A stretch of 64,000 nucleotides of DNA from Owenia fusiformis (Eukaryota > Annelida > Polychaeta > Sabellida > Oweniidae). Position numbers and translations under genes: made by a program. The DNA is taken from NCBI GenBank assembly GCA_903813345.2, contig CAIIXF020000005.1:16311375-16375374 (forward strand), given 5' to 3'. The notes below the pieces were generated by a model. It saw only the letters and a program-made list of their open reading frames with translations, was not told where the DNA came from and did no database searches. Shown in pieces: positions 1-64,000 of this stretch. Within the stretch, counting starts at the first letter, position 1; the number at the start of each line of letters is the position of its first letter.

Positions 1-1109
1 CACAGATATCAATCAATTCACCGAGGCATAGTGATCAGAAACGACTGGAAAAATCATTTGTGGAATTAGGAATCACAAGTAACGTCGTTGAGAAAACATC
101 AATTGGGACAATGACGTTTGTATCGCCAACAAATCCGGGGTTAACTCCATTTCGATTGGGAAGAGATGGAACTGTCGCAAGAAGGAGTGCATCAAAACGT
201 GTGAGATTTGATCCCAAACCGGATGTAAGTACAATTATTAACACTGCAACTTCCTCCAATAGTGCAAACGAAATTGTACCTCGAAAAGGTACTTCATTTA
301 AAGGGTCAACAAAGCGCAAACTACGGAACACTGCATCTCCCTCGCCCGAGCCAACGGCGCATTCTAGAAGTCGATTCATACGGGGTATTCTCAAAAATGG
401 ATCTACTCCAATTACACGTTCAAAAACAACCCTTGGTATTGATGGCATACCGGAGAAGAGATCCACAAAGGACTCAGTGCAAAGGAGTACAAGTTTTGTG
501 ATCAACCGTAAAGAAATCACATACAAGCCATCACAAAAACCCATAAATGACACTATTATACAAGGCGGTACAATGAAAGGGTTTTTAAGTTCAGATAAAG
601 CAAACTACGATCCGGACAAAGATGACATTATGGATATATACTGTTCGCCAGAAAAAGCCAACTCTATTCTGAAATGGTTGGATGATGTCAATGATATTCA
701 ATCAACAGAAGGGAGGTGCACTGATATTGATAATCCATTTTCAATGGAAGCAAATATGGACAATAAATCAGAGGCAACTTGTGAAATAGTTTATGAACGA
801 GGAAGTGAACCTTTGAATGGTAAAAGCAAAAACGATAAAACTCAGGGAGATATAAAGGATGATAACCTAAAATCAGATGCCAAATTACATAATGAACCAG
901 GTGATAATGTCAAAGATATGGACACCAACAATAATGAATGTAAAGAAGACGAAGAACTTCCAACAAGTGTTGAAGCTGATAAAAAGGATTTTAATATGAA
1001 AACTGTTGATAGCAACGTTAGGACTAATGACAGAGACAATTCAATGGATGTTATTAGGAATAGGGGTGGTGAGAATGAAACAAACAATGACATAAAAAAT
1101 ATTTCTTGA
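1..1109 (+). CDS. 3'-terminal exon of an unrecognised gene with candidate PP1-docking motifs
   Basis: The frame is open from base 3 to a TGA at 1107-1109. The visible 368 codons are the end of a longer protein whose earlier exons lie left of the window. The GTG at 60 is internal and not a real start. The first part is basic and Ser/Thr/Pro-rich, and the last 150 residues are acidic, Asn/Asp/Lys-rich and probably disordered. Three short motifs stand out: KRVRFD (RVRF at 198-209) fits the RVxF docking motif of protein phosphatase 1, and RGILKNG (GILK at 384-395) and NSILKW (SILK at 663-674) fit the [GS]IL[KR] docking motif. RGILKN resembles the start of PP1 inhibitor-2. Proteins with both motif types include RIF1, KNL1 and inhibitor-2, but the flanking sequence matches none that I can recall. 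A PP1-binding nuclear or cell-cycle protein is an inference. The gene converges on MMS19. Confidence 0.7.
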   Translation, partial: QISINSPRHSDQKRLEKSFVELGITSNVVEKTSIGTMTFVSPTNPGLTPFRLGRDGTVARRSASKRVRFDPKPDVSTIINTATSSNSANEIVPRKGTSFKGSTKRKLRNTASPSPEPTAHSRSRFIRGILKNGSTPITRSKTTLGIDGIPEKRSTKDSVQRSTSFVINRKEITYKPSQKPINDTIIQGGTMKGFLSSDKANYDPDKDDIMDIYCSPEKANSILKWLDDVNDIQSTEGRCTDIDNPFSMEANMDNKSEATCEIVYERGSEPLNGKSKNDKTQGDIKDDNLKSDAKLHNEPGDNVKDMDTNNNECKEDEELPTSVEADKKDFNMKTVDSNVRTNDRDNSMDVIRNRGGENETNNDIKNIS

Positions 1110-2934
1110 TGGTACTTATCATCTCCGACTTGCAAGCCGGTTGGAATTACTGAAAACTTGTAAATCAAAATACCATGTCATTGGACAAAACATAATTTCA
1201 TCTCATGTCCAGTTACATGTAAATGCTTAAACAAATAAATAGCCAATTTCATATATAAAATATGTATCAATTGTTTGTTATAATTGTAGTTATAGCGATA
1301 CACTTCATTGATCCTATTTTCAATTTCCATTAGGCATATTTATTGTTAACGTCATACAAACCTGGATGAATATACATTTGCCTTTATCTTGTTTCATGTT
1401 TTTTTATGGGGCAATAACCGCGGGGCAATGGTCTTTCCCCTTTGTTACCTCACTTGTATTCTATTAATTCAAAGATTCGAATCTCAAGTATTGAGTTTTT
1501 ATTCAAGTTCAGAACATTAAATCTTAGCCCCAAAAAATTCAGCATAAAAAACACTTTGTACTTTTGTAGAATATTTGCTAATTCGAGGCATTTCTTTATA
1601 TCCATTCATTTGTTTTATTTGGCAAGTTCTAACAAAACTACCATTCAATATACTCGGTTCATTCTTTACTCAATATTACGTCTATTGAAATCAATGAGTT
1701 TGGCTTTTGAACTGTTGAAAAAGGTTTCCAATGATTCCGTTTTGTTGACAATTTTTGTGACGTACGCCTATTCAAAACAGCATGGACCCAGTTCACTGCA
1801 AATATGCAATGCACACAAACATTTTTTGGATAATATTTAATCGCGGTAATGATCCAGAGGTTGTGGCATTAGTTTTGATTAAGTCACGTTAATTCAACAC
1901 TTTCAAAGATTTGATAAAACTTATTACCTCCTGATAATTACCAGTGATAAAAATACTTCGATTTTTTGTCTGATTTTTGCATTTATCATTTACCAAATGA
2001 AATTTTCTTTTTACAATTTTATCTTTGACATAATTAAATATCTTTTTCGCAATTGGTTATACATCATAGTTCATGAATTTACCCGATTTTTAAAATATCT
2101 TGTATTTTGAAATTAAAATTAACATTTTTTGTATGTTCGTTATTTGTTTTTTATTTATAAGTTATATGCATTAAAAACACTCAGAATACAATTGTGCATT
2201 CTTAACTCTGCTGCCTGAGTGCCTGGGTTATTGAATTAGTTTCGAGGTGATTCTATTTTTGTTTTCATAGGTTTTCAAGGCCCTAAAGGATGAGATCTCA
2301 GTACAACCAATCAATGTTGTCTATATCTTCATAAACGTAATTCCTCACATCTTTCTTTATCCTGAAGTCGTTATATTGATTGATTACGACAGAAATTTTA
2401 TATTCCATTGTTCCTAGCGTTTTTTACAAAATTTTGAATTATCTATTGATCAATAATTTTCAGCAATCCTTCTGATGTTTATAAATAGAGGTTCACTTTC
2501 ATATGTAGATAGCGACATGCTACATTGGGAGGTCATTCCCAGTCTTCATGAACCCACAAATAAGGTCTCCTGGGTAGACGACGATGAACCAGTTACTTTC
2601 TGTAAGATTCTGAAAAGGCTGATATGCATTTCAACACAATTTAAAGATGTCACTACTTGAAACACACTCTAAGTGTGAAACTTCAACACTCAAGAGGGAA
2701 TCAGAATTGTTAGTGTAACACTAAGCCAAGTGCTATATTTTCTAAAATATGCACAATTCAACAGCGCATTACCAGAAGGCCGAATTAAAGCAATCTCATC
2801 CTTCTATATGTTATTTCTCTCTTGATCACACACTCAAGTTGAACACTGGGGATTGTCTAATGGTGTAGTTTATCCACAGATCCAGCCAGAAGAGGTACAG
2901 ATTCAACAAAGGATGTACCGCAATACCATCAGCA
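1110..2934. other. Spacer between two convergent genes
   Basis: This AT-rich stretch must hold the 3' UTR of the left gene and that of MMS19, which run toward each other. No long ORF or repeat family is evident. One piece looks slightly protein-like: after a TTTTCAG at 2457-2463 a plus-strand frame runs to a TGA at 2657-2659, with peptide such as VSWVDDDEPVTF. It could be an alternative last exon of the left gene or chance. Confidence 0.5.
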
Positions 2935-5900
2935 TCAGGTCTTTGTAGATGGAGCACCAAGCAAATACCTATAAAACAAACAAACAAACATGTTAACACT
3001 GGTTAGTGATGTATTAATTATCATTATCATTTTTACAATTTTGATTATATCCTAATGTAACCTTGAAACAGTCTCATTAAAGTTTCTAAACACTCTAAAT
3101 AATGTGGCAAATGAGACACATATTATATAAGCTATAGTTGATTGTCAAATGAGAAATCTCACCATTCAGTCCTAGCTTTCACTGCCTCCTTCCTGACCAA
3201 CCTCTTTTTATCATCAACCACTTCTCCTAGTGTATGTAGAATCTTTGACTTGAATGGGAAGAGAATGTGGTGAGGTAGTGTTGTCATCAAACCCAGGCAT
3301 TGTAGGGCTAGTATACGTACTTTCTGAAATTAGAGGTGATATCAATTGCAGTAATAATCACAGCTTAAGGCGCAATGTAAGATTATGGTAAAACCTATTA
3401 GGCGAGTGGGAGATCCAGCAAAAAGGCCTTATTTGTTGACCTTAATTAAGATAGCTTGCAACCGCATGAGTCATACCTGACTTTCATAATATGAATATGC
3501 AGATTTCAAAAATGGCAATAATAAAAATTGAAAAATGGCCGATCACTATGGAAACGGGACGCAAAAGCCACGCCCACTTTTTAAATTTCTTACTTGGTGG
3601 TTAATACATTCTAGAGTGTAACTTTCTCGATTTTTAACAAATCTTCACATTATTGGTATCTGCTGAAGCGTTATAATGAGTTCTTTCACCTCAAGCATAA
3701 ATAATGTTAATTCGCTCATTTACATATCAATTATGACGTCATAACCCTTCTTTTGGCCTCAATTTTCCATATAGTTACAACAAAGTAACAGTGTTTTATT
3801 AGTTACACTTCTTAAAAATGGATAAAAGTAGGTAAATATACTGCCAATACAAGCAAGAGTATGTCGGCTTTTGGGATATACTGATATTGAAGGCTGGAGT
3901 TGGTTAGAATAACATAAAAACTAGTTGCCATGGTTACCGTGAACTTTTCAGTAATTTAGGCAATAAAAACGTTTTGGACTGTAACTTTCTTTGTTTTTAA
4001 GCAATCTTAGCATTATTGGTATCAGAAGAAGCGAAATAATAAGTTCCTTCACCGCAAGCATAAATTATGTTAATTGGCTCATTTGCGTATCCATTGTGAC
4101 GTCATAGCCCTTCTTTTGGCCTCGATTTTCCATATATTTACAATAAAATAACAGTGTTTTATTAGTTAAACTTCTTGAAAATGGATGAAAGTAGGTAAAT
4201 GCAGTGCCAATACAAGCAAGAGTATTTCGGCTTTTCGGATATACTGATATTGAAGGCTGCATGTTGGTTAGAATAACATAAAAACTCGTTGCCATGGTTA
4301 CCGTGAACTTTTCAGCAATTCAGTCAATAAAAACATTTTGGACTGTAACTTTCTTTATTTTTAAGCAATTTTAGTATTATTGGTATCAGAAGAAGCGTAA
4401 TAATAAGTTCTTTCACATCCTGCATAAATTATGTTAATAAGCTTTATTTTTACATATACATTATGACGTCATAACCCTTGCTTTGGCATCAATATTCCAT
4501 ATATTAACAATATGATAAGATTGTTTTAATGGCCTCACGTCTTAATAATGGTTAAAAGTAGGTATATGTATTTCCAATACAAAGAAGAGTATGTCAACCA
4601 TCTAGATATACTGATAAATTAAAGTTTTCATGTTGGTAAGCATACCATAAACACTCGTTCCCATGGTTACCATGTACTTTTTAGACGATGAATCCTATTT
4701 TGACTAACTTTCTTGGTTTTTAACCATCTTATATTAACGATATAAACGATGTGTATTATGGTGCCATGATAGCAGAGTTAGATCTCCTTTGCCTGCTTTT
4801 GAGCTCTCAAAGCTCTTCATTTTATAACTCATCTGGTTCAGGAAAACACATCAGCACAGCACCATAGTGGATCACAGCTACGCTAGCTCTGATGAAATCT
4901 GTTCTCAGAATTCCTTCTCTGTTAATGCTGTTAATGTCAGCAATCGCCATCTGCGTCAAGGTTATTCTCCCATCTCATGCCATCTCCATAAACAGCAGCC
5001 ACAAGCAGCAACAGAACAATCAGCTTGAACAAGGACATTTCTCTCGCTAGGTTTCAACTATTCTCCTCACTGTTTGTGCCTTGCAAGAGTTGGTAACCAT
5101 GCTTCTATCCAGATTAAAAAATTGTACAGGATGAATTGCTGAGTAACTGGATATAGAACTCTTACTCTCGGGGAGCTTTTCTCTCTTCTGACCTCTTTTG
5201 GGGCTTTAGCCAAACATAAGACATGTGCCCTTAGGCTGATCAATCAAAACATACCAATTGACAGCTCTACAAAACATGTACCTTCTCACAACAACTCCTA
5301 CAATTAATGCCACAATGTGCACAGAGCTCTCTTCTGGAAACGTTTGACAGACTCTTTTATATTCCTCTTCATCTCCGTCTTTATTTCTTCAACCATTTAA
5401 GGAGGTTTCCCCCCACATGATCACTAGAAGAAAATGAGATATGATGATCCCGTTGTATTAGCTTGAGTCCTTTCTGGATTCATTCAGATTCCTGATACGC
5501 TTCCCCCCTCTGGGCCACTTCCATGGCCTGATCAAGAGACTTCTCTTCTGTGTACTGCTGCTCATCATCATCAGTTATGGCATTCCCAGAGCTCTACCTC
5601 GCTAGTCTATCTTGTGAAGAGCAAGGCATCTAGAGATATGTTAAAGCCTCCACCAGGTCATCATAGGCATACCCCTCTTCCAGCTCCTGCACTAGCTGCT
5701 GCGCTTAATATCTTCCATCAACTGGTTAGTATAAGGCCTGCCTCTTAATCATTTCTCTGCTTGCTCACCATGCAATTCTTGAAGTATGCTTTGAAGTCTA
5801 ACCACAGTGTGTTCCCATCAAACAATGGGGTTTGTTTAATCTTGGTTTTCCTTCCAAATTGTGCTAACTCTAGAGCCATCTCATACATGCCCAATGCTTT

Positions 5901-8900
5901 CTCAGCAAATTTAGCCTTTATAGCCTGTCCTTGATAGCATCTGAGCGCTGTACTATTACTCTCGCATCTTTATAACATTTGACCTCAGAGTTCCCAAACC
6001 TTTAAGACATCATTTGGGATTCAGTTTAATTCAATTCTCTCTTACAGTGAGTCACAGGATCTCCTCTCATACCAGGAATGTCTGCTGAATATATAAGCAC
6101 AAATGCCAAAAGGGAAGGGTGACTAAAAACTTTAAGGAAACCCGACAAGAAAAGCAAACTGTAAGTGTAAATCTGTCATAAGAAAAGTAGACCCTATATA
6201 TCCCAAAACCATGATCTAACGTGAAAAGAAACAATGTCTCACATCCCCCTCCCCCCTCCAATCAAGAACCAACAATATCAGAATCCAGGACCAGAACAAC
6301 AAATGACATTTCATTCATACTGAAGTCATTACAATACATGTTGAAGAAAAAATTGAAAAATTTATAGCCAATACTCATAGCATTAAAATTAGTTGTAGAT
6401 ACCAGTACTCATAAAAGATAGAGTATTCAGTCTCAAATGATGAAGTTAGAGGAAGCTGCCTCATCGGTCTCAATGTATAGGTAGCAATCTGAAGCAATTT
6501 AATGAGGGTGTTGTCGGGACAATTGGGTCTATTTCAACAGAATATACTGGTCTTGTGTGCCACAAATTGTACGTAAGATGTCAAAGTTGTATATTTGCCC
6601 CTAAAATTCTGACATTGTCCTGACAACACGCCGATCGAAGTGCCTTAGATTGCTACCTCGTAATTTTTCTGGTAACTCAGACCTAGAAGAAGTCAGTACA
6701 TATGGTCTTAGTCTGGATTCACCCAATCTGGATTCATTTCTTTTGGAAATACTTTGGTCTCTCCACTAGGAGTCGTCTTGGCTCTCTAATTTTGGCCCAC
6801 TTTTAGTGTGTCATCCACTTTAAAACCAGGAGCATCTCACTTTTCTCTCCAGACAAGACTGCTCTTCTTGACACATTTCATTTGGAGGGGTTTCAAGCTG
6901 TTTCAATCACAACTTGGGAACCAATTTAACCATTTCTTCTGGAATCCTCTTCATCCAAGATTTCTGACTTAATCTCAAACTTCCTTGACATCTCATCTCT
7001 TTGGGCAACAGAACCCATCACTGCCACCAATGTCTCGCTTTGCCTTTTCCTGAGTATCCCGTATGCTCATTAAAGAGAAGATCAGGGGCGATCAATAATA
7101 ACTCTTAGAGGTTTTTCTATGAGTGCCGACCTTGTTTGGTGTTACCGCAGTTAAAGATGGCTCACATGAAACAATTGCATACACATTTTTAAATCTATTC
7201 CAACAAAGATGAGACAGAAAACACAAATGTCCATATATGATTTAATGTCACTATGATTGTGTATCTTTGGGAGTCGGCACATCTCTTTGGGAAATATATT
7301 CTCTGCTCAACGAACGAAACTGCGTGATCTACACTCCCACTATTGGTCTGAATGAAATGCTACATAGAAATATGAGCCGTCTGCTGTATTAGTCGATTAA
7401 TAGAGAAAGACCTGTTGGTGATGCTTTATAATTTAGACCAAAACATTGAAGAACAAACGAACCTGTAAATCGTGAAAACAACGAACAAATATTCGGTTTT
7501 CACATATGTTCGGTAATTTTTCGTATTGAAACTTCCGGAACTTACAAGGAAATCATTCATTTTCTCGATCCGTGATTTACCTCTTGGATGTTGTGGCAAA
7601 TGCTCCATGGTTGACGGAACAAAGGTGATATGGTTTCATTAAGATTCGGGTTCTAACCTTTAGAAGGTAAGTCAGACTCCCAAACGTCAGCTAACTCTTA
7701 TATTTAGCATGTTAGCGACGCAGACAGGCCTTGAAAAATAGTATTGATGGTGTCTAAGGAGGACCCACCCTCAATCTCGTTCCTAACGAGGTCTTGTCTC
7801 TTCAAGATCTTGTGTTACTCTGATTCACATGATCAGTTTCTCACACCCAAGTTCAGACACCCATTATTGATGAAAATTTATTCAGCCAGGAAAAGAAGAT
7901 TAAGGCATCTGATTGGCTGGTGGCCAGTTACTTGATAGCTGATTATTTGAAACTGTCTGCCAAACCAGTAAACATCAGTATGTCTATGTGTCATTATGCA
8001 TATACACTACTCTTTACTAAAGATATTCTGAACTACAGGGAACAAAATATGAAATGAAGTCAAAATGACATCAACTGAAACTACCTATAATTGACATAGT
8101 ATTGCCCAAAACTGACCATTTTAGTCCATAACCTAACTTTGCCAAGTGGTTGATTGGTTAACATTTTAACGTCATGGCTCCCCCTAGCTATGCCTAGTGA
8201 ATTAGTGAAAGTAAATGGCTGCCATAATACTGACAAAAATACATCATTTTTGTAAATGTTTTACTGTTGCTAGGTGTATCTGGTCAACTTGGACCTAGTC
8301 AACTCAGACCCTAGTTAAAGGTATTCTGGGAGATACAAGTGACAAAATATTGCTTCTGGAACGAGATCAAACGACTTTGACATATTCTTTACCCTACCTA
8401 TGTTGCAATTTAACAATCAACGCAAGTATACATACCATATTTAAGCACATACCGGACACATTCATAAAGATATTTTTTGATTGATCAAATCGATTATTCA
8501 GATTTTGCCTTGGATTTGATTTTAAATGCTTCTAAATGATTTTCTAATGCTTACTATGATTTCTATTCTATTTTTATTTCGATAAGCATTTAATCAGGGT
8601 GTTGAAGTTAACAAAATATAGAGGTACTACATTAATTCCAATATGCAGTATGAAGAAATATATCAGTAGATTTTTGTTTTAAGGTACAGCTTGAAAATAA
8701 CATTTATTGTTTGTAATACATTTTGGGTATATTATTAAAGCTTCATGTAAAATCATACTATTGATGACTACATTTTAGGCATATTTAATCCTATTTGATT
8801 TCACAATTAGAATGTATGAATTATGATTGACTCTTGCAATTATATATGAACACTTTTGCTTTTATATATTAATTTTCACTTTAACACTCAAAATATCGAA

Positions 8901-11900
8901 AAAAAGATTCAGAAATACATTGGTACTAGTTGACTAGGGCCTGAGTTGACTAGGGTCAAAGTTAACTAGGGTCTGAGTTGACTAGGAACCATTGCTATGT
9001 GTTTGCTAGGCATATGTTATGACTACACAATGCCTAAATATATAAGGGTTGTGTACTGGGAGGTTTTGGATATGGGGTTTATCCAGAGGGAGATATGCGT
9101 ATCTACCTGAGGGACTGTAGGGACCAAAGGTAGATGTGCATATCCTCGTAGAATTGAGACTGCCTGAGCTGCTTGGGGGAAACATACGAACTATTAAAAA
9201 TGTGAAATATGGACATCACTAAAAATGCTCTAAAAATTTGTAATGTAACCTATCATTCGGAAAATTGGTGTGTGATCAGCAAATTGAATTCCCTTTAAGA
9301 TGATTTTTGATAAACCTATGATAGTTCTAAATTAAAAAATTATGGGGATGGAGAACAGACTTATTTGGTGCCCTGTACATTGTATTTATGAAGCTCAGAT
9401 GTGTTTTGTGGTTGCATAAATTGTAAATTACATAATTTTGGACAAAATACCTCATTTTCGGCAGCTTTTGACCGTTTTTAGGTGGTTCTTAGGCAGGTAC
9501 ATTTTATTTTGTTGCAGAGTGCCCGTTTTGAACACACACATTGGTATTTCTTAGATTATAATACTAGTGTCTTAATCTTAAATAAGCGTTTTGATAACAT
9601 AACCTGTGAGTAAATGGTAGAATACTGAATGAACTATCTCATTTTTTTGGCAAACTTAAGAACATTTCTATATGGTTTCTAGGCAACACAGATGACATCA
9701 CAATAACCAGTGTACAAAGACAGTGATATACTGTAGTGTCAATGCTGAGGGGTGATTCTTTCTCCATATCTAGATGTTTTAGTGCCTATACAATGATGAA
9801 ACTAGGGCAAAATGGCCATAATAAGGCGTTTTAATCCATTCCTAAGTGGCTGCTAGGCAACAAGATGACATCACAAGTTCTTAACCACTTTATATTTGAG
9901 GGGGGTACTATACTGGACATATGCGCCACGTTTTGTTTTCCAACGTCTAAATGGTTTGGTAGCAAACAGGCATAGACATACACACGCATGATAGACAGAG
10001 AATCAGTAAATTGTAGTAAAATGCGATTAAATATGGATTCAGCATTTTACCATAGTGTAGCCATGGGTTTAAGAGGCTCTAGAACAAAAGTGTATAAGTG
10101 TTATGTAACATCAAAGGTATAACTGGAAAGAGCACATTAACGTGAACAAAAATAATCTTATTTCATTTGATAAGAACATCCACTAAGGTATTTAATTGAC
10201 ATTGATGTGGAGCGATTCGTTAAATATACCTTAAAATGGGAATTTAAGGATATTATGACGTCATAATTGCCGGGTGAACAATTGAAACCGACTAAATAAT
10301 ACATAGGGTGACGGGACATTTTATTACCTTCAATATGGTACCAATATCATTAAAAATAGTTAAAAATTAAAAGAGTTATGGCCAATATTGTGTTTATCAT
10401 TCTTTATGGCTAATGAAAAGTGGGCGTGGCACTTTGCATCCGTTTCCATGGTTACGGGCCATTTTTCAAAACTTTTCATTGTCATATTTGGAATCTACAT
10501 ATCAATATTATGAAAGTACAACATGTTTTGAGCGGTTGCAGTCAATCTTAATTAAAGTTCCATATTTGACCCTGCTCCCACTCGCCTATATCTTAATTCA
10601 AAAGTTGTTAGAACTTGGTAAAGTGTTTCAATTTATAATTTGTTCACATATTGACTTTTTGATATTTTTCGCTTTCTTCAGGATTTTGCATTTTCCATAA
10701 ATATCAAAAGTTCAAATGACAAGAAAACTTAACGGGATATGAATAATATGAAAATGTTATATCCATCCGATTCAAATCAATTCAAAAGTTATATCAGAAA
10801 AAGACGCATTATGATTGAGACCATTCAATTGAGACCATCAAAAATTACCAATTTATCACATTCCATTGAGGTATACATCTTTTACATACCATAGATGGTT
10901 GATGCTTTGTCAGCTTCTGAACCTGAGGAATTGTTGATTCAGCATATTTGGCTAGAACCATGGGTGCATCAAACAGCAAGTCATAGAGTGTCCCCATAGT
11001 GGCAAGCTGCAGGGATGTCACATTGCAACACAGGGACTGTACTAGCATTGGCATCAACTACAAAAACAAAAAAAATCATATAGAATAGAAATGAGACATG
11101 GGACCAAATCATCCTTTGGATATAACTGCATTGAACTTTAAAATACTTATAATAGTCCTTATTCCAAGATATTGTTGTTCAATTAAACTGAGTGTCGGTA
11201 TTAATTCAATTTCATATTTAAGAGACTTACTGGTGGCAGTTCAGTTTTGAGGACCTGTTTAGGGAGGAACCTCAATAGATGGGACAGCCCGGTCAAATAA
11301 TGCTGCTTAAACTCTGAAACAGTGGAACAACACAATATTTAACATGTTGATAAAAACGAAAAGGAAAGTCTGGTGAAATATACATATTGCATAGAATAAG
11401 CTGAACATTGTATTTTGATTTAATAAACTTACATTTCAAAATGATACACTATGTAGTGACAATGAGTACATTTTTTTACAATTTTACATTTAATTATTTA
11501 CCTGGTTTTGTGTTATTGAAACCTTCCATTAGAATTGGGAGTGTTTGCTGGAAGAATCGCTGTCGGTACAATATCTTTACATCAGCATGCATTGTGGGAA
11601 GCATGATGTCATCATATTCATTTAAGATGACATAAAACCCTTCAGCAGATGTAGAACCAAGTAAAGGATACTCAAACCACTTTACAATCTGGAGAAGCAG
11701 ATAATAAAACAAGTAGTTTTCATTAACAATTCATCAGGCTAGTAGTCAGAGGGGGTTCAGGTGAACCCCCCTTCACCAAAAATTCTTTCAAAAGCATGCA
11801 GTTTTCCTACATGTATAAATTCAAATGCTTAAACTAAAGAAAATATGATCAAAATAGTTATATTAGAATAGTTACATAGAATAGCAGAGAAAACTGTATG

Positions 11901-14900
11901 ATTAATCTAATCTATCAGCGTTTATACTATAATCGTATCTAATTCAAACTATAAACGTATCTATTTTAGATACACTCATTCATGTAATTCATACATTGCA
12001 TATTATTTTACGTTCTTGTCTCATTGAAGGCAGAGCCAATGAAACATTGCCCAAGCCTTAGTATCTGTATTAATTATGAATGTAATGATATACCTTTAAA
12101 CCTAAAAAGATTGCTTAAACAAGAGTCATACTGCTATGTATTGAATTGTTCATTTTAAATAGTCTTGGGGCAACAAACTAACCTCTTTAGTAAATTGCAT
12201 TGACTTCATATGGGCAGATAGAACCAGAGCTTTGGTAATCCATGTCCAAGTTGTGACATGATGACACCTCAGGGTTGTCTCATTGTCAGCGTCTTCTATA
12301 GATTTGCCTAGATCTTCTAGAATGTTACCCAACAATTCCTGGATGCCTGCGTCTATATTATCGAAGAAAAAGAGGTTGCTGTACAATAACTTATGTTTTG
12401 CTTTCCAATAAACATAATACTATTTCTCATTTACAGACAGAAAGGAATTACATTGCAATTTGCAAATAAATTGTACGAATGCATTACTGTAAAGTACTGT
12501 ATCAAAAATCATTGTATAAACTATTTTATGAAAAACTAAACTGAATTTAATTAAAACATACAAGGACCAAATACAGTGTCACTTGTAATAATATATCTTT
12601 AATTTTTTGTGATTCTAAGAAAATGCCAAAAGCATACCTTTGAGATATTTATTAAGGAGGCCAGCAAGACATTTAGATGCATCTTCACAGATCTTGATAT
12701 TCAAAGTGCTTTTACAAAGATTGTACACCTTTTCACATAGTTCACGTAAATCCTCTATCCTGGTCTGAAAATATTCAACAGTGACAGTAAGATGGCTCCT
12801 TTGTAGTTAGCACTGGGCTGTTTACCTTTGTATTTTAGTGAAATACTTTTCTTATATATATAGTTATAATTTTGTCCATATTTCATCACTCAGAATGTTT
12901 ATTGAGTTCACTGATCCCTTCTATTCAGAACTGATGCCAAAACACGTTAGAAACTGGGGTGAATTTTTGGTATGATTTAACTTACAATGCTTTAAGGATT
13001 GTCTACTGTCAGATTAACTTACGACAAACTTATAAGCAAAAGGTCACACATACTGTAGACTTACATTTGAGGGAAGGGAGCAAACAATTGCAGTGAATAG
13101 TGGCAGAGTAGCATGGTGGCCTTCCGGTGAAGATACCTAAAAATCATTCAGCTTTATGAATTTATCTGACAAACATTAAAACAAGTGGGCGATTACAATA
13201 GCCCACCCATGAGAGCTAATTAGAAATTTTATCAAGTGAATACATACTTTATACTTGAATGTCAAGTATCTAATCATACTGAGGAACATACTCTTAAATT
13301 TCAAATCAATGTTTTAAACAGCTGAAAAAGTGTGAACAAAAGTTTACATGGTAAAGACAAGGTTGTAGTATGGAAAATCAAAAGTGGTTATCTTAAAATG
13401 TGCAGTTGTTGATTCTGGATTAAAACAGTTTCTGCTTGAACTAATTCGTCAAAAATGAACTCATAATTCAATCAAGGTACAATTTCTGCAATTTCTATTT
13501 TAATAGGGCATCAACAAAAATACACACTAACCTCTAGAGGTAGAAATGGCTGATCAGATGTAATGTTAATTGATTCTAGGTTTCCCTCTAAAAATATGCA
13601 ATTTGCAGTTCCAAGTACACTCAGAGCCTGCCTGAAATCATACAATCATACTTTGATATTATATGGATTTAGAAGCATAGATACTTACATCAAGTCACAA
13701 CAACCTGAGGCAGTTGCTTTTTATATAAATGTAATATAAATGCACAAAAGTCATGAACAATATTCAGTCATGAAATTTGATGTACTCTTAATAGTACCAT
13801 GGGCTTTCAATTAGAGCCCATGATAGTACTGAATAAAGAAAATGTGGTATTTTTAATATTGCATATGAACTATATAGAAATTTATGATACAAATATCATT
13901 AACATACCCTTGAGACAACTGTTGCACTATGGTCCTTAGCACTGCTGCAACATGGGTAAGAACACCCTCATTTGAATTGGTACTACTAGCCCCATCTATT
14001 GCACTGTGAACACATATTCTGATAAGATCTGGCATAAGCTGAGATGTATAAAAGTCCACATTTCCAGTAAAGTTTGCAGACTGTTTTACTACTGATAATA
14101 CACACTCAGCTGCCTTGTATGTGTCTATACTGAGGGAGGGGGAATCTGAAAAATCAAAACACACGTATACATCTTAATTAACAAAATCATGGCTCATTGA
14201 ATACTGCATATCATGCTTTATTTCCATTACAATTTAACAACAAAAATAGTAGAGATTCAATAATAGGTGAGGCAAAATGAAATTGGACAGGCAAAATGTA
14301 AGCCAAAGTGGACATTAGCCAACTAAATGCTGACATAACTTTCCCTATTTCATTCAAAAAATGTCTCAAATTAACTGTACATGATTTTAACAAGGCATTA
14401 ACATGGAAAATGTCACCACCTGCTACAGACACCGAACACATACTGTCAAACACAAAAAAAAGTTGGAGACTATACCAATATATCGTCACTTCTGTAGGTG
14501 ACATAAAATTGGAATGACAGGAAAATGCTAAGACAGACTGAACTTGCTTGTTTATGATTGCAGTTTTCGTAAACAGTATACAAACATGTGATGGAATATG
14601 TTTTTTCCGTAAAGTTTGATTTAAAACATGTGTTAACTATACCTTTTACGTCACGCTTCATATACTGGACTAGAATTTGTACTATCGGTTTAACCAGGGA
14701 ATGCTCTGTACATATAGCTGCCATGGTTTCCAGGATAAAACTATTGCTCAGATTATTAGCTATCTCTGTTTCTGTTTCCATAGGTTCTGAAAACAAAGTT
14801 ATTCTACTTATATCATACTAAATATCATAAATGTATCAAAGAGGTAGGTGTATTAAAGACCCTATGTAAAGTTTAAAACACGTTTGCTTATATCATAGTC

Positions 14901-15913
14901 TTATCCAATGTTATCAAAATGTGGTATGCAGAACCTTAATTTCAAGGATATTTTGTTCAAAAAGTTGTGAATTTTTCACATTTTTCCAAAACATATCTCA
15001 AATAGTTCATGAAAAGATAAAATTTACTAATTTATTAAACGATATTTTCAAACTTCGCACGGGGCCTTTAAGAGTAGCTATAGTAATTAGATTTCATCAT
15101 TAAAGGACATGTATAAAAATCTCAAATAGCGAAAACTGATTTAAACAAGCTATATAAAAGTTAAAAGTGAATTAATTCAAAGATTTTAAAACAACAAAAA
15201 CTCCGAAGTGACAAATACATTGACATTTACCCATACTATCCCATAGAGATGCACAGTTGAGAGCACACATTATAATTTTAAAATAACACCACCTACTGGG
15301 GCAGTTAGCGCTAAGTTGCAATTATGAAAGTAGAATAAAGTTACATACATTTGGACATTGATGCCGGTAACAAAAAATTGCAACTTTAATAAATACTACC
15401 GCTTCTTGGTTATGATAGAGAAGGCCAGAGTGATCCAAATCAATATTTAATATTAGAATGTGTTTCATAGTTGGAAAGGGGAATGAAGATTTATACGATA
15501 AAGGTTTTCATAAAGTTCTTATCTTAAAATATTTTCTCTAAATGTCAACCAATTCTTTCACAATAGCACAGCAATTAAAAATTGTATTAACCAACAGTGA
15601 GCTGATATTTCTGCAAAGCAACCATAAAATAATAAAAATGCAGTGCTAAATTCAAGATACAAAATCTAATTAAAGAAAACATTTTATGATGGACATTATT
15701 TTCCACAACTGCCCCATGAACTGGAATTTTCATACAGCTTGAAATGAATAAGAGAGAGTACATGCTAAACACTACCTATTTACCCTACTCTTACATACAG
15801 TCATTGTTACCTTACCTTGTGTCAGTCTCTCATTGAGAGCTGGAAGAACCTTCTCTTGAATCATAGCAGGGTACTTGCTGGCTATATATGCAATGGCAGC
15901 TGTACTTTCCTGT
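2935..15913 (-). CDS. MMS19: MMS19 coding exons 14-25 (C-terminal half)
   Basis: Exons in transcript order: 15913-15816, 14786-14643, 14145-13908, 13631-13532, 13136-13065, 12764-12638, 12352-12183, 11688-11502, 11313-11231, 11057-10890, 3323-3163 and 2968-2935 (TGA at 2937-2935). Diagnostic peptides are TWTWITKALVL (exon 20), HADVKILYRQRFF (exon 21), YLTGLSHLLRFLP (exon 22) and VRILALQCLGLMTTLP (exon 24). These match the C-terminal HEAT repeats that bind CIAO1/CIAO2B in the human protein. The Trp codon at the 24/25 junction is split TG|G. The 7.6 kb intron before exon 24 is swollen by transposon sequence. Exon 14 is the parent of a 98-bp tandem array in the intron upstream of it. Confidence 0.95.
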
Positions 15914-18900
15914 CTGAAACAATAAGGTCAAGACATTACAAATACAATACAGTTTGTATCATAGCAGGGTACTTGCTGGCTATATATGCAATGGCAGCTG
16001 TACTTTCCTGTCTGAAACAATAAGGTCAAGACATTACAAATACAATACAGTTTGTATTAAAGCAGGGTACTTGCTGGCTATATAGGCAATGGCAGCTGTA
16101 CTTTCCTGTCTGAAACAATAGGGTCAAGACATTACAAATACAATACAGTTTGTATTAAAGCAGGGTACTTGCTGGCTATATATGCAATGGCAGCTGTACT
16201 TTCCTGTCTGAAACAATAGGGTCAAGACATTACAAATACAATACAGTTTGTATTAAAGCAGGGTACTTGCTGGCTATATAGGCAATGGCAGCTGTACTTT
16301 CATGTCTGAAACAATAAGGTCAAGACATCACAAATACAATACAGTTTGTATTAAACCAGGGTACTTGCTGGCTATATAGGCAATGGCAGCTGTACTTTCC
16401 TGTCTAAAACAATAAGGTCACAAGATAAAAACATTTAAAAATAATGTTTAATTTGAAAATTGGTTTAATTTGATGGCCGTTTTAATTTGGCAGATTGATG
16501 ACAACCTCCAAATTAAGTATTGGACAATTTTTCAATAAATCAAGGGGTTCCAAGGCAAAGATTTTTCGTCCAGTGAATTGTCCTTGTGTGAGTCTGTGTG
16601 ACCTTGCAGTATAAAAAAATTGGAAAAAACTAAAATGTCACTACTGAACTATTTTCGAAGATCTACAGATCCACTGCTGGTTCAGACAAAAACTTCTGAT
16701 GAAAAGCGAGATAAAATAGCAATTTCGGTGATGAGCTCTGAGGTGAGGGGCATTGAGGATGATCTTAAGTACGGCAAACGAGGTACCTTGTTATAGAGAT
16801 CTATTTTTGAAAAACATTACGTGCATCTTTGTACGAACCCTCCAATATCCGTATTTTACTGATGGGTAAATCTGCCAAATTAAATAGCAGCCAAAATTTA
16901 AAAAATTTGCCAAATCCACCAAATTAAATAGTGCCAAATTAAAGCAACTTACAGTATATGGTTTAAAGGTATCTGTTTTTATGGCTATTAGCAACTGATT
17001 TATTCGTAGATGGTTTCATTTTGCAGCTTTGTTGTTTTAACATTTCTTGAATTAAAAATTTTGGTTTGATACAAGAGCTCAAAATGAACTACAAAGTTCT
17101 ATTTAATATAGTTATTGTAATGCACATCAAACATGTCTATTCTAAATAGATGTGACACTTATAAGCATTAAATGCCCTCAGAAACAAATAATAATGTCCA
17201 TTTAAGTACTATTGAGGTTTCAAAATGAACATAATGAATGTATGTATTTTTATATATTCTACTGCTATCTTGATTTCATATTCTCTTTAAAATTACAAAA
17301 TAGTAAATAAAAATATTTGACTACTGTTTATTGATTGGAACAGACGTTTGATCTAGTATTTGGAAAATGGAGGAAACAATGACATTTCTAATTAATAGCT
17401 TTGATTTGTAATTAGTTATCTATATTCGTGTCTGCTGGTCTGCACATCATAGCATGAGCATTTATATTCAACTACACATGACTGTCATGAAATACCAAAG
17501 TTCAAAATAAACTAACAGTACATATCACTCATAGTGCACTCAAAGTACTGGATTGAGGACTGACCACAGAGCTTAAAATAAACAAACGACAGTACATTCC
17601 GGAGATTAATCACATTATTCTATTTACAAATGCATCAACCCTAAGCATAGGATTTAATCCTGAGTTTGCACTAACTAATACGAATACCTCAAAGTGGTCA
17701 AATAAGAGACACGTAAATAAACATTATCAGGATTAATCAAAGCACAGTGTGAAAAATATTGCACCATCTGATTGGCATCAGTTAAGTAATGATATGGAAA
17801 ATTAAACAAGACACACTGTTTTAATGAAGGAAACATCATCTTGAAAAAGGAGAAAAAATTCAAAATGGTCATCATAACTTATTATAGGTACCCAAAAATA
17901 AATTAGCATTAAAACTTGGTATCATCTATTATCTGTATGAAACTGAAGCAAATCTAATGAGCACTTTTGCTGGCGTACCAATGAAAAGAAATATCAATAC
18001 TGAAAATGGCGGACACAATTCAAGATGGCTGCCAAGAATAATCAGATCAGAATATTTTACCTTCTAACATTAGTACAAATTTGAAATGAATAAGAGTGTT
18101 ATTTTTGGAATCATTATACCAATAAGTAACTATACAATCTGATGGACAATTTTCCTGAAATTAATAGACAAAATGTGCGATGCCAGCACACAAACAATAT
18201 AATGACAGAAACAATACATATCATGTTCACCCTGCATTCATGGTGACAATATCCTACTTGTGGTGTAATATTTAATTTCATAAAAACTGTGAATTGGCAG
18301 GATGGAAAAGATTATTTCAGGATTATTTAAGGATTATTTAGAGATTAAAAGGATAAAGATAATTGAATGCAGTTTCTACAATTAATTACTTGAAAAGAAT
18401 GCACCTAATAGGCTAATATCCTATATTTCAAAAAAATTGACATTGTAACGTAGTAGCATTCCCGTTTACAAAGGAGAATTTGATCTACATATCTGGCATT
18501 TTCTTTTCAATGATATTGCGATAATTGAGCTTTAAGTTTAATATTCTCTGATATTTTGCTAAAGTTACTATTACCTTTAAACAGGTAAACCGACATCATG
18601 TGTTTCGAGGAAAATTGATGGCATTTGAAAGACATAGCCTAAAGGTCAATATAGCACACTGACAATACAATATAGACAACTGAACAATTGCTTATTGTCA
18701 ATATAACGTGACCTTTAATGATCTTTATCTTTTAAATGATCTAATGGAGGAATAAGATCTTATTGAAGATACCAGAACATTCATGACATTTGTTTTCCAT
18801 ATTGAGGACTAAACAATGTATCATGAGAAAACGAGTAAACCTTACAAAGCAATGAATACAACATTGCCTTTGTGCTTACACTGAATTATTTATATAATAC

Positions 18901-21900
18901 AACATACATCATGTTCGTAACCAAGTAGCTTTGAAACACAAGGATTAATGCTGAAGATTAGTATAAACTGTCGTTAAGAGGATATTCAGGAGAAGTCCCA
19001 AAAATAGCGTGCTCAATTTCTTTATCTTAATATTTGTAAACCAATGTAAAAGGATGAAGTTGCCAATGCGATTGCTGCTAGCTACTGCAGCATTTTTCTT
19101 CATAATTGTATATTTGATTGCAAATAAACATTCAAAAACACAATCCATTCAAGACAAAACAATAACTCAGGATAAGAGTTTAAGCTTTCGCAAAAGTCCG
19201 CAAAATGAACTCACCCAAAATGTTTTGCTTCAAGAGATACAAACAACCACGAGAGCTAACATATACCAAACTTTAGAACAATTTCAGAAAGAACATAAAA
19301 AACTCCCTACAATTCTCAAAGCACGAGCTGATATATTTTCTCAAGATGTCCTGGATTATGTTGATGTTAATTACAAATATGAATTCAAGATGTTTCCAAA
19401 TACAACAAGAGAGGTTCCAAGACGTAGAGCTCCCATCAATGTTGTGATCATACCTCACTCTCATGTCGATCCGGGTTGGCTCCAGACAATTGATGAGTAC
19501 TACAAATACCTTGTACATGGTATCCTAACAAACACTGTGTTAGCCTTAACAGAAAATCCTGAGTTGAAGTTTATGTGGGCTGAGACAGTCTTCTTGGCCA
19601 AATGGTGGGACAACCTAACCATAAGTGATGTTGATGGTGTTATAAAGATGAAATTCCAAGAGTTGCTGAGGCAGGGGAGATTTGAGATTGTGATGGGAAG
19701 TTGGGTGATGCCTGATGAGGCAAGTACGCATTTTTACTCAATCATAGACCAAATGGTTGAAGGACATCAATGGTTGGAACACACCCTAGGAATAAAACCT
19801 AACTATACTTGGTCTATAGACCCATTTGGACACTCTTCATCATTTCCTTATTTTCTCAAATCAGCAGGTTTTAAAGCAATGGGCATAGGCAGAGTACATG
19901 CCGCTGTGAAACGTCACTTGGCCCTAAATCAGAGTCTGGAGTTTCACTGGAGACAGGCGTGGGATCACTCACGACAAAATGATATATTCTGTCACATGCT
20001 AGCAGGTGAAACCTATATAACAAGGGACTCATGTGGAACAAATTCTATGAAATGTTCTCAGTTTGATTTTACAGGGCATGATGGAGAAAGAATAACAAAG
20101 GATAATGTAGCGACACAGGCAGATATACTTTACAGACAGTATCTATCAAAGGCAGATTTATTCCATACAAACACCATTTTTAATCTAATGGGGCATGATT
20201 TTAAATATAGTACGATACGTTCACACACATATATGTTGGAGAATGTAAGACAACTGATGCGATATATGAACCACAACAGAACAATGAACATTAATATAAA
20301 ATTTGGTACATTGGGTGATTATTTCAAAATGGTTCAAAATGACACAAATTACATGAAAATACCGTCTCTAATCGGAGACTTCTATCCGTACATGATGACA
20401 AAAGCATACACTTCCAAGGACTATTGGACGGGTTATTTTACAACAAGACCTTTTGATAAATATCTTGGACGTGAACTTCAATGGATGTTGAGGGTTTCAG
20501 AAATTCTAAACACATTCGCTGCCCTGAAAATCCATCAAGAAGCGTTGTCTCCATATAATGATATAATAATGGAAAATCTCCTTAACCTAACTGAAGCACA
20601 TCGTGAACTGGGTGTGTATCAACATCATGACGCAATAACAGGCACTGAGAAAAAGCATGTGGCAATAGATTATGAAAGAAGAATGATGACTGGTCTTCAG
20701 GCTTGCTATAAAGTGATTAAAACTGCCTTTAACATTCTCCAAGAAGCAACAATGACATCTGGTGAAGACACAATCGACATAGACCAAAATGAGGATAATA
20801 ATCTTTACATTGATGATGTAAGGGATTTAACTGATATGCAACCATCTAAGATACTTATTGATGTTACAAAGGAGCAACAAATTATTGTGATCAATCCAGT
20901 CGAACATCACATAACTACAGTTGCGAGATTCTATATCAATGATCCTCATGTGAAGATATTCAATACCAGTGGTACTGAGATGAATGTACAAGTGAACCCT
21001 ATTTGGCAAGACATGGATGGTATGTTTGAAGATAGGTATGAACTCGTGATTGAGGTAACAGTAACAGCATTTGGAAGCTCTACATATAGAATAAAGCACC
21101 ATGAAGAAACAGCCAAATGCTCAGAAGTACTCATTCATGGTTCAAAAAATTATTCATCAAACGATTATTTCAAGATTCAAAATCAGGGAAATACTGACAT
21201 TCAAATCTCGAACTCCTATTTGAAGGCTACATTTTCATTTGATACAGGAGATCTGGTGAGTGTGCAACAGGGGGAAGATATCTACAAAATACAGGCCTCA
21301 TTTACTTCATACCATAGTGGTCTTGGTGGGGCTTATGTGTTCAAGCCCAGGGAAGAAGCATGGGATCCCAAGCAAGCGTTCACAATTCAAAATGCCACTG
21401 TGAGGATCATTCATGGTCATATAGTTTCAGAAGTCCATACACTTTATGCAGGGCTCACTAGAGTGTTCATTATACACCACACAGGGGTACACATTCAAAA
21501 GGCAATCTCAATTAACAATGTCATCGATATCAAAAACTTTCCGGTACCATTCAGAAAAAACATTGAAGTTATGATGGAAATTAAAACAAATATTATAAAC
21601 AAAAATCGAATATTTTATTCCGATGCGAATGGATTTCAAATGAGACCAAGGAAAACAAACCCAGATATTCCAGTCAATGGTAATTTCTATCCAATGACAT
21701 CTATGTTCTATCTAGAGTCGACCAAAACGAGGCTTACAGTTACGTCTGCTCAACCTTTAGGGGTTTCCAATTTGAATCCAGGGGAAGTTCAGATAGGACT
21801 GGATAGAATGACAATGTTTAATGACAACAAAGGTATGAGCGAAGCTATCGATGACAATAAAGTCACATCAAGCAGATTCATGCTTTTTGTTGAAAAACGG

Positions 21901-22802
21901 AGAAAACCTGCTGATGTGGCGACAGTGTCCATGCCTAGTGCTCTCGGACATTTGCTTCAGAATCTTATCAACAACCCCTTAGTTCAGATGTACGGAGGGA
22001 ATAAAAATAGCATGTATGAAAACCTAGCACTCATATCTGAAGAACTGCCATGCAATATTAAAATAGCACTATTCAGAGGACTTTTTGATAAAACATCAAA
22101 ACTGCCAAGGCTCAATAGTATAGGATTAACAATTCATTCAATAGTCTATGACGCTCATTTAAATATCACAATGTGCAAATATTCTAAAACATACAATATT
22201 GACAAAATATTCAATATTTCAAGCAAAGTTAGTCAGACAGAAGAATCGTCATTGTCTTTCATGCACAGAGTAAAGCTGATCAATATCAGTGATGATTTGC
22301 CAGTAAGTCCCATGGAATTAAAATCATACAAGTTGGATCTAGCGTGAACTGCATAATAATCCTTTACAATTGCCAGACTGCATTGAAACTCTTTATATTG
22401 GAGATATGTTTTTTTATAATCTAGTCTATATCCAATCAGAATATGGTGTTTGTAAATCCCTGCATTACATCTTTTACATTTCGTACAAGGCTGGGAAATC
22501 CCGCTTTTGCAATAGTGTAGATCTTATCACAACTGTAAACTGGGGTAGTTAGAGGGTAGTGTGCTAGCTGTTTGGGATAAAGGGTACAACTGAGTACTGC
22601 ATTATACAGGGCTGTCAACTTGGGACCACCTAATATGAGTGACTTCAAAATGTTGGACACCTAAGTCCAAATCTGAACACTTTTGTCCAAATTTTGAACA
22701 CCTTTGGCCAACTTTTAAACACCTTTGGCCAAAGTTTGAGCACCTTTGCCAAACTTTGAACACCTCAAATTTTCGCGCTCGCTATGCTCGCGATATCGTC
22801 AA

Positions 22803-22841
<39 letters not shown>

Positions 22842-25800
22842 AGGTACGAAAACTTTTCGATGAACATGCGTGACACATACGGGATACGCGTGACAAATCC
22901 GAACAAATTGCGTTCGGTTTTTTCCGGCGTTCTTATTTTTACCGTATCGTAAACATATTTCGAAAAAATTTCTACAGAAATATTTTTGCTTGACAATTAC
23001 CAGGTAAAATGCGTATTTTGCGTGACATTTTCTGTCACGCAAAAAAAACTGGCGTGACTTCAAATTCTTCAGCAAATGCGTGACAAATACGCAAATTGCG
23101 GGACAGTTGACAGGCCTGCATTATAGGCTACTGTTGAACAGAATATCTGTCTTACTTACACGCATTTAAAGTATCTATAGTTAAAATAGGTATAATATCA
23201 AGTGTTCTTCAAAGGATTTTTTTGATTTTTAGAGTGCAACATTTTAGGTTTTTGTAATATTTTGTGCAACATTTTTTTTATTTTAATACCACCATTCAGG
23301 ATTTCTTATTTTTGATTGTAACATTTTAGGAGGCACATCCAATTGAAACGAAAAGCGTTTTAGTGATATGAAAAATACTGGGGTCGCAGGGCTTCACTCT
23401 AAATAATTTGGGTAGGTATGTGAAGCACAGCCAATTTTGGCTTTGGGCATAAACCATGGAAACTGGTTAAACTGAGAAGAAAAAACATGGAGAAATCATC
23501 TTAAAAAGTACCTTTTTAGGTCAATGTTCAGTTTTTATACAAAAAATGGTTATTAATTGGTTAAATCAGTTGCCACGGCCTGGGACAAATCACTGGAAAA
23601 GTGGTATTCTATATTGTCTGAGAGGAATAAAACATTCAAATTTTCAATTTTGAGAGTAAAGAGACATGGAAAAAATGCTCAAAAATGGGCTCCTTGCCGC
23701 AGTATAGTTATTAAGAGGTATATTGGAGTGAAACCCCCAGGACTGGGGTGCTGGGCCTTTGTGATTTCAATGTGGGAGAGCACTAATCAAGTTGTTGGTC
23801 TGATAAATAAGTAAACTCAAGACCATTGCTACCTTATAATAAATACAACTATCTATACTAATTTTGTCAATATTAGGAGACCCATTGCAATTTTGTCAAT
23901 ATCATTATTAATTTATTAGGCCATCTGCAAGAGGCTTCCTTATATCTTCTATTTGAGCTTTGGAATGTTCAAAATGGCTACTCAAGTAGTGGAAATATCG
24001 AGATATGTATTGTATACCTTTATTATATACAAATAAAATATATTTAAAATAGATCATAAATGTTGTATATTTGTGTCTTTCATGTAACATTGGTACAACA
24101 ACAGAAAACATGTACATATATACCATAAATACCTATTTATAGTACTATAAATGTACTATAAATAGGGTACTCTTGATACCACTGAGATTCATTTCAAACA
24201 TCAGTAATGATGCCTATTTATTATATCATCCATGGGTGTTGCTAATACTTAAAAGGTAACTTCAAATTAACATCCAAGGGCTTTTATTTGTGTCAACAAG
24301 GGTGCTCAGACTTACGACATACAAATTTTTTTAATACATGTATATTATGACAAAATATTGGTCCAGGTTCTTGGACAGTATATGAGTGTAACATACTACA
24401 TGTAAGTCTTGCATTTTATGATAAACACAAGACTAAGTAAGACAGTCACATTTCTTTTACTGTTTCAGTATTTTTCACCCAAATATTTTTGACAGTTTTT
24501 GAAAAGTACAAGGTGAATAATTGAACAAGATACTTACATAGTGATAAGTATCACACTTTCAGATGAGCAAAATAGCAAGTGTATATTTACCAAGCATGCC
24601 AAAAACCTAATCTGATCTTTGCTATAGTCTGCTCTTGCATGTAAAAACTTTCAAATTGAATGGATATTAAGTGGTTTTCCTGGAAATTTGATGACAATAT
24701 TCATGTGGCACCCACCCGCATGCATAGACACACATCCAACAGCATAAGATGACAATATACTTTTTCAAAATGTGATAAAAATTGACTCACCTAACACTAG
24801 CCTCGTGGTCATTGAGTAAAAGTTGCAACATGTGCTCTGATATCATTTCCACCTCCGATGCATTCAAAAGGCCTTCACACGCGGCCATTCCAGCGAGACC
24901 ACATACCCCCAAGTTACGCAACTGGGAATTATTGTCATTCAAAATGGAGATGAATAGTGTCACTAAGGGGTCTTTGTGTTGACCAATAGGATTGTTTGTG
25001 CTATCATGGAAAGTTTGGGCTCTACGAATTAATCGAAGAAGTATGTCTAAAATGTTACGCCTTCTGTTGGGCTGAAAGAACAAAAGGATATTTGTTGTTC
25101 TCAGGTAAAATGTGGCAAGGAATAAGGTTTCATCTTCAAAGCTTTTCAAATAAGACTATCTTGAGTTTATATTGCTATTTTATATGTTTCCTACTAAAAG
25201 AAGGGTCCACATTTTTCAGCCTTATTTCAGCCATTTACAGCCTCACTAAACAAAAAAAAATTAACCATTTGTACAATGTTCAGTGGGGAAAAAAATTGAC
25301 GAAATAACTGTTTATCAATTGGAGAGCTTTGGAGATTTTTATCACATCATTTTGCTATTTTTACTCTCAAACTGTTAAAACAAACAGGTAGAAAGCAACT
25401 CATCCATACATGTAACCCCCATTTAAATCATCGTTACCTGTGTATTGGTATGAAACTGCTCCAGAATGACAGGGATTGTCTTGTTCAACATATACTGACA
25501 GGACTGTGGTGTGGCAAGACATGACTCTATCAGCTTGCTATTAGGGTAGAGCACCTTCAGGTCAGCATTGCAGATACCCTTGTGACAGTCTGAAGCACAA
25601 TAAATTTTCTAATATTGAAAGGGATTATTGAACATACCTGTCTCATGTGTTTCATACAATTGTCTCCTTGATCACATTAATTGGTCTCATTGAACATAAA
25701 ACCTGCTTAATATACACACCTCAATGATCAAATATCACGGCCTTATTGGTCATATACATGGCTGGCCTCATTGATCAATGATCATATAGACTGGCCTCAT

Positions 25801-28800
25801 TGATTTTATGAACTTGCCTCAATAATCGTATACCTCATTGATCAAATATCACAACTTTATTGGTCATACACCTGTATCTTAAATTCATTAGAGAATTATA
25901 ACCAGGCATACCTTTGCAAACACTGTCCAAGAAATCCTTTCCAAATCCATCCATACTGGAACTCTGTAAATAAATTCAATATAGTTTGTAGTAAATATAG
26001 AGGGTTTTGCATACATAAGTTGAACACAAAATTTTAACAAATCACTATAGTGAATAATAAAGTAGTGATCATAAGCTTAACTCAGGTTAATAAGATAATT
26101 GCAGGGGTTTCATTAGCAGCAGGCAACAGGCGATTTTCAGCGGTTGTTTTCACAAAAACCGCCTGTTGTTTTTAGGGACTTTTAAACTTTTCCATGTTAA
26201 ATTCATGGTTTCAATTAATTTTGCCTGTTGTTTTCATTTATTTAGCCAGTTGTGAAAAATTCTAGTGAAACCCCTGCATTGTGTTAAATCTTGCTTAGAT
26301 TTAATAGCCTGTGTATGTTTTTCAATGAAATTCACCTTAATGAAGACAACTTCATATACAGTCATACATGATGAAATACTGGTCTGTTGTAAAATTCACA
26401 AGGTATTTATATGCAAAATGTCACCACCTGCCATTTGTTACAGATACTAACGGCAGCACTGCCGTGTGACAAACACTAAACCACTGAATGCCAAACACCA
26501 ACCACTGAACACCATCCAAAAAAAGTTGGAGATTATGACATTATGTCACCACCATATGTCAACACTTGTGGTGGTGACATAACTCGTATAGTATCTGTCT
26601 TGCAGACCAATGCAAATGGCACTCCCTGGTTGTATCTCATATTTACCTGTTTGTTTGAGTCACTGTAAGTCTTCACAGCAGCATTCAATGCTCCAAGTGT
26701 TGCCTGTTCTACTTGGGTATTTGATGCACTTAGCACCTGAAATAATGAATATGTATATATTATCACATGTACCACTGAACAGAACATTCTATCACTTTTT
26801 ATGATTAAATAACCAGGTGGTAGAGATGCCAGAACTTTAGTAAATATGAAGGAGCATGTCAGTGTCTTTGGATTGATTTACTCCCATTGAATTACTATAT
26901 TTTGATTTTTGGTTTCTATATGCAAAGTTTGTTTTAATACACTTGTTCATCGCAAAAACTCATCATATACTATAAGACATTCTACATGTTAATGCTATTG
27001 TTAATGCCTAATCTGAAGCTAGTTTTCTAATACATATTTTAAACAAGCTTGTCCAGAAAGAAATTTTGAGTGAAACATGCACATGACAACTAATGTATTA
27101 CTATCTTCAAAACATATTCTATTATTATATACCTCAAATGTATTCTAGATGCTCATTGGCTTATTCATGGTCACATGACATGGAATAGATGAACTAATTC
27201 CCTGGAAAGTCCTAAATCCCTGCTTTCAGGGAAGATGAATTGTACTAATCACCAGTTAGGTCATGTGACCAGTCAATAGTACATTTTATCTTCCCCCAAA
27301 TCTGAGATTATAGGAGTTGAAAGGTAAAATGCCTTTAAATGCCAATAAGAACCTGTGAACATTTGATATTGAAATGAAAAGACTTCTCATTTTGTTTTTG
27401 TTTACAGAGTACTTATCAGGTATATAATAAAACAAATAGTAACTGCCACATTTTCGGGAAATAGTGTAAAAATTTTCCTCTCGGGAATATCCTGTCCACT
27501 GACTTGTTCCCTCGGCCTGCAGCCTCGGGAACATGTCAGTGGACAGGATATTCCCTTGAGGAAAATATTTTGCACTATTTCCCTCAATGGCAGTCACTAT
27601 TTGTACACTAATACATGGACACTAAGAATCCCATCATGGTATTCAGTAAATATACATGTATATATCTCATTATCTGTTCAACTCCAAGAGAAACTCAGTC
27701 AAATTACCCATACCTCATTCTTAATAGCATTCCATAATGCCATGTTGTATTCATTCAATAGTTGTATCCCATAGACAGGAATACACACAGCCTGCAAAGG
27801 AAAGTCTACATTTTCATCCAGTTTAAATACTTGGTCTTTAAAAATTGAAAAAAATGATCTGATTATTCATATTGCTTCAGATTATCTTTTTAATTGTTGA
27901 GTCTGATGACCTTTACTTATTGAATGTGTGTCAACTTAACTTACATGAATAAAAATGTGGATTTGTCAAGCTTTCTTAATTTTAGTCCAAATTAGAAAAT
28001 AGAACAAGGCATTAACATGACAAAATGTCACCACCTTGTTGCTCACAATATTATGAGCTCAATCTTGGTCAGATTTAAATTTCTTAGAACTTGTAGATAA
28101 TTTTTGATTTTAAAAAAATAAATTGGTCAATTTGAAGCAAAGGTCAAATCTTATATCTCATATAAAGTCAGATTTGAACTTCTGGAAACAGGTAGATGAT
28201 ATTGAAAAAAATTGAAGTCAGTTGAAACTGTATTTGTTAAGTTATTGGAAGTTGTAAGAATTTGTTACAGACGCCGATCGCCAACCACCGATCAGCAACC
28301 GCCGTAAAAAAAACGGAGACCATAACAATATGTCACCACTTTTTGGTGGTGATGTAAATATGTTCTGGTCATTTATATTGCTATAGGTCTTTCATTAAAT
28401 GTATACCTTATTGTTAACTGAACAATATTGCTTTGGCGTGGTCTCTTAAATGTACTAACCAATGTATCATAAGAGTCGATCTTTGCTGCAGTAATGTCAG
28501 AAGCCGCTTTTTCCATGATTAGTGGAAAACAGTATTGACCAAATAAGGGCGTTGCAGCTAACACATGCCTTAGAGATATGATCAGTTCCTCTCTTGTGAC
28601 GCCATAGGGATCATTTGGAGGCTAAAATTAGATCAAACATTACATTTTATTGTATTGATTATACTCAAATGCCAAGTTTCACAGGTTTGCTTATTTTCCA
28701 GTGGGTGCAAATGGGTTTTCCAGTGGGTGCAAATGGATTTCAAGTGCGCACAAGCCTGTTTTCATAACTACACTAAAATGATTAGAAAATCGTTGAATGT

Positions 28801-31800
28801 GCGTGTATGTGGTGTAAAACATGAAACAAATATGTTGTACTTACTGGTGTAAAATCGATGGGGAAATAGCAAGATGTCACTTCAAACAATTCTTCAGCAA
28901 ACATTCCTTTAAAAAACAACAAGACATTTTCATAAAAAATGTCACCAATTGGTTCCACGCAGTATAACAGAGTAAAAATATGTTGTGCAAGTCCATTAAT
29001 TCATTACCATGGTAACCAATATTGCCTTGAATCATTAGGGATGTCTATTACATAACTTTAGATGATCATTGTTCTCTCATGAATATCAATCTAACCATGA
29101 CTTCTCAAGTTATCACGATGTTATAAATGTTATAATTTGATGACATGGTAACAAATATTAGGCAAAATCTGAACACTCTTGTTACATCTCTTTAGGCATT
29201 CATCAAATTTCAAACCAATGTATCCTGATGGAACTGAGGAGCAGGAGAACAATGAAACCTTTATATCTGAACACATCTCTAATCCAAACATCTCTCAATG
29301 TGAACTCTTTTTCTCTGTTCCAAATTTGTTATCTCCCATTGACTTACGTGTTTATAATACCTTGAAATGTGAAGACATGTTAATCTGAACACTTTTGGCC
29401 AGTCCAAGAGGTGTTCGGACTAGACAGTTTTTTTTACTGTAGTATGATTTGTTTGACATACCTATTTGGAAGTGTTGTATGATGGCTACAACAGATCTGA
29501 AAGCAATTAAGAGATTCCTGGGATCTTTCTCGCCATCCATCACTTGGATGTAACTGTAGACGAAGCTATTCCCAAATTTCTGCAGGGCTGCAAGATAAAG
29601 ACAAAATGAGCAGAGATGTTTTGGAACAATTGCATTTCTTTATATCAAATATACATTAAATCATCAGACTGTTTCTAGTACATAACATTTTTGAAGCAAG
29701 GGATCCACAACAGCAAGGCCCAACATTGAATGATACCAAAAAATGTTGGGAACTTTTTCTAAACTTGAAGGCAAAACAAGAATGAGCTGAGAAAAATGTT
29801 GTTAAATAGTTACTTGTACCAGTGCATATACATGTGAAAGGTTAATATATGGGGATCTGCAGTCTGGCTGGACGAGGTTGCTCATCACGTCACATCAAAA
29901 AAAATAAAAAATTACAGATAACCATACATCATCAAAATCTTTTACCTGTAAGTTTCTGTATAAGAAATGATTGCAATATATTATAAATGGTTCTCCTGTC
30001 TGCCTGGCTCAAAGACTGCACAGTGACCTCTTTAAATATGCTGTTACATATTGCCTGGACACCTTCATCTGTTAACCCTGAACATTCACTCTGAAATTAA
30101 GAAATCTTTTATAAACAATTTCCAATGTATTAAATTAAGAGATACAGGTTCCTACACTCTTTTCACCTTACTTTAACTTTCTTTTCAAATGTCAATCAAA
30201 TGGGAAATCATCTCATGTAAAATAAAAACATATATAATTGTGTATATGTAAAATATATAACATAAACTTTTCATTTGACGGCTAATAGGGCTGAATATTG
30301 ACAGAACTTTTTAATTTACATTTTACTGCATTTCATGTGCTTAAAAATATTCTAAAAAACAACATCCAAGGGAATCACATATGTACATGAAGTTCTTACC
30401 AGAGCTTTAAGTCCATGCAGCGCTTGTGGCGTTATAGAATGGTGATCTTTCAAGCGATCACTGAAGAATGCAACCAATACATCAACTGAAAAATTCACAA
30501 TCTTCATCTAAATGTTTCCATCTCAGATACTGTACATTTAAAATAATATCCTCTGTATTCAAAAGTGATAAAAATGAATCTCATATCTTAAAAATTCCTT
30601 CCAAATTTTAACAAGTTGAAATACAATAAAAACTTCTCAACTAGGCATTAGGCATTAACATGACAAAATATCACCACCGAGTTCGTATCGCAAATGGTTA
30701 CAAAAATGTAACAATAGTTACAGAATCACCCCAAACAGTCACAAAAAATAATCTGTTTCCATGGTAACATAGATTCATTGCCATGGTAAATGAAACTGCC
30801 AAAATTATGTTAGAAGTCATAACATGTCTTTATGTGTTGACAATAAAAATTTTGGATCCATTTGAACACTACTTCTGGTGGTGACATAATTAGGTCCGAA
30901 AAAAGTGAGCCTTTACCTTCTTGTGTGTTGAGATGTTGGGCAGAAAGCTTGTTGATGAGGCCTGATAAGAGACTGGTACCTCGACATCTCACAGTCACAT
31001 CGCCACTTGTAAGGTAGTCCCTTAACATACAAGTCATTATGTTACACAAGAGACAAAACATAAAAGTCATTGTGTTACACAAGAGACAAAACATACAAGT
31101 CATTGTGTCACAAGAGACAAAACATAAAAGTTATTGTTTTATACCAGACCAAAAATAAACTACCATAAATTACATGCACTTCTCCAACATGGTTCTTTAA
31201 TTATAATTTTATGATGTGAAAATACTCGAAACAAAGTGTAGAAATGGCACTAATGGTTCAAATTTGTAAGAATATACACTAGTTACTAATTGTCATTCTC
31301 TAAGTTTAAAATCACCATTACATATGTATTTTAAAAAAACTTTTTAGCCTACCTCAGACCTTCTACTAGCTCCACAAGCTTCAAGTGTCCTGCTTTGACA
31401 TCTGCAAAATACATAAAAACTGATCAGAAATTGCACAGTATCTATTCATAAACATCAAGGGCATTTAAGATACAATATACATGTACTATCTGCTGTTTGA
31501 AGTTTCCCAACCTACACTTTGAATGTCACACTTGCAGACAATAATCTTATGTCACTGGTCAACAGTACAATGAGTACAGTACAATGAGTTAGTATCATCA
31601 AAGATGGTGGACAAAATTCATTCAATACTGATGAACCTTCAATTTCACCTAAATCTGGATTCCAAATATTTCGTCATGCAAATAGTTCAACAACAAGGCA
31701 TGCGCAATAGTCATGAAGAAATTGAATGGGAATTTTACTTTCATAGCCTGGTGTATATTTACTCGAGTCTAGCCAAATGACTTGGGTAGAAGACATGGCA

Positions 31801-34800
31801 AGTGGACTAACATGCAGTGAAAAAGTTTATCCTGGAGAAAAATAAATTTAGATGTTATTTTAAAAATCGTAATGAAAATATTTCATCAATAAAAATTTAA
31901 ACGGACACTGTCCTTTGTGAGATATTGCATGCTTTCGTCTCAAGTTAAAATCACTGGATCTTCCATTTTTTAAAACCTCTGTTGAGGTTGAACTCTATCC
32001 CACTAATAGCAACAGTACTTGAGGGATAGCATAAAAAGCAATAAAACACACAGGGCTTCATGATTAAAGCATAAGGCCACACTGTGGTCGAAGAATAAAT
32101 ATGTGTGCATTATTAACTTTTAGAAGAACTTGTCTTCACACTATCCGTGTATGGATAGGTAGCATTATCTCGATTTGTTTCAGCTAGTATTGTACATTGA
32201 TGGATGGTAATAAATAGACTGTGAACTGCATAGGCCCGCCGGGAACATGCATAAAAAATTGAGTCGAGTATTGTCGCTGCTTGTGTATTTTTAAATCAGC
32301 CAATTACACAACAGTTCTAGATCTAGATTCTAAATTTGTATTGTAGATCTAATGCATTATATTGTAACTGTAAACTAGCCTAAATTGGCTAAAAGACAAA
32401 GTGACATGTCTGATGTCAGTTTGTTTGTTTGTCAGTTAGTACTAAAGTAGATCTACTAAACTCTGTTAAGCATGATAAAAGGCAAGAAGTTTAGTTAGAA
32501 ATAAAAGAGTTATCTCATGAATGGGACCCTTACATGGCTCCTAAAAGGTAGAAGACACTAAATGGTGTGACACTATAAGCTGAATTTTGTCCACATAGAG
32601 CATGTGCACAATACTAAAGACATGTAAAATTGAACTGTCAAAATAATAGAAATTACTCACCAGCTCGCCTCTACCGGAAGTTATGATACGTTATGGTGTA
32701 ACTACGGTAATTAATTTTAAAATATTGAAAAAATCAACAACATTCAATTTCTAGGGTGTACAACCATTTTCGAGCGAATTTGCCGATATAATAACAATAT
32801 TTTTGAGTTCCCCTAGGCTATATATAAACTTCATCAATACACAGTATATTCAACATAGGTTTTGCTTCTCGATTTTTAAATATCACTATGCAAAGACAGG
32901 GACTCATTTTAGGTAAAATCATTGCTTCACCAATGAAAATTAAAGGGAACGTAAGCTCACAAAATAAATAAATCCATTACAATGTTAAGTATATGATTTG
33001 AAAGATTGTCTGGATTATATGTGTGATCGATTGATGCATAAACAAACATATTCATTTCAACTTGCAGACCTCCATTCTGGCTCATGTATAGGCCTAAGAC
33101 GCCATATTGCCTTATGTATTGTACTGCCCATGCGTGCATATTTAATGCGTGACGTCACATCGACAGAGATCAGCGATCAAGTTTGACTAAAAAATTAAAA
33201 GATCCACACTTAACAGCACAAAAATGATATCAATGATCGCCTATTTCATATCAAATAAGTGTAGGATGTAAGGTTTAACATTTTTCATGTTATTTAGTAT
33301 TTACAGAAGCAGAGCTTGTAAAGAAACCAAGTTTTAAATTCCGATTTTGACTGTTGACAAAAATAAAGAAAAGAGAGAAAGAGGCGACTTGTTAGAAACA
33401 ATGACATGAAATTGTGAATAAAAAAGATATTATTGTGGGTTTTATTTTTTGAGAGTTCATCAAATACACTCATGTGTATTAATTTAAATATGCATTGTAA
33501 AACCTCTCAGTTCTACCAAGCATTATAAAAACTGATCGAAATGGCTTCGTTTTTATGTATAAAAAACACTACCCTACCCGGAAGTAGTACAACATGTATA
33601 TTGAAACCATGTGCAAACTGTAAATCACGTGAATTGGCTGATGCAATCAGGATGTGACTAGTACAAAGTAACTATGATGCAATCAGGATATGACTTGTGC
33701 AAAATAATTGGCTTCACCTAGAATTCGCGATCTTTGCTCTTTAGCATAATATGAAGACATGTTTTGTGTTTAAGTAGCTAGATTCAAATACAAACTAAAT
33801 GAATATAACATAAACCAACCATCATTTGTTCCAATCATGGCGAATTTTCAAGGAAATACGTGTAACTGAATGTAAATCAACAGCGGAGCTCTTCAATTAT
33901 GAGGTGAGAAAAATGTAAAAATAAAAACAAAAATAAATCTCACAGAATAGAGCTATTTATACGATTCTAAGTACATTTTAAGTGCTCCATACATTAATGT
34001 AAGTATAAAAGCCATTAACCTCAACTGGGAAGCACTTTCCAACTATTTTTACGGCTTGAATTGTAAGAAAATGGCACTTATCTCAAAAAATGGAAATTTG
34101 AAAGAAGCTCAATTTATTGTGAAGATGAAGTTTATATATATCTGTATATGGGGGTGCGAATATATAGTCATAGTATGGGCTAATTCGCTTAAAAATGGCG
34201 ATATATACCTCAGAACTTGTATTTTGTGATTTTTCCAATATTTTAAAATTAATTACCGTAGTTACACCATAATGTATCATAACTTCCGGAAGAGCCGAGC
34301 TGGTAAGTATATTTCAGTTCTTTTGACAGTTCAATTTTACATGTCTTTAGTATTGTGCACATGCTCTATGTGGACAAAATTCAGCTTATACAGTTGGGGA
34401 CATAAATAAATGACAGGTGGATTTGCTGAAGTGAGGATTTCCCATGTTAAAAATAAGAGAATTTACAAGAGGCCATACATCAGTGGATGAGATTATACAA
34501 AATGTAAAATATACAAATTTTAAGGGATATATATCTAGACAATATTGGAAATTATGGGCTTTCAGACCACCATAATTAGGAAATGGTGATCGAAAATCGA
34601 CCTGTCATTTATTTTTGTCCCCAACTGTAGTGTTACATCATTTAGTGTCTTCTACCTTTTAGGAGCTATGTAAGGGTCCCATTCATGAGATAACTCTTTT
34701 ATTTCTAACTAAACTTCTTCTCCTTTTATCATGCTTAACAGAGTGTAGCCTAAAGAACAAATATTGAGTTCATAGTAAAATCAACCAAAGAAAATACAAA

Positions 34801-34979
34801 GGTTTAGTGACAAGGGCAACTAGAAATAATTATTAGACACATATGTATGTTTAATATAAGAACGTTTAAATACCTTCAACAATCGGTCCCAACGAGCTAT
34901 CTTGATTTCCATGAACGAAATCTTGAGCGGCACTTTTCCACTCGGGCGCTGACATCTTGTCTAATGAGTCGCCTCTCAT
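2935..34979 (-). CDS. MMS19: MMS19, cytosolic iron-sulfur assembly targeting factor (complete, 25 coding exons)
   Basis: MMS19 is the HEAT-repeat scaffold of the CIA targeting complex (with CIAO1 and CIAO2B). It hands Fe-S clusters to nuclear and cytosolic proteins such as XPD, DNA polymerases and helicases. All exons were placed by eye from GT-AG sites and similarity to remembered human MMS19. They sum to 3075 nt, giving 1024 aa plus stop against about 1030 aa in human, with every junction in phase. Landmarks include VMDGEKDPRNLL in exon 6, TSCYFPIDFTP in exon 7 and the C-terminal DDKKRLVRKEAVKARTEW of exon 24, which completes as YLLGAPSTKT-stop in exon 25. Two starts are possible: ATG at 34979 (MRGDSLDK...) or 34955 (MSAPEW...), giving 1024 or 1016 aa. 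The gene is head-to-head with UBTD and carries a mannosidase gene on the other strand in intron 13. Confidence 0.97.
3600..4745. repeat. Three-plus copies of a 363-364 bp tandem repeat
   Basis: The block around ATTATTGGTATC recurs at about 3648, 4011 and 4375. Each copy also carries a TTATGACGTCATA-type palindrome or variant, TTTTGGCCTC, AACAGTGTTTTATTAG and CCATGGTTACC. A partial fourth unit fades out near 4745. The array lies just inside the left inverted end of the surrounding element. Confidence 0.8.
5480..6000 (-). pseudogene. Decayed gag-like remnant of an LTR-type retroelement
   Basis: On the minus strand, frames broken by stops encode short stretches that read like a retrotransposon gag. 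From about 5935 down to 5755 one stretch includes KAKFAEKALGMYEMAL, then TPLFDGNTLWLDFKAYFKN. Further down come QQLVQELEEGYAYDDLVEAL (about 5700-5640) and EEKSLDQAMEVAQRGEAY (about 5545-5490). The pattern resembles Ty3/gypsy gag. Frameshifts and stops make it non-functional, and no protease, reverse transcriptase or integrase was recognised nearby. Confidence 0.45.
8100..9990. repeat. Diverged repeat field of roughly 200 bp units
   Basis: Around the nested inverted-repeat element, similar phrases recur: a run like CAAAATACCTCATTTT, then a TAGGTGGTTCTTAGGCA or TGGCTGCTAGGCAACA phrase, then GATGACATCACAA, then a cytosine-poor spacer. Copies are visible near 8100-8290, 9430-9520, 9640-9720 and 9800-9900. 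It is non-coding and old. Confidence 0.5.
8275..8990. mobile_element. About 0.7 kb inverted-repeat element with CTAGTCAACTCAGACC ends
   Basis: The left end has CCTAGTCAACTCAGACCC followed by TAGTTAA (8293-8317). The right end carries the reverse complement, with two further variants of the GAGTTGACTAGGG unit (8930-8990). The AT-rich centre has no ORF. It looks like a MITE nested in the larger element. Confidence 0.7.
11735..11810. repeat. Fragment of a dispersed repeat (copy also near 58675)
   Basis: A phrase from GGGGGTTCAGGTGAACCCC through CCAAAAATTCTTTCAAAA and GCATGCAGTTTTCC is shared in diverged form with 58680-58740, which is in a different gene. It is a short remnant of an interspersed repeat inside MMS19 intron 20. 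Confidence 0.5.
14389..14506. mobile_element. GGTGGTGACAT-family MITE, copy A
   Basis: It begins AACAAGGCATTAACATGG followed by AAAATGTCACCACC and ends near TAGGTGACATAA, with an internal GTTGGAGACTATA block. The same layout recurs at seven other places in this window. It lies in MMS19 intron 15 and has no coding capacity. Confidence 0.75.
15860..16425. repeat. 98-bp tandem array, six copies, containing the MMS19 exon 14 splice acceptor
   Basis: The phrase TGTCTGAAAC (TGTCTAAAAC in the last copy) recurs at 15911, 16009, 16107, 16205, 16303 and 16401, exactly 98 bp apart. The first unit is the 5' half of MMS19 exon 14 and its acceptor. In the direction of transcription the five extra copies lie upstream. 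Each keeps a TTTCAG or TTTTAG acceptor followed by about 55 bp of exon-like sequence, then intron. Reading from a copy in the exon 13 frame soon meets a TAA. Confidence 0.95.
15914..19053. other. MMS19 intron 13, part left of the mannosidase gene
   Basis: Apart from the 98-bp array this is unremarkable AT-rich sequence with no supported gene. A TATATAATAC about 160 bp before the mannosidase ATG (near 18892) could be a core-promoter element for that gene, but there is no further support. Confidence 0.4.
19054..22347 (+). CDS. MAN2A: Golgi alpha-mannosidase II, intronless, nested in MMS19 intron 13
   Basis: This is a glycoside hydrolase family 38 enzyme that trims two mannoses from GlcNAcMan5GlcNAc2 in the medial Golgi, committing glycans to the complex type. 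I chose the ATG at 19054 (MKLPMRLLL...), giving 1097 aa. An upstream ATG at 19009 would add a hydrophobic 15-residue leader. The protein is type II: a short basic tail, a membrane anchor (about residues 6-22), a stem, then the catalytic domain. Catalytic landmarks are HSHVDPGW (135-142, zinc ligands His135 and Asp139), WSIDPFGHS (nucleophile Asp256) and YQHHDAITGTEKKHV (522-536). Human MAN2A1 is about 1144 aa. Oddities are Val where relatives have Asn in HSHNDPGW, and an altered block before the DSCG cysteine. The lack of introns among intron-rich neighbours suggests retroposition. The frame is fully open, so it is probably functional. Confidence 0.96.
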   Translation: MKLPMRLLLATAAFFFIIVYLIANKHSKTQSIQDKTITQDKSLSFRKSPQNELTQNVLLQEIQTTTRANIYQTLEQFQKEHKKLPTILKARADIFSQDVLDYVDVNYKYEFKMFPNTTREVPRRRAPINVVIIPHSHVDPGWLQTIDEYYKYLVHGILTNTVLALTENPELKFMWAETVFLAKWWDNLTISDVDGVIKMKFQELLRQGRFEIVMGSWVMPDEASTHFYSIIDQMVEGHQWLEHTLGIKPNYTWSIDPFGHSSSFPYFLKSAGFKAMGIGRVHAAVKRHLALNQSLEFHWRQAWDHSRQNDIFCHMLAGETYITRDSCGTNSMKCSQFDFTGHDGERITKDNVATQADILYRQYLSKADLFHTNTIFNLMGHDFKYSTIRSHTYMLENVRQLMRYMNHNRTMNINIKFGTLGDYFKMVQNDTNYMKIPSLIGDFYPYMMTKAYTSKDYWTGYFTTRPFDKYLGRELQWMLRVSEILNTFAALKIHQEALSPYNDIIMENLLNLTEAHRELGVYQHHDAITGTEKKHVAIDYERRMMTGLQACYKVIKTAFNILQEATMTSGEDTIDIDQNEDNNLYIDDVRDLTDMQPSKILIDVTKEQQIIVINPVEHHITTVARFYINDPHVKIFNTSGTEMNVQVNPIWQDMDGMFEDRYELVIEVTVTAFGSSTYRIKHHEETAKCSEVLIHGSKNYSSNDYFKIQNQGNTDIQISNSYLKATFSFDTGDLVSVQQGEDIYKIQASFTSYHSGLGGAYVFKPREEAWDPKQAFTIQNATVRIIHGHIVSEVHTLYAGLTRVFIIHHTGVHIQKAISINNVIDIKNFPVPFRKNIEVMMEIKTNIINKNRIFYSDANGFQMRPRKTNPDIPVNGNFYPMTSMFYLESTKTRLTVTSAQPLGVSNLNPGEVQIGLDRMTMFNDNKGMSEAIDDNKVTSSRFMLFVEKRRKPADVATVSMPSALGHLLQNLINNPLVQMYGGNKNSMYENLALISEELPCNIKIALFRGLFDKTSKLPRLNSIGLTIHSIVYDAHLNITMCKYSKTYNIDKIFNISSKVSQTEESSLSFMHRVKLINISDDLPVSPMELKSYKLDLA
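22655..22770. repeat. About 29-bp imperfect tandem repeat (AACACCTTTGGCCAAA-type)
   Basis: Four to five imperfect units of the type GAACACCTTTGGCCAAACTTT run in tandem, ending at a CGCGCTCGCTATGCTCGCGA palindrome-like stretch that leads into the poly-G tract. Confidence 0.75.
22804..22840 (+). repeat. 37-base uninterrupted poly-G tract
   Basis: Thirty-seven consecutive G residues sit in otherwise AT-rich DNA. It can fold as G-quadruplexes in the plus strand and is likely length-variable. Proline- or glycine-rich ORFs across it are artefacts of the homopolymer. Confidence 0.95.
24791..34979 (-). CDS. MMS19: MMS19 coding exons 1-13 (N-terminal half)
   Basis: Exons in transcript order: 34979-34874, 31401-31353, 31020-30917, 30485-30400, 30090-29946, 29587-29462, 28906-28845, 28621-28460, 27791-27714, 26736-26647, 25963-25912, 25589-25438 and 25071-24791. 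This half contains the conserved N-terminal MMS19 domain, seen as RLKDHHSITPQALHGLKAL (exon 4), FKEVTVQSLSQADRRTIYN (exon 5), VMDGEKDPRNLLIAFRSV (exon 6) and EKAASDITAAKIDSYDTL (exon 8). Exons 9-13 are less conserved helical repeat sequence. Exon 3 has an unusual acceptor with almost no polypyrimidine tract, because a 33-bp tandem array sits directly upstream. Intron 1 (31402-34873) holds a large inverted repeat. Exon boundaries are inferred from frame and homology, not from transcripts. Confidence 0.95.
25600..25890. repeat. Degenerate CCTCATTGATCA-type repeats in MMS19 intron 11
   Basis: Variants of CCTCATTGATCAAATATCAC and TATTGGTCATA recur at least six times at irregular spacing between exons 11 and 12. 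There is no coding potential. Confidence 0.65.
26101..26277. mobile_element. 177-bp MITE with GCAGGGGTTTCA ends
   Basis: The left end GCAGGGGTTTCATTAG is mirrored by CTAGTGAAACCCCTGC at the right end. ATT on both sides could be a 3-bp target-site duplication. Inside are three variants of GCCTGTTGTTTT. It lies in MMS19 intron 10. Confidence 0.8.
26404..26584. mobile_element. GGTGGTGACAT-family MITE, copy B
   Basis: It has ATGCAAAATGTCACCACC at the left and GTGGTGGTGACATAAC at the right. The centre holds AAAGTTGGAGATTATGACAT and CACTGAACACC repeats. It lies immediately downstream (in transcription) of MMS19 exon 10. Confidence 0.8.
27434..27603. repeat. Near-perfect palindrome, about 80 bp arms
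   Basis: The sequence is an inverted repeat centred on CTGCAG at 27518-27523. The arms match nearly base for base, including GGGAATATCCTGTCCACTGAC and its complement. There is no spacer to speak of, so single strands would form one long hairpin. It lies in MMS19 intron 9. Confidence 0.92.
28003..28357. mobile_element. GGTGGTGACAT-family MITE, copy C (long form)
   Basis: It starts AACAAGGCATTAACATGACA followed by AAATGTCACCACC and ends ATATGTCACCACTTTTTGG then TGGTGATGTAA. This copy carries about 200 bp of extra central sequence compared with the short forms. MMS19 intron 8. Confidence 0.75.
29160..29440. mobile_element. Degenerate CAGTAAAACC-family element (right end kept)
   Basis: The right part, AACACTTTTGGCCAGTCC then GAGGTGTTCGGACTAGACAG and a decayed TTTTTTACTGTA, matches the ends of three better elements at 38-42 kb. 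The left end is not recognisable. It lies in MMS19 intron 6. Confidence 0.55.
30647..30889. mobile_element. GGTGGTGACAT-family MITE, copy D
   Basis: It begins GGCATTAACATGACAAAATA with TCACCACC and ends CTGGTGGTGACATAATTA. The centre includes a TCCATGGTAACA pair. It sits between MMS19 exons 3 and 4, only about 28 bp beyond the exon 3 donor. Confidence 0.75.
31023..31135. repeat. 33-bp tandem repeat abutting the MMS19 exon 3 acceptor
   Basis: AAGTCAT or AAGTTAT recurs at 31031, 31064, 31097 and 31128 within units like ACACAAGAGACAAAACATAC. The array starts at the splice acceptor itself (AG = 31021-31022). Because 33 is a multiple of three, the minus-strand frame stays open through the array into exon 3. 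Confidence 0.9.
32457..34745. repeat. Large inverted repeat, arms at least 300 bp, 2.3 kb span
   Basis: Left arm 32457-32720 and right arm 34240-34745 are reverse complements with few mismatches. Both have CTCATGAATGGGACCC, CTTTAGTATTGTGCACATG (as complement) and CCGGAAG...GGTGTAACTACGGTAATTA. Further inward the match continues in more diverged form to about 32900 and 34100. The right arm is interrupted by a 237-bp MITE absent from the left arm. The centre (about 33000-34050) has no ORF of note. Confidence 0.9.
34391..34627. mobile_element. 237-bp TA-flanked MITE with CAGTTGGGGAC ends
   Basis: CAGTTGGGGACATAAATAAA plus TGACAGGT at the left is mirrored by ACCTGTCATTTATTTTTGTC plus CCCAACTG at the right. 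TA flanks both ends (34389-34390, 34628-34629). TA target sites and CAG ends are typical of Tc1/mariner-class non-autonomous elements. It is inserted in the right arm of the surrounding inverted repeat. Confidence 0.9.
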
Positions 34980-35257
34980 AGGTTTTAAAAGTAAAGACTA
35001 AATATTGATTATTATGGGTAAAATCATCTTAGAATTATAAATCATACAGAAAATTTAATTCATGTTGTTTATCCGTTTGGGACAACTGGTTTTTTAGCTC
35101 AGAATAGGATATAACTAACAATTTGAACCCATTTTATTTGGCGTGTCATATATTCAGTTCTTTAAATTTACAGAATGACGTCACTTCCTTGCTGATCAAA
35201 AACAAGGAAAATATTTTGAAACTTGTAGTTTTCATGTAATATTGTGCCTCCTGTAGG
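34980..35257. promoter_or_regulatory. Bidirectional promoter between MMS19 and UBTD
   Basis: The two start codons are only 278 bp apart and face away from each other, so the promoters must share this interval. A perfect CRE (TGACGTCA, 35176-35183) runs directly into CTTCC, giving an ETS-CRE composite GGAAGTGACGTCA on the minus strand. This combination is common in TATA-less housekeeping promoters. No convincing TATA box is placed for either gene. Transcription start sites cannot be set from sequence alone. Confidence 0.75.
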
Positions 35258-37773
35258 ATGGGAGGTTGTATAGGGTCCAACAGGAATAACTCTGGGGGTC
35301 ATCGTGACAGTTCAGATGGTGCAGCACAAGGTAACTAATTTGAATTGAAAAACAGAAAATGGTTACATCCTCATCCTGCTGAACCTCATTTTTTTACAAT
35401 TTCTGTGGTGAAATCTTGTCAGTTTTGAATTTAAATTCTGATTTTGAATTCAGTGTCATTTGAATTATCAACAAGTACTGTCAAATACATCTATCTCATA
35501 TGATTATATGGGAAATAAATGTAGCAGGGGATGTAAAAGTTAAATCTTACAGAGTGTTATCCCGTGCCAGGACTATAGTCCTTGTCTCAATCTTTTGCCT
35601 GTACGATAACAACATGGTAGAATTTTCTACGCCTCTTACACTTAAGATACAACAATAAATTTATCACCTAAAATGCTGATAACCACTTATTTTGTGCGTT
35701 AAATTTTTCATTTTTATGATACCCCAATAAAGGTCATAGGAATTCTTAATTCAACAAGTTAACCTGTCTCTGGGCCTTATTTCTTATCGTTTAACTTCTG
35801 TGAATATTCTGTCAACTACGCGTAAAATTAAATGGTAGCGCAATTTTGGCAAGCGCTTGTAATTAATTCATGTATCTGTGATGTTACTCCTTGAATAATG
35901 AAATCCAAGCAAACATACATACCTCAATAATAAGAACACACCATCCCATGGAATCGTTTGATGGTAGATATTTTCACATTATTGGCAAGTATATGTTGCA
36001 CATTATCGAGGAAAATTGATTTCAATTGATCGAGAATTTGCTTTTCATGAATGCATAGCAAGGAAGTTAAACCCAATAAGGGCTCTAGGAAAATTCAGAT
36101 TAACAAAGAAATATGTATATTGGGTTTAACTTGTTGAACTAAGGGATTCTGGGAAACCAGGAAGTAAACAACAATGGCGGGACATTGTCATTCATGTACT
36201 CAATTGAATCAATTACTGACTATTATATTGCGGGTAAGTAAGTGTGGTCATATTTTTCATTGAAAATAGGAATTCTGAAGCAGTTTAACCAGGTCTTGAT
36301 GTATTAGTTCACTTTCATGGGCTCTCGTAAGTTTAAGTTCAGTTGTTCCGATTCAGATTATCTTGTCCAAAACATTTTTTGGTTATGAGTTTCACAACCA
36401 GACTGAGCCCTACAGGGGACTTGCATTAATTCCCAGGTTGAATCCAAGATCTGATATTACCTTTTAAAGGTTTGTGAATGGAAAGAGTTTAGATTTTAGA
36501 TTTCATTGACATTTTACATTGAATTTTAAACGTTTTAATATGAACAACCAAGTTTAGAAACTGGTATTGGGTGTTAAAATTTTTGGAATGGTTTGGAATG
36601 ATTTCCTGTAAACAACAATAAATAGTATGTTGTTCTATTCTCATACTCATTATTGCCATGTTTTATACATAAATTAAAATCTGCTGTTCCAGTATCAATA
36701 GGCAGAAATCAGCCTTTAAAGCCAGAAAAGCCAAAATGGAAAAGTGATATTCCCCTCACAGAAGGACAATTGAGAAGTAAACGGGATGAATTTTGGGATA
36801 CATCTCCAGCCTTTGAAGGACGAAAAGAGATCTGGGATGCTTTGAAAGCTGCTGCATATGCCCTGGAAACTGGGGACCACACGCTTGCTCAAGCTATAGT
36901 AGATGGAGCGAACATTGCATTGCCAAATGGTATGTAGAAAAATTAAAATCTTTTGGGGTCAGTAGACTCAGGACATCTTTACGTAGTTCACCAATACTTT
37001 ATATAGGTACCTATTACACAGCAGCGTAAAATTGCTTCACTACGAAGAATTTTGACAAAAAACTTCATAACAAAGGATTTTGTGCATTTAATAAAACCTC
37101 AAAAATCCTTAGTTACAAAGTTTTTTAAATGTTTTGCAATTAAGTGATAAAACCAACTTTTGAATTGTGAAATGCTTGGACAACATTAGCATATAGTCTG
37201 GTGGAATGATGCTATATTTGAACTCTTGGTGGCAGAGGAGTATGTTGCTATGTCTTTGTAATTCTTTATAGATTATTTAGTAATATTTACTTTAAAAAAT
37301 TTGCAGGTTTGGCACTGCAATCTTTTTGATAACTATCATAGTTGTTATTGTTAAAACCTTACCATAAAATCATTTGTTTTTCAGGCAACCTTATGGACTG
37401 TTATGATGAGTTAGGGAATAGATATCAGCTGCCAGTATATGTACTTAGTTCCCCCACCAACCTTATTGATGATAAATCAGAATCCGATAGCCTCGGAGAC
37501 TTGGACAATACATCTCCTGGGGTGGAAATTCCACTAAAATTCCGTCTTTCTACAGGAAAGGATATTAAACTGATAACAAGGTCGACAGAGACAGTTTTCC
37601 GTGTTAAGAAACGGATTATGGAACAAGAGGGCATAGACTCATCCAGACAAAGATGGTTCTTCTCAGGACGGTTATTAAGTGACAAAATGAGAATCGAAGA
37701 TGCAAAAATCCCGAAAGGATTTGTTGTACAGGTTATAATATCGCCTGAGAATCCAATAGCAGCGGATAGTTGA
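35258..37773 (+). CDS. UBTD1/2: UBTD1/UBTD2 orthologue, ubiquitin domain-containing protein (complete, 3 exons)
   Basis: Exons 35258-35330, 36693-36929 and 37385-37773 sum to 699 nt: 232 aa plus stop, against 227 and 234 aa in human UBTD1 and UBTD2. Residues 1-7, MGGCIGS, fit N-myristoylation at Gly2 with palmitoylation at Cys4. Then comes the UBTD/DC-UbP N-terminal domain ([51 protein letters not shown]) and a C-terminal ubiquitin-like fold (about 155-228) with [11 protein letters not shown] and [10 protein letters not shown]. Both introns interrupt a Gly or Val codon after its first base. In vertebrates UBTD proteins bind UBE2D E2 enzymes and influence ubiquitination and senescence signalling. 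A non-conjugated membrane-associated adaptor is the likely role. The gene is head-to-head with MMS19. Confidence 0.97.
35736..36152. mobile_element. About 0.4 kb inverted-repeat element in UBTD intron 1
   Basis: AATTCTTAATTCAACAAGTT at the left (about 35741-35760) is mirrored by AACTTGTTGAACTAAGGGATTC at the right, with a second inner match of GGGCCTTATT to AATAAGGGCTC. It is non-coding. The rest of the 1.36 kb intron shows nothing recognisable. Confidence 0.65.
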
Positions 37774-38080
37774 AACAAAGTGTGCAGTATAGAAAATTAT
37801 CATTTATAATTAATATAATACGAAATAAGTTTATTTTATTGTGATAACTTTTATAAACATTTATAAAAGGGGCTCAAAAATCAGAATGTCCCTGAACTAG
37901 TATGGACTAGTTTCAAATGTTGCTCGCAAAAATGGGCTCAGTTGTAAGTCATTAAATTTTTATTTTGGGGGAAAATTTGTACAATATTATTGAATATTAC
38001 TCTTTAGACACAGTAAGATTGTGATAGAAATGCCAATTATATATTGTATATCCTGTATATATATAATAACCATTATAATA

Positions 38081-39351
38081 CAGTAAAACCTGTCTAATCC
38101 GAACACCCATGGGACCAGCCAAAAGCGTTCAAATTGGCAGGTGTTCAAACTTCGAGGATTTTGTTGGTCGGGGGGGGGGGAGGGATTTTCATCGTTCAGT
38201 GCACTATATTGAACACTTAATACTAAGTCAGAAAACAATACATGTTGTTGATGAGTTAATTCTACAATAGGCCTATAGCCTATATGCTATGTCTTATTTA
38301 TATTTTGAACAATTTCATCATTTTAGTAAAAATAACTCTTACATTTTGGCAAAAACTTTGTAATACACTGTAAAAGTATATGATAGTCTCGTACGAAATC
38401 TTATGCTTATCAAATGGCTTATCCCATATTATGGTTATATAGCACTGCTTTACTTTTGCTTGAAAAAGTCCTTCATTGTTGTTTGTTTCTTGGCACTTTT
38501 AGCATTAGCAATATTTGAGTAGTTATCCTCTTCAAGTAAAAATAACTTTTCATGAGTGTTCATTCGAGATGATGTATAATCCTTCAAAATATCAAGGGCA
38601 TTCAGGATGTCAGATGTATGCGAATATTACGAAGTTGGATTTTTTCTCCTTCTCGTGATATAATCGTGTCTGCAAATGGCGTCTGTGTTGTCTTTGTGAT
38701 TATAAAAAATTTACTGATTGAATCTTAGCTATCATAACAGACCCATGGGATATAAAACAGTTAAGATCTGTTCATAATCCAAATCAAAAACATCCAGTTA
38801 ATGTACAATAAGGATAAACCAATTATCTCCCAGACTCTCACCTTTCTCTTAATCCAAATCAAAAACATCCAGGTACTTTTCAATAATGATAAATCAATTA
38901 TCTTCTTGATTCACACCTTTCTCTTAATCCAAAAATAAAACATTCAGTTCTTTTCTAATAGGATAAACCAATTAACTCCTGTATTCACACCTTTCCAAAA
39001 CATCCTGTTGTTTTCCACAAATTAGGGATGTCACTGAGACTAAATAAGTTAATTAGGACAATTGGTTCTTTGATTGCATTTGTATATATGTAAAGATAAA
39101 TAACAACTATAACATTGACTCAATATGTGGCTTTAATTGAAATGTCCAGACTTTGATTTCTGATAAAAATGTTCAGATTAGACAGGTCACTTTTTCAAAT
39201 CTGGTTGTTCACTGTTCAAATTAGGAGGTGTTCAGATTTCAAGGTTTTTTTAACATGGGAGTCAATGGGAGGAAAAAATGGGACCGAAAAAAAGTGTTCA
39301 AATTGGAAGGTGTTCGGATTAGCCAGGTGTTCAGATATACAGGTTTTACTG
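38081..39351. mobile_element. 1.27 kb element with CAGTAAAACC ends and TA flanks
   Basis: CAGTAAAACCTGTCTAATCC at the left and a matching GGTTTTACTG at the right are both flanked by TA. Subterminal GAACACC/GGTGTTC words recur inward from both ends. The middle contains unrelated tandem repeats and no transposase ORF, so this is either a non-autonomous element or two ends around captured sequence. Confidence 0.75.
38776..39010. repeat. About 75-85 bp imperfect tandem repeat, three units
   Basis: TAATCCAAATCAAAAACATCC recurs near 38776 and 38851 and, modified, near 38936. Each is followed by a run of the type AATAAGGATAAACCAATTA and a TTCACACCTTTC phrase. Confidence 0.75.
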
Positions 39352-39775
39352 TATAGTGTATTTTAGAGATGTTCTCTTAAAGCATATATCCAGGAATACA
39401 GAATTGCAAATTTCCCACAGTTCTTTTCACATGAAGGACATTTGAAAAAATTATGTTTCATCTTGTCAAAAATCTGCACCCTGCCAAAAGTGTGAGATAT
39501 CGAAACATTTTTACCAAAAAAGGTAAATTCAGGATGTGTCACCCAGTTGAGAAAAATCCTGGGGAGATCATTGGATACTTAAAAAATAATGACTCAAAAT
39601 TTTAAAATCTATCATTTTTGCCTGGAGATGTACTATTCTGGTGTATAGTATTATAATATTGTATCATATCCATAAGAAACACACTGTGGTATACTCTGTA
39701 TAATAAACCACCCTTTGACACTAATATAAAATTAGACCCTCGATTTCCACTTTTTACAAATCTCAAACACCACTA

Positions 39776-39952
39776 CAGTAAAACCTCTATATAGTGAACA
39801 CTTGTGGAGTCAGAAAAAGGTGTTCAATGTAGGTAAGTATTCATTATAGAGATTTGATTTTATACAAGAGGCCATGTAAAATGTTTCATCAAGTGATGTT
39901 CACTAAACACAGGTGTTCAATAGAGAGATGTTCACTAAGACAGGTTTTACTG
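39776..39952. mobile_element. 177-bp CAGTAAAACC-family MITE with TA flanks
   Basis: CAGTAAAACCTCTATATAGT at the left and GACAGGTTTTACTG at the right are both flanked by TA. Internal GGTGTTCA words are shared with its longer relative 400 bp upstream. Confidence 0.9.
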
Positions 39953-41873
39953 TAAATCAGACTTAATGATCAAGACATGTTAACATGTGTATGCACTATG
40001 TATGCATAATAGCTGATTTTTGTAAATAAGTCTATGTGTAATACATGTATATGTAAGTTATTATCATGGGTTTATCATATGTACAGTGTTTGTCATAATT
40101 AACAGGGTTGATTTTTGTTAAAAGATTTTTAATATGTATCTGCAATAAGATGAATGATAGCAGCTAAGCAATAGTATCTAGGAGGTGTATATTGAAGATT
40201 GAGGATCAAATTAAATGGCCAGTTATGTAAGTCCTTCTTGTATACATTTATCTATTGATGCAAATGGATTTGAGAGTTATTAAGATGTAGTGTAAGTATT
40301 AATTTTCAGAAGTCGAATGCCAATTTTGTTGTAAATTATCGGTTTTTGTGGTAATATACACAGAACGGGACTTTTAATAAATACTATAGAATGTATAAGT
40401 AGACTGAATGAGAGAAACAAAATTCCAATTTGGGATAGCTGAATGTGAAAAAGAGAAAACAAGTAAATTGGAAACCAGCAATTTGCATAAGAAGAGAGAG
40501 ATGTTTTAAGTTCAAATGTTCAATGAATTCACAGAAAATTCATGTTGCACTCAGAATGTAGTATTTATGTATGTCATTATCTGGTCAGTGTAATGTTTGC
40601 ATTTATCATTGTTGTTGCAATGCACAAAATCTGCAAGGAACTGCATCAAAAGTATTTATGATAGACAAGATTATTTCAATGAACGATCACCTATTAGCCA
40701 GGACTGGATGAATAAAGGAGAAAATCATACTTAAATAAAACAAGATTTCACTTTCAGTTCAGGAGAGAGTGTTACAACAGTTTCATATGGTGTGAGTTTT
40801 AGTTATCATCCCAATTGTTTTTGGAAAGTCATTGGCTTATATATAGTCATAGAAACATAATACTTGTATAAATAATGAATATTGTCACGTTCATGTATGT
40901 GTAAATGTAACTAATAGAGCTTTTGGTAGATTATCTGATTCCTTGAATAAGGCCTCTACAAGTTAAATGTCTGTTTAGCAGGAATAATTTGAAAAAATAT
41001 AAACGGTTGTTTTTCTTTTGCCCTTATACCGTGGGAAGTTTTAGGATAACCCAATAGGCAGACACTTTATTTGTAAAGGCCTGAATATAAATTTCAATTA
41101 TCTAATTGGTCCACAGATGGAAATTCATTATCATTATGTTATACCAAAAGATATGGTTGACTTAATAGATTATCAGTTGCCCAGTACACTTTCGGTATTT
41201 TTTCCCATTCTTATGTTCATTGAGAAATATGGCATCTCAAATTAATTTTTGAAAATCTCAAATAAAAGCATGATTTCTAGTTCTGTTATACTTAGGATTA
41301 AATTAGTTGACGGATTAACCCCCCCCCCCCCCAATGTGACTGGTGTATATCATAATCATATACATTCATGTTAATTAATGTAATTATTCTGATAATATTG
41401 TATTTAAAGATTGATAGTACAGTAAAACTGGCATATACTAATGTCTCTTTGAATCCAGTCTTAGTTTGACTTTGTTATTCCACAGGCTGGGGGCATGTGA
41501 AACATTTTGAATTATGAACGTGGAATTGTGAATGTCTGACTGTTCACTTTAGCCAGTTCAATTGTTTTCTCCCAATTTTGCCATGTAGATAGAGGTATAT
41601 AGCTGTACTGGGCTTTCAACCGATGCAATATACGACAATGGTAATGTTGTAACACTGATGGGGGGTCTATATAGTGTAGTGTAAGGACCCATACTGTAAT
41701 GTAAATCCATGTAGACCCCAAACACCCATAACATGGGTCTGTTTCTTAAAGATATCATATTAGTAACATCAATAGTAGATGCATTTGAGAAACAGATCTT
41801 GGTTGTAAACATACTGTATAACAACAATTGAATGGGAATATTAAAAATTCCTATGATGAAAATCTGTGATCTC

Positions 41874-42066
41874 CAGTAAAACCTGTTTAATCAGAATGCC
41901 ACTGGGACCAGCCAAAAGTATTTAGATTGACAGATGTTCCACATTTCAAAGATCTTTTAACATGGAAGTCTATGGCAGATTTACAAAAATGTGACCGAAA
42001 AAAAGTTCATATCAAATTGGGAGTTGTTTAGATTTAGAGAGGTGTTTGGATATACAGGTTTTACTG
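41874..42066. mobile_element. 193-bp CAGTAAAACC-family MITE
   Basis: CAGTAAAACCTGTTTAATCA at the left and ACAGGTTTTACTG at the right, with GGGACCAGCCAAAAG inside as in the 38 kb copy. The TA flanks are no longer intact. Confidence 0.88.
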
Positions 42067-42618
42067 TGGTCATTTTAACTTACTATTTAATTTACAGAAT
42101 TTGAGAATTTTGCAATTTTCAAAATATTTGGCAATTTTAAGATTTAAAATTTACCTAAAATTAAAGAATTAAAGTGGCGATGTGCCCAAAGTCCTTTATT
42201 TTTTCACATTTGCCAAATTGAAGCAGTTGCAAATTATAAGCACGGCAATATACAAAAATATGATGTATTTTGATTGAACATGTTGTTTGAATGTGTTGTT
42301 CTACTAGTATAGTGTTTTCTGTTAAGGATAGGAATAAATTATTTCTGTTTGGGTTGAGTTCTGCAATAAATGCAATGTTGTAATGTTAAAACATTGAATG
42401 TTTTGACATCCTTGAATAAGAGTGAATGTTGCAACATTGTGTGTGAAACAATGGATTACTTAATAAAGTTACTGTTAATAAGTCAATATAGATGTGATCG
42501 TAGTCAATAAAAATTTATATACAAAATATGTGTTATGTTTTAATCTATCTGATGAGAGTACATGTAGTTAGTTTTTTGGGTGATTTTTCACCTGAACTTA
42601 CTTCAAGTGGATATAATA

Positions 42619-43679
42619 CAGGGTGTCCGGAAAGTAAAGATACAAATGCTCTTATTTTAAGAGATTTGGGTCTTTTGAAATGAAACTGCTACAGATTGTA
42701 GAGGAAGATTATCACAATATATCTACCAACTTTCATCACATATAGTCTTAACGTGTTCAGGTTATGGTTGTTATGGTTACGGCTGTGAGGGGTATGCGGA
42801 GCAGTTCCAGAACATCACTAAAATATCAAAAATTGCTAAAATACAGCCATCTGAAACAGTGTTTATTGTCGTATTTTCTTTCAATGTTTTGCTAATTTTT
42901 GTTTGCTGTTTGTATTATTACTGCTGTAGTTTTTTCTTTTATATAATGATGTCATTGTTACATATCAGAACTATTTTATGTCACTAACCAGTATAATCAA
43001 AGAAATATCATACAAGTGTTTAGAAAAAACAGCCTCTGGATTGGTTGGAAAGTCAATATTGCATCTCCATAATACACCCTTTCTCAAAGCGAAGAAAACA
43101 ATTCTTACAATGGATTGTCTTGACATTAAACCTTTCTATACAATGCCCCATATTCATCTGATAGAGCCTTTTTTTACTTCTACCTATTGACCATCTGAAA
43201 GCAATATTTGTAGGAAGTTGAACATACAAAATGAGTCTCAGCTGAAAGTCAATGCAATACACAATTTGAGAGACGGACAGCAGTGATTTTGTCAAGTCTT
43301 TGAATCAGCGGTCGAGCACCAATAATGTTTAGATAATGGGGAAAATATTGAATATTCAATGAAGAGATCAAATAATGTTACGGTACTAATCCTTATGCTG
43401 TTGTAGTACATAATTTGATGTAATATAGGAATAGATGGTAGAATGCCAAGATGCTATGAGCAGGAAAGAGATTTGTGAAACACATTTGTGACGTTGCTCC
43501 ATATACCCTCGACTCCCGTTACCATAAGGACCATAACTTTTTCATTTTAAAACTAAAAGTCATGGCCGTTTCAGGATATATTGCTATAATGTCATTCTAT
43601 ATTCTGGAGCAATTTCATCTCATAAGATGTAAATCTCTTAAAATGAGAGCATTTGTATCTTTACTTTCCGGACACCCTG
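42619..43679. mobile_element. 1061-bp element with CAGGGTGTCCGG ends, long inverted arms and TA flanks
   Basis: CAGGGTGTCCGGAAAGTAAA and the next about 30 bp are mirrored almost perfectly at the right end. A weaker match continues to about 180 bp per arm (GGTTATGG...GTATGCGGAG against CTCCATATACC...CCATAA). TA lies on both sides. The central ORF (42978-43190) has no family resemblance. It is a large non-autonomous TA-inserting element. Confidence 0.92.
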
Positions 43680-43698
43680 TACAGGCCTTCTAGAATTC

Positions 43699-43957
43699 CT
43701 TTAACGTGATCATCAGTTCCAACCTCGCAAACCATGGTTCTCACAACGCGAATATTGATTCTTCAAGAGTTCCCACATTACGAACCACACAGTTTTGTAG
43801 TTCACGATGTTGGAACTCCATTCGCAAGTGGAGAAATATGTTCGGAGAGAGGAATTAGTGGTTCGTGACTAAAGAATCAATATTCGCATTGTGAGAACTG
43901 TGGTTCAAGTGGAAAGAACTTAGTTCGCCTGATCAGAACTGATGATCAAGTTAGTGA
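43699..43957. repeat. About 260-bp inverted-repeat element
   Basis: GTGATCATCAGTTCCAACCT, GGTTCTCACAACGCGAATAT and TTGATTCTT are mirrored by AAGAATCAATATTCGCATTG, TGAGAACTGTGGTTC and CAGAACTGATGATCAAG. It starts 20 bp after the preceding 1.06 kb element. It is non-coding. Confidence 0.85.
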
Positions 43958-44057
43958 AAAATCTAGGATAGACAAATTCAAATTCTTTTTAATGTTTTTT
44001 CAGTGAATAGCAATACCAGATGCATGTAGTTCAAAATGACCAATTTTTCACTTTTTA

Positions 44058-44180
44058 TTGTCACCATCTTAAGTGGTGACATATTGTTATGGCCTCCATT
44101 TTTGTGACTGCAGTCGGCGTCTGGTATTCAGTGTGTGTAACAAATGGCAGGTGGTGACATTTTGCATGTCAATGCTTTGC
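44058..44180. mobile_element. GGTGGTGACAT-family MITE, copy E (inverted orientation)
   Basis: It reads TTGTCACCATCTTAAGTGGTGACATATTG, with the TTATGGCCTCCATTTTTGTG block next, and ends ACAAATGGCAGGTGGTGACATTTTGCATG then TCAATGC. This is the reverse complement of the other copies, so the family is inserted in both orientations. Confidence 0.8.
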
Positions 44181-44870
44181 TCTATGTGGAATCTACTACA
44201 CAATGGTGGAATGAGATTTTGAAAGAACTTGGAGATTTTTATAAAAGCAGTCCCTTTCCTAATGTTTTAAAATTCAAAATTGCACCATGCATTAGGATAG
44301 ACATCCAAAAAATGCAAAAAATAAGAATCAGGACTGATGGTGTGAATAGAACTGGTATGGAACTCCCCAAAAAATCAACAAAACAATTCGTTCCTTGGTT
44401 ATAATAATAATTATTACAAATTGTATTACACTTCCATTAAATACAACTCTATAAGCATTTTTAACACATATGATATAACGTTCATTGATATAATGTACTG
44501 CATATGTATAAATGATATGCCAGATTTAATCGTATTTTGTCTTTTCATGTACATCAATCGTCAAATAGTCCCCAGGTTAATTCCAAGATATGTAAGCTAC
44601 ATATTTTAAAACACCATTTTAAATCATAACTTAATTTTTTGAATAACATGCATTTCATTGAGCTTAATTGTTAAATTGTCTTGCCCCACCATTATAACTG
44701 GTGGCTCTATGCAAAATACATACATATACTTTTTATCCATAATGAACATTTACAAGTGTTGATATGAATGTGTATGGTTGGTGACATAAAGAAATGTCAA
44801 TTGTTTAAAGCTTTACAATACACATCCTTGCAGAACTCGCTTGTAAGCTCCTACAATCATGGGCATTATA

Positions 44871-44966
44871 TCAGATGCCAATGGTTCAATGCTATCAGAT
44901 GCCAGTGGTACAATGCTATCAGATGCCAATGGTACAATGCTATCAGATGCCAATGGTACAATGAGG
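44871..44966. repeat. 24-bp tandem repeat, four units
   Basis: TCAGATGCCAATGGTACAAT-type units start at 44871, 44895, 44919 and 44943. Because 24 is a multiple of three, a short plus-strand frame reads an RCQWYNAI repeat, but there is no sign of a real gene around it. Confidence 0.9.
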
Positions 44967-45255
44967 GATCTGAGGAGTGTTGTGCAAGAGATAAAGATCT
45001 AATTTAGGAAGATTTGCTACACTGTTTTAAGAGAACTTGTTTGTGAACATGTAGAATTATGGTCCTTTGGAGATAATTTCTCCTCTTCGTAATATTTAAT
45101 TTGGTACTGGTATAAAGAAAATACATGTTGTTGTAATTAGGTCCTTGGAAAAAAAACAATTAAGAGGAGAACAGTAATCCCTGGGGTCCCATAATGGGGT
45201 CATAATATTAATATTACAAGATCATTGCAAGTTCTCTTCAAATTATGTAACTAAA

Positions 45256-45417
45256 GCCTCAGTCACATTTGCTCTACGGCGGTAGTACTGTATCTTCACA
45301 AAATCAATATAGAAAATCTATATGCTTATCCCTATATTTTACGATGCATATTTCTGTAGATTTTGGGAAGCTATGTCCGCCATATGTGTTTTCCGTAGAT
45401 CAAATGTGACCAAGGCA
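45256..45417. mobile_element. 162-bp MITE with GCCTCAGTCACATTTG ends
   Basis: GCCTCAGTCACATTTGCTCTACGG at the left is mirrored by CCGTAGATCAAATGTGACCAAGGC at the right. The centre is AT-rich. No clear target-site duplication is visible. Confidence 0.75.
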
Positions 45418-46369
45418 TTAACCTCCCTACTATTTGACTGTACACTTAGGACTGTGCGTATACATACAGTATATGGTTTTTAATTTCAAGTGTCAGGTAC
45501 TGAAATGATGGTACAGACTTATGAACATGAACTCAACTTATGAACTCGCTCACAGACACATTGTAGTCATATAACTGACCTAAACAAAATATGCCAAGAT
45601 TAAATATCGTCCAATAGTTTGGGCAAAGTCAATTCAGTTCTTCAACTACTGTACAGAAAAATAGATTGAATGAAGGAATGAGTTACCATGGTGATTCTCT
45701 CGAGTTACCATGGTAATTCACACAACAGATATTGAATAATTACAACTATAGAGAAAATAATAACTTTAATCTTATACAACTAAAATAAAACTTCATGTCA
45801 TGTATAGTCCCTAAAATCACCATTAAACAAAACTCTACCAGAACCTTTATCATTTTCGTTGCAGACACAGCTTCATATAATGTGCACTATACACCACATA
45901 TAATACAGGTCTACATAATTTAGATGTCCCATCAGGCAAAAGTCAAGCATTGCATAGATAATGTGCTATTTATCACGATACAATTGTGAAACAACCGTGA
46001 CTTTCTTGCCTCTGCAGATTAACTCCCCAAGGATTACTGAATGGTTTATTGGTATAACTTTAGTACACTATTGTCAAATTAAAGTTAAAAATCATGTGAA
46101 GAAATATGAGTGCCAAAAAGTGTGTTAAGCAAGTGATTTCTTGATTTCAAGTGAATTTCCCTTTGTAGTCCAGGATCCCTCAGAATAACAGAATTAAAAC
46201 TCTGCAGAGAGGAAGAAGATATGTGCTGTCTGAATCTGCTTGGAGAATGGACTGAGTGATACATCTTTGTTACAATTATGAAAAATGTTCCCTATGCATC
46301 AGGGGTCAGTTTTCCAAAACATTACAAAGTTACAGATCCACAAAATTAATTGTTCTTTATCAGATTTAT

Positions 46370-46445
46370 AAAACAAGGCAATAACATGACAAATTGACAC
46401 CACCTGCAAGTGGTTACAAAAGAGAAACAATTGTTACACACAGCT
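46370..46445. mobile_element. GGTGGTGACAT-family MITE, copy F (left end only)
   Basis: AAACAAGGCAATAACATGAC followed by AAATTGACACCACCTGCAAG matches the left end of the family. The right end is not found. Confidence 0.55.
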
Positions 46446-47216
46446 GTAAATGCTGATTTGAGATGCCGGTCACAAAACTATGAGGCGATAAAACTATATA
46501 ATTCCTTTAGCAGTGACAAAAATGGACTTGCAGATCTGTAATTTTACAATCAATTTTCGGCAAATGTGACCCCTGTTTGCAGACAACGGACCGCACAAAA
46601 TGTCAGCTTGCACTTATTTATTTCAAATAATGCCTTCATGCTTGATAATCTCCAGCTATCTTTTCACATTTTGTCTTACCTCTATGTAACTATATTGACA
46701 AATTATCTCTGATAACAAACCAAATTCTCTATAAACCAAAATATACATATAAGTATTATAAGCCATTATATTATTGTTGGTTGATGGGCTCCTGTGTTTA
46801 TTGTCATCAAAACAATTACCCTTAAAGTTTAGACCAGATAATACATGCATCAGAAATAACTTCAAAGACACCCAAGTGAAAACAGATTACAGAGGTCAAC
46901 TGGACACCAAAATGGTATCTTGAATTTTGAATAATACATTTATATTTCTAGTATTCATGATAGTAAATACAGAGTCTAGTAGGCAATGCAAAAGTCCAAA
47001 GCAAATATCTTTAAGAATTCTGATTTACATGAAAGAGCATGAATGGAGATGTATTTGTGTATATGAGTGTACTGTCGCTATCCCAAACTATTCATACAAC
47101 CAACATATATTTTATTGACAACAAATATATCTTTTAAGCTGTAAAATTCTACACATTATAGTATCATTCTTGTTATTACCCCATGGCCATCTTGTACTTA
47201 AATATACAGGGTGTCC

Positions 47217-47283
47217 ATAGAGTCTCTTTCCACTGTACACAGACTTTGTTTTGTAATTGTAAAGGGGCTTTATGAACACCCTG
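47217..47283. mobile_element. 67-bp TA-flanked mini-element with CAGGGTGTCC ends
   Basis: CAGGGTGTCCATAGAG at the left and GAACACCCTG at the right, with TA on both sides (47215-47216, 47284-47285). A related half-element begins with CAGGGTGCCTC at 47329 and shares the following ACACAGACTTTGT phrase and TAATTGTAAAG. Confidence 0.8.
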
Positions 47284-48709
47284 TATATGTATATATGAGA
47301 TATGCCCACATACCCAGGTTTTAATGTACAGGGTGCCTCTAAAATCTCTACACTTTACACAGACTTTGTATTTTAATTGTAAAGAGACTTTACGATCACA
47401 TGTACATCAGCCATATAATTGGTTGGGGAATGACATGTGATATGGATATAATTGATGATATAGTATAAGGTTTACTTTAATATTCATATTATCAACATTA
47501 CAACTTGATTGATATGGTTGGTCGATATTAAGATGATGTTTTTGTATACAGTGTGTGATCTCAAAGTATCATATTTTCCCATTTCTCACTAGTATGAGTG
47601 CATTTGAGAAGTAGCCTAGTAGGAAATCATTTAGGGAAATTCATTTGTTTGTTTCACAATGTATTTTCGAAATTGTGAAAAATCTAATTCCGTCGTTCAC
47701 AATTCACGAAACTGAATATTCATAGAGACCCCCAAAAACATTATAAATGTCAGCCTATTTTGAAAGACCCCTTGGTTGGCAAAGAATTCAACTCAAGTGG
47801 CAGGTTTCTTAGAAAATTGGCAATTTTGTGCGATGTACACATGTGAGCAAAATATATCTGACATAAGGCACATTTAGAGACATGCTGTTAACAAAGTGTA
47901 AAATACCTCATTATATAGATAACCCTAATGATGTACAACACTAAGGATTATATTCAATGTATCTGTATAATACAGGCGGCATTTCTTTCTATTAAAACTT
48001 CAATAAAGAAATAAGGAATACAATTCTCTTAAAGAAAAGTAAATGCATTATTGTATACCATATTATACATTGGTCCTGTATAACATTTCACAGTAATATT
48101 TTTCAGATTCATCAGAATATCATAATATGATGTTGTTTGTTCTTCCAGCAACAGTGTTCTCCTGTTATTGTAAAATTGAAGAGGCAATCTTCTCAAAGCA
48201 TGCCAAAGTCTCTGAATAAAGAATTGAGACTGAATCAAAGAGAATCTGAACAAAATGAGAAGCTATTTTAGATTTTAATATGCAGAAATGTCCAAATAAA
48301 TTTGACAGATATCCTAAATAAAGTCCCAATTGATGGATTTTAAAAAAATAGGCATGATGTTGAAGGATGAGAAAAATTATTGTGGAATTGTGACAAACCC
48401 CCTCTCAACGCTTCTTTTAAGCACCAGTGTTTGTGCAACGCTTTCTTCATGTTTTGTTCTCATTTTAAGCGACAGTGCTCTCCTAACAGCATCGCCTCCA
48501 AAAATATCAATGCTGTCCTCTTCAATATGGTGGTACTATACAATATATCAACTAATAATTTGTCAGTGTCTCCATTTTCCAACCAATATCCACTGTGTAT
48601 AAGTGATAAATACAATTCGAGGCTATAACAACCTCAGCTTTACAAATTCATGTACAAATATTCTTTATACACATTATGTACAAAAGAATGAGCTAGTATG
48701 CAGACTAAA

Positions 48710-51700
48710 CTATATTGCTGTTGACGCCCGGGAACTGGCGTTCTTTTTGAATGTCCCATTACCTGCAGCTTTAGGAGAGTTCATTGTACCAGTGTTATTT
48801 AAATTGCCATAGAATTTTTCTTGTTCTTGTTGCTGACGCACAAATTCAGACTCCAATTGCTGGAAGAAAAAAGTAAAAATTTCAATTAAGTTCTTAAAAT
48901 ATAAATGTTTATGCAACCTGATAGTGTTTATTTTCTAAGTCATTAAGAATTAAGAAAGCTGGTAAACTTGAAATTTAGATCAGTTGTACGTTATTTTTTA
49001 ATAAATGCTGAACATTCATTTGATCCAGACCAAAACAAACTAACTTATATCACACCATGGGCAGTTGATAATACGTATAAATGTACCTGTTTCCTTGGCC
49101 TAAGTTGTCCTTTCCACTCCTTTAGTTCAGTCTGGTACTGATCCTCTAATTCCTTAATTTTCTGCGTTTCGTGCTCCATTAGCATCTTACGCTTCTCAGC
49201 CTGCACATACAAACACATGTATATTAAAAAAAATACTATGTTATTTCATATGCTTTTACATACTTTAATCAAAGTTTGTACTTCCAAATAAGAATGCACT
49301 ATCTTTACACATAATTTTCTCAAATTAATTCAAAACCACACCTGTAATTGCTCTAATTCTTTCATAAGTCCCTCATCTCTCTCCCTGACCTCCTCCCATT
49401 GTTTCTTATGCTTCATCTCCTGGCGTATCTGCTCAGCCTTCATCCTCTTCTTCTCAGAGTCCTCAAACTAAAATGCAACAATTTCAATGAAGAAAACTTC
49501 ATACATGTGCATGTATTTAAGTTCTGAATTTTTAACATTTAACATAAGATAAAACAAGTATGCATTTCTTTCTAAAATTTGAAGCTAGCCACATGGCTAT
49601 TTACTTTATTCTTTGATGATGAAACATTAATTACTTCTGTAAGTATAATTCCAATTGCATCCAATGTTAAACAACAATCAGTCATATACATATACAGTGC
49701 TTTATACACCTGCCCTAATCATAAGCCAGTGGACTAACACTGTGTTATATCAGTCCTAACTCTGAAATTACTAACAATTATACTCACAGATCTAATCTTA
49801 TCTTTCTCTGCATCAGGTGCACCCATAGAACTGATTCTAAGACTCTGGCGGTAAATTTGCATCCTGGTCTTAGCCTCATTCCGGAGAATTTTCGGAAGAC
49901 GTTTCTTCTCTAGGGTGTGACGTCGTTGCATTTCTTCCTCTTTGCGACCGTTGATTCGACGCACCTGTTCCAACTCCTAAGAGAGTGAAATGAAAATATA
50001 TAATTTAATGTTTAGCTATAATATTTGTAATAATCTTCAATTTCACATTAATTTCAGGATCCCATCAAAGTATGGAATCATTATACCTTTGAGTATAATA
50101 ACACCATGTGAAATGGACATTTTGCATTCTTCCAAAAACAAGTCCTTCAAACTCATTGTTTTGTTTAAATGGAGCAAATAGGTAGTGTACCCACTTGAAG
50201 ATGTTAACTTTATATAAGATCATGGAAAGAACACTGTAGATATTTGTCACTATGGCTTGGCCAGTTTTTTGTAAATCACAGTACATGTACATGTATGATA
50301 AACTACGGTATGCACTAAAATGATATTTTCACTGAAATGTTCACAGATCTGATGCTTCTCACAGACCATAGAAAATCTGGATTTAAATTAATTTTCAACT
50401 TACTCGTTCATGCCTGGTGAGCATCTGGTGTCTCTTAAGGAAGAACAGATCTTTCAGCTGACGTTTGGCAAGCTGGTGTTTCTCATGGAGCTGACGTTCT
50501 TCAAGCTCCCAAATAGCAGCTTCCCTAGCTGTTAAAGATAATATAAACATCTCATATAATACATGTATTTACCATAGTAGAACTACCAATGAGTCTATGG
50601 AGTCATATTTTTAGCTATTTTTGAAAGAATGGATTTATTAGTCCTTAAATTATATTGTAAACAACATAATAGACTAAGAGACATAGTTTGAATGGGTCAG
50701 TCAGGATACCTTTTATCTCTGCATATATGCTACCATAAGTTTTGAATTTCAAAATGGAAGAAAAAATTAAGATGTCTATATTACTTTAATTTCAACTAGA
50801 ACTATTGCTTGTGCCGTTTGTAGCACACAGAATGATCTTCATCCAATAAATTGTACTATAAAATGGTACCCAAGTAACACCTTAATTATGCATATCAAGC
50901 ACTCTACACATGTAATGAAGAGGCTGTGGGTTCGACTTTTTCACATCAGGCCTCAGCATAGGCAAGTTTGTTCCTATGTTTAAACAAGGCATTAAGATGC
51001 AAAATGTCACCACCTGCCATTTGTTACAGATGCTAAATGCAAGACACCAATTGCCGTCACAAAAAATGGAGACCATAACAATATGTCACCACCAACATAA
51101 TTAACCTAAATACAGATCTAGTACATACCTCTAAGTAACTGTTGCTTTTGTTGTAGAAACTGTTTCTCCAACATGGCTATCTTTTCCCTATGTTGATCTG
51201 AAAGTCTCTTCATTGACTTCTCCATGCTGTCTGTTTGTTTCTCCAAGAATTGCCTCTCTCTATCAGCATGCTCAGCATCTTTCTCATCTCGCTTACGTTT
51301 CATAGTATCTCTACGTATTTCTTTCGGTAACATGTCTATTTCATGTTTTAATAATTTCAGTTCTTGTTTGAGACTTTCTCTGAATGCCTTGGCATCTCTC
51401 TCCTGGAAATGTTAAATGTTCTTATTTTACAAAATTTAGCCTGCTTTGAATATAAAAATCAAGAAAATACACATATGACTACTAATTTTATGTTTTTAAA
51501 AATCAATATTGAAGGTCTTACATCTGATAGCAAAACATGATTGAAGTAAATACTCATCTGAGAGTATTACTCCCAGAAATTCATGTCTTCTCAATTACAG
51601 TTTTTAAAAAAGTCAAATAGAATAGAATCTAAAGATTTAATTGCCTTAATGTCACCACTTACAGTCATACCATATAAGATCATAACCTGAAATCTTTTTC

Positions 51701-54700
51701 CTACCTGATCCATCTTTATTTTCTTTGATGCATTTTTGATGTCAAGTCCCTGGTTTATTTCTGCCTTCTCAACCTGTTGCTTCTGTTGCCTGTTGAGGGT
51801 CTCTATGTCTTGCTCATAGTTCTTCAGAAGGTTCTGGAAGAAGGAAAATAAGATTATTTTTTACATTACTTTATATCTTATCATCATAACTTCATTTTCT
51901 TGTGTTAATATGAATCTACAGACACAAAAAATACTCAGGTACATGTATTAGAGAGGTTTCGCAACTGCTTCTCATTTGAAGTGAACTACGAAGTACATGT
52001 ACTACACATAAATCTGGTGAATGCATTACAGATTTTACATATATTGGGCTAAAACCATTGTGCGAAACCTCACATCACTTTCGAGATAATCTCTCATGCA
52101 ATCTCACACCAGTTCCCAGATAAAGAAATATTTAGTTTATAATCTATTTTCTCACTTCTTGTTCTATGTTGAGAATATTCTGAAAATCATATGTATCCAA
52201 ATGGCATTGTCTTTTCTTCTTCCAACTTCCCTGCATGTTATAATATATTTTAACCAACTCTCCGTATGACTGCATGTTTGTGTTGTGTCTTCAATATCGT
52301 ATTGTCTTAATATTTTCAGTTTTCAAATATGCCACTCTGTCTTAGTATGAGTAATGTATTTATTTTAAATGCATTTTCTTTTGTCCAAGAATCATTTCTG
52401 CATTTTCATTTTTTATTTTGCTATATCTGTTTTTATGCACTTTCTCTGAAGCAAGAATTATTTCTGCATTCTTAATTCTCTCTTTTGCTATTTCTGTGTT
52501 TATGAACTTTCTCTGGAGCAAAAATTCTTCCTGTGTTTTCTATTCCCTCTCTTAAGCAAGGATAACATATATTTGAAACCACATGAATATACCTGTAGGA
52601 TTCGTTTACCTATGAGATTAAAAAGTAAATGAGGAACTGGCTAATTATTCTACACAATGCTGTTGTATGATTACAATAGCCAGGAAGGAAACCATTGTGT
52701 CAACATAGTGTACTAGTGTTGCTTTTATTTCCTTATTAATTAACTCAATGATAAAGTATATGTACATACACTATTTTGATGTGATCAAAGTGAGAGATTG
52801 AAGATATTTTTTGCATGCTAAACGTGTATCTTTAATATTGACTCTTTTAAACTCATATGAAGTGCAGTGCAGATACTTAAGACAAAGATTAACAAGGCAT
52901 TAACATGGACAATATGTCACCACCAGTTATTGAAAGTTGTAAGAATTTGTTACAGACACCAACCGCCGAACAACGTCCACAAAAAAGTTGGAGACTATGA
53001 GAATATGATGATATAATAATAAAAATTCAAAATGAGATCTATAAAAGGGCTAATCTAAAGCATTATTAATTAAATTCCAGGTCAATGTCATAAGAAGTGC
53101 CCCTTGGACCATTGGCATTTAAAAGATATCAATGTTCCAAATGAGAGATTTCATTATTTACCTGCATTTCTGTTTCAAACTTTTTCTCTTGTTGTTCCCT
53201 CATGTAAGCAGCCTTGTAGACTAGCTCCTGGTACTGTCTGTTCTCAAGCTTCTGTAGCATTTTCAGCTCTCTCAGGTCTTGTTTCCTGAAAATAGAATCA
53301 TTCTTATAAGTCTTCATTCAGCAATGCCTTGATCAACTCATTTGAGTCTTGTTTCCTGAAAATAGAATCATTCTTATAAGTCTTCATTCAGCAATGCCTT
53401 GATCAACTCATTTGAGTCTTGTTTCCTGAAAATAGAATCATTCTTATAAGTCTTCATTCAGCAATGCCTTGATCAACTCATTTGAGTCTTGTTTCCTGAA
53501 AATAGAATCATTCTTATAAGTCTTCATTCAGCAATGCCTTGATCAACTCATTTGAGTCTTGTTTCCTGAAAATAGAATCATTCTTGTATGTGTTCATTCA
53601 GCACCATGATCAATTTATCTTTCGTTTATCCTCTAATACACCTATGTTCATTCAGCGTAACAGGAATCAACTCACTTGTGGCATATTTCAATGGTTACCG
53701 AGCGTTGTATATCTATTCTTTGGGAAAAGAATTCATTTGAGCATTTTTTTCCAAATGACAAAAATTGCCTTTTATCAACTTTATAATGAGCCAACTTCTG
53801 TAATGTTCTTATACCCTTTTCCTGACACTTTCAATTTTCTAATGGTATACAAAACCTGGGACAAATAGCACCATTCATTTTACCCTGTTTGCTCAACCAA
53901 TATTTCAGCTATACCCTTTGTTATTTACCTGACCAACTCCAAAAATGCAATTTCTAACAACAAGTGAACTGTACAAGTACACATGTCTGTCTATATAATG
54001 GTTAGGGATTTCGCATTGTTATTATCATTCCTCAATGTACACTTGGAGCATATACATCATTTATAGAATCCAATTTTTCTATTTAATGCGATATGTGTCA
54101 ACTTTACCTGAATGTAAACAGTCTCATTGTATATAATGTCTCAGATGGTCAGATGATTTGTGTACATTCACGATCAAAACTATATTTGTCATTCTCAAAA
54201 AGACAATAGTTTCTAATCGAAGCTCCCAATTTATCATAACTTAGTTCATGCATAACTGCAATTATTCAATGATGTCCACATCAGTCTTAATTCCCTCATC
54301 TAAGAATTTAATATGTTTATATACAATTCATGTAGTTATTCCATTTCAATCCATTTGTATTTCTACATGTATCAATCCTTTCCTTTGATCATTGCACTCA
54401 CTACTTGAACATTTCCTTGTGTTTCAACCTATATTATGCAAAAATTCTGAAGGCTGAAACTCCATCAAGGATTATCATTACACTGAATGCATTGGACACA
54501 ATAGGATCATCAAATTAATTTCTTCCATCAGAGACCAGGCTCTGTGGTAAGTCAATGTGTTATCTCTTCGTTCCAGGCTCTCTAGGATATTGGTTTAATC
54601 CACATAAATATGATAATTATCAATCAGAATTTTCTACTTATAGTGCCATATTACACAAATCACTTAGAAAAATGCAATACCCTGTCAAAATATCTCGTAG

Positions 54701-57700
54701 TCAATTTATGAACCTCTCATCAGAAAATATCAATTTTATATTTTTTGCATTTTTATACAAATCCTCGCACTCAAGTGTTCGTTAATATAGCCAAGCTTTT
54801 CTATTTACCAATTCCTGATTCCCCAATGTACTGTTTATGTTATTTTATTAAGAAAAGTTGACGCATTGTGATTTTTTGTCAGGGAGACAGCTTGGGTTGA
54901 TTACGATCCAAGTTCAGGTAGAATACCCTAAATCTGAATCAGCCAACCATAATACACTCTGACCACGACAGAGGATTTTGTAATTTGTTGCTAGTAAGAT
55001 TTTAGCAGTCTCAAAAATAGTTATTCATGATCCTTTTCAAAGGTTTGATATTGTGATGAATGTTGGCTAAGACAGAAATGTAAAATTGTGAGTCTCTAAT
55101 TGGATATTCAGATTATATATAAGATTAAAGAATTATCTCTAATTTAAAGAGGTAGGAAGTTGATCAGCTCTATCAAAGGGTTGGTGTAATACCTATACTA
55201 TGATACTGATTAATGTTGATTAAGGTGACGATGGGGAACAACGTCATATTCAGGAAATATCTCAATAGATTTTCTGATTTATAATTTGTTAATCACTATA
55301 TTATTACGCTATAATTTTCCAATTAATATTTTCTGTACTTCATATAAGGTAAATTTTTATTTGAGATGCTAATGTCGCAATTTGTTCTTTGTCAGTTCAC
55401 CTCTCACATGGCCTCACATATATTATGTCATATTTAATATTCGAACATGACTGTATTCACGCCGTCTCTAAACTGTGAACAAAGTCAATGTTTCACCCGG
55501 GGCATATTCGAGATCAATGCCCTGGCACTAAGTGTTTCGTTCAGTGCAAAAGCTCAACCAGGAGTAGAAATGAAAAAAAGAGGAAATGAACATCGAAATT
55601 GACGATTTTTTCAGTCATTCGGGGTACAGAAAACATTTGTGCCAAGCCCTGCGGGGTGTATTCGAAAATAGTAGCCCTGCTCTTCGGTCTATATTTCTTA
55701 ATTAAAGACTTTGAAAAAGATTAAGTCATATTTTGTGAAAAAGTGACTGACGATGTAATTCTACAAAATATCAAGTAATTTCCAGATCAGTTCTGTTTGA
55801 CTTTTTCAATGCCAAACCATACGAGTAACACACAAGTGAAACAGATAACAAAACAGAAACAAATTGACATATAATCTGAAAAACTAAATCAAAATACAAT
55901 TCATATATCTCAACACCATGTTTCCTTATCTAAAACATGACGTATCCTGTGTAAAAATGTAATATAAAAGGACATTTGCTGGCATACCTGATTAATACAA
56001 AGTTTGTAAACCGAAAGCTGAGATACAAGATAAAATAGACCAAAATCACACAAGACCTATCATAGGATCATATTCATAAGAAAGGTAACCGAGTTCAACA
56101 AAATGAGTATTAACAAAGATACAGATGTCATCATTAATGATACTGACTCTAACAGTAATCTTGATTTAAAGGAAAGAACTGGGCTGCCTAAAGATGACAC
56201 TGATGGTCACGGTGGTAATTTTGATGAGGTAAGAAAATAACTCACGGTTGAGATCTTAAATTGTGAAAATTTGGTAACCTTAAACAGCTTTTCAATACAT
56301 GTACAATGAACATCATATTCAGAATTGAAAAATTGAACAGTTAAGGAAAAATCTACCTTTCCTATCAGCATTCATTTTAGACATGTCAAACATGCACTCT
56401 CTTTTTCATTTCTTATTCCAGGTTGACCATGTATGTGATACCTCAGACCCCTCAAAGTGTAAATCACCCGATCATATCAACATGAATGACTACACCACAA
56501 AGAAAACAGTTGCTACTGGACTATTTGACATTGCGATCTTCAGCGCAAATGCATCCAGACTTTGGAGAACACTCCAAGAGAAACCTGGACCATTTTTCTA
56601 CCCCGAGGTATCAATTCTTATCACCATCCTGGTCTTGCAAGTTGCGACAGGGATTCTATTGATGTTAATCGGGAAAGCGGACATTCGTAAAAAGTCTGAC
56701 AGAAAAATGATTGACGGATGGAACAATATGGCAACACTGGCAATATTTGTTATAACTGTTCTCAATATTTTGGTGTCAACATTTAGTACAGTAGCACCAA
56801 AATGAATTGACTTGCAAAGATTTTTTAATCTTTCACAAAAACTGATCAGTTTTAAAAAAATGTCCTAAAATACTTTTTGCCCTGGTTCCATTTAGAGCTT
56901 TATTTGACCAATGCCACAATTGAACCAAATATGGCATGGTTTTCTCCCCAAAAATTCTTACCCAATTTCGGCCATGTTGTAATACATCTCCAAAGCAAAT
57001 GCTGTTTCTGGGGGCATAATATACTTCATCATCATATCCACACAATCATCCCATGTATTCTTGGCATTGATCTTATTCGCCTCATCAAGGGTAGATCTCA
57101 CCCTATGAGTCTTAGTCTTATCCTCATAGTTTTCTCCTCCCATGTAATTATTTAGCTTTGTGAGCTGATATTCTGTTAAATGTATCGTGTTGAATTTTTC
57201 CCTTTCATAATTCTCGTTCCATAGGACCTTTTCAAGATCCTCGTAACTAAGGGCAGCCTTTAGTTTATTATTCTTAGGAAGTGACTTCGGTCCAAATGAT
57301 GACGATAAAATAGAACTCCGCTTAAATGTGCTTGATTTCATAAAACTCTTCCCCAAAGAAGAATGCTTCCTTTTACTGAATGAACTAAAGCTCGGCATCT
57401 TGGTTGCGTTAACTTGCTATCCAGATGCAGCTATTCCCAGGTGGTTACTTTTCATTAATTATAACTAAATGTTCCAATCATTATAAAACAAAAGAAAAGT
57501 GTCATCACATTTGAGGTTAGTTTAATCATCCAAATGTTCCATTTTGTATAGTGTTTATATTATCTCCCATGGGACGATGTATATTAACTGATTACAATGA
57601 ATGTCATTGAATATCCAAATATACATGCTACTCAATAATGTGTTGTTCTTTATTCTCCATTATACACTTTCAAAACAGTAACTGTAAAATCTGTATGTTT

Positions 57701-59180
57701 TCTATATCATAACATTAATTTCAATATTAAGTTCACTAAACTATGTAATGAATGCTATAGCTTTGATGTGTATACTAAGTTATGTTCTCTATGTTCAACA
57801 CATAGTTAAAGGCCTATATTATTAATGAGAAATATTCGATTAATTAGAAGTGAAGTATTTATTACTGACTTATGTCATGTACACGCTGTTACCAGATGTT
57901 TTAAAGTGTTGCATCAAAAGATGAAGTGTTACATTTGACTCTACATGAACAATAAAGTAGTCTTGCCCCAAGGCCTTCTGACCCCCTATACATCTCAACT
58001 TCCTGAATAGTGCATGTCTGAAGACTCTGAAGTAGTAGGTCGATCAGGGGGTGTATAGACTTTATGCTAGACTAAAGATATTACTTATTATACAACAACT
58101 CAGTCACATTTAAGCCAGTCAATAAGAAAGAATTGGTCAGCTTCTTCCCAATTTTGGCCAAAAACTGATCGGTTTGGCGACATTCCAAAATTCGGAACAA
58201 ATGGAGGTTAGTCAGCCAGAGTCACTTCCTAATTTCTGAATGATGTGCAAAACTCTAAATTTACTGAATCTGACAAAAAAAGCTGTGAAAATCACTTAAA
58301 TTACAGCACAATGCAGATCATTCACTAATCAAGAATGATATTACATTACAGAGCATTTCATGACAATAATGAATGAGTTATATTATGATTCCAATATAAC
58401 GGTTTCTGTTCCAGCATAAGGATCATATGACACACAAATCAATTAGTCAGTATAAAAAACTTCAATCTCATTTCCAATATATTTTAATTCAATTAATGCA
58501 ATAAATCTAATTTAAAATTGATAGAAAGCAATTAAATTCAATTATTATCTCATCAGAGTGATGATGATTTGGAATCTAGCACATAAATGTCAATAACCCA
58601 TATGTTACACTACTGTGGTTCAAGGCCACAAATCTTTATTGAAAGATGGCATGCACTGTTTCCAATAGTTCAGGCCTGTAGCCAGGGAGGGTTTGGATCG
58701 ATGTTCGCCAAAAATTCTTTCAAAATCATGCAATTTTTCAATTCTGAGCACTTTTCGAGTGGTTTTGCACAAAAGTTGTCAAAATTGAACCCCCTTCTGG
58801 AATTTTCTGAAGTGAACCCCCTTTGCCAAAAGCTACCGGCCTGGACAATACAAAAAATCTCACCATTCTCATTGTTTACTACAAATATTAACGGACTGGT
58901 AATTTGTTGTATAATATTAAGTACATAATATTTTGAATCTGTACACTATTAATTATACAACATTTCGAAACTCATCTGACCTAAATTCAACTGCAGTGCT
59001 CTACACTATGAATTATGCAATATCATTAAAATCAACTAACCTCCATTCATGCTCTTCCTTATATTTGTTCTCATCTCCAGCGATAACAGTTTTCTGTGTT
59101 GATGATGTCATCACAACTCCATCGACCACATATTTACGCACCTTTGTAAGAGTTCTGTAGTTAGTTTTCTTGGTTGATTC
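48710..59180 (-). CDS. SLK/STK10: SLK/STK10 coiled-coil (PKK) exons
   Basis: Transcript order: 59180-59041, 53285-53162, 51833-51705, 51402-51129, 50528-50404, 49976-49788, 49467-49342, 49200-49087 and 48859-48710 (stop TAG at 48712-48710). Heptad-rich Glu/Lys/Gln/Arg helices run throughout, broken by the conserved RLPKI segment. The protein ends in a short low-complexity tail ([13 protein letters not shown]). A 5.8 kb intron separates the first two of these exons and contains two other genes. Boundaries come from GT-AG sites and frame; no transcript support is available. Confidence 0.95.
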
Positions 59181-62100
59181 CTGGAAGATTGAAAATAAAC
59201 CTTCACTTTTCAAATAGTGTCTCATTTCATGGACTTGTCATGGACATTTCATGGACATTTCGTGGATTTTTCATGGAGATTTCATGGACCTTTTATGGAA
59301 ATTTCATGGACTTCAATAGGACTTCATGATTCTGGTCTGGTTGGTAGAAAACAACAATATTTTAAAGAAAACCCCAACCATACCACTGTTACTGAATCAT
59401 TATAGTTTGAACACATCGATCCTTGGTCTCATTCTGTAAATCACAGCAACAATAACAAGTATCACAAGATTCATAATGTTAACTTCTAGTTCTAATAACA
59501 CTCAGAAACTACGAATTGAAAAATAAAGCTGGTATTGCATTAATCTTGATTTGATTAATTAAGAAATAAAGTAACTTTCATCAATTAACATAAAGAACTA
59601 CCAGAACTACACCTTGCTGTCTATTTATTCATCAATATAGCAAGTCCTTCACTATCTGAAAAATAAGCCTAATCTCGTAGAAAACATGGTCTGATGTTTT
59701 ACCTGTTGTTTAACTGGGGCCTGTTTTTTCCTATACTGCACACCAGAGATTTTACCATCATTTGCCCGATCAACTGGAAGTGGCTTTTTGAACTCCTCTT
59801 TCACTGAAGAGTTTGTGCTGACCTCAGATGACCTATCAGACATTGATGAGGTAGAGGATGATGGGGAAGGAAGACCTCCATTGGACTCCTTCTTTTCATT
59901 ATCCCCCTGTTTTACAGCATGGCCATTGATAATCATAGAGCTCTTTTCTGGTAGATTATGACCATGTATTGTTATAACAGGGTCGGGTTGTTTGGGTTTT
60001 TCTGATTTGTCATCAATGACAACATCATCTATGACTGTGATCTTTGCCTCCTGGGTCTCGTTAGGTTCAACAGTAGTAGTGTCTTTCACTTCATTTTGTT
60101 CAATGTCTTTTACTGCATCTTTAACTTCCTTATCTTCAGGTTTATCTTCTGTTTGATCAGACACAATATCTTGCACAGTGTCCAATACAATAGCAGGTAT
60201 TGATGGCTGTGTCTTGTCAGATTTGATCACATCTTCAACAATGTCTTTGTAAACCTCTTCAGCGACCACTTCATTATTCTTATCATTTGTAACTGGTTCT
60301 TCTTCCTTCTTTTTAAGCTCTGGGCTCTCGTCCAAAGTCTCAAGGTCTCTATGGGAGGACTGAAATCATAATATTTTACATATAAATCATATATTCTACA
60401 TGTAGAGAGTGGATATTGTGCACTTAATGACAATTTGTCACTTATGAATTCAGAATAGTTGAGATAAAGTAGCTTAGAATGTTCTGAGATGATTACACAT
60501 TTTCTAAGTATAAAATAATCAAAAAAATGAAAATACAGACTAAGAGGCTATCAAACTAAATTTTGTAATACTATTAAAGAGCTTCATTGTTGAAGGATTA
60601 CATATCAAAATATATTGTGTTCTTTAAGCTTATATCTAATAGTGCCTTCATTAAACTCATTAAATATAACATAATACTATTAACTAACAGAAAGTTGACA
60701 ATTTAAGATAATAAAATGTTACATTTTTAATTACAATTACCTACAATATGCAAAGCAGTTAAATAAAACATAACATTTATTAAATTCAGATTAGTAGTAA
60801 TTGCTAGATAATTTATTTATCTAATTGTTATTGGGTAATTTATGAGTACAATATTCCACAACAAAAAATCAACAAGAACCTAAAATCACAATAATTATAT
60901 CATATACAAGAAAAATAAAATGTACAACAAAATATCTTCCAAATTATACACCTGAAATTAAACAACAGATTTACAATATTTCAAATCATGCAGAATTAAA
61001 AAATTAGTAAAAGAATGGATTGTAAACAGTGCATACTTGATTATACCTGAAGTGTCAGTATGGAGCGTAAATTATGTATTAAAAGACCGATACCATAATT
61101 ATATTAGTCTTTTTTTAGTTTATGGATTAAACACCTAGAAGAACAAAAAGTTATATCATATCCTCAATCAAAATCAATATTAGGCTTTATCTAAATACCA
61201 AATTCATCAAAACTGTAAACCAAATTAAATAGGTGATCCAGACTCTTTCAAGATTAGAATATATCAAAATCTATTTAGAACTATCAAAAAGTAGTTCAAG
61301 TTTCACCATACTGACACTACCTATAAATGATAATCACATTCATGTTAATTTCTTCTCTAAGATGAACAAAAAGAAATCCATCAAGATATTATGAGCCCTG
61401 GTTTAATTTGTGTCGATTGGTTAGTGTGCTGCAGCATGCCTATTTATTAGCAACTGCATGTATCCTGGCTTTATCAATTTTTGAAAGTTTACAAAATCAA
61501 CTCACAGCAAGATTCAAGCTATAAGTTAAAACAACAAAAATACAGGGTGGGCCTTACTGTTATATAGTCTTGTCAATTCAGATCGGGTAACATTTTTTGG
61601 CCCACCCTGTAGATGCAACTGATACAATACAACACAATTCCTATTTGGAATAGAGGCTTGGGTAACAAGGAGGGGTTCATAAATAAAACCAGGTTTTCTA
61701 GCCACCATGCTTACACAAAGAAAGTTTACCTCCTCACTAGGTTCCTTAACTACACCACCTTCACCATCCATGCTGGGTTTAATTTCAGAAGAATCCATGT
61801 TGGATTCAGATTCAGGTTTTACAGTATCTTTCTCAGAATCCTCTACAGGGGGTTCAATAGTGTCAGTTTTGTTAATGTCCAAATCAGAGCCATCTTTTTT
61901 ACAAGGATCTACATTTTCTAGAATAGGAGAAGGTTCCTTTACCTCGGGGGAAGATGGAGGAGGGGGCTCAGTCACCCCAAGGTCAGGGGTAGTAATAGAG
62001 TCATTGGCACAAGGTTCAGTCGCATCACCGGGGATAGTTATCTCTCCTCCAATAATCTTAGTGATTAGATCATCTTTAGAGTCCAGATCACTTGGTTTAT

Positions 62101-63507
62101 CATCTGGAGTACTTACAGCCTTGTTGTCAACATCCTGCACTATGTCAGGAATGTCATTTATGGTGGCATTGTCTGCATCACCCGATGGCACTTTAGGTAA
62201 AGGTTGGTCACATATTGGAGGTGGTGGTTCGATAGGTGCATCACCATCTGTTACAGTGACCTCTATTGGACATTCTGGTTCGATAGAATCATCCAACATG
62301 TCTAGGGTTTCATCAAGGTGTCTTAGAGTCTCATCTTCTGCTTTGGTGGTGTCCTCTTTCTGTGCTCCTCTGAACTCAGGAGGTGGGGGAATATTACTGA
62401 TATCAACGCTTGGGGAGGTAATAGCCTCTTCATCGATTTGTTCATAATCTGCATCATTTCCATTCTTGTCTCCTGGCGGTGGAGTTGATTCGGGGGAAGA
62501 TACAGGGGTATGTATTTTGCCGAGGTCTTGGGAATCACGAGATAGCTTGATATCACGCTGTGCAGCCTAAATATTATACAGGTGAATATGTGTATGAATA
62601 ACATCAACAATCCCATCACCTGGTTATGCAATGCTATTTCCTATTAACCATTTATAGTGACACAAAATGTGAATCATTTTTATGTACTTGCATGAAATGG
62701 TGAATTGGAAAGTTATTAAGATTATTGGCTACAGCTTGAAGCATTTAAGATGTACATATTTATGATATATAAAAGCTTCAAAATGACCAAGTAGATTTAT
62801 GGACTGGGTCAAAATATCAACATTCATCAAAAATGTAATCAATTTACCTGTTACTTAACCCCAATCATCCCCCATAACCTTGATTTGTGCGAGAAGTACA
62901 CATGAACTATACTCCATATTAACTCAGATATAAACAAACAATCGATTACATATACTGATGGAAATCAATGTTTTGACTCAGCGTGAAGACAAATGATTAG
63001 TAGATTTTAAAGCACAGCAGCCTGTACCTCAAAACCTCCACAATGAGCCTGAGAAGCTGGGGTAATTTCTAGGAGGGGATTACATTTATGCTTTAATTAA
63101 ATTAAATCAACTCCATTATATACAAAACTACGGTTTATGCAACCAAGGATATGTCCCATTTGATAATCTAGGGAACTATTTTATTTGGATGAATCAACTC
63201 CTTTGCAAGGTTCAAAATGTTGACTCTGTCAACACATGTAAGGTAGGGGGTGTTTACAGTAATAATGTTGCCACTTGTTATAGAAGCTATTAAAGGAAAT
63301 ATACACCCAAATTCTTTTTATGTGGGTATGCTTATACATCCTATTTAGGTTTCCACCCATCTAAATTGACGATATAAACCAAACCAACAGAGGAAAAGTT
63401 TGGGTATAGTACTCCTTTAAGCGATTAATGTATACCTGTCTCGAATAGCTCGGAGATGAGCAAGGTGATGAAAAAATAGGAGAATCAAGAGATCGAGAAG
63501 ATGGTGA
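48710..63507 (-). CDS. SLK/STK10: SLK/STK10 (Slik) family Ste20-like kinase, C-terminal two-thirds; 5' part outside window
   Basis: Twelve exons give 978 aa plus stop, all in phase. The kinase domain must lie to the right of base 64000. The visible protein is a long acidic, proline- and serine-rich linker, then the conserved PKK (polo kinase kinase) coiled-coil region that dimerises and targets the kinase to the membrane. Best matches to remembered human STK10 are [72 protein letters not shown]-like [14 protein letters not shown] and [12 protein letters not shown]. These kinases phosphorylate ezrin/radixin/moesin proteins and PLK1, controlling cortex stiffness and cell division. An invertebrate would have one gene corresponding to both SLK and STK10. 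One intron houses a ninjurin gene, and one exon has a tandem array copying its acceptor. It converges on UBTD. Confidence 0.95.
50982..51098. mobile_element. GGTGGTGACAT-family MITE, copy G
   Basis: TAAACAAGGCATTAAGATGC then AAAATGTCACCACCTGCC at the left, ATGGAGACCATAACAATATG then TCACCACC at the right. It lies only about 30 bp downstream (in transcription) of an SLK/STK10 exon donor. Confidence 0.8.
52365..52560. repeat. Imperfect tandem repeat of about 75 bp, two to three units
   Basis: TTTCTCTGAAGCAAGAATTA, TTTCTGCATTCTTAATTCTC, TTTTGCTATTTCTGTGTTTATG and variants recur in order. Pyrimidine-rich, in an SLK/STK10 intron. Confidence 0.6.
52890..53008. mobile_element. GGTGGTGACAT-family MITE, copy H
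   Basis: AACAAGGCATTAACATGGAC then AATATGTCACCACC at the left, AAAAAAGTTGGAGACTATGA then GAATATGATG at the decayed right end. Confidence 0.75.
53276..53590. repeat. 70-bp tandem array, about five copies, duplicating an SLK/STK10 splice acceptor
   Basis: GTTTCCTGAAAATAGAATCA recurs at 53281, 53351, 53421, 53491 and 53561, exactly 70 bp apart and nearly identical. The first unit contains the real acceptor of exon 53285-53162. The four others lie upstream in transcription, each with TTTTCAG plus the first 10 exon bases. Confidence 0.95.
53591..56102. other. SLK/STK10 intron, part left of the ninjurin gene
   Basis: AT-rich with many small ORFs, none resembling a protein family. The last few hundred bases must include the ninjurin promoter; no clear core element is recognised. 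Confidence 0.5.
56103..56805 (+). CDS. NINJ: Ninjurin family protein (complete, 2 exons), nested in an SLK/STK10 intron
   Basis: Exons 56103-56228 and 56422-56805 give 510 nt: 169 aa, slightly longer than human NINJ1 (152 aa) because of an acidic, presumably extracellular N-terminal tail. The family core is clear: [20 protein letters not shown], followed by [13 protein letters not shown], forms the amphipathic helices. Two transmembrane helices follow (about residues 102-125, [20 protein letters not shown], and 140-165, [20 protein letters not shown]). Ninjurins are small plasma-membrane proteins. NINJ1 oligomerises to rupture the membrane during lytic cell death and also acts in adhesion and nerve repair. 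Whether this copy ruptures membranes is inference. It lies opposite in strand to the host gene and converges on the 146-aa ORF, with 152 bp between stops. Confidence 0.95.
56958..57398 (-). CDS. Orphan single-exon ORF, 146 aa
   Basis: The ORF starts [19 protein letters not shown] and ends [10 protein letters not shown]-stop. I do not recognise it. Residues 1-47 are basic and Ser/Lys-rich with repeated SF/KS dipeptides. Residues 50-146 are a denser, mixed-charge block with [50 protein letters not shown] and ALEMYYNM, which reads like a small helical domain. The length and even composition are unlike the random ORFs nearby, so a real gene is likely. It could be the last exon of a spliced gene or independent. 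It lies in the same SLK/STK10 intron and on the same strand as the host gene, so retained intron or alternative exon use is also possible. Confidence 0.6.
   Translation of the reverse strand: MPSFSSFSKRKHSSLGKSFMKSSTFKRSSILSSSFGPKSLPKNNKLKAALSYEDLEKVLWNENYEREKFNTIHLTEYQLTKLNNYMGGENYEDKTKTHRVRSTLDEANKINAKNTWDDCVDMMMKYIMPPETAFALEMYYNMAEIG
57399..59040. other. SLK/STK10 intron, part right of the orphan ORF
   Basis: AT-rich. A dispersed-repeat fragment at about 58675-58830 (CTGTAGCCAGGGAGGGTTTG, CCAAAAATTCTTTCAAAATC, and two TGAACCCCCTT phrases) is related to the piece at 11735. No other gene is seen. Confidence 0.5.
59218..59330. repeat. 11-13 bp TTTCATGGACA-type tandem repeat, about nine units
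   Basis: Variants of TTTCATGGACAT run head to tail about 40 bp upstream (in transcription) of an SLK/STK10 exon acceptor. The short ORF across it ([15 protein letters not shown]) is a product of the repeat. Confidence 0.85.
59703..63507 (-). CDS. SLK/STK10: SLK/STK10 linker exons
   Basis: Transcript order: 63507-63436 (72 nt, [20 protein letters not shown]), 62566-61730 (837 nt) and 60359-59703 (657 nt). All three begin and end on codon boundaries, so each can be skipped without shifting the frame. The 837-nt exon is acidic and Pro-rich, with [13 protein letters not shown] and [19 protein letters not shown] runs could be SH3/WW ligands. The 657-nt exon is Lys/Glu/Val-rich and ends in a Ser-rich stretch ([18 protein letters not shown]). 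This linker is the fast-evolving part of SLK-type kinases. Confidence 0.9.
60360..61729. other. SLK/STK10 intron between the two long linker exons
   Basis: Strongly AT-rich with no ORF, apart from one small MITE at 61543-61609. Nothing else is recognised. Confidence 0.6.
61543..61609. mobile_element. 67-bp TA-flanked mini-element with CAGGGTGGGCC ends
   Basis: CAGGGTGGGCC at the left and GGCCCACCCTG at the right are perfect inverted ends with TA on both sides (61541-61542, 61610-61611). It is the same length as the CAGGGTGTCC element at 47217-47283, but with a different interior. Confidence 0.88.
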
Positions 63508-64000
63508 CTGCAAACAGAACATTCAAGCATGGTTGTCACAAACATGAGCCACACATAGCATTTATTTATCTGTTTCATCAATGTACAATGAATCAAAATA
63601 ATCAAGAGTTATATCATAGAGAGTAATTTGGGTTGTTTTGTTATGTAGTATGCCTTCGCAACAAATGCTTTCAACTAATCTTTGGAAGTACTAGACAAAA
63701 TACTACAATTATTTAAATATAAATGCACGAATACTAATTTTGTTATATAAAGAAGCGAACAACGTCAAAGCATGAAGTGATTAAGCTGTCGAGTTTTCAG
63801 TTTGTTTTAAAGTGTTTTGAAGTTACTTTCAAGTAAAGTTTAAAGGTTCTTGCTATCTGGCTTTAAAATATGAACGGTTGAGAAATAGTACCATAAACAG
63901 CAGTCTAGTAACATTGAAAAGCAAAACAAGAGACATCAATACGGAAAGAACTAGGCTAGACTATGGGACAGTTACAGTTACACCTTTATATATTAACTCT
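62567..64000. other. SLK/STK10 introns and right edge of the window
   Basis: Apart from the 72-nt exon at 63436-63507 no coding sequence is supported. A minus-strand 21-nt open segment between an AG and a GT at 63028-63048 could be a microexon, but nothing confirms it. The kinase-domain exons are expected beyond 64000. Confidence 0.5.

Follow-up and report, generated by a model that had tools for sequence, protein, structure and literature searches.

The closest described systems lie in the human CBS gene. Its 844ins68 allele, a 68-bp insertion at exon 8, is reportedly a duplication that presents the 3′ splice site twice, and a 31-bp VNTR of CBS is said to be a multi-copy tandem repeat at an exon–intron boundary. 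The VNTR has shorter units and sits on the donor side, whereas in the MMS19 array described here the acceptor is repeated, as it is in 844ins68. The latter is the closest precedent, although it has two copies, in human, while the MMS19 array has six, in another gene and another animal, and is known here from DNA alone. The 844ins68 study describes mostly wild-type mRNA, with traces of another transcript found in the nucleus only (PMC1334203).

Two further systems bear on such a structure. In potato RdRp, as reported in PMC4974935, an intron was gained by tandem genomic duplication, which supplied the new splice signals; the MMS19 units contain no donor and give only extra acceptors, so that no new intron can form. 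Pairs of natural competing human sites have been surveyed (PMC9225289), and MMS19 poses the same one-donor choice with six near-identical acceptors in one intron. A literature search of partial coverage returned no prior report of multi-copy acceptor arrays. Duplication of an acceptor is itself already known; what is new is the copy number and the recurrence in one genome.

Two acceptor arrays in one window

The window, that is, the whole stretch of 64,000 nt of the Owenia fusiformis genome that was analysed, carries a 98-bp tandem array over the junction at which an MMS19 intron ends and the following exon begins. TRF reports it with period 98, 97% matches and a score of 1035. Site strengths were scored with PWMs built from the acceptors and donors, 24 of each, of the MMS19 and kinase genes in the window, array sites excluded, a small set that makes the scores rough. 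As a splice-site test within arrays the PWM alone was rejected, since at the chosen thresholds each kb of non-array DNA yields 2.5 sites that pass as acceptors and 1.3 that pass as donors. The features are as follows.

15816..15913, minus strand: true MMS19 exon, 98 nt, placed by homology; acceptor TTTCAG/ACAGG at 15913, PWM 10.6
24791..25071, minus strand: preceding MMS19 exon; 3′ end GTT AG/gtgagt, phase 2
15914..24790, minus strand: host intron of the array, 8,877 nt, longest among 20 measured MMS19 introns
15865..16420, minus strand: 98-bp tandem array, 5.7 copies, by TRF and unit alignment
16349..16403, minus strand: decoy 1, first transcribed; TTTTAG at 16403, PWM 7.3; exon-like part; 5′ flank unalignable with the unit's intron part
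16251..16305, minus strand: decoy 2; TTTCAG at 16305, PWM 10.6; exon-like part with a Q>H change
16153..16207, minus strand: decoy 3; TTTCAG at 16207, PWM 9.7; exon-like part
16055..16109, minus strand: decoy 4; TTTCAG at 16109, PWM 9.7; exon-like part
15957..16011, minus strand: decoy 5; TTTCAG at 16011, PWM 10.6; exon-like part departing from the true exon first at nt 55
31024..31159, minus strand: third array, 33 bp x 4.2 (TRF), stopping a few bases short of another MMS19 exon's acceptor
53276..53603, minus strand: second array (TRF), with 4.7 copies of a 70-bp unit and 98% matches
53162..53285, minus strand: true kinase exon, 124 nt; Pfam PKK E=2.4e-43 for the gene
53286-59040, minus strand: kinase host intron, 5,755 nt, longest among 6 measured

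The initial annotation had described six nearly identical units of exactly 98 bp at a 3′ splice site of MMS19, with five extra acceptors of the form TTTCAG or TTTTAG ahead of the true one, and this description holds in each of these respects. The acceptor and a part of the exon are present in all six copies, the first exon bases (16403, 16305, 16207, 16109, 16011 and 15913) are spaced by exactly 98 nt, and units 2–6 differ from one another at 1–6 of 98 positions. The size given for the exon-like part, about 55 bp, needs amendment: the sequence is indeed derived from the exon, but it is not a uniform 55 bp, as the decoys follow the true exon to nt 47–54, with 0–2 scattered differences before that point.

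The identification of the gene is likewise borne out. The MMS19 structure 6tc0 in PDB is matched with E=1.6e-11 over the preceding exon and the true 98-nt exon, and Pfam MMS19_C matches a downstream exon with E=9.4e-8 and 31.9 bits, slightly below the cut-off of 32.9. A protein search with this MMS19 region gave eight matches, all at the same locus, five of them being the decoys. The N-terminal exons could be located only partly, which leaves the number 14 previously given to the exon without support. The second-longest measured intron of the gene has 7,566 nt, against 8,877 nt for the host intron. An uninterrupted run of 37 Gs lies at 22804-22840 of the window. The acceptor that adjoins the third array (first exon base 31020, PWM 4.8) is itself unrepeated.

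The second array, which the initial annotation overlooked, belongs to a kinase gene that we take to be SLK/LOK-like. Its four decoy acceptors (53565, 53495, 53425 and 53355) and the true one (53285) all score 9.1, and its decoys likewise run into a stop. Directly upstream, at ~53600-53690, the intron part of this array recurs in copies that look older and degenerate, and a Ninjurin-like gene on the plus strand (56034-56805; Pfam Ninjurin E=4.2e-26) is nested in the 5,755-nt intron. In MMS19 the lengths of exon and unit are both 98, which had been called a coincidence; the match does look like chance, because the corresponding values in the kinase array are 124 and 70.

Origin of the 98-bp array

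A chance origin of the array is excluded by the TRF score together with the genome matches of a 26-bp intron segment of the unit: five matches with at most three mismatches, all five inside the MMS19 array. The 566-bp query covering the array has a single location in the 498-Mb assembly; both searches skip common words. A dispersed satellite or a transposon-borne repeat was rejected as a candidate, given that the unit is absent elsewhere by these same searches.

It might be supposed that a single junction was wrongly expanded during assembly or polishing, and the fact that the assembly represents a single haplotype would allow for this. The units, however, have their own differences, the array is confined to a single locus in the assembly, and arrays that differ from it in unit and length are spread through the genome sample. 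Such an artefact is therefore very improbable, the more so if the assembly was built from long reads like those reported for Owenia (PMC9977687): with the read N50 of 25–31 kb given there, one read would cross the whole MMS19 array.

The array is most likely a young minisatellite spanning the junction. A stretch across the MMS19 intron–exon junction would have been duplicated in tandem and later expanded to six copies, and five intact decoy 3′ splice sites within the intron would have arisen as a by-product. Copy 1 differs from the other units at 18–21 positions, mainly in the intron part, and its flank has no significant homology to the intron part of the unit (a score reached by 1,689 of 2,000 shuffled sequences). 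In units 2–6 the intron-derived part upstream of about −27 is a segment that has no significant match in the flank of copy 1, and the 26-bp search of the 498-Mb assembly revealed no source for this segment outside the array. The flank as it now stands, if simply duplicated, thus does not account for the whole unit: either another flank has taken the place of the original one, or the unit acquired sequence from a different source.

Selection among the six acceptors

Four of the five decoys score 9.7–10.6, equal to the true site (10.6) or less than 1 bit below it. In the frame of the preceding exon all five encode R(Q/H)ESTAAIAYIASKYP(A/G)(L/M)IQTVLYL and reach a stop after 25 codons, in agreement with the initial annotation, which had placed the copied exon part in frame and ending at a stop. 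The true exon has a strong donor, AAG/GTAAGG (first intron base 15815, PWM 11.3).

With a good acceptor and in-frame coding sequence in each copy, the copies could be thought of as small cassette exons, spliced in singly or severally. This is hardly conceivable, as no site within the array exceeds 3.4 as a donor, compared with 11.3 for the true one, a stop occurs within each unit and only 98 nt in all are available between acceptor sites. A tandem array of cassette or mutually exclusive exons was rejected as a candidate on the same ground, the absence of a donor of its own in each copy.

The reading that we favour, with a probability of about 0.6, is that the array is a young minisatellite, that mostly the last acceptor, 15913, is used by means of exon definition, and that decoy mRNA would be destroyed, so that MMS19 output may be slightly lowered. 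In a very long intron the exon would be recognised first, the lone strong donor at 15815 pairing with the nearest acceptor across the exon; 15913 would be favoured because exon definition pairs the sites that are nearest across the exon. Most transcripts would then probably join the true acceptor, with low use of the decoys, and such arrays could be tolerated because exon definition picks the true site. With a host intron of 8,877 nt, recognition of the exon as one unit is to be expected, and 15913 would be used for the most part, with some leakage. Use of a decoy would add 98 to 490 nt with an early stop to the mRNA. Stop-carrying mRNA is expected to undergo NMD, so that the array may cost MMS19 a small part of its output.

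In the human survey, long introns favour those sites that lie closest across the exon, and short introns those that lie closest across the intron (PMC9225289). The architecture of MMS19 is that of the former setting: the intron has 8,877 nt, and the one strong donor is 98 nt away from the true acceptor. The host introns rank first in length among the 20 measured in MMS19 and first among the six measured in the kinase gene, which also supports this manner of selection. The favoured reading draws support, too, from the 844ins68 precedent with its mostly wild-type mRNA (PMC1334203) and from the junction arrays at a dynein heavy chain exon and a CNG-channel exon (below). Against its generality stands an array in a dynein gene (below), whose intron has only 1,082 nt, array included; a long intron is therefore no general condition. 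The survey also reports an overall preference for the upstream acceptor, a bias that exon definition weakens without plainly reversing it (PMC9225289), and some decoy use in MMS19 is plausible for this reason.

It is also conceivable that the decoys, being met first, are used substantially and their stop-carrying product is degraded, in which case the array would be a brake on MMS19 and its copy number would tune expression. The strength of four decoys and the in-frame stop in all five speak for this, but the exon parts of the decoys are cut off at about 50 nt, and heavy loss would be unexpected for a gene that is presumably needed. The overall upstream bias in the human data (PMC9225289) would add to the case for a brake, and the 844ins68 precedent, with its mostly normal mRNA (PMC1334203), detracts from it; on balance we consider such a brake unlikely.

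Junction arrays elsewhere in the genome

TRF was run on a genome sample of 28 pieces of 10 kb, whose seeds were drawn from C1-C9 below 16 Mb and from C1-C12 below 30 Mb, so that the sample is not uniform. With a period of 40–250, at least 2.8 copies and at least 75% matches, 20 arrays were obtained in 344 kb. Seven were set aside as dispersed, as judged within the sampled sequence only, and 13 were left. Five of the 13 lie on splice junctions, namely those of MMS19, the kinase and the loci L010, L012 and L015; thus, besides MMS19, four of 12 non-dispersed arrays do so, three with homology support and one probable. As for the other eight, the flanks of six (L005, L014, L023, L024 and two in L027) were inspected by eye, while L029 and the main array of L031 fell outside the exon check.

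The array in L015 (1453-2024) puts six decoys ahead of the true acceptor, seven acceptors in all, at an exon of a dynein heavy chain (Pfam DHC_N2 E=2e-20). The acceptor half of its unit looks better conserved among the copies than the rest, which could reflect selection or conversion from the true copy. The array in L010 (7687-8651) has 13 acceptor copies in 74-bp units before a probable exon that is glycine-rich and RGG-like; a search for homology support for this exon found none, and it reads on in frame into the next exon.

The locus in L012 (4867-10000) and L032 (C8:14776234-14781766) has 40 matches to an exon of a CNG channel with its donor, in near-identical copies at a spacing of ~139 bp. 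The exon matches CNGA1 with E=0.0042 and the next exon matches Ion_trans with E=6e-4, under the cut-off. The geometry is mirrored here: it is the donor that recurs, and the sole unique acceptor, weak at PWM 2.6, stands ahead of the first copy. An 86-bp unit in L012 has matches of 21 and 26 bp in the window and would count as dispersed by a strict rule, its 139-bp neighbour has no match, and the locus was counted once. A five-copy array of the donor alone adjoins the CNG exon array in L012.

Some other repeats have splice-like features. Array units in L027 (2259-3133) and L031 (8793-8973) carry a donor-like CAG/GTAAG, and no coding support was found for them. A 54-bp x 12 array in L024 (7593-8243) ends just before an exon-like open frame at 8250-8495 on the plus strand. 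In a check of two large families for arrays of whole exons, repetition of the same profile range within 300 bp was not seen among 80 DHC_N2 matches, nor among 92 myosin-head matches (65 of 210 candidates scored); copies of partial exons are invisible to this comparison. At C9:37986009-37994334 twelve exons, all matching myosin-head ~18-84, start 326–1,941 bp apart, which suggests a cassette of myosin exons used as alternatives.

Junction arrays recur in this genome, a point absent from the initial annotation, and their enrichment over chance is not established. That some mechanism draws arrays to splice junctions, making them a special class in the genome, is a tentative proposition and an unlikely one. 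With an assumed 0.75 sites per kb, 0.89 of the 12 arrays would be expected on junctions and the probability of at least four is 0.008, and in the window the array at 31024-31159 abuts an acceptor as well. At 1.5 or 2.25 sites per kb, densities of gene-rich DNA, the same probability nevertheless becomes 0.08 and 0.26, and for the 28 sampled pieces alone the probability of at least two is 0.20 even at 0.75 per kb. Moreover, the criteria were set after some of the arrays were known, and the arrays were examined unequally. As the P-value shifts with the assumed site density, we claim recurrence and not targeting.

Extrapolation from two homology-supported loci in 280 kb gives ~3,600 loci genome-wide, with a 95% interval of 430–12,900. 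One may imagine a large class of fast-turning junction arrays, whose decoys, placed before the true site in acceptor arrays and after it in donor arrays, are hidden by exon definition and whose copy number sets a stop-carrying leak that tunes many genes, but this we regard as quite improbable.

Five to seven near-identical acceptors per intron, in several genes of one animal, make a natural cis-competition experiment on the choice of splice sites. Since the competitors do not differ in local strength, counts of junctions in ordinary RNA-seq would show directly whether position across the exon or across the intron decides. Should decoy use rise in step with the number of copies, such arrays would also generate, in a simple way, heritable variation in expression that is absent from gene annotation.
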